A stretch of 64,000 bases of DNA, from positions 1-64,000 of the forward strand of contig JALQPE010002293.1 in assembly GCA_030407315.1 (NCBI GenBank), written 5' to 3'. The notes beneath the pieces were generated by a model, which was given only the letters and a program-made list of their open reading frames with translations, searched no databases and was not told where the DNA came from. The translations under genes were made by a program, and so were the position numbers. The first letter of the stretch is position 1. Each line of letters begins with the position of its first letter. Of the stretch, positions 1 through 64,000 are shown one piece after another. This DNA is from Asparagopsis taxiformis (Eukaryota; Rhodophyta; Florideophyceae; Bonnemaisoniales; Bonnemaisoniaceae).

Positions 1-282
1 ATTGGACCATTTCGACCTTGTCATAGGCCCCGCCGCTGATGCGGCTACTATTACTTGCGATATGAAAACCTTCCATCCCGAACTTTCACAAATATAACAA
101 TGGAGCACAGATCAAGTGTGCTCCGCCACGCTTGCCAAGGCACAAGCCCTCAACCTTTGCACGCATAAACTCCGCATCCTACGCGACATCGATCTTCCGG
201 AAGACGTCCCCTACCTCCGCAAGTCTCGCCAAGAAACAGCGTAAGATGCGTTTCCCAAGCGCTTGCGTGCCCGCATTTCCCG
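1..282. other. Window edge, no gene seen
   Basis: This stretch lies downstream of the cyclin-like gene, which reads leftward. I see no conserved protein motif, RNA gene or repeat in it. Confidence 0.4.
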
Positions 283-957
283 TCATTCAAGAGGGCGCAT
301 GATCGCATTTTCGTACCGTTCATACGTCGCGCTGGGCACGCAAATGTTCCATTTGAGCACGTTGAGCAGCTCGACTTCCATCTCGTGGATGTCCTCCACG
401 CAGTCAAAATTAATAATGTGCAGCATGTCCGAATTCCACACTGGCACGTCCTCCACAAACTTTGCCGCAAGTAGCACACACAAACCAAATAATCTCTCCA
501 GCGTTTCGTGAATGGCGATGATGCAGTCACGACCCTCCATTTGCAGACGATCAAACAGCACGAGCGCAATTATGATCACAGACCTAGACATGAAGTTGGC
601 TGTCATAATGCTGTCGACAGTGCTTTCAATGCAGCTGCCACTTGACATCCACAACTTCCTCAACGGAGAGTTGTGTCTAATGGTGTAGTCTTCAATCAGC
701 AATCTGTTATCTTCGCAGACCAATCTCAGCACAGCCACAACTCTCTCTGCAAGACCATTGCTGCGGAGCGCATCTATGTCTGCAGATGTGTAGGCAGAGA
801 ATCCCTCACATACTGCATTTTGTCTGTGTCGTGATTTCCCTCGCCTTCTTTTCCGGGAAGGTTCGAGAGCTGAATGCTCACGCCGACGAACGCGCCTCTT
901 TGTATTCGTCTTCCATGCAGGAGAGAAATTCATGTGGTTGTGATAGTCTACACCCAT
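283..957 (-). CDS. PHO80/P-type cyclin-like protein
   Basis: Likely binds and activates a cyclin-dependent kinase. The first ATG in this frame (955-957) gives 224 residues. The open frame runs back to a GTG at 1107 but has no earlier ATG, so a spliced 5' exon is possible. Residues about 15-45 are very basic and look like a nuclear signal. The second half reads as a single cyclin box: a helix containing LVCEDNR, a segment IIIALVLFDRL, the segment CVLLAAKFVEDV, and the closing motif ELLNVLKWNICVPSATYERY. The order and spacing match PHO80-like and plant U/P-type cyclins, where the KF-(x)D and LL-x-L motifs are most conserved. Divergent from the MADS gene with about 1 kb between them. The family call is from motifs only; the CDK partner is unknown. 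Confidence 0.72.
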   Translation of the reverse strand: MGVDYHNHMNFSPAWKTNTKRRVRRREHSALEPSRKRRRGKSRHRQNAVCEGFSAYTSADIDALRSNGLAERVVAVLRLVCEDNRLLIEDYTIRHNSPLRKLWMSSGSCIESTVDSIMTANFMSRSVIIIALVLFDRLQMEGRDCIIAIHETLERLFGLCVLLAAKFVEDVPVWNSDMLHIINFDCVEDIHEMEVELLNVLKWNICVPSATYERYENAIMRPLE

Positions 958-1946
958 GCTGGTTGTAGATTCGTCGTGGCGAACAGCTGCAGAGATCGCT
1001 TCCAAAGCCTTTTTGTAGAGTTTTGGAAGCGACTCTGAATGTCTCTCGGAAGACAATAGACCCGTTGCACAAAATTCCGAGATAGTCGTCGTTAAAATTG
1101 TCGCCACAGTTAGCCTTGAGAATATGTTGAGCCCTCATAACGAATGCACAAATAAATAACAACTCTCAGCAGTGTCGCGATTTAAAGAAACCTAAGAATG
1201 ATGTATCGTACAGATACATGTTTGAACGTAAAAAGTAGGAACAAACCGTTCTAATATTTCAGTGTCGCAATGCAGAATGCTTGCACGATAAAATTTTGAG
1301 CAACCTGAAGTCCAGGGAATCGTGCAGAGGGCAATATTCTTCGTCTCGTGAGTAATCAATTAGTTGTTTGTTTGGTAGATGCCAATTGAACTGAATCTAT
1401 GCAGAATCTAGAGCTGGGTCATTCCGGAGCGCACGTAGGGCGCAGTGGAATTTATGAGGCAGTTGAAAGCGAGTTTCACGAACCAACGTGGATTGAAAGT
1501 GGATTCTTGTGTGGTTATCATTCTTTGAATGACATTGATCCGTAGCTTGTTTGGGAGAACAGAAAAGCCACCACAGCCTTCCACGCAATAGGTTGCGCTC
1601 ATATTAAAAAAATGACAGACCCAGAGCCGCTCTACTTCAAGTGAGTCAAATAGTCTTTCGTTGAACAACTTTCACTGTTTCGTGTTTAGTAGGGGTGGGA
1701 AATGTGGCTGAAAACAAACATCAATTGTCCTGTTCCACTCGAAACTTACGAAAACCGTTAACCCAACCCGGATGCGCCCTTCAATTTGTAAAGAACGTCC
1801 TCTTAAGGACGCATCATTACTCGAGCATTTCGTGAAACTCCATAAGGACATTGGCCGATAAGGCAACACTCAGTCCTCTAGTTCATTCGTCAAGCAAAAG
1901 GAGATTTCGAAACTACCCCAAAGTTAACGATAGCGAAAAAGGACTA
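958..1946. other. Divergent intergenic / promoter region
   Basis: About 1 kb between the leftward cyclin gene and the rightward MADS gene. Small open frames here have no recognisable motif. A short alternative frame just upstream of the cyclin (ATG near 1135) could be a 5' exon or leader. No clear TATA or repeat was identified. Confidence 0.35.
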
Positions 1947-3868
1947 ATGGAACCCACACCGACTCCACCGTTACCGCCAACACCTCCGAAAACTGCGGGG
2001 CGAAAGAAAATAAAGATCCAGAGAATTGAAGACAGTCGCAACAGGCAGGTATGGTGATGCATTGTATACGAGAAGCGTCCAAGTTGCACAGGTACATCGA
2101 GCAGCGCTTTCTAACCGAAAGAACGGTGCCATATCCGTTTTCAGGTAACTTTCCTCAAACGCAAGAATGGTCTACTCAAGAAAGCAATGGAACTGGTACG
2201 AAGCAGAACAACACTTCTACATCGGTATTGAAATTCGTCGTTTCTAACACTCCTCGATTTGTTATTCCTGAATGTCTTCGAACTATAGGGCATCCTATGC
2301 GATTGTGAGGGTCAGCGTTATTGTTTTTAACCTCAACAATGGTAAGCTATTCGAATACAGCTCTGTTGCGGCCGAAAAGATTCTGCAGCGCTATGCAACC
2401 TATAGCGGGCCTAGCGAAAGAAGAAAGAGAGAAAAGGTGTGTGTTGTAGAGCTCCTTCAAACTTGTTTCAGAGCGGTTTCAGGCTGAATACGGAATACTG
2501 ACTGGAGAAACTGCTTCTGTCACTGCTGCGCGATAAGTTTTTTCGATCTGGCAGCTTCTAAGGGGGTATCAAATATTCCGCTAAATGAACCAGTTGCTGC
2601 TCAAGCTGCTTTGGATGCTGCTTATGCTGCAATGCGCAGGCCGAGGGCGACGCACAAGTTCAAGAATGCAGATGGTACTAGTGGCCAAGATCAATACTAC
2701 AACGGTCGGAAGTTATCATCTGGGGAATCACCTGGAGGTCGGATAATTGCAAATGCACCAACCTCGTCGGAAAACCAAGCACCAAATGTTGGGCCACACC
2801 CAGAGCCGATTCAAGGTATTCAGAACGAAGCAACTGGAAACCACCACAACAACCAGGTCCGAGCCAAACATACGATCCTTATGTGGGTAAGTCGTTTGCT
2901 CAGTATATCCCACGGTTTGTACCTAATGTTGTTGTTCCGCCAGTAATGACTCCAAATACAGCAGGGCGACATATATCAGCGGCATTGGCTTACCATCGCA
3001 ACCAGCTGCACAATCTACAACTCCAAAGTATCAAGAAGATCCGAATTACTATACTCCACAAAATCCCCAAGAACCTGTGCAGCGAATTGATCCTTCACTA
3101 TCGAATCCACCTGGATCTTTCAGTGGTTTACCAGTTGAGCCCAGTCGGTCTGGAGCTCAATACCTACCTTCACCCGGACCATATATACAACAAACTACAC
3201 AGGAACCGCCATCTATAGATCAAGCAGTGGCTATCTCTGACAACATATCACCACAATCTTCGAATAACGAACAAGCAAAAGATGATGTCACTGGTTCTGA
3301 AAATGATGGTAGGGCGATTAACAAAGAAAAGCTCCCTGCGGTAGTGCAAAACCTCGACGAAAACCAAAGACCTGCACGTCCAAGGCCTACTTTAACTGTG
3401 AGCATACAAAATCCCAACCGCGATGATCTTACAGCAGTGACCCAGTCCACAGGACTGTACTCGATGGCAAGTCCGAACAATGGGGAAGACGCTTTACTGG
3501 GGGCGGCTACTGGGAGGATGGGCCCGAGTATGAGTCCCACAGGTTCAAGCACATGGCCACCTTGGAATCCTTCCGGATCTCCTTCCGAACGCGATGCGAC
3601 CATAGTACCTCTTACTCCATTTCTAAACTATAATAGTGAAGGATTTGGGGTGGGAATCGATGGAGCTCCGAATCCCAGTTTTGGTGGTGGCAATCAATTT
3701 GCACTTCCCAGTCCAACAAACGCTGGTTTGATGCCTATAACTCCTCGCGGTTCGCAATATGACCCTTTGGCTGCATCGCGATTTCCATTACCGACGCCTA
3801 AGGGGGTAAAAAGGACTTTTGAACAGATGGATACGAATCTTCCTAATCCCCGAGAAAAACCTCAATAG
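1947..3868 (+). CDS. MEF2-type MADS-box transcription factor (spliced, one frameshift)
   Basis: DNA-binding transcription factor of the MADS family. ATG 1947 is followed by a proline/threonine-rich leader and then the MADS start GRKKIKIQRIEDSRNRQ. Exon 1 ends at 2048. A 96-nt GT-AG intron (2049-2144) leads to exon 2 (2145-2195, VTFLKRKNGLLKKAMEL). A 93-nt intron (2196-2288) leads to exon 3, which starts GILCDCE and continues VSVIVFNLNNGKLFEYSS. The two parts of exon 3 are one base out of frame: an extra G lies in GGG 2309-2311. The domain is MEF2-like rather than SRF-like (GRKKI start, LCDCE). No K-box is evident. Downstream exon joins are unresolved; a strong GTAAGT donor lies at 2887. The last exon, rich in P, S, N and Q and probably an activation region, ends at 3868. 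Convergent with the RIX1-like gene 65 bp away. Confidence 0.85.
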
Positions 3869-3933
3869 AGAACGATTCTAGGTGTGTCTGTGCCACAGAA
3901 TGTTAAGGGTTGTTAGATTGAGGATGAAACAAG

Positions 3934-6463
3934 TCACTCTGCCTCAGATTCTTCAAACCGTAAAGACATAATTAAATCCGATTCAGCCTCTTCTTCCACG
4001 TCTGCTTTTTGAACTGTTCCCACTTGTTGTGAACCATTGCTGGCAACACTGTTTTTCGGTTCTGCCGTTTTTGGTCGTTCATCAGATTTCAATTGCTCTT
4101 CTGGACCCTCTGTCTCAACCACCGAGGGTGTCTTGCCAGATTTTTCCCGACTTTGATAATTCGTTGGTTGCGTATCATTTGGCATTGAAGATTCGTTTGA
4201 AATATCCATGCCATGGGCTTCTGGATCAGGAAGAGAAGGATCCTTGCTAACTACAGGTATTGGGTTTTCTAGGCTCTTCACAGGCTTCGAAAGTGGCTCC
4301 TTACTTTTTGATAGCTTCTCTTGCTGCTTAGTATCTGCAGGACCTTCGTCTCCTTTCTGCAGTTTTTGTAGATTCGACTTTGTAGCAGTCGATTGTGCAG
4401 GGAGTGAACTTAGTTTTGATGCATGCTCGTCCTTGGTTACTTTAATCCCTTCTTTGGGCTTAGTTGTCTCCTGCTGCCAGTTTGCTAAAGCTGTCATGAC
4501 ATTGTTGGAGCTGTCAATGCCCCTCCCAGTATCTTCAGACTTCTCGCGCTTTCGAACTCCTAGGCTAGTTTGCTGGAGTACTGGCGGAGCACGAGGGTGA
4601 AAAAGGGCCTCGCAGGATATTTTGGTATTGAGAATTTCACTCTGGATTTCCTCCCTCAGCCTTGATGATCCAACGGATCTCTTTGATAATCTAGAACATG
4701 TGAGCAGTAGTGGACATGCTTCTGCCTTCGTACGATTTGAGCCACCACCGAGAACAGCCGCGCTCAGGCTCTGGAAAAGAGCTGGACAATGTGAATTCTT
4801 CTCAGAACAATTCGACAACAATGCTTCAAGTTTCTGAAGACATACAGAGGTGGAATGGGATAAAAATCCCCGGTTCTGGAAAAAGCTTGTCGCAACTTGT
4901 AGACCGGTTGTGAACGTCGCTGAAATATTTGCACTTGTTTGTTGTCCGAGTACCAGTTCTAGACCCCGAGAACCATCTTCATTAGAAGACAAAACATCAA
5001 CATCTTTGGAAGCCTCTCGGCTTTGGCGTCGTCTCTTTCGTGATCGACTAGACTCTGGAATATACCCAGAACTGTCCGATACGACATAATTTCTACTCTC
5101 TTCGTTGCTGATATATAGCTTCACATCTCGGTCAAAGAGCTCTACAAATAGTGGAGCAACTATTTCAATGAAACTAGACCCAAGTGTATCCGCAAGTACT
5201 CTAATAACAGAGTAAATCTTGATACGTTCAGGAAGCCCTGCTATCAATCCCTGTCTCACCCGAGACAAAATGATCATTTTTGATAAGCGTTTCACAAATG
5301 TTTGGGACAGAATGTTTGCGTACGGAAGAATCGCGCTCCTACCGATATATGATGAAACTGCTCCCAAATGTTCATTGATTCGCTGTACACCAACGATTGG
5401 AAGCGGAGGGCATCATTAGCATAATGTTGAGTTCTGGACATGATACAAATGGATCAATCTCACGGAACCTTATTCCGTTGCACAGCGTGTGAACTAGAGT
5501 AGGGACTGAAATGGGAACCCTGAGCGGGAGGGCCTGCCGCAAAGCTTCGCCTAAGGAACAGCAGATTGCTGCATATCTAAACTGCATCTGCTCAAAAGTC
5601 AAACTCTTCACAGCTGCACCTGTCTTCAGCATTCTGTTTCCATTACCTGGTTCAAAAAACTGGAGAATTTCCAACAGATCATCCAACTCTTTGCACATGT
5701 TCCTCAGACGTTCATCAAACAGTTTGGCTTTCAGTTTTTCTGGATAGCAAGTTAGGATGTGTGCGTGTAACTTGGCCGACAAGCCACGAACATCTGCACA
5801 ATAATGGTTGAGAAGCCTATTCCACAAAATACCCTCTAGTCGACTGGCATTTGTTCGCATTTCTCGCGGGGACACCTGGAGAACGGAGAACAGTACTGAT
5901 AGCGAGGCCGTGATGATTTTTGCCGAGGACCGTGTATCTTCCAGGGTCTTTGTGGAGTGAACAACTGCTGATTGACTTATAGTTGATACGGAGGCTTTGT
6001 TCTCACCACCAAGCTGAGCAATTCGCTCCGATATTGAAACTAAAGATGCCAGAGCCACGAGCGCTTGTGGATGGTGATTCAAATCAGTTTCGTTTTGAAC
6101 AGACTTGAGGACAGAGATAACCTTCTGAGCTGTCGATTGCCAATATTTGCGAAATATGTCGACAGGGGTGTACTGGCAAACAACGACTATTGTCCGAAGC
6201 GTGAAGGAACGGATATCCGCATTAGGGACAATCAGAGCGGTTTGAATGGCTGGAAAAAGCACCTCGGCATCAATGGAACTCATTGATGAGAATACCAGCT
6301 GTTGTGAGCAATATTCTAGCAATCCGGCTAGACCATCAACACCATGTTCATGCGCATCCAATAATCGCTCTGAAAAGTTTCGCACAAACTTGGCATTTGT
6401 CCCCACAGTTGCGGAGGAAAGAGATGACAAATTCTCAGGTTTTTGTTGAAGAAGACCGGTCAT
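3934..6463 (-). CDS. RIX1/PELP1-like pre-60S ribosome assembly protein (frameshifted)
   Basis: Probably a nucleolar scaffold of the Rix1/PELP1 complex, which acts in pre-60S maturation and rDNA-linked processes. The first ATG of the N-terminal part is at 6461-6463. This half is all helical repeat, with a segment around 5850 (SPREMRTNASRLEGILWNRL) followed by LHAHILTCYPEKL, as in RIX1 N-terminal domains. A one-base shift occurs at about 5399-5411, inside a CCCTCCGCTTCC tract on the coding strand. The next frame continues naturally (PIVGVQRINEHLGAVSSYIG). The C-terminal half becomes disordered, lysine- and glutamate-rich, and ends in an acidic tail (VEEEAESDLIMSL), as PELP1 does. The shift may be an assembly error or a real lesion. 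Other HEAT-repeat scaffolds such as symplekin cannot be excluded. Confidence 0.58.
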
Positions 6464-7038
6464 GGTAGGCGTAGAGAAGATGAGACGAAGATTTCGTTCC
6501 GTACTCCCCTGCAGTGGGCTCAATTGTAGATTATCGGATATTGCAGCTGATCTGAGCACAGCTGCAGCATCGAATTATGCGCGCGGAAGATGGAAACGCG
6601 TTAGAAGACGGAGCACGTTCCTGGTTAGGTACTCTTGCGGGAAGATTTAGATCAGATGACGTGGTCCGACGGCCTTCAACACAAGTCGGCCATTCGGTCC
6701 ATAGAAAAATTGGGTTTATTCATTTTGGCCGTTGAATTTATGACGGACCGCTCGGTTTTGACTTTCGCATCTTTTGAAACCTGGTCTCTGCGATTGTCTG
6801 TCTAATCCCACGTTTTGGGAAAGCTCAACTACTAACAAGACAACCATCGCCTCTGACAATTGTATTTGCTGATTGCGTGAGCTGCTTTGAATTGTGCCAT
6901 TTCTGACGATTTCTCTAGTTGGGGCCAGCGCTCTTGGACGCAAGTATCGTTAGCGGGCTCAGTGAACGCAGACTACAGGGTGCAATTTCCAGTAGTTCTA
7001 AGCCGGCGCTTTCTTTGATTAGAAAACATAAACTATCA
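6464..7038. other. Divergent intergenic region
   Basis: About 575 bp between the leftward RIX1-like gene and rightward SMN, presumably holding both promoters. I see no motif-bearing frame or repeat. Confidence 0.35.
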
Positions 7039-7669
7039 ATGTCTAATGGCGCCCAATCACAGGAGAATAGTGTTGGTACGTTGTGCAGCACAAACCTGTA
7101 GGTAAGCTAAACGCGTGATTCCCGACTTGTTACTAACAATATAACATGATTACTTTCTTAAAACCTGAGCCACAGGACGACCTGAACCGATGTTTATTCC
7201 TTTGGATGAGATTGATCCGGATGCGTGGGATGATTCCGCATTGATAAAGTCCTTTGAGCAAGCAACCCAGAGCCATAAGTTGAAGGGACAGACTTACACA
7301 AAGGCTGCGAAACCTAACAATTCAACTAAACAAGATCAAATCCCTGCAAACTCAGAGGGTGTTCAACAACAGTTTAAGGAACCCAAAAAATCCAATTCTG
7401 ACATCTACCCTGGCTCAGCTTCCCCGAGCATAATACCAAAGCCTCCCACCCGTGCGGGAAAACCAGATACGCTCAAACGCAAGCTGCCCAATAATGCAAG
7501 CCACAAAGCTCACCAAGTCCCAACGCAAAATCCAATTCGAATACCGCCGCCGCCACCTGCGCTCTACGGAGCTGAAATGAACCCCGAGTTGGAAAGTCTG
7601 TTGATATCATGGTATGAGGCGGGGTATAGAGCTGGACAGTATGTTGCATCGAATCCAAGTGCACAGTAA
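7039..7669 (+). CDS. SMN: Survival motor neuron (SMN) protein, Tudor-less form
   Basis: Core of the SMN-Gemin2 machinery that loads Sm proteins onto spliceosomal snRNAs. Exon 1 runs from ATG 7039 to 7075. A 100-nt intron (7076-7175, donor GTACGT, internal TACTAAC branch-point-like box near 7130, acceptor CACAG) precedes exon 2 (7176-7669). The product is 176 residues. The N-terminal Gemin2-binding box is clear (DPDAWDDSALIKSFEQA). The C-terminal YG box that drives oligomerisation is also clear (LLISWYEAGYRAGQYV), preceded by a proline run. No Tudor domain lies between them. The layout therefore matches fission-yeast-type SMN rather than the animal form. Both diagnostic ends are present, so identity is strong. 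Confidence 0.9.
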
Positions 7670-7727
7670 CTCGCCATTCAGTATCGATCTGGTGTTCACG
7701 AATAACTAGTATTTCTTGTGACAATTG

Positions 7728-8057
7728 TTAAACAGCCATTTCTTTCCTCCCTTGACAATTGGGCTTGCAGTACGTATGCGGCCGCTTCCATCGATCACAA
7801 ATGTCACACCGTTTAAGACTTTGATCCACTTTGAGATACTTGTGAGCCATACGCATACGTTTCTTTGCGTGTGTGGTGCGCTTTTTCGGAACGGCCAGTA
7901 GTATAGAATCCAAAAGCTGCTCAATTGCAGATCGAGCTTGTCGCGGAAACAGTGCTTGCACTATTGATGAACTGCCAGTGTCAGAATATACAGGATTCCA
8001 TCTCGTCAACGCCGCAATTCGCTGCCAACAGGTAGAACGCCACACAGAGGCAGCCAT
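7728..8057 (-). CDS. MRPL32: Mitochondrial ribosomal protein bL32m
   Basis: Protein of the large mitochondrial ribosomal subunit. ATG 8055-8057 gives 109 residues. The open frame extends further upstream but begins at a TTG. The first 50 residues are rich in Arg, Ser and Ala and poor in acidic residues, as expected of an import presequence. The mature part begins with the hallmark AVPKKRTTHAKKRMR, matching the VPK-KK-S/T-KKR start of L32 proteins. A zinc-binding pair CDIC and a trailing HTYC follow, the usual four-ligand pattern of bL32. The mature start follows a hydrophobic LLDSILL segment, where m-AAA protease cleaves yeast MrpL32. Its 3' end lies 58 bp from the SMN stop codon (convergent). 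Confidence 0.88.
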   Translation of the reverse strand: MAASVWRSTCWQRIAALTRWNPVYSDTGSSSIVQALFPRQARSAIEQLLDSILLAVPKKRTTHAKKRMRMAHKYLKVDQSLKRCDICDRWKRPHTYCKPNCQGRKEMAV

Positions 8058-8464
8058 TATGGCCCAGAAACTATGTAAAGAGGCAAGAGAAACAATGCAG
8101 CCAAATCCAATCTTCAAAGCAGTGGCAAAGTTCAGATCGGCGATCAAGTGAGTTATCCCTGGATACAACAGCGACGTTGTAAGAAGAGGAGTCTATATCT
8201 GAGCCTGAGATCCCAACTGCTCAGCGGACTTGGAATGAAAGTGCGACGCTAATGCTTGGATCAGGTTTTTCGATTTTCTAATTTAGGAAAAATTATATCA
8301 CCACGTTTGTCGGGGAAAATGTTGTCAAGTACTGCTCTACGCCACCGCCGACGGAGATTTCTTTCCCTCACGTCAGGTACTCCCTAAGGGTACTCTTCGA
8401 CCAGGTGATCGCGGAAACACTGTCCCCACCAGGGATTGCCACGCAATAAATCCAAGCTTTTACC
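8058..8464. other. Divergent intergenic region
   Basis: About 400 bp between the leftward MRPL32 and rightward NOL6 genes, presumably holding both promoters. Nothing else was recognised. Confidence 0.35.
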
Positions 8465-11400
8465 ATGTCTCCTGGTCAAATCCGCGGAGATAGACAGACG
8501 AAACGGCGTCGAGTTGCAAAGACAAATAATGACCAAGACGAATTTGCCAGTTTGATGAGCATTCGAAATGCCCAAATTGATGAGGATAACCTCAGTTCTC
8601 CGCTTGTTCGCAGTGCACTCAACAGTTTTCTCCAGAAGCGAAAATTATCGCCCAATCTCAAGAAGGATGCGGAATTTGTACTTCGCGCTATCAAATCATC
8701 GCTGGATGCGCTTTCGACAAAAGGGAAGACGATGCAAGTTGACAGCCCCATAGTTCGCAATGTAATTCGAAAAGTCGCCAGCGCTTCCTCATTGAATTCA
8801 TTGTTCCATTCACCGGATTATGAAGCCCTGAGTCTGAAATGCAGTCCTCCAACCAAGATCAATGTGGTCGGTTCATTTCTTCTGGGTTATGCATGTGAAC
8901 CTGTCGTCGATGTCGCCGTTGAAATGCCTGCTTCTCTATTCCATTCCAAGGATTATCTCAACTACCAGTATCACGACAAGCGATTGTTGTATTTGTTTTA
9001 CCTGGCACGACACTTTCTCAAGGATGAGCAAACAAAGTGGGCAAATGCGTCTGTCACAAAATATTTCTTGAACAATGATTCTTCAAAGCCCCTACTATCC
9101 CTGAGTATGGCGGAGCGTCCTGAAGTCACTGTTTGCATCATTCCAACATGTGCGGAGGACACTTTTGAAGCGTCGCGTTTGGAAGATAATCGACGAAATG
9201 TGCGACCTGCTGGAGTTTCTTCTCTCGTCGAGGGCATTGGCACAATTGCATACAATCATGGTGTTTTAATGGACTCCACACTTCTTACAAGCCTGCAGTC
9301 GTTGCATGCTGTTGCCAAGTCTGTACCTGCTTTCGTGGACGCAGTTCTTCTGCTTTGCACTTGGTGTACCCGTCATAGATTGCTATCTAATCGATTCATC
9401 ATGGCTTCTGTGGTTGCTGATGTCATTCAACGAAAAATAGCGCCGGAAAGAGCCTCCAGGGAGCATCTGCTTCGATGTGCTTTGAATTCCATCCGTGGCG
9501 GATTGCTGGCAAAAATCAAAATCGACAGGGTCCGTCTTTGCGCTTCGTACAACGCGGGAATGCTCGAAAGAATGGAAGAATGTGCTACGACGGCTCTCCG
9601 CATTATTGAAAGCAAAGTAGCTGCAGAAGACCCGTGGTATGGCATATTGCCGTACCTGTTCGCCACAGCAAGGGGGTTGAAGCAATCCAGTAGGCCGCTT
9701 TGTACGCTGTTTGATGGATTTTTACGTATTTCCGTAGAAGATGGAGAAGAGTTTCCCGCCGAAGAAGAGTTATCCCGAGTATTTCAGCACGCATTTGTTG
9801 ACACGGGTCGTGTGGCGCGTATCGAGTGTCTGCAACGGAACTTATTCGGTCTGACGATTACTTCAAGTGACGATATGTATCGCAAAGTAGATATGAGGCC
9901 GAAAGATTGTGATGCAAGCTTCTTCAAATCGTTTTGGGGAGAAAAAGCCGAGCTTCGTCGTTTCAAGGATGGAACAATCATAGAATCGTTGGTATGGACT
10001 GGTGGAGTCGAAACACTTCATGAAATCGCTTCGTATGTGATTGGCCAGCATTTCGGAGGCAATATGAGCGTGAATGTGATTCTCGGAGACCTGGATGTTG
10101 TCGCAGGTACAGCGGATGATATGGGCGCAAAACAGGCAATTACTGTGTTCAATGAGTTGGCAAATATTCTACGGTCTATTGAAGGGCTTCCTCTGAGTAT
10201 TCTAGCGGTGCAAGCTACGTCGCCGTACTTGAGATGGTGTGGAGCATATCCTATCCGACCCAGCACGTCGAGTCGGTTTATTCAGCCATTGGATATAGTG
10301 GCGTCATTTGAAACAACGAGTAAGTGGCCAAATGACTCTGTCGCAATAGCAGCGGCGAAAGCGGCATTCTACCTAGCATTGAAATCCACGCTGGCAACGA
10401 AAGGTCTAAGTTCAGAGGCGTCCATATCGTTCATTGACATATCATTGGCAGGATTTGTATTTCGGCTGCGACTGCGAGTAGACAAGGAGAAGCATCTGCT
10501 ACCTGAAGGGTCGGAAAATGCATCCAACTTGATGTGGGAAACTGAAGCTCGGGTGCAACATCATGACATGATGCGGCGTGTCGGGAATCCTCTGTTTGGT
10601 AACGTTGTGCGACTGGTGAAACAGTGGTTGAATGCACACTTGCTGCTATGTCAGATGGGGTCTCGAGCGGAAGAAATGGTCGAGTTAATGGTCGCAAGCA
10701 TTTTCCATGAAAAAAGGACGACGGCTGCAAAGTCCACTATGGCATTCTTTTGTCAAGTTTTGCATTTGCTTGCGGAATTTCCGTGGGAAGTATGCCCGCT
10801 TTCTGTGGTGCTCAAGGACGACGACGACGACATTATGGAGAGCGGAAACACAGGTAGAGAAGTAGATAGGGAGGCGGATTTGAAAAAGTTTATGGAAAAG
10901 GCGCAGAAGAGATTTTCGGAAAAGCTGGACGGTGCGCCTGCACTGAGCATATACAGCGCATGGAATGAGGATGAGGACGATGTGGAGACATGGTTTCCGG
11001 CAACGCACAACGCACCCAAGGTGATTGCTGATCGAATCCGTGTCACTGCTCTGAGTTCTCTGAATTTTATCGACAAGTATGTCACGAATTGCGACGCAGG
11101 CATATCATTGGGCTCTTTGTTCTCGACTCCACTGGAAGTTTACGACGCTGTGTTGGAGCTGGATGAATCGTTTGTCGCCAGCGGCGTGTCGAAAGGTATT
11201 TTCCGGAGTAGGGGCCCGATCGCGAGTGATTCACTGCTGGTTGGATTTGATCCTGTTGAACTGTTGGTGGAAGAACTGCGGAAGAGTCTTGGACAATTTG
11301 CATTGTTCTTCATGCAATACCATGGGAGGGCGCAAATTTTTGTGTTATGGCGACCGGAAGCATCATCGTGTGTGAAATTCTCTCTGCGCAAAGCGGCATT

Positions 11401-11524
11401 CATGGAACCCACGGATGATGGCCAATTGGAGCCGAGCAAAGAGGCCATGCTGGAGGAAATCAGTCGCATTGGAAACGGATTCATCAAACATATTACGTTT
11501 GCCAGCCAGCGAGAAAAGCAATAA
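8465..11524 (+). CDS. NOL6: NOL6/Utp22 (Nrap), U3 processome subunit
   Basis: Nucleolar subunit of the UTP-C module of the small-subunit processome, required for 18S rRNA processing with Rrp7. A single uninterrupted frame of 1019 residues, somewhat shorter than human (about 1150) and yeast (about 1240) homologues. The start is basic (GDRQTKRRRVAK). A nucleotidyltransferase-like fold begins near residue 136 (VGSFLLGYACEPVVDVAVEMP). Later Nrap motifs include LCTWCTRHRLLSNRF, FKDGTIIESLVW, and the C-terminal FALFFMQYHGRAQIFVLWRP. The protein is believed to be non-catalytic in this family. Intronless. It is followed 129 bp downstream by the SNARE gene on the same strand. Confidence 0.93.
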   Translation: MSPGQIRGDRQTKRRRVAKTNNDQDEFASLMSIRNAQIDEDNLSSPLVRSALNSFLQKRKLSPNLKKDAEFVLRAIKSSLDALSTKGKTMQVDSPIVRNVIRKVASASSLNSLFHSPDYEALSLKCSPPTKINVVGSFLLGYACEPVVDVAVEMPASLFHSKDYLNYQYHDKRLLYLFYLARHFLKDEQTKWANASVTKYFLNNDSSKPLLSLSMAERPEVTVCIIPTCAEDTFEASRLEDNRRNVRPAGVSSLVEGIGTIAYNHGVLMDSTLLTSLQSLHAVAKSVPAFVDAVLLLCTWCTRHRLLSNRFIMASVVADVIQRKIAPERASREHLLRCALNSIRGGLLAKIKIDRVRLCASYNAGMLERMEECATTALRIIESKVAAEDPWYGILPYLFATARGLKQSSRPLCTLFDGFLRISVEDGEEFPAEEELSRVFQHAFVDTGRVARIECLQRNLFGLTITSSDDMYRKVDMRPKDCDASFFKSFWGEKAELRRFKDGTIIESLVWTGGVETLHEIASYVIGQHFGGNMSVNVILGDLDVVAGTADDMGAKQAITVFNELANILRSIEGLPLSILAVQATSPYLRWCGAYPIRPSTSSRFIQPLDIVASFETTSKWPNDSVAIAAAKAAFYLALKSTLATKGLSSEASISFIDISLAGFVFRLRLRVDKEKHLLPEGSENASNLMWETEARVQHHDMMRRVGNPLFGNVVRLVKQWLNAHLLLCQMGSRAEEMVELMVASIFHEKRTTAAKSTMAFFCQVLHLLAEFPWEVCPLSVVLKDDDDDIMESGNTGREVDREADLKKFMEKAQKRFSEKLDGAPALSIYSAWNEDEDDVETWFPATHNAPKVIADRIRVTALSSLNFIDKYVTNCDAGISLGSLFSTPLEVYDAVLELDESFVASGVSKGIFRSRGPIASDSLLVGFDPVELLVEELRKSLGQFALFFMQYHGRAQIFVLWRPEASSCVKFSLRKAAFMEPTDDGQLEPSKEAMLEEISRIGNGFIKHITFASQREKQ

Positions 11525-11653
11525 ATTGGCCAATTTTCTCCATTATTTCCACCCAACAACCTTTTCGAATTTGCAAATTTCCTCACACATTAAAGCACTC
11601 ACCCCAATTCCACTCGCTCCCTCCCCAGTCGCACAACGCACACCAACAGCACA

Positions 11654-12624
11654 ATGTTCCGCAAGAAAAAAGCCTACGGCCAGGTGACAATCGTCGAAGA
11701 CGAGCCCGAACTCAGCGACGAATTCAACGACCTCGGCCTCAAAGAACACAAGCCACGCAACAGCGACGACGAAGACCTCGACCAATTGACCACGCACGAA
11801 CTGCAGCACCTCGCGGTGACGTCCGCGCAGACCGGCAAGGAGAGCACAGCGCGCGCGCTACGTCTCGCAAACGAGGCGCGCGAAATGGGCGTGGCGACCG
11901 CGCAGAACATGCACGACCAGACGCAGCAGCTGGAGAAAATGTCGGAAGAAATCGAGGTGGTGCACAACTATCTCGACCGATCCGAACGTACGTATCAACG
12001 CATATCTAGCCCATTTCGCGACGCATCTGCACGCCACTGACACCTCCATCGCGTCGCGTCGCGTCGCATCGCGCAGGAATCATCGACAAAATGAGCAAGC
12101 CCATCATCGCGCGCGTGTTCCAGCGCAAAAAGGCGGGCGCAAAGGCGCTTGACAAGGCGCGCGGCTCGCGAAAGGAGCGCGAGTTGCGCGAGGAGACGCG
12201 TCTGCAAGGCGTTGATGGCCTCGATTTGAAGCGCATGGCCGCGGATAAGGGCGACGCGCCGCTGACGATGGCGGATTTGGACGCGGATGACGAGGCGGAA
12301 ACGGCCGCCGTGGCCGCGACGACCGGCGGCGTCCGGGCGAGACTGTTTGGAAAGGGCAAGGAAAGTCCCGTTGCGGTCAGGGATGCGCGCGAGATTAGGG
12401 AGGATTATTCGCAGTATTCAAAGGATGTGGCGCAGGTTATGAGAGAGCAGGATGAGGATCTTGACCATATTTCGGCCGCGGTGGCGGATATGAAGCTGCT
12501 GGCTGGCGCGATGACGAATGAGCTCGAGTATCAGGATAAGCTGATTCATGAAGTGCAGGACTTTACTACGGAGACTTCGAGGAGGACCAAGGCGAATGCG
12601 AGGAAGGTTAATAGGATTAAGTAG
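11654..12624 (+). CDS. Qb+Qc SNARE of the SNAP-25/29/33 family
   Basis: Membrane-fusion protein supplying two helices to a SNARE bundle. Exon 1 runs 11654-11987. A GT-AG intron of 89 nt (11988-12076, donor GTACGT, with GTCGC repeats near its 3' end) leads to exon 2 (12077-12624). The product is 293 residues. The first SNARE motif spans about residues 55-120 (STARALRLANEAREMGVATA, then DQTQQLEKMSEEIE). The second fills the C-terminus, with the ionic-layer glutamine in MTNELEYQDKLIHEVQDF. There is no transmembrane helix. The linker has no cysteine cluster, so palmitoyl anchoring as in SNAP-25 is unlikely and a SNAP29/SNAP33-like form is more probable. Acidic N-terminus. Confidence 0.88.
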
Positions 12625-13228
12625 TGCGCATTCATTGCTGGCGTGCGTCGTTGTTGGAATTGTGCAGGTGTTTGGGATGTTTGGAGATTTAATTTTAGTT
12701 GTAATATGGCGGATGATATTTGATTGAAGAATTGATCGTTGGATGCCGTCCACTCGTTGTTTACCCTCCTCGCAAACACCTCATACGCACGGAAATGCAA
12801 TATATCACACGGTTTACACGTGCTGAGGCACCACGTCTTGAGTGGTATATGACATTTCCGTACAGTTGTCGAAAATTATTTGGCTCATCTTCCGCATCAC
12901 AGCGAACTGCTCTACAATGTAAACTGGACTTGGTGCGCATGAGACAATTTTGCAAATATTCAATCTTATATCCATTGACAGCAGTTACAAGGGTAACCGC
13001 TTATTTTCAAGATGTCGCCAGTCTACCTCGCTCAGCCTGATTAATCTCACACCGCACAGGATGCGTCTATCCAAACGAAACTGCATCCCAATCTTTCCAC
13101 CACATACCACCCCACAGGAACCCGTCCAATATCTTCATAAAAACAGCCAGCCAAACACACCACATCCATTCATTCCAACTACAACACACGCCCTCCCAGC
13201 GCCCATACAGACCATCCCGTCCATCACC
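12625..13228. other. Intergenic region / 5' leader of the RND gene
   Basis: Between the SNARE stop and the preferred RND start at 13229. An in-frame ATG at 13061 could extend the RND protein by 56 residues, but that extension is proline/threonine-rich and low in complexity. A TATAAA-like CATAAAAA occurs near 13136. No other feature was seen. Confidence 0.35.
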
Positions 13229-16012
13229 ATGCAACGCCCACACACAACACTCGACCAACCGTCCCCCGACCGAAACCGCGCCCCAATCCCCAATGTCGCT
13301 TCCAGAATCGACGCGCGCATGCGCCGTATCTTCTTCCAGCTCGGCTGGTTCGTTGCTGCACATCCCCTCAAACTAATTCCAATCACCCTATTATTCACCC
13401 TCGCCACCCTCTCAGGCCTCGTCCGATTCCACTCCGAAACACGCGCGTCCCAGCTATGGATCCCCCAATCAACCGTCGCCGTCCACAACAGCCAGTATGT
13501 CGAAGCCCATTACGGCCGCACAGTCCTCGCCTCATCGATTCTCTTCGTTGCCACCACCGACACCCCCAATCTCGCGACCAAGCGAGCCATGCTGCAAATG
13601 CTGGACGTCGCCGAGGAGGGTTTCCGCGTCACTGCCGCGCCCATCCATGAAAACGGCGCCGATGGTACAATCATTACCTTTCCAGAACGGTGCATTCGTA
13701 CTGCTGATCGAGATGCAAACTCGCTGTGTAGGTCCATTTCAGCCTTCAATTTGTTCTATGATCATCGGTTAGTCGTGCCCGCAGATGATGCGTCTGTGGA
13801 TTTCTTTGCCACTGTTAGAGCTGGCTTGCAGAGCATGGATGATGCTACTGTGCGAAACATCCTGGAGAATCAACCGAATGGGACTTTTGATTTGTCACCG
13901 TTCAATGCTGAGGAGACTTTCGGAGGGGTCTCCGGCTCTGGTGATTCGTTCTCTGTATCGGCCATGCGCTATATTCAGCTTGTAGAAAATAACGGGATTC
14001 AGGAAGGTGGATCTGTTGTAGACAAGGAGGCCCAAGATCTTGAGGAACAGTGGGTGGAAACACTTCTTGAAACAACACCCCTTCTGCAGACAACATCGAT
14101 CAAATGGTTTGTCGAAAACAAATTCACTCAGCTGCAAGCATTTCTGGTGTCATTATCAGACGATCTCCCCCTTCTCTCGATTGGATTTTCACTCCTAACA
14201 ATCTATGTCGTACTCTTCCTCGGTGACTTTCACACAATCCGCTCACATATGCTGCTGGCAATCGCGGCACTTATCACACCTGGTCTGGCACTCGCTGCCT
14301 GTTTTGGTATCTCATCCGCGCTGGGTATGTTCTATGGCCCAGTCCATCAGGTTCTTCCGCTGGTTGTCATCGGTATCGGCATCGATGATTGCTTCCATAT
14401 TACACGTGCAGCTGACGACATAAACCGAAAGGAGCATCATGCAGACAAACCAACCCGTCTCAAGGTCGCGCTGGCGATCAGCTCGTCGGGAAGTGCAATC
14501 ACGGTCACAAGTTTCACGAATGTTGTTGTGTTTCTCGTTAGTTCCGTTACCAAGCTACCAGCACTGCGATATTTTACACTGTGGGCTGCCATAGGTGTGT
14601 TCTTCGCGTGGGCGTTTGCTCTGACGTTCTATACTGCATTTGTGACACTTGATATGCGCCGGGTTGATGGCAAGCGTCGCGATTGCTGTCCGTGTTTCCG
14701 GCCTGTAGAGGAGGTCAAGGAGCTGAATTGGTTCAAGAAGCGGCCAGGTGGATTCAGTAGATTTTTTGGTGAGACGTTTGGACCGTTCATTACGGGTCGA
14801 GTTGTTCGAGTCATTATCCTTATTTTGTTCATGGCAGCCTTGGGTGTGTGTGGCTATGCAACCTCGAGGTTGTACCTCAAGTTTCAACTTTCTTTCCTTT
14901 ACCCGAAAGGGTCTCCTGCTCGGGAATTCCAAGATGCCATTGATGAATACTATGAGCTTGGCGCCCCCACCGATATTTATATTCGGGAAAGAGACCTGTC
15001 GGATGTTGATAATCAGAAACGACTTTTGGAGTTGTGCGATACGAATGGAGTACTCGCCAATAATGAGTGGCTTCAGAGCAGTTCAATAGACTGTTGGTAT
15101 ACACAAATGCGACAAGCGAACAGCATTGAGGATGGCAGTTTCATAGATTCAGGCGTTTTTACCGAAATGGTCGAGAGATTCATATCCTCCGGCTCCGGTG
15201 CTCGCTACAGAAATGACATCATCATCAGCAGCAGCAACGATGTTATTGGATGTCGCATAGGAGCGCAGTACATTCACAGAGCGACAAACAATGATGAAAT
15301 CGATGCACTGCGAAGTGTGCGAGAAGCGGCTGATTCTGTTGGGTTTGGAAACGACGATGATGGATTCCCGGCAGCATTCCCATATGTATTCCTGGATACT
15401 TTCACTGAGCAGTACAATGTACTTCCGAAAGAGATGGCCATCTCATTGGGTTCTGCTGTTGGAGCGATTGCACTGGTTTGCTTTGTTCTGGTCGGGAATA
15501 TTCTCGTAGCGGGGCTGTGCATGGTGGTAGTCGGGATGATCGTTGTTGATATGTTGGGACTGATGCATCTATCTGAAATCAACTTGAATTCAGTCAGTGT
15601 GCTTGTTCTCGTACTTTCAACTGGCTTCTCTGTCGATTTCGTCGTGCACATCGTTCGTTCATTCCTAGAACAAGTGGGAAGCCGACAAGAACGCGCGATC
15701 AAGGCGCTTGTTACTATGGGTCCACCAGTGTTCTATGCAGGATTTTCTACGTTTCTGGCGATCGCTGTCCTGGCATTTGCTAAATCTTATGTATTTCAAG
15801 TTTTGTTTCAAGGTTTAACTTTCTTGATCGCCCTGGGCTTCCTTCATGGTCTCGTTCTGTGCCCTGTGGGTTTGTCTCTTATTGGCCCTGCAAGTATTCA
15901 CGCAAGCGAAAAGGATAAGTCTGAACGGGAGTGCGAGCTTGAACGACAAGCAGAAGAGAAAATATTGATCTTGGAACGGCAGCTGACCTGTTCAGGGCTC
16001 AGTAGCGCATGA
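13229..16012 (+). CDS. Patched/NPC1-type RND membrane transporter with sterol-sensing domain
   Basis: Likely an RND-superfamily permease for sterols or other lipids, related to Patched, PTCHD and NPC1. ATG 13229 (context CACCATGC) gives 927 residues; the frame is open further upstream, including an ATG at 13061. TM1 lies near residue 45-65 (PLKLIPITLLFTLATLSGLV). A large lumenal loop is followed by a five-helix sterol-sensing block beginning LPLLSIGFSLLTIYVVLFLG. It contains VVIGIGIDDCFHI, the RND GxxxDD proton-relay-like motif. A second lumenal loop and a second block (ISLGSAVGAIALVCFVLVG to FLHGLVLCPVGLSL) repeat the pattern, including STGFSVDFVVHIV. The C-terminal tail is charged. Two 1+5 TM halves are as expected for the family. 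An LTR begins 44 bp after the stop. Substrate unknown. Confidence 0.87.
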   Translation: MQRPHTTLDQPSPDRNRAPIPNVASRIDARMRRIFFQLGWFVAAHPLKLIPITLLFTLATLSGLVRFHSETRASQLWIPQSTVAVHNSQYVEAHYGRTVLASSILFVATTDTPNLATKRAMLQMLDVAEEGFRVTAAPIHENGADGTIITFPERCIRTADRDANSLCRSISAFNLFYDHRLVVPADDASVDFFATVRAGLQSMDDATVRNILENQPNGTFDLSPFNAEETFGGVSGSGDSFSVSAMRYIQLVENNGIQEGGSVVDKEAQDLEEQWVETLLETTPLLQTTSIKWFVENKFTQLQAFLVSLSDDLPLLSIGFSLLTIYVVLFLGDFHTIRSHMLLAIAALITPGLALAACFGISSALGMFYGPVHQVLPLVVIGIGIDDCFHITRAADDINRKEHHADKPTRLKVALAISSSGSAITVTSFTNVVVFLVSSVTKLPALRYFTLWAAIGVFFAWAFALTFYTAFVTLDMRRVDGKRRDCCPCFRPVEEVKELNWFKKRPGGFSRFFGETFGPFITGRVVRVIILILFMAALGVCGYATSRLYLKFQLSFLYPKGSPAREFQDAIDEYYELGAPTDIYIRERDLSDVDNQKRLLELCDTNGVLANNEWLQSSSIDCWYTQMRQANSIEDGSFIDSGVFTEMVERFISSGSGARYRNDIIISSSNDVIGCRIGAQYIHRATNNDEIDALRSVREAADSVGFGNDDDGFPAAFPYVFLDTFTEQYNVLPKEMAISLGSAVGAIALVCFVLVGNILVAGLCMVVVGMIVVDMLGLMHLSEINLNSVSVLVLVLSTGFSVDFVVHIVRSFLEQVGSRQERAIKALVTMGPPVFYAGFSTFLAIAVLAFAKSYVFQVLFQGLTFLIALGFLHGLVLCPVGLSLIGPASIHASEKDKSERECELERQAEEKILILERQLTCSGLSSA

Positions 16013-16056
16013 TGAGGTTCAGATATCTGACTCAGATATGTCCCTACAGTGGGGGG

Positions 16057-16347
16057 TGTACTGAATCTACCAGCGGTACAGCGGGTAGTATTTAAGCCAA
16101 TCAGACCAACTCGTGAGATGAATTGGACCAATGGCATCAACTCGTCCAACACATGGCCCGGCATTCTCGGTGGCCCCAGTGTGCACCAATCACATCAACT
16201 CGTCCTCACAAAGTATGATGAATTGGACTATTTCCTGGCCTGTAGTTGGCCAGGAACAATCTGGTGATCGGAAAGCTGAAAAAATTACCGCCGGCAGTAG
16301 CCTTCATTTCAGCCCGTCTGGGAGGGGTCGGGTCGCCGACCAGTTTG
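16057..16347 (-). mobile_element. Left part of copia-type LTR 'C', split by element A
   Basis: Begins TGTACTGAATC, directly after a run of Gs. It is nearly identical to the reverse complement of about 54820-55110, where it abuts copia polymerase remnants. The rest of this copy lies beyond the inserted element A, at 25752-26213. Together the two halves make about 750 bp, the same length as the other copy. No obvious 5-bp target duplication flanks this copy, so it may be a truncated element end rather than a simple solo LTR. Confidence 0.75.
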
Positions 16348-16464
16348 TGTGGAAGAATGTGTTTACGATTTGGATGCCTGTCTTTATTGTTGATCGTCGC
16401 GACGGTGAGTTTGTTTAAATAGGATAATGTGCTGTAAATACTGTAATTTATGAGTTGTTCGTTA
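16348..16464 (-). repeat. 3' LTR of element A
   Basis: 117 bp, matching 25635-25751 apart from the terminal dinucleotide (TA in place of CA). Confidence 0.9.
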
Positions 16465-16533
16465 AGTTGTTCGGGAGAGTGAAGCATGGTGCTGGACACG
16501 GGGCGGAAAGAGAAAGTTGTTCGTCAGTCGCCG

Positions 16534-16645
16534 TGCTGGAGATCAAATGTATCTCGTGTCGTTTTATTGTTTGGTGTCCGCTGGCGGCGAGTATTTATAC
16601 TGTGATGAGGGTACTGTAAGAAGGTGTAAGTAGAGTTATTCGTCA
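16534..16645 (-). repeat. 3' LTR of element B
   Basis: 112 bp, identical to 21138-21249 except at the third base. Confidence 0.9.
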
Positions 16646-16690
16646 TCGTGAGCCGCGATGTGTGTGCGTCACGGAAAGTAGAGTTATTCG

Positions 16691-19168
16691 TCAGTCGCCG
16701 CGTGATGCAGACGCAGAGAGGCGAAGGAGAGGCAGTTTTTCTTTGAATTGAGCGGTTTTCAACGATTTGGTTAGTAGGTCGGCCGGATTGCGTGCGGATG
16801 GTATGTGTGATGGGATGATGTTGCCAAGTTGAACTTGCTCCCTGATCCAATGGTATTTGATGTCGATGTGGCGGGACTTTGGGGTTGGGTATTTGGCAGT
16901 TGCTGAGCTGATGGCAGCGGTGTTGTCGATATGAATTGTGGTAGGTCCGGGAGAGGGATGACCTAGTTCGGAAAGTAAGGCGCGGAGTGTACATAGGTTT
17001 TGTGTGGTGTGGAATGTGGCGATATATTCCGCTGCATGCGTAGAGGTGGATATGTTCGGTTTTCGCTTGGATTGCCAGGAGATGGGTGCTCCATTGTAAA
17101 ATATTACAGTGCCACTTGTTGAGCGACGTGTGTCAGGGCAGGAAGCATGGTCGGCATCAGAGAATGCGGTTAGATGTGTCTTGAATCCACGCGGGAACAG
17201 TATACCGGTGTGTATGGTGCCTTTTAAGTATCGTAGGGTGCGAATGGCCGCATGCCAGAGGTTATTTGTTGGTTTCTGGGCGTACCGACCAAGATATCCG
17301 ACGATAAAGGCGATGTCGGGCCGAGTGGAATCGGCTAGGTAGCGGAGTGATCCAATGAGTCCCATGTAGTCATGTGTAGTGGTGTCAAGTGGTGTGGAAT
17401 CTTGGTTGGGTGTGATTAGTTCTGAAGCGATCGGGGATGTGGCTGGTGTGGAGGCAGATTGGCCAAATTTATCGAGGACTGATTGAATGTATCCAGGTTG
17501 GGATATAGAAATTCCTTTACCGGAGTGGGTGACTTTCCATCCAATAATGTGGTGGACCTTGCCGAGGTCTTTGAACTTATATTTTTGTTGAAGTTGGGTT
17601 TTGACGCGGCGCAGAAGGGGTTGGTGGTTAGTGACCACCAGAAAGTCATCCACTGTGATGACTAAAAGAACGAAGTGGGAGGGGTTCTTGGTGCGGCGTA
17701 TGATGAATGAACAGGTGTCTGAGGATAGGCGCTGGAAGTTCGCGAGAGTGAGGTATTTTGCGAGGCCTTCGGTGAATATTTTGCAGGCTTGTCGCGTGCC
17801 ATACATGTTTCCGGTTAAGTGAGCGGCGTGATTGGGGTACTTGACAGAACCGTCAAAGCGTTTGGGCTGCTGGACGAATATGTTTCTGTCTTCATTGAAA
17901 AGCTCGTGCAAGAACGCGCTTTCTAGATCCCAATGGTATGTGTCGTAATTGTGAGCGGCGGCGAGGCTAAGAGCTGTGCGTATGGCATCTCTGTGAGCAA
18001 CAGGGCTGGCGAGGTCGTCAGGATCGTAGTGTACGCCAGAGATTTGGCGATCACCTCGGAGAGTGCATCTCGCTTTGCGTATGGTTGGGTTTCCATCGCT
18101 GTCTCGTTTAACTTTTAGCACCATTGTGACGGGAAGGAGCTTTGTAGAGGGAGGTAGTTGTGATAGTGGTATAAAGGTGAGTACGCCTTTTTCTTCCAGG
18201 CTGTCCAGCTCTGTATTCCATGCGATTTCCCATTGGTCGGCATCTGTAGCAGTCCGGGCTTGCTTGAGGGTGCGCGGTTCGGTGAAGGTCTCGGACGTGG
18301 ACGAGACCGCGAGTGCAGTGTCCGCTGGTTCAGTGGTGCTGACAGGATCTGAAGATGGTTTGTATACTGTAAAGTCGGATATTCGGCAGCGGGATGTCTT
18401 GTTTGTCGCCGGATTGTATACGTGGTAGTGACGGTAATCTTGTCTGCCGATGTAATGGACGAGAATGGCTCGGGCATCCAGTTTGTTGTGCGGCGAGGGA
18501 TCGTGAATGTAGCCCTGTGTGCCGAAGGGGAGTAAGGATTTAACGTCTGGTTTGGTTTCGTACCAGAGGGCGGCGGGTAGTTGGCCAGTTGCGGAATGGG
18601 GAAGGTGATTGTGCACATCTGTGGCAGCCATGAGTGCGAATGGCCAGAGAGTGAGGGGGAGGTTGGAAGTCAGTAGGTTGGCACGCGCCGTGTTCATCAG
18701 TGAGCGGTTTATACGCTCAGCGAGGGAATTCTCCTGTGGCGTATGTGGAATTGTAGGATGTGTGATAATGTGGTTTTGGTCATAGAAATCGCGGAGGTCG
18801 CGAGTGTAGTATTCCAGAGCGTTGTCCGATGTGAGGTCGGTTATATGATGGGGTGTAGAGTTGTGTGTGCGGTTTATATGGTGCTTGATATACGCGGCAG
18901 CATGAGATTTGGTGGCGGCACAGTGCGTGACTAGAAAGCGACTGCCCTCGTCGAGGAATGTGGCGAAGTATTTGTCTGTTTGCGTTGCGTGGTTTGGGAG
19001 TGGACCGCAAATGTCGGTGTGTAAGTGTGCACCGATTGGTGCGGTGCGTGGGTGGCGACGGAAGGGAGCGGCGTGTTTCTTTCCAACTGAACAGCCTGAG
19101 CAGGTGATTTTTGGTGGTATGCGGAGTAGTGAAGGTGGCATGCCGTCTACTAAGTTGTGTTTGGCCAT
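16691..19168 (-). CDS. Copia B pol: integrase, reverse transcriptase, RNase H
   Basis: Enzyme part of the element B polyprotein, 825 residues in this frame. It opens with the GAG-pre-integrase zinc region (CSGCSVGKKHAAPF). The integrase core follows, with D in LHTDICGP, D in LTSDNALEYY and E in TPQENSLAERINR. Reverse transcriptase has the copia motif DLESAFLHELFNED and a catalytic TVDDFLVV (TVDD rather than the usual YVDD). RNase H has FSDADHASC, HAAEYIA and IHIDNTAAISSA, then the closing PADLLTKSL. It ends in RGD-stop. The upstream part of the polyprotein lies in another frame, so expression would need two frame changes or repair of sequence errors. Confidence 0.9.
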   Translation of the reverse strand: MAKHNLVDGMPPSLLRIPPKITCSGCSVGKKHAAPFRRHPRTAPIGAHLHTDICGPLPNHATQTDKYFATFLDEGSRFLVTHCAATKSHAAAYIKHHINRTHNSTPHHITDLTSDNALEYYTRDLRDFYDQNHIITHPTIPHTPQENSLAERINRSLMNTARANLLTSNLPLTLWPFALMAATDVHNHLPHSATGQLPAALWYETKPDVKSLLPFGTQGYIHDPSPHNKLDARAILVHYIGRQDYRHYHVYNPATNKTSRCRISDFTVYKPSSDPVSTTEPADTALAVSSTSETFTEPRTLKQARTATDADQWEIAWNTELDSLEEKGVLTFIPLSQLPPSTKLLPVTMVLKVKRDSDGNPTIRKARCTLRGDRQISGVHYDPDDLASPVAHRDAIRTALSLAAAHNYDTYHWDLESAFLHELFNEDRNIFVQQPKRFDGSVKYPNHAAHLTGNMYGTRQACKIFTEGLAKYLTLANFQRLSSDTCSFIIRRTKNPSHFVLLVITVDDFLVVTNHQPLLRRVKTQLQQKYKFKDLGKVHHIIGWKVTHSGKGISISQPGYIQSVLDKFGQSASTPATSPIASELITPNQDSTPLDTTTHDYMGLIGSLRYLADSTRPDIAFIVGYLGRYAQKPTNNLWHAAIRTLRYLKGTIHTGILFPRGFKTHLTAFSDADHASCPDTRRSTSGTVIFYNGAPISWQSKRKPNISTSTHAAEYIATFHTTQNLCTLRALLSELGHPSPGPTTIHIDNTAAISSATAKYPTPKSRHIDIKYHWIREQVQLGNIIPSHIPSARNPADLLTKSLKTAQFKEKLPLLRLSASASRGD

Positions 19169-19653
19169 GTAATGGATCTTGCTAGGATGAGCGTGGTTCA
19201 GTTTTAAGTGCCACTTGTGATAGTCGCAAACGGTGGATGGGAGGGAAGCTGTGACGCGTGGGCGGGGTTTCGTGCTGATGCGTTGGGATGTGAGAATTGG
19301 CTTGGGCGGGGGCGTCTGGGGGAAGTTATTCTTCTGGAGCGTCGAGCTGGCAGGGCTTTCTTGATGGATTTTTTTGGGGCATTAGGATGTCTTTGTGTTC
19401 TGCGGAGAGGAACTTCGTTTCTGGATTTGGAAGTGCGGGAGCGGTTGTGCGGAAAAGCTCGGGCAGCTTGTGCATGGTTTGGCTTGGTGCGGTTTGGTTT
19501 TTGATGGCGTTGGCTGGGGATAGATGGACGACGGTTGGTGGTTACAGCATAGAGATTGTTTTCTGTGCGTTTCGCGCGGAGAATTACATCTCGTTTACGA
19601 GGGGGTCGGGATTGTTTTTTTGATGTAGGCAAAGTTCTTTTGGAAGAGAACAT
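19169..19653 (-). pseudogene. Copia B linker between protease and integrase, frameshifted
   Basis: By comparison with element A, this stretch encodes the region between the protease and the integrase zinc domain (NNLYAVTT in B corresponds to NMYRITT in A). It joins the gag-protease frame at an A7 tract on the coding strand (19615-19621) and the pol frame near 19215, each with a one-base shift. The region is basic and repetitive. Confidence 0.65.
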
Positions 19654-20941
19654 CGTGGTGTTTAGTGATTTGGCTGACTGACAGGAGATTTTGTTCTAGC
19701 TCTGGAACGACAACTGCGGTATGTGGGGGAATCTTGTTGTTGTGAGCGGCGGGTATTGTGACAAGGTCTCGGTGAGTGATAGCTGCTGGTCTTCCATCGG
19801 CGGTGATAGTGGATGAGTGAGTCACGGACATTCCTGGTGGGGCGTGCTTGAGGTGTGTGGGGTTAGCGGCAGAATCCAGGAGGTAGGTTGTGTCGGAGTG
19901 TTGACTTACATCGTCATCGGAATGCACGGGTGTATCGGGTGGGAATGCAGGCGTGGTGGGCGTGTCATGGGAAATGACGGATAGATTGTCGATTGCGTTT
20001 TTGGCGGAGGGATGACGCGTGGTGGTGTTTGAGCGAGAGGGTTGTGGGTGACGTTGGCGCATTCTACACGCAGATGTGGTGTGGGTGTGAGTGCCGTGAA
20101 ATGTGCACCAAGGACCAAAATATCCGGGTGGTGACGGGATGTTGGTCGTAGGGTGGAACCTGTGGGGGCGGTTGAAGTGGTATGGACGGGAGCCGGGGAC
20201 GTGGGAAGTTTGGTGGAATGGGCGTCTGGTAAATCGAGCGCGCTGATTGGTAGTTGGTCTTGGAATACCAAGGTGGGCGGGGGGAGTGGACCGTTTGGTG
20301 ATGTCATCATGACGTACCATCATAGCGACAACCTGGTCGAATGAGAGGGGGTGGCCTGGATGGATGTCCTGGTGAGAGGAGATTGTGTGTAGAAGGTTGG
20401 TCCACTCTGGGTGAGATTCGAGGCCTTCAATGATGAAGCGAAGTGTGGTGTGTTCGTCTTCAATCTCTGGATAGCGAGCTTTTATCATACGGGTTCGGAC
20501 GTCTTGATGTTTTTTGATGTATTCGGTCACAGTGTAGGACGGATCCCAAGTGGTTTTTCGAGCTAGCCTGAGGAGGTGTTCATGAGTATCTTGTGGGTCT
20601 GGTGTAGTCGCTTTGTGTTTGATCTTCGCATAGAGGAGGTGCATAGGGCCTTTAAGCTCGGTCTCTGTGAAATTTTTGAGAATTTCAGAGGAGAGTGTAG
20701 TGATCACAAGGAGTTGTGCTTGTGTGTGATGTGTGAGGTGAGTTTCGAAGGACGGATGTTGGTCAGCGACAGGGATGGGGTTGAATAGGTAGTAGAGTAC
20801 GTTCTGTGTGCGGGCAAAGTGTTCGACACTGATGCTCCATGGGATGTAATTGGTGGATGTGAGTGTTGGTATTTCGAGATGGTGTTGGATCGCCAGTGGA
20901 GGTGTGGGTTGTTGTTCTGTGGGGTGGGGTTGATCTGTCAT
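19595..20941 (-). CDS. Copia B gag and protease
   Basis: 448 residues from ATG 20939-20941. The N-terminal gag capsid begins IPTLTSTNYIPWSISVEHFA, typical of copia UBN2-like gag. A nucleocapsid-like finger CTFHGTHTHTTSACR has C-H-H-C spacing. The aspartic protease motif LLDSAANPTHL follows, and then LVTIPAAHNNKIP and LEQNLLSVSQI. The frame ends at 19595 after an A7 tract, where the sister element A continues. The gag-protease fusion is as usual for Ty1/copia. Confidence 0.88.
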   Translation of the reverse strand: MTDQPHPTEQQPTPPLAIQHHLEIPTLTSTNYIPWSISVEHFARTQNVLYYLFNPIPVADQHPSFETHLTHHTQAQLLVITTLSSEILKNFTETELKGPMHLLYAKIKHKATTPDPQDTHEHLLRLARKTTWDPSYTVTEYIKKHQDVRTRMIKARYPEIEDEHTTLRFIIEGLESHPEWTNLLHTISSHQDIHPGHPLSFDQVVAMMVRHDDITKRSTPPAHLGIPRPTTNQRARFTRRPFHQTSHVPGSRPYHFNRPHRFHPTTNIPSPPGYFGPWCTFHGTHTHTTSACRMRQRHPQPSRSNTTTRHPSAKNAIDNLSVISHDTPTTPAFPPDTPVHSDDDVSQHSDTTYLLDSAANPTHLKHAPPGMSVTHSSTITADGRPAAITHRDLVTIPAAHNNKIPPHTAVVVPELEQNLLSVSQITKHHDVLFQKNFAYIKKTIPTPS

Positions 20942-21122
20942 TTCGGGAGGGGTGTGATGTGGCTTGTGCGTTTCCGGGATTGGTTGGTCAAGTGGTGTGG
21001 GCGGGATTGGTCTTCGCCAGAGTGTTGTAGCGAGATTGATCGTCGCTCTTCGCTGTAGTGGCGGGAAAGTGGTCGCCGGATTGGGTGGGCGGGTGGGTAA
21101 CTTGAGGCGTAGTGGTTAGCTT

Positions 21123-21137
21123 GCTGGGCGCATAACC
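21123..21137 (-). other. Primer binding site of element B (half-tRNA type)
   Basis: Directly inside the 5' LTR. On the element strand it reads GGTTATGCGCCCAGC. This resembles the complement of the anticodon arm of initiator tRNA-Met, the half-tRNA priming used by Drosophila copia, rather than the tRNA 3' end. Confidence 0.6.
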
Positions 21138-21249
21138 TGTTGGAGATCAAATGTATCTCGTGTCGTTTTATTGTTTGGTGTCCGCTGGCGGCGAGTATTT
21201 ATACTGTGATGAGGGTACTGTAAGAAGGTGTAAGTAGAGTTATTCGTCA
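21138..21249 (-). repeat. 5' LTR of element B
   Basis: 112 bp, TGTTGGAG to TTCGTCA, adjoining the cgccg target duplication. Confidence 0.9.
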
Positions 21250-22741
21250 CGCCGCGGACCGTGGGCAGGGCCATGTTGAGCAGTGGGAGTTTGTCTGTAA
21301 ACTGGGATGGCTTCAAGGCTTTGGTGAGGATATCCGCCGGGTTCTGAGTCGAAGGAATGTGAGTAGGTGAAATAAACTTCTGGCGTACTTGTTCTCGGAG
21401 CCAATGGTGTTTGACATCTATGTGTCTGGATTTGGGAGTTGGAAATTTCGCAGTGGCGGTGCTGATGGCGGCTGCATTGTCGATGAAAAGGGGTACTGGT
21501 TTGGTAGAGGAGTGGCCGATTTCGGATAGGAAGTTCGCTACAGTAAGAAGCTGTTGACCTGTATGGAAGCCAGCGACATACTCAGCGTGGTGCGTAGATG
21601 AGACAACGTTCGGCTGCCGTTTGGATTGCCAGGATACTGGAGAGGAATTGTAGAATATGACGGATCCAGTTGTTGAGCGTCTTGTGCTCGGACATGCGGC
21701 AAAGTCTGAATCAGAGAATGCTTCGAGGCCGGTGTTGTATGTGCGTGAGTATTTGAGGTCTAGGTGCTGGGTGCCCTTGAGGTAACACAGCGTGCGGATC
21801 GCAGATTTCCAGTGGAAGTTCTTCGGGGCATTGCTGTAGCGGCCAAGAAAGCCCACAATAAAGGATATATCGGGACGAGTTGAATCGCACAGGTAGCGAA
21901 GACAGCCTATTAGGGCTTTGTAATCTTTTGTAGATACGTCCAGGTCGCCGCTTTGGTCTGCATCAGAGTTCAAATGCTCAGAGGCAATGGGAGATTTGAC
22001 TGGCCGAGCGTCGGATTGTCCGAATCGTTCAAGAATAGTTTGAATGTAACCGGGTTGTGTGATGAATATGCCATCTTCACGATGAGTGATCTTCCAGCCT
22101 GAAATGTTTTCAACTCTTCCGAGATCTTTGAGGCTGTATTTAGTTTTGAGGTGGGTTTTTACTCTTTCGACGAGCTGCGAGTCGTTAGTGATGACGAGAA
22201 AGTCGTCAACTGTGACGACAAGAAGTACGAATTTCTGTGGCGCATTCTTATCTCGGAGTATGAAAGAACAGGTGTCTGATGACAGTCTCGTGATATTAGA
22301 AATTGTAAGAAAGTCCGATAAGCCTTCAGTAAAGATTTTGCAAGCCTGTCGACTGCCTTACATATTGCCAGTCAACTTGGATACATGTCCTGGATACTTG
22401 AGAGATCCGTTAAAGCGGCGCGGCTGTTGGAGGTATATTTCTCTGTCCTCAGTGAACGTTTCGTTAAGGAAAGCAGCTTCAAGATCCCAATGATAAGTTT
22501 GATAGTTGTGAGCAGCAGCAATTGCTAGTGCAGTGCGGATGGCATCTCTGCTCGCGACCGGGCTGGATAGATCGTTTGGATCATAATGGATTCCAGGCAC
22601 TTGACGGTCGCCACGAATTGTGCACCGTACTTTGCGAAGCGTGGGAGTGCCGTTGCCGTCAGTTTTGACTTTGAGTACCGTGGTGAGTGGCAGTAACTTG
22701 GTGTTGTCTGGTATCGAAGTCTGAGGTACATAGGTGAGCAC
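21250..22741 (-). pseudogene. Copia A reverse transcriptase and RNase H, broken
   Basis: Homologous along its length to B pol. It opens near 22741 with the RT region (LPLTTVLKVKTDGNG, DLEAAFLNETFTED). A nonsense codon lies at about 22358-22360, where B has the tyrosine of GNMYG. The same frame then continues through TVDDFLVV, and RNase H (FSDSDFAACP, HHAEYVAG, LFIDNAAAISTA, PADILTKAL) runs to 21250, where B is inserted. With the stop and the upstream frameshifts, this copy is not autonomous. Confidence 0.85.
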
Positions 22742-24461
22742 TCCGCGTGATTCGAGGCTATCGAGCTCACTGTTCCATGCTATTTCCCATTCGAGGGAAT
22801 CGGGAGCGTTGCGTGCTTGGACGACATTGGCTGGCTCGGTGAACTAGGGATTGGACGGGTTCGGAATGGCGGTGAGTTAGGCATGGTCGGACATAGTTGT
22901 GGTGCGGATGGGGTCGTTTGTTGCGTTGTAAACGGTAAAGTCAGCAATTCGGCACCTGATGATTTTGTTCCTGTCTATGTTATAAGTGTAATAGTGGCTG
23001 TAATCAGCTCGGCCTATGTAATGCAGAAGGCGTGCTCGGGGTTCGAGTTTGGTGTGTGGAGACGGGTCGTGGACATATCCAGGGGTGGCGAAAGGTAAGA
23101 GGGTGTGGACTTGAGGTGTGGAACCAGTCCATAGTTTTGTGGGGAAGTTGGACGTGAGAGCTATGCGGAATATGATTGATGGCGTCAGCGGCAGCCATGA
23201 CGGCATAGTCCCAGAGAGAGGCTGGAAGGTTAGAGGTGAGGAGGGTTGATCGGGCCGCTTCCATAATGGTGCAGTTGACACGTTCCGCTAGGGAATTCTC
23301 TTGCGGGGTGTGTGGAACCGTAGGATGGGTGACAATATTGTTGTCAGCATAGAAGTTGCGGAGGTCATTTGAAAAATATTCCAGAGCATTGTCCGACGTT
23401 ATGTGTTGTACACGATAGGGAGTATGGGCGTGGATGTTGGAGATGTGTTCTTTGATGAAGCTGGCCGCTGCTGATTTGGTTGGTGCGCACTTGATAACGA
23501 GAAAACGGCTGCCTTCATCAAGGAAGGTGGCAAAAAATCTGTTGCCGTGGAGGGAGTCAATTGGGAATGGACCACAGATGTCTGTATGTATGTGGGTGCC
23601 AATTGCTGCGGTGCGTTGGCGGCGACGAAATGGGGATGCAGACGATTTCCCTTGCGCGCATCCTGAGCATGTGAACTCTTTTGGAGGAGTGCGTAAGAGG
23701 CTTTTGGGCATATTGGGAACCAATCCATTTTTAGCCATGTAGTGAATTCGTGTTGGGTGAGTATGGAGCAGTTTCAGGTGCCATAAGTGGTAGTCTCGGA
23801 TAGTAGAGGGGAGATCTATTTGGATACGAGGGTGTGGACGTGTCCTGATAGTATTTTTGACTGCACGAGGTTTTCGATTTGCAGCGGATTTCAGCAAGAC
23901 TGCTGTTTTGGACAGTCTGGTGTTTGTGGGCTTGCGCACATGGTGAGTTGGGATTGTGGGAGCAACTGAAGGTGGTTTCCTAGAGTTGGAGAGATTTTTA
24001 GGAGGTCTAGTGCGGTGGGAAGGCAAAGTTCGAGCGGCATTGACGGTGATGTGTGGTGGGAGGGTTGTAGTGATGCGGTACATGTTGTCGCGGTGTTTAG
24101 GTGCAGTGGCGATTATTTTATCAGGAGCTGGGGGTGGTGAAGGGGAGGTTATGTAAGCAAAGTCCTTCTGGAATAAGATGTCATGCGTTTTGCTTATCTG
24201 TGGGACTGATAGTAAGTTATGTTGCAGTTCTGGGGCAACAACGACATCATGACATGGTAGGGTGGATTCTGAGGATATGGGTAAGGCAGCTTTCCCATGA
24301 TGAGTGGTACTGGTGGGTCTTCCATCTGCACATTGTGTCGACGAGTTTGTTAGGTGAGTTGGGTTTGCAGCAGAGTCAAGGATGTATGTATCAGGAAAAG
24401 TGGTACTTACGGGTTCGCTGTCTTGGTACGCATCGGGGTGAGTGGGGAGGTGGTGCTCCAA
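22742..24461 (-). pseudogene. Copia A protease and integrase, frameshifted
   Basis: The frame from 24461 overlaps the end of gag by about 55 bp in another frame. It carries the protease motif YILDSAANPTHL and PELQHNLLSVPQI, then the integrase zinc domain (CSGCAQGKSSASPF). The integrase triad is D in HTDICGPF, D in ITSDNALEYF and E in TPQENSLAERVN. The frame is lost near 23130, and the GKLWTGS- and FTVYNATND-like segments continue in other frames up to the RT part. Degraded relative to B. Confidence 0.82.
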
Positions 24462-25435
24462 TTCATGTGTGGGGAGACGTTGTCAGAGTGATCTTCGTTG
24501 CTGTGCCAAAATTGATTGTTTGCCATCTTCGGAGATGACTGGGTATAATCTTGAAACATTCGATGGAGGCGACAGTCAGCAGTGGAGTGTGAGCTAAGTC
24601 CATGGAACTTGCACCACGGACCATTGTGACCAAGGGGTTTAGGAGTGTCGTTTTTTGGGTGAAACGAATGTTGGCGCGTTGAGGTGGGTTTAGCTGGTCG
24701 ATGGGGCATGATATTTCGACGTCTGTGAGGGTTTGCGTTTCTGGGAGGAAAGGGAAAGTTGGGAGTTGACGGGGAGCGATCTGCACGTTTGTGAAGGTAG
24801 TCATGTTTTATGAGCATAGAAATGACTTGGTCGAGGGAGAGTGGATGTTGGGGATTGATGTCAGCATGGGCAGATAGCGTTTGCAAGAGGACAGTCCAAT
24901 ATGCATGGTGCTCGATACCTTCCAAGAGGAATTTAACAGTTGTTTGCTCATTCTGTATGTCCGGATAACGGGAACGGATCATTGTAGTGCGCAACTGTTG
25001 GTGGGCGTGAATATAATCTGTGATCGGTTGGTGAGGATTCCATGTTATCTCACGAGCTCGGCGGCGCAGGTGATCTGGGTGGTTCTCAGGTTGGACTTTT
25101 GTGAGCAATGCGCTGATTTTGGCATAGAGATGTGATATGGATCCTTTCTGCTCGTCATGGGTGAAATTGAGTAAAATTTCTGGGGAGATGGACGAAAGAA
25201 CCAGGAGTTGCGCATGTGTATGTTTGGTGCGATGTATGTCGGCTATGGTTGGATCCGATGAGGGTGGAGCAGGTTGGAGGAGGTAGTCATATACGCCCTG
25301 CGCGCGGGCGAAATGTTCCACAGCAATGCTCCATGGAATGAAGTTATCTGCTGTGAGTAGAGGAATTTCCAGATTGTGCTGGATTGGTAGGGGTGCGGGA
25401 GGAGGCATAGTTGATGCAGGTTGATCACCAGACAT
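24407..25435 (-). CDS. Copia A gag
   Basis: 342 residues from ATG 25433-25435 (MSGDQPAST). The capsid region matches B gag (IPLLTADNFIPWSIAVEHFARAQ). A C-H-H-C finger is present (WCKFHGLSSHSTADC). The open frame extends upstream through the LTR but has no function there. The 3' end overlaps the protease frame, suggesting programmed or accidental frameshift expression. Confidence 0.85.
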   Translation of the reverse strand: MSGDQPASTMPPPAPLPIQHNLEIPLLTADNFIPWSIAVEHFARAQGVYDYLLQPAPPSSDPTIADIHRTKHTHAQLLVLSSISPEILLNFTHDEQKGSISHLYAKISALLTKVQPENHPDHLRRRAREITWNPHQPITDYIHAHQQLRTTMIRSRYPDIQNEQTTVKFLLEGIEHHAYWTVLLQTLSAHADINPQHPLSLDQVISMLIKHDYLHKRADRSPSTPNFPFPPRNANPHRRRNIMPHRPAKPTSTRQHSFHPKNDTPKPLGHNGPWCKFHGLSSHSTADCRLHRMFQDYTQSSPKMANNQFWHSNEDHSDNVSPHMNWSTTSPLTPMRTKTANP

Positions 25436-25620
25436 GAGGGCAAGAGGAGATGTCAATGGATTTGTGTGCGGGAGGTAAGATGTGTCGCCGTACTTGTTGA
25501 GTAGGGTGAAGATGTGGGGAGGCGCTTTTAGAGCGGGATGGAGATCAGTGCCGTGCTTTTCGAGCAGTGGGCAGGGATGGGTGGGGAGATGTGAAGTGGT
25601 GGGAGTGCGCAGTGGTAGAT

Positions 25621-25634
25621 CTGGGCCGATAACC
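25621..25634 (-). other. Primer binding site of element A (half-tRNA type)
   Basis: On the element strand it reads GGTTATCGGCCCAG, immediately next to the 5' LTR. It shares the same core as B's site and resembles the initiator tRNA-Met anticodon arm complement. Confidence 0.55.
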
Positions 25635-25751
25635 TGTGGAAGAATGTGTTTACGATTTGGATGCCTGTCTTTATTGTTGATCGTCGCGACGGTGAGTTTG
25701 TTTAAATAGGATAATGTGCTGTAAATACTGTAATTTATGAGTTGTTCGTCA
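25635..25751 (-). repeat. 5' LTR of element A
   Basis: 117 bp, TGTGGAAG to GTTCGTCA, followed by target duplication gtttg. Confidence 0.92.
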
Positions 25752-26213
25752 GTTTGTGTGACTAATCCATCGCGCAAGCGTGACCGTGTAGCTTTCACCT
25801 TTTTCACTTTCCAAAAGTTTCAGAAGTAATGTTCCAACCAAATTTCCTTTTTCAAATATAAAAGTTCTAAACTAAAATTTCTTTTCACCGCCGCCAAATC
25901 TGAAGGGCGGGCAAATCCAAATCACCAGAGCACGGGCGTCGCAAAACTAGGACCGCCCCGCAGGTGGTCCACAGCTCGCGAGACCACTGTCATCATTACC
26001 CTGAGACACCACCGGCTGTCTCTCCACCACTGCCACCTACCATTTCGACGATACCACTGCTATCTATCTCGCACGTTTACGATCGCTCCATTCACACAGT
26101 CCGCTCTGCAGAAATTCACTGTCCCTCATACCGCGTACGTGTTCCGATTCCACCAACCATCGCTTCACTTTCCGTCATTTCTACTGACATTTTGAATGAA
26201 CAGTTCATCATTA
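25752..26213 (-). mobile_element. Right part of LTR 'C'
   Basis: Continuation of 16057-16347 after the A insertion. It matches the reverse complement of about 54364-54825 almost base for base. Similarity to the other copy stops at GTTCATCATT. Confidence 0.8.
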
Positions 26214-26899
26214 TTTCCATTCTGGCTATCGAACAATTCTTGTTCAGAAGTTTCGAGCCAAGCCAGATGTCAATATTTCAAATTTCATCCCCCTCTGGTT
26301 CACTCCCTTTAATATGTATTTGGTTAGAACCTCACACCTTCTACTTCACAATTGGTTCTATGAATTTGACGAAAATCCGCGCAGTTCCTCTTTTGCTCTC
26401 CGTACCGACTCTTCTTTCTTAGGAATAATGTCAGCAACGTGTGTATTCTTGCTAGGAATTCTGTTCTAGCATTACACGACTTCAGCATGAAAACGGCTGC
26501 AGCTAAAACTGCTGACTATCTTTTTCTGCCTTACGAACGTCACATGCACACCAGAAATCAACAAAGATCTCTATGTGCGGAAAAAATTCCCGAAATGTCA
26601 TTCTCTTCTTCCATGCCGGATTAACAAATTCCCAACCAGATGCCATCATGGTACAATCAGTGGGTTCTCGAAGGTAAACATATGAGGTAACGTACCATTA
26701 TTTACGTTCTGTTTAGATGGAAACACTCCGACTTTTACTCTGGCTCCAGCATGATGGGATATGTGCATTCGGTAAGACTACAGTTTTGAATGGAATTGAG
26801 TTCCACAGGAGGTTATGGAATAAGTTGGGGATTTACTACGAGTTGTAAATGTTAAGGATCAAGCGACTGCTTTCTTTATTGAAACTTGAACCTTATCTC
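26214..26899. other. Spacer between LTR C and the MULE gene
   Basis: AT-rich and without recognisable coding or terminal repeats. The 3' terminal inverted repeat expected for the MULE was not found here (no GGACGTCC-type motif). Confidence 0.4.
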
Positions 26900-29800
26900 T
26901 CACTTCAGACCTGATGACAAGCGTCCACGCGCGGCACGAAACGACTTCCGACCAGTGCGCTCCAGAATAGACCTCTTCCTCTTCTTTGAACCTCGATTTC
27001 CAGTCGCTCCTACTGCAGGATTACCAATGTTACCACTTATGGTGACGTTGTTCCCTTCGCTCCGAACTATATCTATACGTGGACGATTTTCAACGTTTAG
27101 AGGACGATCTATGTTCAACGCTGAACCTGGCGGATCACCACGAGAATACTGTGCTAGCAGAAAATCCAATGTCGACATAAACACAGCAGAGGCATGCGGT
27201 CCCTGGAGTGCAGCTCGGCGGAATATTTGGTCAAACACAGCTTTGTAATTGCTGTATCTGACGTCTTCATCAATTTTTCTCTTCCTGTAGGAGTCATCAG
27301 ACACTCCATTCAGTTCGTCACATACATTCCCTTCATTAACTGCAATGTCAGCGGTACCCCCAGGTAATCTGTTGGTTTACTGAAGCGCAATCGGATTAGC
27401 TCATCTCTCCAGTATGTTCTGTTTCGTCTCCAATACGGGTGGAACAAAGAACTGAGCAGCAGTGTGTCATTTGTCTCCAAGTGTTCTTTGATGATAGGGT
27501 TTGTTTTTGTATAGTCTGCGTATTGGAACACAACTTTTGTGATGTGGCGGCAAGGCATACCTGACGTTTTATGAAATGAACAGGAGCAGGAAGCAGTTAT
27601 TCCTACTTGACACTCTTTTTCACCATAAATTTCACCTTTCCATATCCTGACGCTCGCAGTTTTTAGATTTGTACCTGTTCCATGCTCTAGAAACAATTTG
27701 ACATGGCTGCAGAGGTAGGAGGGGTGGTTTGGACACGCTTCTGGGTGATCCCTTTCTTCATTTTTCATTCTCTGTGAGACAAGCACATACTTCGCGATAT
27801 GCCATTCGGATGATCCGGTGTAACTAAGCTTGAGAAAAATGGAAATGGCGTAGTTAGTGAAAGTAAGCAAGTATTGTTACAGTTGCTCTGCTGTGCTAAA
27901 CAGATCAGTTCCCTTCATTTGTTGTCTCACCATCTGAGATACCTTATTGATGTTCCTGACCCTTTCTGCATCACGGGTTTCTGTTACGCGATTCAATTCC
28001 GTAGGAACTTCGCCAAGCGGTAGATTTTTGTCCAAAATGGTTGCGTTGTATACGGAATTGAAAGACTCGGTATGTGTTGTACCCTGGAACAAGATACGCA
28101 ACCCACATCTGGTCCGATTGTAGCAGAGTATGACCATTTCTGAAAGTTTTTTATACAACGTCGTGTACCACCTGGGATGATCTACTCCGTCGAAATAAAT
28201 TCTCTCAAACGAGGCACGTCTTTGCAGAAATACAGACTCGCTTGCACTTCTGCGCAACAAGTGTAAATCAGAGCACATAATCTTGTAGCACTTTGGAATT
28301 ACAGCTGCAAAGTCTGCTCCGCTGGTGGTATGCCTCGGAAAACATTCTGACCCCGCAGTTATACGTTGCTCTAGCGTGGGATTGCTGTGTTTCTTGAGGA
28401 AAGTTGCTACATTTTTTAGCTGGTTCTTATTGATATGCCAATCATCCAGCAGGAGATATGAGTCAGGCCATACTACTTGAGCAGCATTGATACCTGCCGC
28501 GTCCTGATCTAGAGAAACAATATTCGGGGCGGCAGGTGCCATAATATCAAATTCTCTCATTGCCCACGATAGGCTGTCCTCCGTTTGGTCATGCAAGTAG
28601 CCCACCATATAGAAACACACATTCACTTCATTGGTTCGCCCAGAGAATGCAATAAGCGGTAGGCCGTATATGTTTGACACAGACTTGCAATCAATCGAAA
28701 CTCCCGGGTGTACCCCATTCAATTCGTACATGTCGCGCCAAGAAGGAAGAGACCAAACAATCGAATGAAGTCTATTATCTGGAGTGAGACGAATGGTGTA
28801 ATATGTTCTGCAATTCTCCTGCTGCAGAGTCACCAAGTTCCGAATGAGACGCATACTATCCTGATCGATTGGATGCGTATTACGAAAACGGTAAAAGAGA
28901 TAATTCCGAAAGTGTGTGCGATGTACTGAGATCTTGTACTTGTCCTCTATGTATCGAGTGATGTCGCAGCAGTGCATAAATGACACAGTTCGCATCATCT
29001 CAGCTGTATGTAGAGCTTCGGGTGGGATTGCATTTTTTGAAACTGCCATCACTGGATCGTGGTTGTGGAAGTTGTGTGCAAAATTGAGGACATGACGAAT
29101 CTCATAGCCGGGAGAAGAACTGGTGTTATTGTCCGAATTGACTTCGTCTTTCACAGAGTTGGCTTCAGACAGAAATCCTCGGATTCGGCATTCGAACTGA
29201 CAACCCTTTTGGTTATGCCTACAAGTGAAGGTGGCATTATTAACATATTGGCGATGTTCATCATAGTACAAGGATCTTAGAATGACAAGCTTATATCCAT
29301 AACTTTCAGAAACGTGACGTAAAGCTTGGAGCAGCCCGTTGCTGTCTGCACCGTCAAACTGTCTTGCAACACTTGTCATCGCCACTGAGACTGTTCGTTT
29401 CATTTCTGCACTGTCATCTTCACCATCGTTTGTGTTGCGTTCATGGACTGAAATGAAGTCGATTCCGTTTCCAAGAATCTCACCAGTCTTCTTCTGTTCG
29501 TCGGAGGACAAAGTTTGTATCGCTTCCTCCCTTGAAGTTTCACGTTGGTCATTGGACTGAAATGGTACCCCTTCCTTATCGATAGTTTCAGGAGGAAAGC
29601 GTCCATCAGTAGTGGAGTCCAGCTCCTGCTCTTCTCCAGATTCTACGTGAGACATGAATTCCGAAGGTGCATTCTGCACTACCTCAATACTTTCAACAAG
29701 GCTGGTTCTGTTCCTCACCTCAGAATTCAATCCTCCACAATCATCTGAAATAGTGTTTAGCTCCCTTTTTCTGCCTTTATTTACCCGTTTCTCGTTCACA

Positions 29801-30954
29801 ATAGCATCCGAACATGGTGCTCTAGTGTCCATTGCGACGGAAAAAGACTCTTTGCAGGACGCTACAATCTTGCAAAGGCGTTGCTCCAGATCTTTGATGG
29901 TGCGCAAAGTTGCCTTATAACGCTGCGAGGGATTCGAATTTCTGCTCTTGCCGTGAGTGTGGGATGCGACTGGTAGTTTCACAATCCATTCGCACGCGTA
30001 TTTTGACCTCAATGCATGAAGCTCAACGGGGCATTTTGACGCGCGCCTATTTTCAATGCACTTCAGCCGAATGCTTGCTGAAAATCGAAATAGCATCCCT
30101 GCCGCTTTGTCGTTGCTCTTGAATACAGTGGTTTTCAAAGCACCATAATGCACTCCTTCAGAAAAGCACTGATCCAAATAGGAAAGAATTGATCCGCTGA
30201 TGGTGATGTAGCTTCCCTTCACCAGGGGCTCTCTGTTCAGTAATGGAAATGATTTCGGGCTTTTTGCGACAACAGAAGAAGATGCTGCAATTGGTGTTTT
30301 GTCGAGCAGTTCGGGCGGACTACAAATATCGATAGACCTCGGCATTGGAACGTCTCCATTGTTACCCGGAAGCTCCACTTCCACTGTTTCTGCAAGTACA
30401 TTTGGCCTAATCTGAGTACTGACTCGAGTCATTTCATAGGCACCGGCGGCTCCGGGTTTACTGGCAAGTTTCACTTTGACAGAAGGGCGGCTGTCAGTGA
30501 TGTCTTGTTCTGGAGATGCGTCGTGTTGCTCCACAATTGCCTCCATACGCCGTGGACCGTGACCATTTGTACAGTGCATCTCTGGCCCAGTTGAAAACGG
30601 CTGCTGTGGGCCCCTCCTAGTGAGTTCTATGCGAGGCTCGACCGTAGATTTTTCCTCTTCAACCCTGCATGGAGAGTCCAATTTTCGTTTTTCTTCCATG
30701 GGCTCTAATGAGGCTGAAATTCCTTCGTCTCCTTCAGAACACACTTCAAAATTAATTTGGTGATCGTCATCCCTTCGCACACGTTCAAGCACACTGGGTG
30801 CCTGCTTGTTTCTCGTTGTTAACTCCTTATACCATTCTCGTATCTTATTTTCGCCGATACCTGTAAAAACTGTGCTCTGTTCAACGTCTTCTTCGTATTC
30901 ATATTCAACATCTCCTGGTTCGTTCTTTTCACTTTTCGGATATGTTGAATCCAC
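26900..30954 (-). pseudogene. Mutator-like (MULE) transposase with FAR1-type fingers and SWIM domain
   Basis: DDE transposase of the MULE group. The frame opens at a GTG (30952-30954) inside terminal-repeat sequence, with no upstream ATG. The N-terminal 230 residues are disordered. Two WRKY-GCM1/FAR1-like zinc regions follow: the first ends KLPVASHTHG, the second has CRHNQKGCQFEC and ends AHNFHNHDP. The MULE core begins near residue 750 (GVSIDCKSVSNIYGLPLIAF), then SLDQDAAGINAAQVVWPDSY and DDWHINKNQ. After an in-frame TAA at 27877-27879, the same frame continues to a SWIM zinc finger (CSCSFHKTSGMPCRH). A one-base shift at the C5 tract 27357-27361 separates the basic C-terminus (to 26900). Apart from these two breaks the 4-kb coding sequence is intact. 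Confidence 0.82.
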
Positions 30955-30955
30955 G

Positions 30956-31604
30956 TCTGTGTTTTCGGAAGTGGACGCGGACGTCCAGTCTCTCTAGTAC
31001 GGGTCCTAGTCGGCCCCGAGATTTACTAGAACAAATGAACGTCCGCGTCCAAAAAAAAATAAAAATTTTTTGGATGCGGACGTCCACTTTCTCTAGTACA
31101 TATGGCGGAATACTAGGGCCCGACATCCACTTTCTCTAGTACATATGGCGGAATACTAGGACCCGACATCCACTTTCTCTAGTACATATGGCGGAATACT
31201 AGGACCCGACATCCACTTTCTCTAGTACATATGGCGGAATACTAGGACCCGACATCCACTTTCTCTAGTACGTTTGGCGGAATACTAGGACCCGACATCC
31301 ACTTTCTCTAGTACATATGGCGGAATACTAGGACCCGACATCCACTTTCTCTAGTACATATGGCGGAATACTAGGACCCGACATCCACTTTCTCTAGTAC
31401 ATATGGCGGAATACTAGGACCCGACATCCACTTTCTCTAGTACATATGGCGGAATACTAGGACCCGACATCCACTTTCTCTAGTACATATGGCGGAATAC
31501 TAGGACCCGACATCCACTTTCTCTAGTACATATGGCGGAATACTAGGACCCGACATCCACTTTCTCTAGTACATATGGCGGAATACTAGGACCCGACATC
31601 CAGT
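30956..31604. repeat. MULE terminal region with 43-bp minisatellite (about 12 copies)
   Basis: Starts with CGTCTGTGTTTTCGGAAG and TGGACGCGGACGTCCA, the same start as the repeats at 53.2 and 55.75 kb. From about 31079 to 31604 a 43-bp unit repeats about 12 times with few differences. Each unit holds GACATCC, CTCTAGTACATATGG and TACTAGG. The CTAGTA...TACTAG pair and GGAC(A/G)TCC are also the sub-terminal motifs of the 53-kb repeat, so the array is probably an expanded terminal inverted repeat. Confidence 0.8.
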
Positions 31605-31850
31605 ATACAATATATCAGCGAAAACCGGGAGGGAAGAAATTACAGCGGATGGTAAATTCAGGGCCCATATCGGACCGTATTTTATTCTCTCATTTAGGAA
31701 ACTGCTCGTATACAATACGTCTCTCTAGAATAGGGAATACATATCTGGTCAGAATAGGAAATAAATACCCGGTTAGAATAGGAAATAAATACCCGGTTAG
31801 AATAGGAAATACGTATCCAGCCAGAATACAAAATACCTGTCAGCATATCG
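31605..31850. repeat. 24-bp tandem repeat
   Basis: About four to five imperfect copies of a unit with core AGAATAGGAAATAAATACCCGG between roughly 31729 and 31830. Confidence 0.7.
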
Positions 31851-32189
31851 TCGATCACCCATCTCCCTCACTATCGCGTTCTCCCTACCATCCGAACGCC
31901 ATGCACCACCATCCGCACATACTGCAAGAACCCTCACGACCTAGATTACAAAAAATACGCTCCTTCCCAATACCATCCCCGCTTTCCTCGACACCACCCC
32001 AGCCCATTAAATCATCAAGACATCAAACACGAACATGGTCAGCAAAATCTTACACCACTTGAAACGCACTCTCACTTCTATCGTATGCCCCAAAATATAC
32101 ACATACCAGAAACACCTCACAGCTTCATTCCCCATCTTCCTACATCCCTTCTTCACTCTCCTTCAGTCCTGCCGTTCCTGCTTCACCAC

Positions 32190-33230
32190 TCCTGCATCAC
32201 ATACACAACATCAGAATCAACCACAACAGTCAGACTCAAAAGCAACGCTTACCACGACAGATATCCTAGAAACTCCCTTACTTACCTCTCCGAGAGGATG
32301 ACTGAATCATCCATCCTACACAAAATACAAACCATGATCCAAAAACCTTGCAATGAATAATCAAAGTCAGCAGTCCATATCTTCGCAAAACAAGTCTTGG
32401 TGCTCAGTAAAACTTACCTTCTGTCATCAACATTCCTGCATCATCTACACAACATCGGAATCAACCACAACAGTCAGACTCAAAACCAACCTTCCATCAC
32501 AGCATACTTTCAAAACTCGCACACTTACCTTCGCTCCACACAATACACACCATGACTCAATAGGCTTCCAATGAAAAATATCGCATCAACGGAAATAGTC
32601 AGACTCAAAACCAACCTTCCCTCGCTGCTTACTTTCAAAACTCGCACACTTACTTTACCTGTTCCATCCTGCACACAATAAAAACCATAAATCACGTAAT
32701 CGTGTAGCCAAGAAAAGTAGTCAGCATTCCGCATCTTCGCACAACCGGTCTGGGCGCCCAATGTGACTTACCTTCCGTCATCACTATTCCTCCATCACCT
32801 ACGCAACATCGGATTCAATCGCAACAGTCAGATTGAAAACCAACGTTTCCCTCGCTACATACCCTGAGAACTCGCAAATGTACCTCTCATCCATCCTACA
32901 CACAATACAAACCATGATCCAAAAACCTTGCAATTAACAATAATCATAGTCAGCAGTCCATATCTTCGCAAAGCACATCTTGGCACTCAATGAAACTTAC
33001 CTTCCGTCATCAACATTCCTGCATCATCTACACAACATCGGAATCAACCACAACAGTCAGACTCAAAATCAACCTTCCCTCACAGCATACTTTCAAAACT
33101 TCACGTACCTCTCTTCCATCCTCCGCTCAATACACACCATCAGTCAACAGGCTTCCCATGAAAAATATCGCATCAACGGAAATAGTCAGACTCAAAACCC
33201 ACGCTTCCCTCAACGCATACCCTCGAGGGT
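32190..33230. repeat. Degenerate long repeats, about 180-230 bp
   Basis: Several diverged copies share ACATCGGAATCAACC, ACAACAGTCAGACTC, CTTACCTTCCGTCATCA and ACACAATACA blocks (near 32200, 32410, 32590, 32770, 33000, 33170). The open frames across it simply reflect the repeated C/A-rich sequence. No protein motif is seen. Confidence 0.65.
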
Positions 33231-33246
33231 AGAGGATGGAACGAAG

Positions 33247-33284
33247 GTACGTGCGCGAATCTTGATCAAGATTCGCGCACGTAC
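33247..33284. repeat. 38-bp perfect palindrome
   Basis: Left arm GTACGTGCGCGAATCTTGA, right arm its exact reverse complement, no spacer. Confidence 0.95.
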
Positions 33285-33881
33285 AAAGCAAAGTCGGTCA
33301 AAGAAGATCAGTCGGTGATGAGGGCGGAGTGGAGCCTGCGGCGTCGACCGGACAGCTTTCTGCGTCCGCTTAAGTCTTGCTGTGCATACTCGAAATCATC
33401 GCCGGCAGTGAGATTGAGTATGGCCCAAGCCATGGTCTCTGATTCCCCGAACAAAGAGATCCGGATCGAGAACAACGAATATAAACATATAATCATATAT
33501 ATGAGAATCCATTTGCTTTCCTTACATGATCTGTGGCATATCCGCTGTAAAGCACATTCAGATTCCACGAAGTTTGGAAATAAAAAAGTTTATTATTACA
33601 AATGAATTAATTGAAAATTCATCTCCCAGGGCAGTCGTTCGTCCTTCCATGCACACGTTGCCAGCACGCAATGTGATGTAACAGTTGGAAATGATTGAAC
33701 TCTCGGTTAAATTCCACCGTTGGGATGTCAGCTGGAGTGAGCACAAAACTACTACCCAAAAAACTACGAACACGTTACATTCCAAGTCTCGAAAGCACCA
33801 CAAAAATAAAATTGGTCGCATCTGGACGGCACAGTCTCCCCTGTTCAGCTCGCAATCCTCCCTTTTGCGTCAAAACTCGAC
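33285..33881. other. Spacer upstream of the zinc-finger gene
   Basis: Contains a short leftward frame (33308-33568) with MAWAILNLTAGDDFEYAQQ and an RRKLSGRRRRL stretch; no family recognised. The remainder is presumably the promoter of the 33882 gene. Confidence 0.3.
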
Positions 33882-36800
33882 ATGGAATGCAAGTATGAAG
33901 GGTGCTTCTACTACTGCGTAGATGCTTATGCGCTCGCGCTGCATGAGCGAACGTGTCGCTACCGTTTCAACCCCTCTCCCCAACATTTCAACAACGCTCG
34001 TGTCCCTGCCGTCACCCATGAGCCTGCTCGAAACGGCGACCATGATTCCCCGCAACCCAGCTCCCCAGACCCAGAATCTGGTCGTGCTTCCTCCAGCGAC
34101 TCACCCTGTGACGCTTCACTGCCACCAACCTCAACCCCCTCCCGCGCAGACCTCCTCGTGCAATCCCTCGCCGCCAGTCTCACAACCCTCGAGTACAAGG
34201 CCGGCGCTGGCCGCGTGAGCGAAGTCATCACCATCCTACAAGACCCCGCATTCTCCCTAGAAAAGTTCAACAGCGCCGTTCGCACCGTAGAAGAATGTCG
34301 CCACGTTACCGCTTCCATGGTCGAAACACATTTCCGCACCGAAGGTTACAAGAGCCACATCATTCCAGACAAAACTGGTAAGTACTCGGCACAGCTGTAC
34401 CTCCGCGACCCAGTCGACATGCTCCGCAGGCAGTTAGCACTGGCTAACGACCAAAATACTCTCTTCCACCCCTCCCCACAGACCGCCCCAGACGGCACCG
34501 CAATATTTTCTCATCCCCTACACACAGAATTCGCGAAAACGCTGCACCAGGTTACTAGACAGCGCGTGCAGCTCTCGGAAGATCCACAGGTCGTATGGGC
34601 AGAGGAAAATGATCCCACCGCTTCCTCCTTTGCCGGCCTCCTCCAAGTGTACTCCGACAAGAGCAGCACAAGCCTCAAGAGCTCCGCAATCGTCGCATAC
34701 CCCATACACGTCACACTGCTCAACTTCTCCGCCCCCCTCCGTCGCCACTGCATCCGTACCGGCCTCACCATCGTCGGGTATCTTCCGTACATTGTTAACC
34801 CTTCGTCCAACGCCTTGTTCGGTGATGAAATGCCGACAACCTCTAGTTCTGCTAGTCGCGCTCGCAAAATTGATATTCTTCATAAAGCACTCGAAAAAGT
34901 GTTTTCGTCCCTATCCACCGCGTTCTCTTCCGGGTTCCCCTGCACAGACTCCACTGCAACTGCCCGCCAATGCTTTCCCATCCTAGCCAATTATTGCTGC
35001 GACTTTCCAGAGGCCAAAGAGCTCTCATGCACTCGCAACAGCACTACCACCACACATCCCTGCCACCGCTGCTACATCCCCGCCACTCAACTTGAATCCA
35101 GCGCGCCACACCAGCCCCGCTCCCTCGATGATACACGCTCTGCACGCCAAGAGAGCGCTCAGGAGCATACAACTGCTCCGCTCGAAGCTCTCTCCCTCCT
35201 CGAACAACACTCTGTCCTCGAATCGACCGCTCTTTTACCCACCAACAGTCCCCTAGACCCCTACAACATTTTCTCCTTCGAGCCTCTGCACAATCTCCAC
35301 CTCGGCATCTCAAAGCTCATCAAACAGTGCATTGTCCACCGCCTCAGCTCCCCAGACCTCACCACCACTGCCTCCCATTCCGGGACACCTCGCACCTTCA
35401 AGAAGGTGAAAAAATCCATCCTCGCCGGCTCAAACAGCATTCTGTCCGCTATCGAACGCGACTACTACATCACCGGTCTTCATGTCGACTTCTCCAAGGG
35501 TGAGAAGGGCACCAATTTGAACGGCCTCTTCACGGAGGACGGCATACGCGGCATGCTCGCAGCCAAAGACTATCACCATGTCGACATGGTGTTCCCTTTC
35601 ATCGCAGCATTCATTGACACATGCTGTGACGAAGTAGATACAGCCCCCCTCACTTCCATCTGCACGCAATACTCTGACCTCGTCGCATGGGTCATGAAAC
35701 GCGGTCGCATCAAGCACTGGACTGCCGCCGAACTAGAAAGCCTCCAGAACTCCATTTCCTATTTCAAACAATCAATGCTCTCCACCCTCGGCCCATTCCA
35801 CACCACAGGTCTCAAAACTTTCAAGTTCCATCTTCTAGACCATCTTCCCGGTGACTTGCAGAGATATGGCGCCCTGGAACACATTGATGCAGGCCCCTAC
35901 GAACACTCGCATCTTCTGTTCAAACAGAGTTATAGGAAAACCTCTCGAAGGCGCTCCACAGCCATGGAAGAGACTATTCGCCACATGGAATTCTCCTTGG
36001 CCACTCCAACTGGTCATACCCCATCGAACACATTGGGAAACGCACGCATGATATCGCCCACAGACGGTGCAGTACTCGTTCGCGACGGATTCACCGTTGC
36101 ACTGCACGACTTTGCCTCCCTGCTGCCCGATGCAACCCTCCTCGTTGCAGATATCGACGGACAGCCCGATCCTGCCACTCTTTTGCCGCTGCACAACTCC
36201 TCGTTCCCGTCTGGCACCATAACGCTATTCCAGCAACTCGGTGACACAGCTGCACAAGCGTTCCTCACCCTCGCTAGACTGCGCGCCACGGCAGAAGGCC
36301 CTCCAATACATGACATGGACATTTCCGTCACCGTGGTAAAGTCCGCCTACGTCATGGGAGGGTACGTCCCAGATGCCGACGACTTTGACCCGCACAGTGG
36401 CATGCTTCGCCCCACAAACGTGTCGAGGCACAAGCAGCAGCGCGTCTTTGCAACTTCATCGTTCGGCCCCGCAAAGAGATCGCAGTACTCCTTTGTCGTC
36501 ATCTCCGGAACTGCCGATGACTACAGAACCATATGGGTAGGGCGCGTCCTGGCACTGGTACGCCTGCAGTCTCCAAACCTGTTTCAACCTGTAGAACTCG
36601 CTTTCGTTCAGTATATGACCTGCTTTGCCCCAAAAACCGCTGTGGAAAAATCACTTGGGTGCATTTGTTTAAAGTGGTCCACATGGGACCCGGACAACGG
36701 ATCCGTTGACAGCAATGACACTGCATCCCACAGTGCAGGTGGTCCTTGGTTTGACCTCATTCCTGCATCTACTATATCTGGCACCGTGCACATCGTACGA

Positions 36801-36920
36801 AGTAACTTTCCAGTCAAGCCATTTACGAAACAAATGCACTGGTCGGACCACCGTTTCTATCTCAACCGCTTCTACACCAACACTGATTACCAATTCACAG
36901 ATGATAATGAAGAAGAATAA
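33882..36920 (+). CDS. Large zinc-finger protein resembling a DNA-transposon transposase
   Basis: Intact 1012-residue frame from ATG 33882. A Cys3-Cys8-His21-Cys25 zinc knuckle opens the protein (MECKYEGC, then LHERTC). A disordered S/P-rich stretch follows. Near residue 467 is FEPLHNLHLGISKLIKQC, and near 650-680 is HLPGDLQRYGALEHIDAGPY with EHSHLLFKQSYRKTSRRRST. This pairing of an LH-x-LG motif with a later H-L-P ... E-H block is what I associate with Plavaka/CACTA-like transposase relatives. I cannot assign the DDE residues with certainty. Function is inferred to be transposition or a domesticated derivative. Its 3' end lies 77 bp from the end of the convergent coiled-coil gene. Confidence 0.5.
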   Translation: MECKYEGCFYYCVDAYALALHERTCRYRFNPSPQHFNNARVPAVTHEPARNGDHDSPQPSSPDPESGRASSSDSPCDASLPPTSTPSRADLLVQSLAASLTTLEYKAGAGRVSEVITILQDPAFSLEKFNSAVRTVEECRHVTASMVETHFRTEGYKSHIIPDKTGKYSAQLYLRDPVDMLRRQLALANDQNTLFHPSPQTAPDGTAIFSHPLHTEFAKTLHQVTRQRVQLSEDPQVVWAEENDPTASSFAGLLQVYSDKSSTSLKSSAIVAYPIHVTLLNFSAPLRRHCIRTGLTIVGYLPYIVNPSSNALFGDEMPTTSSSASRARKIDILHKALEKVFSSLSTAFSSGFPCTDSTATARQCFPILANYCCDFPEAKELSCTRNSTTTTHPCHRCYIPATQLESSAPHQPRSLDDTRSARQESAQEHTTAPLEALSLLEQHSVLESTALLPTNSPLDPYNIFSFEPLHNLHLGISKLIKQCIVHRLSSPDLTTTASHSGTPRTFKKVKKSILAGSNSILSAIERDYYITGLHVDFSKGEKGTNLNGLFTEDGIRGMLAAKDYHHVDMVFPFIAAFIDTCCDEVDTAPLTSICTQYSDLVAWVMKRGRIKHWTAAELESLQNSISYFKQSMLSTLGPFHTTGLKTFKFHLLDHLPGDLQRYGALEHIDAGPYEHSHLLFKQSYRKTSRRRSTAMEETIRHMEFSLATPTGHTPSNTLGNARMISPTDGAVLVRDGFTVALHDFASLLPDATLLVADIDGQPDPATLLPLHNSSFPSGTITLFQQLGDTAAQAFLTLARLRATAEGPPIHDMDISVTVVKSAYVMGGYVPDADDFDPHSGMLRPTNVSRHKQQRVFATSSFGPAKRSQYSFVVISGTADDYRTIWVGRVLALVRLQSPNLFQPVELAFVQYMTCFAPKTAVEKSLGCICLKWSTWDPDNGSVDSNDTASHSAGGPWFDLIPASTISGTVHIVRSNFPVKPFTKQMHWSDHRFYLNRFYTNTDYQFTDDNEEE

Positions 36921-36997
36921 ATCTAAATCGCAGCACTCTATTGATAATGTACTACATGATAAACCTTCTAGTCAACGTCACATTTACTGCACTAATT

Positions 36998-39283
36998 TCA
37001 ACCATCCTCCATTACGCCAAAACCGTTATCAGCAGTGGCTGCATGGCGCCGCTCCATGCCCCCATACTGTGGGGCATTGATTTCGACATTCAGGTTTGCA
37101 GTCAGGTGTCCAGCATATGGGTCAACGACGAAAAGTTCTGCGCCAATTAGTCCTTGCGCAATCACACAATCCATTACAGCACCGAGGTTTGACGTAATAT
37201 GCGATTGAATCCAATCCTCGGACACTAGAACAAGTGATGAGCAGCGGTTTACATCATCAACGACATGAACAATTCCAGACCCCTCTCCGCTTTGCCACAC
37301 TTCAACAGCCTCTCTCGTCACAGTACGGCTTGCAAACACATGCCGTGACTGTGCACTAGTCCGCTGTTCGCTCTCGACAACGTCCGTTTCTTCCCTTGCT
37401 TGCGAGCCTTGGAGACAAGACATGCAGTACACCACCATACCAACTAATTGCTGAAAAGCTACCCCCACATATTGACTGTACCGCCTTGTAAACTCCTTCT
37501 GCCGTGCACCTCCTTTCCCCTTCGGTTCATCCAAACACTCCACAGTAGTCACTAGCCAAGCATCCAGGCGCGCCAGCGTTAGTATGCTCGTCTCTATGTC
37601 CATTACTTGTTCTGGTCGTATCGAATAACCCCTGAAGATGTCCAGCACATTCACAGCTACTCGGTTGTTAAACCATGCATCACCATTCACTTCCATTTCG
37701 AAGCTGTCAGGAACCAAGCCTTTGCTGTATCGCAGCTCTGAGAACGGTGCCGTTCGCCACCTCCCCATATCCAAATCACCGTTACTTTCCCGTTTCAAAA
37801 GCTTCTCAGACGCTTCGCGCTTTTGTTCCTCTCGCTCGTCCATCTCAGCTCGCGTCGTCAGCATCGTGCATCTAGACATTAATTTCGTGTACCCCAGCGA
37901 ACCGAACAATCTGTCCCTCGCATTACGCTTCCGTGCACTCATCACGTCGGACAGTTTCTGCGTCACCTTCACTTTCAATTCCTTGCTCCCCGCCACAGCC
38001 TCTTGACAGCACACACGCTGCTCCTCATCGGAAAACACATCACACCACGGACTTTGACGCAGTACGTGTCGCACCAAGTCATTCAGCAGATCACTCTCGT
38101 CCCTGTACGAAGGTGTATACCACTGCAGATTCTTGATGATATAGCCCGGAGGGGTAGCAATATATCCTACACCGTTTTCGCTCCAAAGTGCCCCTTCTAC
38201 CGGCTCTACCTCGATGGTACGTCCAGTCCAACGTCTCTGCGTTTGTTCCGCTATAGGGTCCAGCTCCATAGTCTCGTTCTTGCACCACTTTGTCAGGTTT
38301 TCCTCAACCGCCCTAAGAACTCCAAGGTATTTCACAGGAATGGCTTTCTGTATTTTCGACTTACCGCCACCGTGATCACTGATTCTACCTGTTCTCGCAA
38401 TTGCAGTAAGGCTGGCATTTTCCGCCTGCAGAGTCTTCACCTTAGCCTCCAACGCAACAATCTCCGTGGTGAGCGCCTTGTTTGCTATGTCCTGGCTAAA
38501 CACTTTTTTTTCCAGCTCCGCGATCTTCTTCTTCTGCGCATTGATGCGACTCGCCATTAAATCGATGGATTCCGGCGGATGCAACCTCTCTGCCCTCACC
38601 GTCCCCCCATCTCCCACGCTATCGGGAATATGATGTCCTCCATCGCCAATAGCCTGACGTCGCGGGGGCGTTACGCGCATATTTGGCACCAATGACACTC
38701 TGTTGTGACGAGGCCCGCACTCCGGCTGCTCTCTCCCCTCAGTACCACCTGACCGCCGATGATAGTTGGCATCCTGTGAACGTTGCTCAGAAACAACATC
38801 CCTTGCCGCTATCCTCGGGTCCCTGACTGCATTACCTGCTGGGGCTGATGTACTCGGCATAGTTGGCGCAGTGGGGGTCACAGCCTCCAGTGTGTCGGAA
38901 GCCCCCGGCTGGGACTCCGTCTGCAGCACCTCCGCATCTGCCAACCCGGGAGGAACTACCTTTGCCATAGCACTCTGCCGCAATTCCAACATGTTTTGAG
39001 CCACTATCATGTCATCATCATGATGTTCACTGTCCCTGCGAGCACGCTTGCCTCGGTCAAGCCCCATCTCTCTCCGCGCCGTTCCTCCTTCCTCACTTTC
39101 TCGCTGCGGATCCCCAGATCTGCGCCGGTCCGTCTTGCGACTACCGGACCGCGGTTCAATGCTGCCGGTAGGCCCAGACCGCTTCTTCGCACGGGATTGT
39201 CGGGCACTCGATACAGCAGCTGCTGACCGGGTTTTCTGGAGGCCCGGAGGCTTTGGAGCTTTCTTCGCAATACGCGGCGGCAT
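36998..39283 (-). CDS. Coiled-coil protein of unknown function, accessory region
   Basis: Intact 761-residue frame from ATG 39281-39283. The first 90 residues are strongly basic (RQSRAKKRSG, LDRGKRARRD), consistent with nuclear or DNA binding. A coiled coil spans about residues 239-295 (leucine/alanine heptads in INAQKKKIAELEKKV and ALEAKVKTLQAEN). The C-terminal half is globular, with an ELKVKVTQKLSDVMSARKRN segment. I do not recognise the family. The upstream 60-70 bp (39471-39520) resemble the upstream flank of the ParB/dioxygenase genes, and an R repeat starts right after. It may therefore belong to the same mobile system, for example as a second transposition or DNA-binding protein. Confidence 0.55.
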   Translation of the reverse strand: MPPRIAKKAPKPPGLQKTRSAAAVSSARQSRAKKRSGPTGSIEPRSGSRKTDRRRSGDPQRESEEGGTARREMGLDRGKRARRDSEHHDDDMIVAQNMLELRQSAMAKVVPPGLADAEVLQTESQPGASDTLEAVTPTAPTMPSTSAPAGNAVRDPRIAARDVVSEQRSQDANYHRRSGGTEGREQPECGPRHNRVSLVPNMRVTPPRRQAIGDGGHHIPDSVGDGGTVRAERLHPPESIDLMASRINAQKKKIAELEKKVFSQDIANKALTTEIVALEAKVKTLQAENASLTAIARTGRISDHGGGKSKIQKAIPVKYLGVLRAVEENLTKWCKNETMELDPIAEQTQRRWTGRTIEVEPVEGALWSENGVGYIATPPGYIIKNLQWYTPSYRDESDLLNDLVRHVLRQSPWCDVFSDEEQRVCCQEAVAGSKELKVKVTQKLSDVMSARKRNARDRLFGSLGYTKLMSRCTMLTTRAEMDEREEQKREASEKLLKRESNGDLDMGRWRTAPFSELRYSKGLVPDSFEMEVNGDAWFNNRVAVNVLDIFRGYSIRPEQVMDIETSILTLARLDAWLVTTVECLDEPKGKGGARQKEFTRRYSQYVGVAFQQLVGMVVYCMSCLQGSQAREETDVVESEQRTSAQSRHVFASRTVTREAVEVWQSGEGSGIVHVVDDVNRCSSLVLVSEDWIQSHITSNLGAVMDCVIAQGLIGAELFVVDPYAGHLTANLNVEINAPQYGGMERRHAATADNGFGVMEDG

Positions 39284-39516
39284 AATGAAGCTTTCCCGGA
39301 AGCGATGGAACGATTGAGTTGCACGAGATACAAAAAAGATTGCTGTATAGTGTCGGTAACCACAACGGTCTGCGATGAACGTTCAGGTCAGGTCAAGTAC
39401 CGGATAATACGCCAACAGCCCAGATTGTATACGGTAGGCAGTCATCAACAGTATTTAATGAGGTACAATTACAGCTGTCGAGCTAGGCCGCGAGCACCCC
39501 TATGTCCGGAAGACGT

Positions 39517-40075
39517 CCTGATTTGAATTAAAATTTGGGCTATTCTCAAAAACATGCACATGTGAACATGTTTTTGAGATGGGGGTGTGCCGTACGGCAC
39601 AATCGACCGCCCAAATCGATGTTTTTTGCAATATTTTTTTGTGCCCGAAATTTTAGAATTTCTGGGCTGGCCAGCAATGCAATCGAGCTGGACATCCACC
39701 GGACGTCCATTTCAGGTTGGTCGTGAGAGAGCGGGGCGGGACCATGATGGAACAAGGACCAAGACCTGTCCCTGGCGTATTGAGCCTGAAATTGACCCTT
39801 CGTCAGACGCCATTTAGCCTTACAGTTGGTGCTTACAGAAGCCAGTGATGACCCCGCTCGGGGCGGCGGTCGGTTCCTGGGGCCGTTGTGGCCAAATTAG
39901 ACACCCTGATTTGAATTAAAATTTGGGCTATTCTCAAAAACATGCACATGTGAACATGTTTTTGAAATGGGGGTGTGCCGTACGGCACAATCGGCCGCCC
40001 AAATCAAGGTTTTTTACAATATTTTTGCTGCCCGAAATTCTACAATTTCTGGGCTGGCCAGTAATGCATTAGCTA
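39517..40075 (+). repeat. R repeats, two units, forward orientation
   Basis: Each unit starts CCTGATTTGAATTAAAATTT and holds, in order, a CAAAAACATG...CATGTTTTTG hairpin, the 16-bp palindrome TGTGCCGTACGGCACA (39586-39601, 39974-39989), GAAATTTTAGAATTTC, GCTGGCCAGC and TGGACATCCACCGGACGTCCA. The unit spacing is 388 bp. The second unit diverges after the 16-bp palindrome in the same way as the one at 63452. Confidence 0.92.
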
Positions 40076-40495
40076 TGTGCTCTAAACCGATTCTAACAAG
40101 CAGAAAGAATCCTCTCCTTCATGACGATGCTCTCGAATTGAGTGCAATGCAACGGACTCCCTCCAGGAGAACGACAAAGCATCGTCTTTTGCAAGACATT
40201 TTCGTACGAAAAATAATCGAAACACATATTTGACTTTAACCTAACAGCTATCGCGAGCACCGTACTCAGCTAAATTTCCTCTGTAATTTCCTTCCTCCAA
40301 CCAATCAATAGCCGCTTGGTCACAGGCTTAAAAGCCTTCCACTATTTGTCCTATCCATCGAAGAGGGTTCGATCCAGGCCTTGATGGGTGTGGAACCCGA
40401 GAACTTGAAAATGGAACATATTGCGACAGAGATGAGATGTCATTCTCTTTCGTTTACTTTTTTCTAACAAGATTCTAAACGTCTACGCAGCGGAA
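39990..40495 (+). repeat. Direct copy of 63470-64000
   Basis: About 500 bp are nearly identical to the right edge of the window in the same orientation. The copy here lacks short stretches that make hairpins in the other (around 40380 and 40388). No coding content was recognised. Confidence 0.88.
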
Positions 40496-40540
40496 CGAAC
40501 CCAATGTCGTCCGTCCGTTTTCAGCCCGGTGAGATGTTTT

Positions 40541-40870
40541 TGCCATTAACGGAGGTGGAGGCGGCTATGGAGGAAGCCTGCGGTTCGGGTATTCTTTCCA
40601 TTAACGGAGGTGGAGGTGGCGGCTTTGGAGGAAGCCTGGAGAACATGTGAGATGTCAGTACCCATGGATCACAAGAAAAACATGTAGAGGTCCAGTTTGG
40701 ATATTGTTGCCATTAACGGAGGCGGAGGAGGCGGCTACGGTGGAAGCCTGGAGAGCATGTGAGATGTCAGTACCCATGGATCACATGAAGAACATGTTGA
40801 GGTGCGGTTCGGATATTCTTTCCATTAACGGAGGCGGAGGAGGCGGCTACGGTGGAAGCCTGGAGAAGAA
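40541..40870 (+). repeat. Glycine-codon repeat, about 112 bp, four copies
   Basis: Copies begin near 40541, 40598, 40709 and 40821 with CCATTAACGGAGG. Each can encode INGGGGGGYGGSLE, and the joining sequence (ATGTGAGATGTCAGTACCC) contains stops. The first copy is shortened. It may be debris of a glycine-rich protein gene or a minisatellite. Confidence 0.75.
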
Positions 40871-41162
40871 TAGAATAGTCCTATACCCATGGATCACAAG
40901 TAGACGTAGTTGGGCTCCTTTTCGAAGCCCATTCGTCTCTTGAATAAATTTAGCACCCAAATCATATACGATTGCCGAGTTGACACCCCGTATGTCTCGT
41001 TGGTAGAAATAGCAGGGGTTCCACCACTCAGCTGGCGGGAAGTAGTTACTGATTATATGAGATATGGCTTAGCTCCCGCCAAAACCGATAGCTCTGGGCT
41101 CAGGTTCTCCAAATGTGGTTATACGAATGTGTTCTGACAATGGTAGAAGACGAATATCTGCA

Positions 41163-41350
41163 TCCTGCTTTGAATTAAAATTTGGGCTATTCTCAAAAAC
41201 ATGCACATGTGAACATGTTTTTGAGATGGGGGTGTGCCGTACGGCACAATCGACCGCCGAAATCGATGTTTTTTGCAATATTTTTTCTGCCCGAAATTGT
41301 AGAATTTCTGGGCTGGCCAGCAATGCATCTGAGTCGGACATCCCCACGTC
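41163..41350 (+). repeat. R repeat, forward, upstream of the MTase-SET gene
   Basis: A single unit with the 16-bp palindrome at 41233-41248 and the hairpin just before it. It stands in inverted orientation to the R units that follow the MTase-SET gene at 45.1 kb, so the gene is bracketed by inverted copies. Confidence 0.9.
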
Positions 41351-41678
41351 CAGTGGCCGTCCGGATGTCGCTCACCTGGTAAGCGTGAGGCACCTGTGTC
41401 AACCTATGTGACTGGCGGCCTTGCAGTACAACACTCAAAGGCAGGGAATCACAATCTTTTTAAAATTTTTTCTCTACCACGTATCCGTCACAACTTATTA
41501 CCTACACCGGTTACGGGTTTCAAGACCTTTCCAGTGCTGTGTACCCGTATACTCTGTTCCGTTCGATATCAACCAGTGTTCCTCACGAAAGAGTGCAAAC
41601 GTCACGAGATACGTCGTCAAATTTGACTGTCTCGCCGAGCGGTCGCCATCCTGTACCGAATTTTCCACTCATTCCATT

Positions 41679-44600
41679 ATGACGAATAAGCGCAGGCGCA
41701 ACAGCAATCCGATCGTTGACGACGCAACCGTGCCAATTCTGCGCGAACCCGCTAGCCCTTGGGAGGATTCTAGTGACATGGGTACACGTCGAAACGTAGG
41801 TCGCGCCGCCCGCGAAACTACTCTCGCTGGCAAAGACTTCCTCCGCCTCTTGCTGGATTTATTCGCCCACTCAAGTTTCGCAGACTTGACGGACAAGCCG
41901 GGAGGTTTCACATACGCGGACCTTGGCGCTTGGGTTGCGCAGGGCACGGAAGAACAATTTGTGGCGCTGCAAGGTCGACTCAGCATGTCCTTCAGCGGTC
42001 GTTCGAAGAATGCTGGAGTCGAGGCGGATGTTGCCGAAATCGTCATGGCAGAGATGAACGTTGAGCGAGCCAAGCAGATTGTTCGTCTGGCATTACCCAT
42101 TGCCGAGTTTTCAAGACAGGATGAGCGTATCGGGCAATGGGTTGAGCACTGCATCCTTTCTGGGATCGTGCCGCAGACCTTCCTTATTGGATGTAACATG
42201 CTTCCTTCGCCACTACAGGCGCCGCAGCGCGGGGAACCAAGCGCCTTCGTTCTTGCTCCACCGGAAACGTTCGAGGTATTGATGTATTTCCAAGCGTTGT
42301 CTATCATCCGAAATCACAACAAGAACCTGCCGCGTCGCCGAATAGGAGATGCGGCCGAAGAGGGGAACGAAGCCGCACGCGTCCCAGCCCATCGGAAAAG
42401 CACTAATCGAGCTTGTTACGTGGTTCAAGTTTTATACCATGCTTGGACCGATGTGGCCTACGCCGCAAAGTTTTCCAGCTTCGAAGAGTTGATGGCGCCG
42501 TACATCATTTTCGACAGCAGTGAGCATTGGTTTGACGTGCTCGATGAAGGTCTATTCGCACCGATGGAGCAGAAGCTAGATCTCTACCACAACAAAGCTC
42601 CCCTATCTCATCCTGATGGATATGGTGGAAAAGTAGAGACAAGAACCAGTGCGCAGCACAGTGCATTTAGGGACCTTGTGAGGAAGTTCTTCGACCGGTT
42701 GCAGTTTCTTATCGTCAACCCGGACCTGTACACCTGGCCGGAGTCCGACCGCTGGGGGGCACTGGAAATATACTTCTCAAGCGGAAATCCGGACAAGCTG
42801 CCAGCGTATTTTGACACCCTCGACGAAGACGTTATGGCTGTCCTCCGCCCGGCACCACAAGCCGCGGACGCAGAAAAGGTCCCCAAGCCGGTTGATGACA
42901 CTCCCACTCGTCGCAACACAGGAGGGAGAGGTTTGGTTCCGTCGACAAGACACACAACCAGGCTTCAACTTGGACCTGGGAGGACCAGTCTTACTGCCCA
43001 AGGGCCGTCTCCCCCGTCACCGTCACCCCATGCGACAGAAGAGCAGGAAAGTGAAGGGCAGGCTCTCGCAAAGGACTTTCTTTCGAAAATGAGTCAGTAT
43101 TGCCGGGTGTACGACGTCCCTTTCGAAGATTTGGTCAGTGCCGACGAGAGCCGAGAACACGTGCCCATCACGGGCAACGTTCAGCTCATTCTGACTGATC
43201 CGCCCTACAATGTTCGTCGTAAGAGGAACGATTCCAACTCTTCGTACGACAGGCTAACTGCAGAAGATATGCAGGCTAGCATCGAAGTGTTTGACGAGCT
43301 GTTGCGCCCCGGTGGCCACGGCATCGTGTTCTGCTCGGTTTTGCAGTTCTACGAATGGTTCCATTACTTGGAAACGTACAAAGGACCGCAGTCAGAAGGC
43401 CCAACCGATACTGCTGCCAGTGATGACGGGTCGGATGAAGAAGAGGTTACGTCCATGAATTCGGACTCCGAAGCATCGCAGCACAGTGGCGAAGAAAGTG
43501 CGGATGAGGAGGAGGACGAGGAGGAGGAGGACGTCGTTCGGAATTCAGTTTTCTTCGTTGACGAGGTACCTCTGTTGTTTGTCCGACTACCTGGGCACCT
43601 CTATCAAATGCCGGGGCGGAAGAGGTACCAACGCATGAACATGGCAGAGGTCGCTATCCACTTCTGGAAGCGAGGTGTTCCGTTCAAGACCGGAAGCGAG
43701 ATGGTGGCCTATAGGAACCACGGATACATGGACGGCACGTACCCGGCGTGGTGCAACGTCACCATCAATATGCCCGCCATCGATTCGAATGAGATGGTGT
43801 GGCGAACAAGGAGCACAACCGGTGCTACGGTCAGAGTTCGTGCAGAGCAGAAGAGCGTCGCTCTCATGATGGAGTTGATCAGCCAGCATTCACAGCCTGG
43901 TGATATTGTTGTCGATCCATTCTCTGGCACTTTCGCAACGGGAAAAGCAGCTATGAGCTTGCCTGAGCACCGTGTTTTCGTCGGCAGTGACATGGACAAA
44001 TTGTGTGTGGTACGATCGCTTCCAAAGCTGTGTGCAGTCATGTCACGTGTAATTCTTTCAAACAACACTGACATGAGGGTCACGACAGAAGCGAAACAGA
44101 GTGCTGAGAAGTTCTTGGCGTCCCCCTCTGTCACGATGCGTACGCAGAGGGAACGCAGGATCATCGAACCCCCACCTGGCCTTCCCCTGTACCAGAGGTT
44201 CCCGAAATATATTCGGCAGTACCTCTGGCAGCTGTGCCCAGAGTCGATTGCGTCGCGCGAGCACATGGAGAAACCGGTACATTATTGGCCACCTTCCCTG
44301 CGCCGCTGGTTGCAAACTGAAAACCCTCGCGTGATGCGGGCACACGATTGTGTTGCGAAAAAATTGAGCGTTCGACCATCGCTGATTAAGCATCCAAATG
44401 CAGGAAGAGGGCTCTTCGCTGAACAGACATTTAATGTTGGTGACGAAGTATGTGCATACTACGGAACTGTTGTGTACTCTGATATGAGCAAGGAGTCGAT
44501 GAGGTTCGCGTACGGAGAGGGTCACATGGCGATAACGAAGGAAACATTCTTGATGTATGCTATCAAGCTGTATGCAACAGCGGAGGACGACGAAAACATC

Positions 44601-44876
44601 GAGCATCCAATTTGGATTGTTCCGGCTCCGTTCTGTTCGGCGCAGTTCATCAACGACCCGCGGTATTTGCGAGGTGAGGACACTCCGGCGGAAGACACCA
44701 GGCGGATGGCCAACGTCGAGTTTGTCGAGAACTACAGCAGCGGTTCGACGGGGAAGAAGCTCAAGGCGAAGGACCTAGAAAATCCGAAGATCATTGTAGT
44801 ACGTGCAATCCGCGATATCCGTCCGGGGCAGGAGCTCTACGTTCATTATGGGACAGCGTTTAGAGCATGGAATTAG
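41679..44876 (+). CDS. DNA methyltransferase (N6-adenine/N4-cytosine class) fused to SET domain
   Basis: Predicted dual epigenetic enzyme, 1065 residues from ATG 41679 (the frame is open upstream but begins at TTG). The N-terminal 480 residues are not recognised. Motif IV of amino-methyltransferases is clear: LILTDPPYNVRRK with D507-P-P-Y510. A PGGHGIVFCS strand follows, and then a long acidic insert (about residues 580-620). Motif I, the SAM loop VVDPFSGTFATGKA, follows near 745. The order IV then I is the beta class of bacterial enzymes (PF01555 type). It differs from the eukaryotic MT-A70 family (DPPW). Residues about 898-1060 form a SET domain: NAGRGLFAEQTFNVGDEVCA, QFINDPRYLRG where NH is usual, ANVEFVENYS, and the closing IRPGQELYVHYG. 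DPPY favours adenine. Activities are inferred; the SET NH-to-ND change may matter. Confidence 0.82.
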   Translation: MTNKRRRNSNPIVDDATVPILREPASPWEDSSDMGTRRNVGRAARETTLAGKDFLRLLLDLFAHSSFADLTDKPGGFTYADLGAWVAQGTEEQFVALQGRLSMSFSGRSKNAGVEADVAEIVMAEMNVERAKQIVRLALPIAEFSRQDERIGQWVEHCILSGIVPQTFLIGCNMLPSPLQAPQRGEPSAFVLAPPETFEVLMYFQALSIIRNHNKNLPRRRIGDAAEEGNEAARVPAHRKSTNRACYVVQVLYHAWTDVAYAAKFSSFEELMAPYIIFDSSEHWFDVLDEGLFAPMEQKLDLYHNKAPLSHPDGYGGKVETRTSAQHSAFRDLVRKFFDRLQFLIVNPDLYTWPESDRWGALEIYFSSGNPDKLPAYFDTLDEDVMAVLRPAPQAADAEKVPKPVDDTPTRRNTGGRGLVPSTRHTTRLQLGPGRTSLTAQGPSPPSPSPHATEEQESEGQALAKDFLSKMSQYCRVYDVPFEDLVSADESREHVPITGNVQLILTDPPYNVRRKRNDSNSSYDRLTAEDMQASIEVFDELLRPGGHGIVFCSVLQFYEWFHYLETYKGPQSEGPTDTAASDDGSDEEEVTSMNSDSEASQHSGEESADEEEDEEEEDVVRNSVFFVDEVPLLFVRLPGHLYQMPGRKRYQRMNMAEVAIHFWKRGVPFKTGSEMVAYRNHGYMDGTYPAWCNVTINMPAIDSNEMVWRTRSTTGATVRVRAEQKSVALMMELISQHSQPGDIVVDPFSGTFATGKAAMSLPEHRVFVGSDMDKLCVVRSLPKLCAVMSRVILSNNTDMRVTTEAKQSAEKFLASPSVTMRTQRERRIIEPPPGLPLYQRFPKYIRQYLWQLCPESIASREHMEKPVHYWPPSLRRWLQTENPRVMRAHDCVAKKLSVRPSLIKHPNAGRGLFAEQTFNVGDEVCAYYGTVVYSDMSKESMRFAYGEGHMAITKETFLMYAIKLYATAEDDENIEHPIWIVPAPFCSAQFINDPRYLRGEDTPAEDTRRMANVEFVENYSSGSTGKKLKAKDLENPKIIVVRAIRDIRPGQELYVHYGTAFRAWN

Positions 44877-45104
44877 GGTCACGAAAGATGTTTTCATTTC
44901 GACTACAAATAAAGCTACGTTCCAGAGTTGAAGTATATCATATAATGCAGAATGTCCAGCCACCATTAGTCCAGGGTGAAACCTATTCGGCAGTACTCGC
45001 CTGTCAAAAACCAATCGTTCACACTCTAGGTGCACTTCGTCCGAGCAGTGAACCTGACTGCTTGGTTGCTGTTATGCGTGCAGATGCAAAATACAAGACC
45101 AAGT
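44877..45104. other. 3' flank of the MTase-SET gene
   Basis: Short unique sequence before the next R block. Nothing was recognised. Confidence 0.35.
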
Positions 45105-46190
45105 TGAAATGGACGCCCGGTGGATGTCCAGCTCAGTTGCATTGCTGTCCAGCCCAGAAATTCTACAATTCAGGGCAGAAAAAATATTGCAAAAAACATC
45201 GATTTCAGCGGGTCGATTGTGCCGTACGGCACACCCCCATCTCAAAAACATGTTCACATGTGCATGTTTTTGAGAATAGCCCAAATTTTAATTCAAATCA
45301 GGGTGTCTAATTTGGCCACAACGGCCCCAGGAACCGACCGCCGCCCCGAGTGGGGTTGTCACTGGCTTCTGTAAGCACTAACTGTAAGGCTAAATGGCGT
45401 CTGACAAAGGGTCAATTTCAGGCTCAATACGCCAGGGACAGGTCTTGGTCCTTGTTCCATCATGGTCCCACCCCACTCTCTCACGACCAACCTGAAATGC
45501 ACGTCCGGTGGATGTCCAGCTCGATTGCACTGCTGGCCAGCCCGGAAATTCTAAAATTTCGGGCACAAAAAAATTGTAAAAAATCAACGATTTCAGCGGG
45601 TCGTTTGTGCCGTACGGCACACCCCCATTTCAAAAACATGTTCACATGTGCATGTTTTTGAGAATAGCCCAAATTTTAATTCAAATCAGGGTGTCTAATT
45701 TGGCCACAACGGCCCCAGGAACCGGCCGCCGCCCCGAGCGGGGTCATCACTGGCTTCTGTAAGCACTAACTGTGAGGCTAAATGGCGCCGGAAGATGGGT
45801 CGATTGCAGGCTTCAAGCCTAAGTTATGCTAGGGAGAAATCTTCTTCCGTGTTTTACTCCCTCAACAGAAACACTACTCACCCATCACGTTACTCATATT
45901 CCGTGCACTTTATATTAGTAGTGAACCCGCCTGCTTAGTTGCTGCAATGCGTGGATGTAGGCAGCACACGACCAACCTGAAATGGACGTCCGGTGGATGT
46001 CCATCTCAGATGCACTGCTGGCCAGCCCAGAAATTCTAAAATTTCGGGCACAAAAAATCTTGCAAAAATCAACGATTTGGGCGGGTCGATTGTGCCGTAC
46101 GGCACACCCCCATCTCAAAAACATGTTCACATGTGCATGTTTTTGAGAATAGCCCAAATTTTAACTCAAATCAGGGTGTTCCCCGGATAA
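45105..46190 (-). repeat. R repeats, three units, reverse orientation
   Basis: Units carry the 16-bp palindrome at 45218-45233, 45606-45621 and 46091-46106 (spacing 388 and 485). Between them lie the CCGCCCCGAGCGGGGTCA hairpin and the TTGGCCACAACGGCCCCAGG segment. They match 62490-63480 in inverted order. The last unit ends about 330 bp before the start of the ParB/dioxygenase gene. Confidence 0.92.
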
Positions 46191-46523
46191 AGGGGTGCTC
46201 GCAGCCGCCCCAAAAGCCGCCTAGCTTGACAGCTGTAATTTTAACACATTACACATCAAGGACACTGCCTGCTTCACGCCACCTCGTCAGGTTTCGAGAG
46301 CCCGACTCGGGCCCGTTCTGAACGGACACTCACATCTCGATTGCCTGTCTTGCATTCCAGCGGTCACGATAGGTGTGTACCTAACAAAATTTCGGTTGTA
46401 TTGTGTTATTATTTCCAGCGATTGGCGTTCACGACCATTCTTCAACTTAACGTGAAACATACCATCCACATCACTCGAATACGTCAACGTCAACCATCTC
46501 TTTTCCTTTCCAACTCAACAACC

Positions 46524-49500
46524 ATGGCGGATACGCATTTCAGCAGTTTGTTTTCAACGGTTTGCGGCGATCAAGTGAGCGCGTCAGCGGAGTCGCGCGG
46601 ACTCAAGCGCGGCGTCGATGTCGACTTGTTTGCGGACGTGGACGGTGCGGCTGTGCATATTGGGACGGCTTCGGTGAGCACTGCTGGTGGCGATGTTGGC
46701 CTTCCGCGCACGCTGCACAACCACAAGCTGCCGGAAACCGACGAGGCCGACTATATCGTCGTGCGCAACATTGCGACTAAGGACAAGTTCAAGGACCTCC
46801 CGTTCCCGTACATGTTTGATGGCGCCGAGGGACCGCCGGAGACGATGGGTGGAGCATACGCCGCGGCGTTTTACCCTTGGGATACTCGGATGATGCGCCC
46901 CGCTGCGGAGGATGGCTCTAGCGACATTCGTACCCCTGCTGCAGCGTCAAACTTCAACGCAGCGACGAACCAGGCCAGCTCGGGACGGATGCCCAGTACC
47001 GGTCCAGCAGGCGAAATCACTGGTTCGGGGGGTACGAAGCATCCAGCACGCTCCGTCCCGGTTTCGGGAGGCACGAAGCGCCCTGCTCGCTCTGCCAGAG
47101 CCTCCAGTGGAGGCACGAAGCACCCTGCTCGCTCCAACGTCACCGAAGCTACTACGCAGGACGTAACCGAGGTGGACGACGAACCGGAGGTGGCGGAAAG
47201 CATTCGTGAGCAGCAGGGGACGCAAATTATGGTGCCCAAGTTTGTGACGTCGGATTACGTCGGAGAAGGAGCGACTGTGTTGGTGAGGCAGCTAGTGGAA
47301 CCGGCCGTGACCCTTCGCGATGTCAAAGAAGACCACGTGGAGGACCTGCGCAACAATATGTTGGCGGTGGGGTATGTGAGCTCTTCGCGTATCACTGTGA
47401 CGGTGCTGAGGTCGCAGAACACGCATTTGTCCGCCGACACGCGTCTGTTCCAGAATGGCAAATTCCATGCCAATGCGAACGTGACCGTGATCGACGGACT
47501 GCATCGTCTCAATGCTATGCATAGCATTGCGGATGACTTCACGCGCCTCACCCGTATGCACAGAACCAAGCTGCCACAGGAGGCAAACCGCTTGCGCTGG
47601 GTTACTCAGCCTCTGGATGTGTACTACCTTCGCCGCAAGGACGACAGTGATCTCCAGCCTCATGAGATCATCCACAAGAGTGCAGAGTCGAACCATACGA
47701 CTGGGACGCAACTGACGGAGCGCTCCCTGGTTCGAATCTTGTCGTCCATCCAGCAGTTCATCCGTACGATTGCTGTTGCAAACAACGTGGAAAACGCTGG
47801 CGACTTGCGTGAGTCTGATGTCATCCGAACATTGTTCGAGGCGCAGTTCATGGGGATGATGAATTCGACGAACACGGCTCGGCGGTGGACGCGTTTGGCT
47901 ATAGCAACGCTGAAGCATCCTGTTCTCGACGACGTGTTGCGTGAGCTGAACAATTCCGAGCGCCGCAACGAGATTGGGATAACGCACCTGGACCACAAGA
48001 TAGTGCGCGAGTTGCTGGAAGAAAACTTTGTCTTCGTCTTGCGTGGTCTTTCGGAGTACTTGAACCCTGCTCATGGCGGACGTCCGGATGGACGCTTTGA
48101 CGTGAACGACTTTTATACATACGTCCGTCGCGTGACTGCAATAGCAAATTCTCTGTACGCTGCGTTTGGGCGCCCAAAGAGTATTATGCGCAAGTCATTT
48201 CTGAGCACAGAGATGGCAATTGGGTCGGTTAAGCAGCCGAAGGAGTTGCAATGGCATCTCACCAATGCCATTGCAATGTATAGAGGGGACGACCGGAGCA
48301 GTGAGGTTCGAATGCGACGGAGAACCACGCGTTTACAGGATTTGGAAACGAACTTGAAAGAGTTTTTCAATCCGACATTGAAGAAGAAGACTAAGGCTCG
48401 ACGCAAACGCCGCCCTTCTGCTGCCAATGTGAGACTCACTCACAAGAAGCAGCGGAATGTCGAACATGAGCCTGCTTCGCATGGCATCCGCCGCCGTTCA
48501 CAGCGACTTCGCTCGACGGGGAGCACACGCCTCGAGGAAGAAGAGCCGGTTGTGGTACAACAATCCGCCGGGGAAGAAGAGCAGGCCGTTGTTGATAAAC
48601 CCACCGATCAACAACAAGCCACTGCTTCCGGTGATGAGGTTGACGAAGACTCCGCCCGTTCCCCCGATTCTGCCGTTGAGATTGTCCCCCAAGATAACCA
48701 ACGTGCTGGTGCGACTCCCTCCAACCAAGAATCTGTCCATACCGCTTCGGACGAGGAAGACAAACAGGGTGCAGACGAGGGCCAAGTCGAAAGCAAGGGG
48801 GTCCGCGAAGTGACAATTACATTCACTGTTCCGGAAGGAGTGGAAGTCGATGAAGACGGTTACATCGTTCGTGACTCTCCTTCTGAAGACGACCTCCTCT
48901 TCGACGACCGTATGCCGTCTCTTCCTGACGATTTCGAAGACCGAGCCGAAGGGCATCATCTGGCGCAGCGTCCCGCGGATGTCATCGCATCGGTGAGGGT
49001 TGGCTGTCTGCCCCCGATTGAGCTCAGGTTGTTATTGGAGAGTGTGGAAATCGATGAGGAGGGCAGAGAGGTGAGGTATTTGAAGCAAGTGGCGATGGAC
49101 CCTGTGTTTGAGGGGCTGCATATTCCGGAAGAACATCGGGCTCGTGTGCTATTCGAAATCGATCACGTCTATCCGATGTTCTTCGCAGCGTGGAAGATGG
49201 CTGCCAAGGCGATGTGTGAGCCTACATCGACGTTTCTACCCTCGAGGCTGGACTTCGCCCAGGTTGCGCGAATGTCTACAAGCTGGAAGGATTCGTATGA
49301 GGCCGGCACTGGTATGGCGTACTTCCACAATTGCCGAACGGAAATCAACGAGCGAGGGTATACGGTGATGCACAATTTCGCGGATGTAAGCTACCTCGAT
49401 GCGTCGGACAAGTTCCCATTTGACTTGGGTCTCATGGAAGAAATTCCTAACCAGGAATTGTTTCGGTACTTCTTGGGAACATGGGAGGGGGAGCAGGTGC

Positions 49501-50456
49501 ACAAGGACCCTGGGAACCGGCAGCTGTGGAGTCCCATTGTCAATACAGGGGACGATGAAACAGATGAGAAGAACCGGAATGAGGGGAGGGCTCGCTTCAC
49601 GTCTACGCGCCACTGCCTGGTTGACTATGCAGAGAACGACGAGACGCATATCGACCGGTTCAAGTTTGTGACGCGGCGAGCCCTGCTGGATGTGTGGTTG
49701 GGAATCCTTGTCCGGCTGATAGGGCTGGAGGAGTGCGGTTTACCGGGAGAAAAACTTGTCATGCCGGCATCTGGGGGACGGTTTTTGATAACGGGAAAGG
49801 GGTGTCCTCGGCAGGTCCCACACAATGATTTCCCTGTTCCTCCTCGCGACCGCAAAGATCAACTTCCGGGTTACTTTGTTATTGCCAACGGAGATGACCC
49901 ATTCCCTATCTGGGTGTGTCCAGGGTCCCACAAGTACGTCTTTTCCAAAGCGCTGGAATTAGATATGTACGCCAAGACGATGAAGCTGAAGAAGGTAATC
50001 GTTCCGCCACGTTCAGTCTTCATCGGTCACGGCCATGTACAACATGCCGGGGCAGGGCATGTCGACAGAGTTGTGTCACACACGACAACGAGGTATCACA
50101 CGTATTTCAGGAATGCGTCGTATCCGATTCCCGACAATGTTTCGTTTGGTTTCATCAGGCGGTTGGGATTCGAAGAAGAAGTCATCGCCAATGCTCCGCG
50201 CCGGTCTGCAAGGCAAAGTCAACCGGCACCTGTCAATGTTCGCCACAAGACAGTTGTTCCCATCCCGGTCAAGAAAGATGGTAGGCCGAAGACAGGGCAG
50301 CTCCGAATGATGCGGATGAAGACGACAGAACCTCGCAAGGATGTAATGCACACACCGAGTGTGGCCCCGGTAGTGCCTCTTCTGCCGGGACAACCTGGAT
50401 ATCTAGTTCACTATCATAGTGAGGACGAAGAGGAAGAACAGTTTTCCGACGGCTAG
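46524..50456 (+). CDS. ParB-like / 2OG-Fe(II) dioxygenase-like fusion protein, intact copy
   Basis: 1310 residues from ATG 46524 (context CAACCATGG). After a region with SGGTKHPAR-type repeats, residues about 250-400 resemble the ParB/sulfiredoxin-type domain: an LRDVKEDHVEDLRNNML helix and the signature TVIDGLHRLNAM (V322-R328 region). A helical region follows. A basic, disordered linker holds KKKTKARRKRRP. Residues about 950-1230 look like a PhyH-type double-stranded beta helix: RGYTVMHNF, VPHNDF with H1100 and D1102 as iron ligands, IWVCPGSHKYVF, HVQHAGAG with H1174, and TTRYHTYF with R1190 in the 2-oxoglutarate position. The tail is acidic (EDEEEEQFSDG). DNA or chromatin demodification is a plausible role, but the substrate is inference. 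Flanked on both sides by R repeats. Confidence 0.75.
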   Translation: MADTHFSSLFSTVCGDQVSASAESRGLKRGVDVDLFADVDGAAVHIGTASVSTAGGDVGLPRTLHNHKLPETDEADYIVVRNIATKDKFKDLPFPYMFDGAEGPPETMGGAYAAAFYPWDTRMMRPAAEDGSSDIRTPAAASNFNAATNQASSGRMPSTGPAGEITGSGGTKHPARSVPVSGGTKRPARSARASSGGTKHPARSNVTEATTQDVTEVDDEPEVAESIREQQGTQIMVPKFVTSDYVGEGATVLVRQLVEPAVTLRDVKEDHVEDLRNNMLAVGYVSSSRITVTVLRSQNTHLSADTRLFQNGKFHANANVTVIDGLHRLNAMHSIADDFTRLTRMHRTKLPQEANRLRWVTQPLDVYYLRRKDDSDLQPHEIIHKSAESNHTTGTQLTERSLVRILSSIQQFIRTIAVANNVENAGDLRESDVIRTLFEAQFMGMMNSTNTARRWTRLAIATLKHPVLDDVLRELNNSERRNEIGITHLDHKIVRELLEENFVFVLRGLSEYLNPAHGGRPDGRFDVNDFYTYVRRVTAIANSLYAAFGRPKSIMRKSFLSTEMAIGSVKQPKELQWHLTNAIAMYRGDDRSSEVRMRRRTTRLQDLETNLKEFFNPTLKKKTKARRKRRPSAANVRLTHKKQRNVEHEPASHGIRRRSQRLRSTGSTRLEEEEPVVVQQSAGEEEQAVVDKPTDQQQATASGDEVDEDSARSPDSAVEIVPQDNQRAGATPSNQESVHTASDEEDKQGADEGQVESKGVREVTITFTVPEGVEVDEDGYIVRDSPSEDDLLFDDRMPSLPDDFEDRAEGHHLAQRPADVIASVRVGCLPPIELRLLLESVEIDEEGREVRYLKQVAMDPVFEGLHIPEEHRARVLFEIDHVYPMFFAAWKMAAKAMCEPTSTFLPSRLDFAQVARMSTSWKDSYEAGTGMAYFHNCRTEINERGYTVMHNFADVSYLDASDKFPFDLGLMEEIPNQELFRYFLGTWEGEQVHKDPGNRQLWSPIVNTGDDETDEKNRNEGRARFTSTRHCLVDYAENDETHIDRFKFVTRRALLDVWLGILVRLIGLEECGLPGEKLVMPASGGRFLITGKGCPRQVPHNDFPVPPRDRKDQLPGYFVIANGDDPFPIWVCPGSHKYVFSKALELDMYAKTMKLKKVIVPPRSVFIGHGHVQHAGAGHVDRVVSHTTTRYHTYFRNASYPIPDNVSFGFIRRLGFEEEVIANAPRRSARQSQPAPVNVRHKTVVPIPVKKDGRPKTGQLRMMRMKTTEPRKDVMHTPSVAPVVPLLPGQPGYLVHYHSEDEEEEQFSDG

Positions 50457-50734
50457 ATATCTTAACAACAACTACTTTAGCAAACAATTATCGAGAATAT
50501 AATCATCTCCTTTATCACTTTCAATCTATGAACCTACTATAATGCACTTCCGTTCCATGCTTTCAAACTAGATTGTCCATTCCCTAGTGGGTTGGAGCAT
50601 GATTCCAGGACGATTCCCTCACATCTCTAGACTCGATGGTCTATGCTAGAAATAGCAGAACAATTGGGTTTATACGTGCTTCATCGCCAACTTGCTTCTG
50701 GTAATGGCTGGACGTGCACGATACACGATCACCT
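50457..50734. other. 3' flank of the ParB/dioxygenase gene
   Basis: AT-rich, conserved in inverted form at about 57870-58130 of the other arm. Likely the 3' untranslated region. Confidence 0.4.
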
Positions 50735-51640
50735 GAAATGGACGTCCGGTGGATGTCCAACTCAGATGCATTCCTGGCCGGCCCAGAAATTCTACAATTT
50801 CGGGCACAAAAAAATATTGCAAAAAACATCGATTTGGGCGGTCGATTGTGCCGTACGGCACACCCCCATCTCAAAAACATGTTCACATGTGCATGTTTTT
50901 GAGAATAGCCCAAATTTTAATTCAAATCAGGGTGTCTAATTTGGCCACAACGGCCCCAGGCACCGGCCACCGGCCCCGATCGGGGCTATCACTGGCTTCT
51001 GTAAGCACCAACTGTAAGGCTAAATGGCGTCTGACGAAGGGTCAATTTCAGGCTCAATACGCCAGGGACAGGTCTTGGTCCTTGTTCCATCATGGTCCCG
51101 CCCCGCTCTCTCACGACCAACCTGAAATGGACGTCCGGTGGATGTCCAGCTCGATTGCACTGCTGGCCAGCCCGGAAATTCTAAAATTTCGGGCACAAAA
51201 AAATTGTAAAAAATCAACGATTTCAGCGGGTCGTTTGTGCCGTACGGCACACCCCCATCTCAAAAACATGTTCACATGTGCATGTTTTTGAGAATAGCCC
51301 AAATTTTAATTCAAATCAGGGTGTCTAATTTGGCCACAACGGCCCCAGGAACCGACCGCCGGCCCCGATCGGGGGCTATCACTGGCGTCTGTAAGCACCA
51401 ACTGTAAGCCGGAGCCGGCTGCCGCCCCGATCGGGGCTATCACTGGCTTCTATTAGCACCAACTGTAAGCCAAAATCGCGTCTCACGAAGGGTCGATTTC
51501 AGGCTCAACACGTCAGGGAAAGGTCTTGGTCCTTGTTTCATCATGGTCCCGCCCCACCCTCTCGCGACCAACCTGAAATGGACGTCCGGTGGATGTCCAG
51601 CTCGATTGCATTGCTGGCCAGCCCAGAAATTCTAAAATTT
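50735..51640 (-). repeat. R repeats, two full units and one partial, reverse orientation
   Basis: 16-bp palindromes at 50847-50862 and 51236-51251 (389 bp apart). The third unit is truncated after AATTCTAAAATTT at about 51640. The intervening GCCCCGATCGGGGC hairpin occurs twice, with variants. Confidence 0.9.
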
Positions 51641-52930
51641 CCGAAAAATCAATTTGGTGGCCCAGCATCTCCTGTGCCGAAAATTCCCGCACTCAGTTCT
51701 GATATACGTCTAGACGTGTTTCCCACTTGTACGCATCAGGGAAGGCGTCACGGAAGGTTGACACTACGCTACTTGTGTACCGCGTCGTCTGAAATAGCGA
51801 GTAGTGTTTGTTGTATAGTTGTGGAGTATGCGTCTAGTGGTTTGTAAAGCTTGCAGAACGGGATAGGGATGTGGGTGGCCCTATTTTATGAATACATGAG
51901 TACCAATATTCAGGGTTGACAAAGCGGAAAGGCATAGGCTCATACATGTTTGAGATTGCATAGTAGAGAAAATATTTTCATCGAAATTTACATGGAGCTG
52001 ATGGAGGTTTTAAGGATGAGGTATGAGAGGAAGAAAATTCTTCTGTGGTATGAGGATGTGTTCTGTGGGGGGATGGAATCTTGGGATGGTACAGGGGGAG
52101 GTGGAAATGTACGGAGTGCGGGTTTAGAATGGATTGTGATTCGGAGAGGAGTGCCGACAAGCATATTATGGGGATTGGGGAGACGCTGCGGGGTGTTGGG
52201 GTAGTGAGGGCGGAGGAGGTGTTTAGGTGGGACCGTAGGAGGGTGCGGTTGAAGGCGCCGAGAGGAGGGGTTTTTAGGAAAGTGAGGAGAAAGAAGGGGA
52301 GGGGGTGGCGTCTGTTCTGGCTGTGGTGAGTGGGGATGTGATGGAGAAGAAGGGGGTTATTGTATTTGGGGAGGGAGGGGAGTGGGAGGAAGGGTGCGAA
52401 GTGGGGGTTGATATGTGTTTCAGAGCGGGGAGGTTTCTGGGGAGACGGCGGGGGAGCGGGAGCGTGGGCCGGTGGTGGTGGTGTATACGGTATCGAAGAT
52501 GCGGATGGCGTGGGGGCATGGAGCAGCTGAGGGAGGGAGGGGTGGAGCAGGTCGGGTACGGGATGGGGAGTGAGAGGTTTTGGAAGAGTAAGCTGCAGGG
52601 GAAGTTTGTGTAGAGGGCGAAGGAGAGGGGTTGAGGGTAGAGGAGAGAGGGTACTGAAGAACAATACGTTTCAAAGGTGATGGGGGAGAGCATGGTCGAG
52701 GAGATAGGGGGTGTTTTGCCCTATTCTGAGGTAGTATGAGGACTGGTTATACGAAATCTGTACGGTAGAGCAGAAAAGTAGGTATGGAATGGAGGTGTGC
52801 ACCGTGGAAGCGGGGATAGGTATCTGAAAATGCGTGCTAGAGTGGTATTGGGGGTGTTTGAGGTACAGTACGGGGGAGGTGAGCACCAACAGGAAGGGGG
52901 TGTGAGCGAGAGGATGAAAAAATTAAAGAC
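51641..52930. other. Strand-asymmetric G-rich stretch (C-rich on the minus strand)
   Basis: Open frames occur in all three minus frames and are P/S/T/H-rich, as expected from composition. A conserved ATG context (ATCTCCTCGACCATG, near 52693 and mirrored at 56329) could start a P-rich protein, and the plus strand holds WKCTECGF with a following CDSERSADKH. Neither is convincing as a gene. The segment is mirrored at about 56090-57360. Confidence 0.35.
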
Positions 52931-53275
52931 AAAATTGGAGTCGACCGACAAGGAAAAATAGAGTGGTCGCCGTGATGGATGCGGACATCCATGTCGAGCA
53001 CGGCGGCAGAAATTTCTGGGGTCGAAATTTTTGAATTTCTGAACCGGCGCCCGTCCTAGGTGGACATAGACATGGCGGAAGTCCATCCCGAGGGGGACAT
53101 CCGTGGTACTAGAAACAATGAATGTCGCCCTAGTAATACTAGACGTACTAGACCGCATGGACGTCCGGTTCTAGGCGGACATCCAAAAATACTGGAGAAC
53201 ATGGACGTCCGCCTAGTAATACTAGGTGTACTAGAGGTTGTGGACGTCCGCGTCCATTTCCGAGAACACAGACGC
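52931..53275 (+). repeat. MULE-like terminal repeat, left copy
   Basis: Runs outward from CGTCTGTGTTCTCGGAAATG (read on the minus strand). It contains several GGACGTCC/GGACATCC boxes and CTAGTA-A-TACTAG palindromes. An R-like GAAATTTTTGAATTTCTG segment lies at 53018-53036. It is inverted at 55745-56080 and related to the MULE end at 30956. Confidence 0.82.
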
Positions 53276-53281
53276 AGTTCA

Positions 53282-54246
53282 ATTGTTATGATAGGCATCG
53301 TATTGCGGCTGTCCTCTCTAGATCCCTGTCTCCCTGGAAGGAAAGACAACAAGTACTTGTAGACAGCTAGATCGTTGATGCTTGCACACTCATCATCCAT
53401 GTACTCATGCATTTCCAGTATAGCACGCACGTATCGGGCCGTACAACAGTTTCTAATGCTCTCTGTCAGTTCCGCAGAGTACCCAGAACGGTAGGACGTG
53501 TTCGGCATATTTCCAGAATATTCAGCAATGTTTGAAGCTGCACAAATCACATAGAAACCACAGCTGTATGTATCTTTTTGCAATTTGAACTGCAACACAT
53601 CTAGTATGTAGTTCTCGGTTCGCGTAATCCAAGTCATGTCGGGGCACGTGTCTTCAAAAAATCTCGCCACAAATTTAAGTAGATTCCTAGGACAGGAATA
53701 TCGCAAGCTGTCCCCCCAGAAGATTCTTCCATTAGTTTCATTCTCGGGGTCTAATGTCCCAAACACAGCACCCCAGTGAGACTTTCGGATATTGACTGGG
53801 ATGATGAATGAAGGAGGGACTTCTCTTCTACACCAGACCTCCAAGATACTTCGTTTGATATTTTTGGCCATTGCTTCATCTACAGCAGTTGAAGTTTCGA
53901 ACCTTGCTGCGCCTGCCATGAACCATTGCGCTGTGTTACATCCAAATATGATGCAATTTTCTGGCATAGTAAGCTCGGAAAGTCCAGACAAAAGCAAGTG
54001 GTCTTCGAGCATAGCACCGCGTTTTGAGTGCTTAAACCATGGACTGGCATCGTTGCTATTCTCAAAAGATGATTCCAGTCCGATGAGGTGTACACGCAGT
54101 ATGTTCTTCTCGCTTTCGCGGAGCCGAACGCAAATTCTGTCCAGTATGCTGAAAAATTCATCTATATCTGCATCGTATTTCGTCGTTAAGCAACCTGATT
54201 CACCATTACGTATAGTTTCCTCAGTGAATGTTTCCAGATTTCCCAT
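53282..54246 (-). CDS. Ulp1-type (C48) cysteine protease, probably MULE cargo
   Basis: SUMO/ubiquitin-like protease fold carried by many MULE elements. ATG 54244-54246. The frame stays open to 53056, but the part beyond about residue 321 is translated terminal repeat, so the real end is probably near 53282 or in repeat-derived sequence. The catalytic set is visible: H157 in IRKSHWGAVFG, D179 in FWGDSLRY, Q223 in FKLQKDTYS and C229 in SCGFYVI. The N-terminal 130 residues are not recognised. The gene ends at the left terminal repeat, and its 5' side is cut off by copia LTR C about 115 bp upstream, where a partner transposase might have lain. Confidence 0.8.
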
Positions 54247-54363
54247 GGTACAGTGCTTCCAATGCTAAAACGACTTCATATGGCTTCACAATACTGGGAA
54301 AACTGCGAAGGTTGTGTACAAATGAATGTGGCTCACAAATGATGCTTTATTTCTGAGTGGAAA

Positions 54364-55110
54364 AATGATGAACTGTTCATTCAAAATGTCAGTAGAAATG
54401 ACGGAAAGTGAAGCGATGGTTGGTGGAATCGGAACACGTACGCGGTATGAGGGACAGTGAATTTCTGCAGAGCGGACTGTGTGAATGGAGCGATCGTAAA
54501 CGTGCGAGATAGATAGCAGTGGTATCGTCGAAATGGTAGGTGGCAGTGGTGGAGAGACAGCCGGTGGTGTCTCAGGGTAATGATGACAGTGGTCTCGCGA
54601 GCTGTGGACCACCTGCGGGGCGGTCCTAGTTTTGCGACGCCCGTGCTCTGGTGATTTGGATTTGCCCGCCCTTCAGATTTGGCGGCGGTGAAAAGAAATT
54701 TTAGTTTAGAACTTTTATATTTGAAAAAGGAAATTTGGTTGGAACATTACTTCTGAAACTTTTGGAAAGTGAAAAAGGTGAAAGCTACACGGTCACGCTT
54801 GCGCGATGGATTAGTCACACAAACTGGTCGGCGACCCGACCCCTCCCAGACGGGCTGAAATGAAGGCTACTGCCGGCGGTAATTTTTTCAGCTTTCCGAT
54901 CACCAGATTATTCCTGGCCAACCACAGGCCAGGAAATAGTCCAATTCATCATACTTTGTGAGGACGAGTTGATGTGATTGGTGCACACTGGGGCCACCGA
55001 GAATGCCGGGCCATGTGTTGGACGAGTTGATGCCATTGGTCCAATTCATCTCACGAGTTGGTCTGATTGGCTTAAATACTACCCGCTGTACCGCTGGTAG
55101 ATTCAGTACA
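54364..55110 (-). mobile_element. Copia-type LTR 'C', second copy
   Basis: 747 bp, TGTACTG at 55110 reading leftward. Almost identical to 16057-16347 plus 25752-26213. It directly follows copia pol remnants and so is the 3' LTR of a broken element. The other LTR is missing. Confidence 0.8.
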
Positions 55111-55735
55111 CCCCCTACAGTGGGGCAATACTAACTTGTAGATATATAGAGGTACCCAAAGGGTACCTGTCCAGGCTGTTAGAAGGATGATCTCCTCGTC
55201 TGTCGTGTTGTCAGTGTAGTGTCTGTCAGTGTATTTGTCCGTGCGTACTGTGGTTATTGAGTTAGCGTCCTGACACTGGTGAGCCGTCGTTGGGCGACAT
55301 GTGGTTGAGTTAGCGTCCTGACACTCCCCCTGTCGCCCAGGGGCGGGGAGCGTTATTGTTGTGCGTTGGTTAGGTCCTTCCTCTATTTCTAAAGATGCGG
55401 TGAGTAGTTGAAATGGTTGCTTTGTAAGGGGTTTTGTGAAAATGTCGGCCAGCATCTGCTCTGATGGTAGGTATTGTAGATTGATCCGGCCAGCTTGTAC
55501 ATTGTCCATTAGGTGGTGGTGTCGGATGTCAATGAACTTGCGGCGCTTCGTCGGCGCATTGTTCTTCGCGATGGCTAGGGCGGATTGTGAATCGATGTAG
55601 GTGAGGATAGCTTTGTCAGGATGTATGAGTTCCAGTTCCTTGAGGAGATCCCCGAGCCAGTTTTTTTTGGCGTACGGCTTCTAAGGCGGCAATAGTTTCG
55701 GCTTCGCATGTACTCATCGCTACGAGAGACTATCG
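55111..55735 (-). pseudogene. Copia pol C-terminus (RNase H), frameshifted remnant
   Basis: Starting near 55720 it encodes STCEAETIAALEAVRQ. After a one-base shift at an A8 tract (T8 at 55661-55668 on the plus strand) it continues KNWLGDLLKELELI, TYIDSQSALAIAKNN, IDIRHHHLMDNVQAGRI and the terminal MLADIFTKPLTKQPF. These are standard copia RNase H motifs. Its 5' side ends abruptly at the MULE-like repeat at 55745. It belongs to a different copia lineage from A and B. Confidence 0.83.
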
Positions 55736-55744
55736 TTGTGAAGT

Positions 55745-56080
55745 CCAACGTCTGTGTTCTCGGAAATGGACGCGGACGTCCACAACCTCTAGCACACCTA
55801 GTATTACTAGGCGGACGTCCATGTTCTCCAGTATTTTTGGATGTCCGCCTAGAACCGGACGTCCATGCGGTCTAGTACGTCTAGTATTATTAGGGCGACA
55901 TTCATTGTTTCTAGTACCACGGATGTCCCCCTCGGGATGGACTTCCGCCATGCTTATGTCAACCTAGGACGGGCGCCGGTTCAGAAATTCAAAAATTTCA
56001 ACCCCAGAAATTTCTGCCGCCGTGCTCGACATGGATGTCCGCATCCATCACGGCGACCACTCTATTTTTCCTTGTCGGTC
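55745..56080 (-). repeat. MULE-like terminal repeat, right copy
   Basis: Inverted copy of 52931-53275, beginning CGTCTGTGTTCTCGG with GGACGTCC boxes. Together the pair encloses the Ulp1 gene and the copia remnant. Confidence 0.82.
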
Positions 56081-56089
56081 GACTCCAAT

Positions 56090-57389
56090 TTCGTCTTTAA
56101 TTTTTTCTCTTCTCGCTCACACCCCTTCCAGTTGGTGCTCACCTCCCCCGTACTGTACCTCAAACACCCCCAATACCACTCTAGCACGCATTTTCAGCTA
56201 CCTATCCCCGCTTCCACGGTGCACACCTCCATTCCATACCTACTTTTCTGCTCTACCGTACAGATTTCGTATAACCAGTCCTCATAATACCTCAGAATAG
56301 GGCAAAAACACCCCCTATCTCCTCGACCATGGTCTTCCCCATCACCTTTGAAACGTATTGTTCTTCAATACCCTCTCTCCTCTACCTTCAACCCCTCTCC
56401 TTCGCCCTCTCCACAAACTTCCCCTGCAGCTTACTCTTCCAAAACCTCTCACTCCCAATCCCGTACCCGACCTGCTCCACCCCTCCCTCCCTCATCTGCT
56501 ACATGCCCCCACGCCATCCGCATCTTCGATACCGTATACACCACCACCACCGGCCCACGCTCCCGCTCCCCCGCCGTCTCCCCAGAAACCTCCCCGCTCT
56601 GAAACACATATCAACCCCCCACTTCGCACCCTTCCTCCCACTCCCCTCCCTCCCCAAATACAATAACCCCCTTCTTCTCCATCACATCCCCACTCACCAC
56701 AGCCAGAACAGACGCCACCCCCTCCCCCTCTTTCTCCTCACTTTCCTAAAAACCCCTCCTCTCGGGGCTTCAACCGCACCCTCCTACGGTCCCACCTAAA
56801 CACCTCCTCCGCCCTCACTACCCCAACACCCCGCAGCGTCTCCCCAATCCCCATAATATGCTTGTCGGCACTCCTCTCCGAATCACACTCCAATCTAAAC
56901 CCGCACTCCGTACATTTCCACCTCCCCCTGTACCATCCCAAGATTACATCCCCCCACAGAACACATCCTCATACCACAGAAGAATTTTCTTCCTCTCATA
57001 CCTCATCCTTAAAACCTCCATCAGCTCCATGTAAATTTCGATGTAAATATTTTCTCCACTATGCAATCTCAAACATGTATGAGCCTATGCCTTTCCGCTT
57101 TGTCAACCCTGAATATTGGTACTCATGTATTCATAAAATAGGGCCACCCACATCCCTATCCCGTTCTGCAAGCTTTACAAACCACTAGACGCATACTCCA
57201 CAACTATACAACAAACACTACTCGCTATTTCGGACGACGCGGTACACAAGTAGCGTAGTCTCAACCTTCCGTGACGCCTTCCCTGATGCGTACAAGTGCG
57301 AAACACGTCTAGACTACTACTACTACGATATAGTATATCAGAAGTGACTGCGGGAATTTTCGGCACAGGAGATGCTGGGCCACCAAATT
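56090..57389. other. C-rich stretch, mirror of 51641-52930
   Basis: Proline-rich frames only, and no gene that I can support. A short CTACTACTACTACG run near 57314 is absent from the other arm. Confidence 0.35.
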
Positions 57390-57870
57390 GATTTTTCGGA
57401 AATTTTAGAATTTCTGGGCTGGCCAGCAGTGCAATCGAGCTGGACATCCACCGGACGTCCATTTCAGGTTGGTCGTGAGAGAGTGAGGCGGGACCATGAT
57501 GGAACAAGGACCAAGACCTGTCCCTGACGTGTTGAGCCTGAAATCGACCCATCGTTAGGCGCCATTTAGCCTCACAGTTAGTGCTTACAGAAGCCAGTGA
57601 CAACCCCACTCGGGGCGGCGGCCGGTGCCTGGGGCCGTTGTGGCCAAATTAGACACCATGATTTGAATTAAAATTTGGGCTATTCTCAAAAACATGCACA
57701 TGTGAACATGTTTTTGAGATGGGGGTGTGCCGTACGGCACAATCGACCGCCGAAATCGATGTTTTTTGCAAGATTTTTTGTGCCCGAAATTGTAGAATTT
57801 CTGGTCTGGCCAGCAATGCATCTGAGCTGGACATCCACCGGACGTCCATTTCAGGTTGATCGTGTATCGT
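57390..57870 (+). repeat. R repeats, one partial and one full, forward orientation
   Basis: Full unit with the 16-bp palindrome at 57726-57741. The partial unit starts near 57390 at the same truncation point as 51640. Confidence 0.9.
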
Positions 57871-58132
57871 GCACGTCCACACATTACCGGAAGCAAGTAG
57901 GCGATGAAGCACGTACAAACCCAATTGTTCTGCTATTTCTACCATAGACCATCGAGTCTAGAGATGTGAGGGAATCGTCCTGGAAATCATGCTCCAACCG
58001 ACGAGGGAATGGACAATCTCGTTTGAAAGCATGGAACGGAAGTACATTATAGTAGGTTCATAGATTGAAAGTGATAAAGGAGATGATTATATTCTCGATA
58101 ATTGTTTCCTAAAGTAGTTGTTGTTAAGCTAT

Positions 58133-61100
58133 CTAGCCGTCGGAAAACTGTTCTTCCTCTTCGTCGTCACTATAATAGTGAACTAGATATCCAGGTTCTC
58201 CCGGCAGAAGAGGCGTTATCGGCAACCGTGGAGTTGAATAGCTCAAGATGAATTCTTCACCCGGTGTGAGGGTTCTCTTCTTGGGAGCTTCTGTCGTCTT
58301 CATCCGCATCATTCCGAGCTGCCCTGTCTTCGGCCTACGATCTTTCTTGACCGGGATGGGAACAACTGTCTTGTGGCGAACATTGACAGGTGCCGGTTGA
58401 CTTTGCCTGGCAGACCGGCGCGGAGCATTGGCGATTACTTCTTCTTCGAATCCCAACCGCCTGATGAAACCAAACGAAACATTGTCGGGAATCGGATACG
58501 ACGCATTCCTGAAATACGTGTGATACCTCGTTGTCGTGTGTGACACAACTCTGTCGACATGCCCTGCCCCGGCATGTTGTACATGGCCGTGACCGATGAA
58601 GACTGAACGTGGCGGAACGATTACCTTCTTCAGCTTCATCGTCTTGGCGTACATATCTAATTCCAGCGCTTTGGAAAAGACGTACTTGTGGGACCCTGGA
58701 CACACCCAGATAGGGAATGGGTCATCTCCGTTGGCAATAACAAAGTAACCCGGAAGTTGATCTTTGCGGTCGCGAGGAGGAACAGGGAAATCATTGTGTG
58801 GGACCTGCCGAGGACACCCCTTTCCCGTTATCAAAAACCGTCCCCCAGATGCCGGCATGACAAGTTTTTCTCCCGGTAAACCGCACTCCTCCAGCCCTAT
58901 CAGCCGGACAAGGATTCCCAACCACACATCCAGCAGGGCTCGCCGCGTCACAAACTTGAACCGGTCGATATGCGTCTCATCGTTCTCGGCATAGTCAACC
59001 AGGCAGTGGCGCGTAGACGTGAAGCGAGCCCTCCCCTCATTCCGGTTCTTCTCATCTGTTTCATCGTCCCCCGTATTGACAATGGGACTCCACAGCTGCC
59101 GGTTCCCAGGGTCCTTGTGCACCTCCTCCCCCTCCCATGTTCCCAAGAAGTACCGAAACAATTCCTGGTTAGGAATTTCTTCCATGAGACCCAAGTCAAA
59201 TGGGAACTTGTCCGACGCATCGAGGTAGCTTACATCCGCGAAATTGTGCATCACCGTATACCCTCGCTCGTTGATTTCCGTTCGGCAATTGTGGAAGTAC
59301 GCCATACCAGTGCCGGCCTCATACGAATCCTTCCAGCTTGTAGACATTCGCGCAACCTGGGCGAAGTCCAGCCTCGAGGGTAGAAACGTCGATGTAGGCT
59401 CACACATCGCCTTGGCAGCCATCTTCCACGCTGCGAAAAACATCGGATAGATGGTGTCGATCTCGAAAACAAGATGACGAGCCCGATGTTGTTCCGGAAT
59501 ATGCAGCCCCTCAAACACAGGGTCCATCGCCACTTGCTTCAAATACCTCACCTCTCTGCCCTCCTCATCGATTTCCACACTCTCCAATAACAACCTGAGC
59601 TCAATCGGGGGCAGACAGCCAACCCTCACCGATGCGATGACGTCCGCGGGACGCTGCGCCAGATGATGCCCTTCGGCTCGGTCTTTGACTTCGAAATCGT
59701 CGGGAAGAGATGGCATACGGTCGTCGAACAGGAGGTCGTGTTCAGAAGGAGAGTCACGAACGATGTAACCGTCTTCATCGACTTCCACTCCTTCCGGAAC
59801 AGTGAATGTAATTGTCACTTCGCGGACCCCCTTGCTTTCGACTTGGCCCTCGTCTGCACCCTTTTGTCTTCCTCGTCCGAAGCGGTATGGACAGATTCTT
59901 GGTTGGAGGGAGTCGCACCAGCACGTTGGTTATCTTGGGGGACAATCTCAACGGCAGAATCGGGGGAACGGGCGGAGTCTTCGTCAACCTCATCACCGGA
60001 AGCAGTGGCTTGTTGTTGATCGGTGGGTTTATCAACAACGGCCTGCTCTTCTTCCCCGGCGGATTGTTGTACCACAACCGGCTCTTCTTCCTCGAGGCGT
60101 GTGCTCCCCGTCGAGCGAAGTCGCTGTGAACGGCGGCGGATGCCATGCGAAGCAGGCTCATGTTCGACATTCCGCTGCTTCTTGTGAGTGAGTCTCACAT
60201 TGGCAGCAGAAGGGCGGCGTTTGCGTCGAGCCTTAGTCTTCTTCTTCAATGTCGGATTGAAAAACTCTTTCAAGTTCGTTTCCAAATCCTGTAAACGCGT
60301 GGTTCTCCGTCGCATTCGAACCTCACTGCTCCGGTCGTCCCCTCTATACATTGCAATGGCATTGGTGAGATGCCATTGCAACTCCTTCGGCTGCTTAACC
60401 GACCCAATTGCCATCTCTGTGCTCAGAAATGACTTGCGCATAATACTCTTTGGGCGCCCAAACGCAGCGTACAGAGAATTTGCTATTGCAGTCACGCGAC
60501 GGACGTATGTATAGAAGTCGTTCACGTCAAAGCGTCCATCCGGACGTCCACCATGAGCAGGGTTCAAGTACTCCGAAAGACCACGCAAGACGAAGACAAA
60601 GTTTTCTTCCAGCAACTCGCGCACTATCTTGTGGTCCAGGTGCGTTATCCCAATCTCGTTGCGGCGCTCGGAATTGTTCAGCTCACGCAACACTTCGTCG
60701 AGAACAGGATGCTTCAGCGTTGCTATAGCCAAACGCGTCCACCGCCGGGCCGTGTTCGTTGAATTCATCATCCCCATGAACTGCGCCTCGAACAATGTTC
60801 GGATGACATCAGACTCACGCAAGTCGCCAGCGTTTTCCACGTTATTTGCAACAGCAATCGTACGGATGAACTGCTGGATGGACGACAAGATTCGAACCAG
60901 GGAGCGCTCCGTCAGTTGCGTCCCAGTCGTATGGTTCGACTCTGCACTCTTGTGGATGATCTCATGAGGCTGAAGATCACTGTCGTCCTTGCGGCGAAGG
61001 TAGTACACATCCAGAGGCTGAGTAACCCAGCGCAAGCGGTTTGCGTCCTGTGGCAGCTTGGTTCTGTGCATACGGGTGAGGCGCGTGAAGTCATCCGCAA

Positions 61101-62145
61101 TGCTATGCATAGCATTGAGACGATGCAGTCCGTCGATCACGGTCACGTTCGCATTGGCATGGAATTTGCCATTCTGGAACAGACGCGTGTCGGCGGGCAG
61201 ATGCGTGTTCTGCGACCTCAGCACCGTCACAGTGATACGCGAAGAGCTCACATACCCCACAGCCAACATATTGTTGCGCAGGTCCTCCACGTGGTCTTCT
61301 TTCACATCCCGAAGGGTCACGGCCGGTTCCACTAGCTGCCTCACCAACACAGTCGCTCCTTCTCCGACGTAATCCGACGTCACAAACTTGGGCACCGTAA
61401 TTTGCGTCCCCTGCTGCTCACGAATGCTTTCCGCCACCTCCGGTTCGTCGTCCACCTCGGTTACGTCCTGCGTAGTAGCTTCGGTGACGTTGGAGCGAGC
61501 AGGGTGCTTCGTGCCTCCACTGGAGGCTCTAGCAGAGCGAGCAGGGTGCTTCGTGCCTCCACTGGAGGCTCTGGCAGAGCGAGCAGGGCGCTTCGTGCCT
61601 CCCGAAACCGGGACGGAGCGTGCTGGATGCTTCGTACCCCCCGAACCAGTGATTTCGCCTGCCGGACCGGTACTGGGCATCCGTCCCGAGCTGGCCTGGT
61701 TCGTCGCTGCGTTGAAGTTTGACGCTGCAGCAGGGGTACGAATGTCGCTAGGGCCATCCTCCGCAGCGGGGCGCATCATCCGAGTATCCCAAGGGTAAAA
61801 CGCCGCGGCGTATGCTCCACCCATCGTCTCCGGCGGTCCCTCGGCGCCATCAAACATGTACGGGAACGGGAGGTCCTTGAACTTGTCCTTAGTCGCAATG
61901 TTGCGCACGACGATATAGTCCGCCTCGTCGGTTTCCGGCAGCTTGTGGTTGTGCAGCGTGCGCGGAAGGCCAACATCGCCACCAGCAGTGCTCACCGAAG
62001 CCGTCCCAATATGCACAGCCGCACCGTCCACGTCCGCAAACAAATTGACATCGACGCCGCGCTTGAGTCCGCGCGACTCCGCTGACGCGCTCACTTGATC
62101 GCCGCAAACCGTTGAAAACAAACTGCTGAAATGCGTATCCGCCAT
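58133..62145 (-). pseudogene. ParB-like / 2OG-Fe(II) dioxygenase-like protein, second copy, frameshifted
   Basis: Inverted paralogue of the 46524 gene, ATG 62143-62145. Both domain signatures are unchanged (VIDGLHRLNAM; VPHNDF, HVQHAGAG, TTRYHTYF). A one-base loss near 59863 (AAACAGGG in the other copy, AAAAGGG here) shifts the frame and ends the first part at 59815. The second part is open to 58133. Other differences are one extra 14-residue SGGTKHPAR repeat unit, small indels (VKD inserted; RHLVFEIDTIYP against RVLFEIDHVYP) and a clearly different segment just before the conserved acidic tail (PKKRTLTPGEEFILSYSTP against RKDVMHTPSVAP). It may be a true pseudogene, or intact if the lost base is an assembly error. 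Confidence 0.8.
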
Positions 62146-62489
62146 GGTTGTTGAGTTGGAAAGGAAAAGAGATGGTTGACGTTGACGTATTCGAGTGATG
62201 TGGATGGTAGGTTTCACGTTAAGTTGAAGAATGGTCGTGAACGCCAATCGCTGGAAATAATAACACAATACAACCGAAATTTTGTTAGGTACACACCTAT
62301 CGTGACCGCTGGAATGCAAGAGAGGCAATCGAGATGTGAGTGTCCGTTCGGAACGGGCCCGAGTCGGGCTCTCGAAACCTGACGAGGTGACGTGAAGAAG
62401 GCAGTGTCCTTGATGTGTAATGTGTTAAAATTACAGCTGTCAAGCTAGTCGGCTTTTGGGGCGGCTGCGAGCACCCCTTTATCACGGGG

Positions 62490-63560
62490 ACACCCTGATT
62501 TGAGTTAAAATTTGGGCTATTCTCAAAAACATGCACATGTGAACATGTTTTTGAGATGGGGGTGTGCCGTACGGCACAATCGACCCGCCCAAATCGTTGA
62601 TTTTTGCAAGATTTTTTGTGCCCGAAATTTTAGAATTTCTGGGCTGGCCAGCAGTGCATCGAGCTGGACATCCACCGGACGTCCATTTCAGGTTGGTCGT
62701 GTGCTGCCTACATCCACGCATTGCAGCAACTAAGCAGGCGGGTTCACTACTAATACAAAGTGCACGGAATATGAGTAACGTGATGGGTGAGTAGTGTTTG
62801 TGTTGAGGGAGTAAGGCGGGACCATGATGAAACACGGAAGAAGATTTCTCCCTAGCATAACTTAGGCTTGAAGCCTGGAATCGACCCATCTTTCGGCGCC
62901 ATTTAGCCTCACAGTTAGTGCTTACAGAAGCCAGTGATGACCCCGCTCGGGGCGGCGGCTCCGGTTCCTGGGGCCGTTGTGGCCAAATTAGACACCCTGA
63001 TTTGAATTAAAATTTGGGCTATTCTCAAAAACATGCACATGTGAACATGTTTTTGAGATGGGGGTGTGCCGTACGGCACAATCGACCCGCCCAAATCGTT
63101 GATTTTTTACAATTTTTTGTGCCCGAAATTTTAGAATTTCTGGGCTGGCCAGCAGTGCAATCGAGCTGGACATCCACCGGACGTCCATTTCAGGTTGGTC
63201 GTGAGAGAGTGGGGCGGGACCATGATGGAACAAGGACCAAGACCTGTCCCTGGCGTATTGAGCCTGAAATCGACCCTTCGTGAGACGCCATTTAGCCTTA
63301 CAGTTAGTGCTTACAGAAGCCAGTGACAACCCCATTCGGGGCGGCGGCCGGTGCCTGGGGCCGTTGTGGCCAAATTAGACACCATGATTTGAATTAAAAT
63401 TTGGGCTATTCTCAAAAACATGCACATGTGAACATGTTTTTGAGATGGGGGTGTGCCGTACGGCACAATCGACCCGCTGAAATCAAGGTTTTTTACAATA
63501 TTTTTGCTGCCCGAAATTCTACAATTTCTGGGCTGGCCAGTAATGCAATAGCTATCTGCT
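62490..63560 (+). repeat. R repeats, three units, forward orientation
   Basis: 16-bp palindromes at 62563-62578, 63065-63080 and 63452-63467 (spacing 502 and 387). The third unit switches after the palindrome to the 39990-type sequence. Confidence 0.92.
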
Positions 63561-64000
63561 CTAAACCGATTCTAGCAAGCAGAAAGAATCCTCTCCTTCA
63601 TGACGATGCTCTCGAATTGAGTGCAATGCAACGGACTCCCTCCAAGAGAACGACAAAGCATCGTCTTTTCCAAGGCATTTCCGTACGAAAAATAATCGAA
63701 AAACATATTTGACTTTAACCTAACAGCTATCGCGAGCACCGTACTCAGCTATATTTCCTCTGTAATTTCCTTCCTCCAACCAATCAATAGCCGCTTGGTC
63801 ACAGGCTTAAAAGCCTTCCACTATCTGTCCTATCCATCGAAGACCCTCGGAGGGTTCGATCCAGGCCTTGATCACCCATGATGGGTGTGCAACCCGAGAA
63901 ATTGAAAATGGAACATATTGCGACAGGGACGAGATATCATTCAATGAAAGAGAAGTTCTCTTTCGTTTACTTTTTTCTAACAAGATTCTAAACGTCTACA
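63561..64000 (+). repeat. Direct repeat of 40076-40495, window edge
   Basis: Same sequence and orientation as 40076-40495. It contains two small hairpin-forming inserts (CCCTCGGAGGG and CACCCATGATGGGTG) that are missing from the other copy. No gene seen. Confidence 0.88.

Follow-up and report, generated by a model that had tools for sequence, protein, structure and literature searches.

The window, that is, the whole 64,000-nucleotide stretch of red algal DNA analyzed here, contains a gene for a 1065-residue protein in which a bacterial-type DNA amino-methyltransferase (MTase) domain is joined to a SET domain. It is carried by a Plavaka-type DNA transposon of 22.3 kb, whose cargo also includes a second gene that has a ParB-like stretch and a 2OG-Fe(II) dioxygenase signature (Table 1).

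Table 1. Features of the transposon, its cargo and its insertion site (window positions)
Feature	Positions	Strand	Basis
MULE half of target gene, split by copy 1	27880..30951	-	Pfam, empty site
Target-site duplication CA, left	30952..30953	.	
Copy 1 of the giant DNA transposon, complete (22,321 bp), within a Ulp1-MULE gene	30954..53274	+	common ends, empty site
Left terminal inverted repeat, 41/47 bases matching right one	30954..31000	+	
43-bp tandem array near left end, 12 copies	31079..31602	.	
Diverged repeats inside left end	32175..33211	.	
Plavaka-type transposase, 1012 aa	33882..36920	+	PF18759 1.6e-24, 87.2 bits vs cut-off 26.3
761-aa protein, weak coiled-coil-type matches at ~240-295, none above cut-off	36998..39283	-	
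Repeat left of MTase-SET module, ~388-bp unit, inverted vs 45138-45696	39511..40068	+	
MTase-SET fusion protein, 1065 aa	41679..44876	+	intact frame, Pfam, family alignment
Conserved N-terminal domain, predicted helical, residues 48-390	41820..42848	+	alignment, predicted structure
N6/N4 amino-methyltransferase domain, residues 501-774, DPPY before DPFSGT	43179..44000	+	Pfam, alignment
SET domain, residues 909-1058	44403..44852	+	Pfam, alignment, structure comparison
Repeat right of MTase-SET module, inverted vs 39511-40068, 93%	45138..45696	-	
1371-codon frame, ParB-like stretch and 2OG-Fe(II) dioxygenase signature	46341..50456	+	motifs by eye
ParB-like stretch (TLRDV...VIDGLHR), residues 319-393	47295..47519	+	absent from 1/4 aligned proteins
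HxD (H1161, D1163) to H1235, R1251, H1253	49821..50099	+	invariant in 4/4 aligned proteins
Right terminal inverted repeat	53228..53274	-	
Target-site duplication CA, right	53275..53276	.	
Ulp1-protease-like half of target gene	53277..54264	-	motif by eye, no Pfam match
Second transposon copy, inverted, running past window end	55749..64000	-	

The transposon and its amplification

The left end of copy 1 is common to contigs C436 and C110 and the right end to C436, C476, C787 and C426, and the element has the inverted termini CGTCTGTGTTyTCGG. Further support for these boundaries is provided by an empty site in L089, which spans the insertion junction with a 99.8% match. The target duplication is CA in the window and TA in C436, and is therefore 2 bp in both of the copies for which both ends were read. 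Consistent with the definition of Plavaka, which in the excerpts of PMC12730594 includes a 2- or 3-bp target duplication, the element combines this 2-bp duplication with a Plavaka transposase domain. The MULE was rejected as the mobilizing transposase, since it is part of the target gene and lies outside the termini. Codon usage (likeness 0.83 to Copia versus 0.24 to the MTase-SET gene) had raised the suspicion that the Plavaka transposase was an unrelated neighbor, which was overruled by the common termini.

The transposon has recently been amplified in this red alga, a source to which phycobilisome genes also point. We found 2689 matches to its terminal repeat in the genome, versus 0 in the control, and at least 43 protein-identical copies of the MTase-SET gene besides that of the window, these being the best-scoring of 4133 candidates and hence a set biased to identity. 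In the second copy in the window the MTase-SET module is flipped, and both the MTase-SET and the ParB/2OG frames are broken. The earlier note, made from the window's letters, had placed the gene in a eukaryotic repeat island; this is right and understates the case, as a single 22-kb DNA transposon is present there in two copies.

The second cargo gene was assigned from its motifs. The 2OG-Fe(II) dioxygenase signature is HxD ... H ... R, and by these residues, aligned among the window frame, P0012 and two frames from C436, the gene would encode a putative 2OG-Fe(II) dioxygenase. None of the four proteins had a Pfam match above the cut-off, and the model of the window protein has a pLDDT of 30.6.

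The MTase-SET protein and its relatives

The MTase-SET frame is open from 41412 to a stop ending at 44876, with its first ATG at 41679. Its MTase domain matches PF01555 with 56.8 bits (cut-off 26.7, 4e-15), and the DPPY at residues 507-510 precedes SAM motif I (VVDPFSGTF, 744-752, with DPFSGT at 746-751), an order identical to that in DpnA and CcrM alignments. These results bear out the earlier assignment to the bacterial-type, beta-order amino-methyltransferases rather than to MT-A70. The DPPY also fits the catalytic tetrapeptide [DNS]PP[YFW], the motif variants named in the excerpts of PMC8885841. That a SET domain ends the same intact frame, as had also been noted, was confirmed by PF00856 at the C-terminus (29.5 bits, cut-off 22.4, 1e-6). 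No chromodomain was listed for the protein by Pfam at E 1.

Structure prediction, proposed earlier as a check on both domains, supports one of them. Comparison of the predicted model, in which the VIA-align rows represent residues 835-1065, backs a SET fold; the nearest solved structures are SET enzymes with histone substrates, and SET proteins also ranked first in a viral fold search. The MTase part is modeled with low confidence (pLDDT below 50 at residues 391-725). In the predicted N-terminal domain pLDDT is mostly 60-90, and low at 102-128, 171-186 and 218-232. Most SET enzymes carry NH at the NHxC-type motif. Here the site is occupied by N992-D993, invariant across the family, and PR/SET proteins likewise vary at the NH position. 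Judged by these residues, the window protein is a SET-domain protein and not a canonical NHS-type SET lysine methyltransferase. The acidic run at about residues 576-624 varies in length among relatives and is short or absent in some, and the suggestion that it forms a conserved chromatin contact was dropped.

The homologue search for both domains proposed in the earlier note was productive. Six distant relatives (27-33% identity) align over both the MTase and the SET domain, indicating that the fusion is an old family; together with the many copies, they exclude a chance frame or assembly artefact as its origin. At E 0.1, PF01555 was matched in 8/8 proteins of the family alignment and SET in 7/8. 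Divergent MTase-SET sisters occur within the window's own genome. One sister protein holds ParB-like, MTase and SET parts in a single chain, and its gene adjoins another dioxygenase-signature gene. A profile search with the family alignment returned P0001 only among the matches listed, although the alignment itself contains further members, a scan of genome contigs found 0 relatives among 56 stretches, and none of the closed frames listed for the L118 stretch (943-aa MTase class) reached 250 aa. The family may be larger than the relatives listed. The very high copy number of the Plavaka-type element, the ParB-like/2OG neighbor and the divergent sisters are context beyond the earlier note.

Proposed function and alternatives

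We consider it fairly probable that this cargo writes DNA and protein marks for the benefit of the element, with the ParB-like/oxygenase protein acting on the same substrate. Going by its motifs, the beta-order domain would methylate DNA to give N6-methyladenine (or N4-methylcytosine), and the target of the SET domain would be a histone or other protein of the same chromatin. The ParB-like/oxygenase protein, for its part, probably works on that substrate as a reader or remover of the mark, or as an enzyme that modifies it further. The likeliest beneficiary would be the element, which by marking its own DNA and chromatin could escape host silencing or support recognition by its own transposase. 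Dual DNA and protein writing by one protein is possible from the sequence, and two findings speak against it: the catalytic tetrapeptide is degenerate in 4/9 family members (DPPQ, YPPY, APPQ and DPPL), and the SET domain has ND for NH. A more elaborate proposal, which we regard as unlikely, is a portable epigenetic cassette made up of the dual DNA/protein-mark writer, a ParB-like oxygenase as reader or remover, and an invertible MTase-SET module that may serve as an orientation switch. If this is true, the alga's genome would house a dual writer of DNA and histone marks that has spread and multiplied there as a selfish element.

The degenerate tetrapeptides, set beside the invariant YxG, ND and R residues of SET, would also fit a family in which SET alone is catalytic and the MTase domain serves mainly for targeting, by binding DNA or SAM. 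We think this doubtful, since DPPY or DPPF is kept in the other five of the nine (the window protein, P0001, P0002, P0007 and the L100 sister) and the SAM loop F.GT in all aligned proteins. The marks might instead be repressive, placed on the DNA and histones of element copies to limit copy number. Such self-restraint would be useful at high copy number, and has a parallel in the bdelloid N4CMT, a host gene product that places marks on transposons and is correlated with silent chromatin (as excerpted from PMC8885841); the intact identical copies and very many ends point to recent spread, and we hold this reading to be improbable as well. Because the MTase-SET gene shares the element with a transposase and a putative coiled-coil protein, it could also act as a transposition co-factor, with SET modifying the transposase or another element protein and the MTase marking the ends as transposase substrate. 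The histone substrates of the nearest solved SET structures argue against this, weakly either way, and we consider it quite unlikely. It is highly improbable that a large DNA virus integrated here and left the locus as its remnant: large viruses have SET and amino-MTase genes, and giant viruses are known to have inserted into protist genomes (excerpts of PMC11244446), but the inverted termini, 2-bp target duplication, empty site and Plavaka transposase all point to a transposon, and Pfam scans of 20 window frames found no capsid or viral polymerase.

Two scans of viral contigs argue in the same direction. The family matched 78 loci of 597 stretches by its MTase part alone, with neither SET nor the N-domain matched at an E better than 0.69, and a scan with the SET tail was confirmed in 0/16 stretches. 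The single MTase-SET sequence gave no match in viral contigs, and the oxygenase pair gave 0/92. PHROG 67, a phage DNA methyltransferase family, is the best PHROG match to the MTase domain of the window protein (8.1e-17); the difference from such families lies in the SET part, to which the 78 related viral loci gave no match better than that E.

Comparison with known systems

It is already known that transposons can capture a TET/JBP or SET gene. According to the excerpts of Kojima 2025 (PMC12730594), fungal Plavaka and other DNA transposons encode a TET/JBP dioxygenase. The window element resembles the fungal Plavaka elements in its Plavaka-type transposase, 2-bp target duplications and passenger epigenetic enzyme, and differs in its 22-kb length and in its passengers, an amino-MTase-SET fusion and a ParB-like/2OG-signature protein. 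Its termini, CGTCTG..CAGACG, are unlike those given there for PlavakaA (TGT..ACA) and PlavakaB (CATCA..TGATG). The same excerpts report SET genes on HarbingerS and MuDR transposons of Phytophthora; these too are DNA transposons with a SET gene, but belong to other transposase superfamilies, and a DNA-MTase fusion is not mentioned in those excerpts. As in bdelloid rotifer N4CMT, a bacterial permuted amino-MTase has been captured by a eukaryote and joined to a chromatin domain; per the excerpts of PMC8885841, N4CMT is a host gene that pairs SPPY with a chromodomain reader, whereas the transposon gene described here pairs DPPY with a putative SET writer.

In the literature searched we found no description of a bacterial-type amino-MTase and SET in one protein on a giant element whose ends have over 2600 matches in one genome. 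This mobile element seems to carry equipment of its own for marking DNA and chromatin proteins. It is a natural case in which to ask whether a eukaryote writes 6mA or 4mC on purpose, and whether transposons link the marking of DNA to that of histones. Expression of the protein is feasible and long reads can detect the marks, which makes this contested question directly testable. The Plavaka giant repeats of Amoebidium resemble the element in build, being also very large, with intron-poor genes and a Plavaka transposase. The excerpts of PMC11244446 describe those repeats with tyrosine recombinases, make no mention of MTase-SET, and place their only database matches in distant lineages, with red algae or dinoflagellates among them.

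Borders, insertion site and gene content of the element

The borders of the element that carries the methyltransferase-SET (MTase-SET) gene emerge from comparing the window with stretches of five contigs of G000, the genome from which the window comes. Alignment stops at the left end of copy 1 at the same point in C436 and C110, and at the right end in C436, C476, C787 and C426, with the C787 match extending six bases into the flank. Among the five stretches compared, both ends were present only in that of C436. C476 carries an internal rearrangement that reverses its transposase half; in C426 it is the MTase-SET module that is turned round. The terminal inverted repeats are alike at 41 of 47 bases. 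Just outside the termini, 2-bp direct repeats border each of the two copies for which both ends were read: CA for the window copy, TA for the one in C436. When the window flanks were joined minus one CA, a 1354-aa open frame resulted, which aligns straight across the junction with the uninterrupted sequences L089 (99.8% over 2636 columns), L088 and L090 (both 99.0%). We therefore conclude that a mobile element of 22,321 bp has inserted into a gene that combines a MULE part with one that looks Ulp1-like by eye.

Features of the window and of contig C436
Feature	Sequence	Positions	Strand
Long intron-free frame, Nrap-type protein	window	8465-11524	
Long intron-free frame, Patched/sterol-sensing-type protein	window	12950-16012	
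Copia element and the sequence in which it is nested	window	16042-26222	
Copia element (region)	window	16352-25750	
Split target gene (Ulp1-like protease motif, MULE transposase domain)	window	27880-30951 and 53277-54264	-
Giant Plavaka-type element, copy 1	window	30954-53274	
MTase-SET gene	window	41679-44876	+
Oxygenase-signature frame	window	46341-50456	+
Other copy of the Copia-bearing sequence	window	54355-55125	
Copia RNase H-like tail (by eye)	window	55072-55680	
Giant element, copy 2 (runs past window end)	window	55749-64000	-
Giant element with both ends	C436	158330-181715	
Two MTase-SET relatives, two dioxygenase-signature frames	C436	185001-205000	
The same relatives and frames (968 and 1253 aa), with flanking inverted repeats (L099, L100)	C436	186000-203400	

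The 396-aa frame of the target gene has at least 105 matches in G000 (105 of 1837 candidates scored); some cover only its last residues, which are the end of the giant element, and facing pairs lie about 6 kb apart on several contigs (C1725, for example). The Copia tail adjoins the second copy of the Copia-bearing sequence, and copy 2 of the giant element is inserted beside that tail.

Between the termini, a transposase of Plavaka type (PF18759, 1.6e-24) is followed by a 761-aa protein whose coiled-coil matches are weak, then by the MTase-SET gene and lastly by a frame of 1371 codons. This last frame has no family recognised by Pfam. It has a ParB-like stretch with DGLHR at its end, as well as the HxD...H...R signature, the motif by which it reads as a 2OG-Fe(II) dioxygenase. 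Its database relative P0012 is 34% identical over the whole alignment (BLASTP, 27% over 29% of the query). A 968-aa frame in C436, from which the ParB-like stretch is absent, matches the window protein at 24.6% (tblastn, 5.9e-9), and a 1253-aa frame in C436 is 36% identical to the 968-aa frame over 282 columns. H1161, D1163, H1235, R1251 and H1253 are kept in all four proteins.

Domains and relatives of the MTase-SET protein

The stop-free frame of 1065 aa encodes a fusion of an amino-methyltransferase (N6_N4_Mtase, residues 501-774, about 4e-15) and a SET domain (residues 909-1058, 1e-6), both above the curated Pfam cut-offs. The earlier note had read DPPY followed by VVDPFSGTF as beta-class methyltransferase motifs, correctly, because the family profile aligns the DPPY stretch and the later DPFSGT stretch with the corresponding parts of DpnA, CcrM and two further solved methyltransferases; the DPPY stretch taken alone aligns weakly. 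A structure model from an eight-sequence input was of low confidence overall (mean pLDDT 52), with a methyltransferase part without resolved fold and a C-terminus that matches SET structures. Residues 48-390 make up a domain that is conserved and for the most part helical.

A search of 5.8 billion proteins returned, among 7999 scored candidates, P0001 (98% identity, 13 members) and six distant relatives at 27-33%. Precomputed annotation places PF01555 in all seven relatives and SET in five (P0004 and P0006 being without); in the alignment SET-type sequence is visible in all seven, with the P0004 C-terminus cut short, and Pfam at E 0.1 matched SET in seven of eight aligned proteins. The N-terminal domain is partly or wholly absent from P0004 and P0007. 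The catalytic tetrapeptide is canonical in five of nine family members (DPPY in the window protein, P0001 and P0002; DPPF in P0007 and a sister protein in L100) and non-canonical in four (DPPQ, YPPY, APPQ and DPPL in P0003 to P0006). YxG, ND and R of the SET domain are invariant across the family, ND standing where SET domains usually have NH.

Copy number, module inversion and sister families

The element is present in high copy number in G000 (141.5 Mb, 3156 contigs). The MTase-SET query found at least 43 copies on 43 contigs, all full-length at 100% and stop-free, as the best 43 of 4133 candidates, a list biased toward identity that does not include the window's own copy. The P0005 query found at least 42 contigs (42 of 3145 candidates scored), 19 of them new and two of these with a stop; both contig counts may include allelic duplicates. 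At the DNA level, seven of nine other copies are identical to the window over the gene, and L082 and L084 differ at two and four sites, all synonymous. A 34-bp terminal pattern gave 1336 and 1353 matches with at most one mismatch, and none in the reversed control. Nine facing pairs of ends, hand-picked among 100 listed places, are separated by 10.0 to 20.8 kb, so that the window's copy may be longer than many others.

A repeat with a 388-bp unit flanks the MTase-SET gene in inverted copies. Gene order is as in the window in seven of 11 copies (copy 1, L080, L081, L083, L085, L086 and C787) and reversed or joined to the other neighbour in three (L082, L084 and copy 2), with L079 assigned to neither class. 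Copy 2 and C426, the contig of L082, show the full inversion, L084 being read on one flank only. The inversion would follow from recombination of the inverted repeats with each other, or may be an assembly error. Copy 2 has one frameshift in its MTase-SET frame and another in its oxygenase frame, so that both are broken.

Comparison of the window with L117 gave 12 synonymous and eight nonsynonymous differences (omega 0.19, p 3.4e-4), and of L116 with L117 11 and eight (omega 0.21). L116 and L117 both come from a ranking by protein score, and such a ranking favours sequences with few nonsynonymous changes. Window and L116 differ by one synonymous and two nonsynonymous changes, too few to use. 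Between the window's two oxygenase genes, 24 codons differ synonymously and 30 nonsynonymously (p 8e-4, assuming a neutral share of 0.76).

PF01555 has at least 150 matches in G000 (150 of 2605 candidates scored) in several size classes, the commonest frame length being 1186 aa, with one readable copy, in L100 (PF01555 2.4e-16, SET 4.3e-6). The N-terminus of this frame has a ParB-like stretch resembling that of the window oxygenase protein (E 0.049, single comparison), and thus the ParB-like part goes with the oxygenase gene in the element of the window, and with MTase-SET, as a fusion, in the sister. Amino-methyltransferase frames of about 1186, 1106, 943 and 701-999 aa occur on many contigs. 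Two MTase-SET relatives in C436 lie beside the two dioxygenase-signature frames, as in the window element, so that MTase-SET and an oxygenase-signature gene are paired in three divergent settings within G000. The second of the relatives is the 1186-aa sister in intact form; the first (26.6%, no frame above 328 aa) is probably broken. Inverted repeats flank the 1253-aa frame there.

Possible function and genomic surroundings

Judged by their families, the methyltransferase domain would amino-methylate DNA, the SET domain would methylate lysine and the oxygenase-signature partner would carry out oxidation. We speculate that such marks favour the element, via escape from silencing or self-recognition; self-restraint ranks below this because of the recent spread. 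Kojima 2025 (PMC12730594) describes TET/JBP genes carried by transposons, fungal Plavaka among them, and mentions that HarbingerS and MuDR have SET genes; the bdelloid N4CMT has also been described (PMC8885841). In titles and abstract openings of the open-access literature we found no description of an amino-MTase-SET fusion in a transposon; an earlier description may exist.

PF00502 (phycobilisome) has 13 matches in G000, 11 of them on C469, and among 14 control genomes only Synechococcus matches. The host is thus most simply taken to be a red alga, a glaucophyte being the less likely alternative. C469 is a probable plastid contig, on which two phycobiliprotein matches with identical scores, 177,170 bases apart, may mark where the ends of a circular plastid genome overlap.
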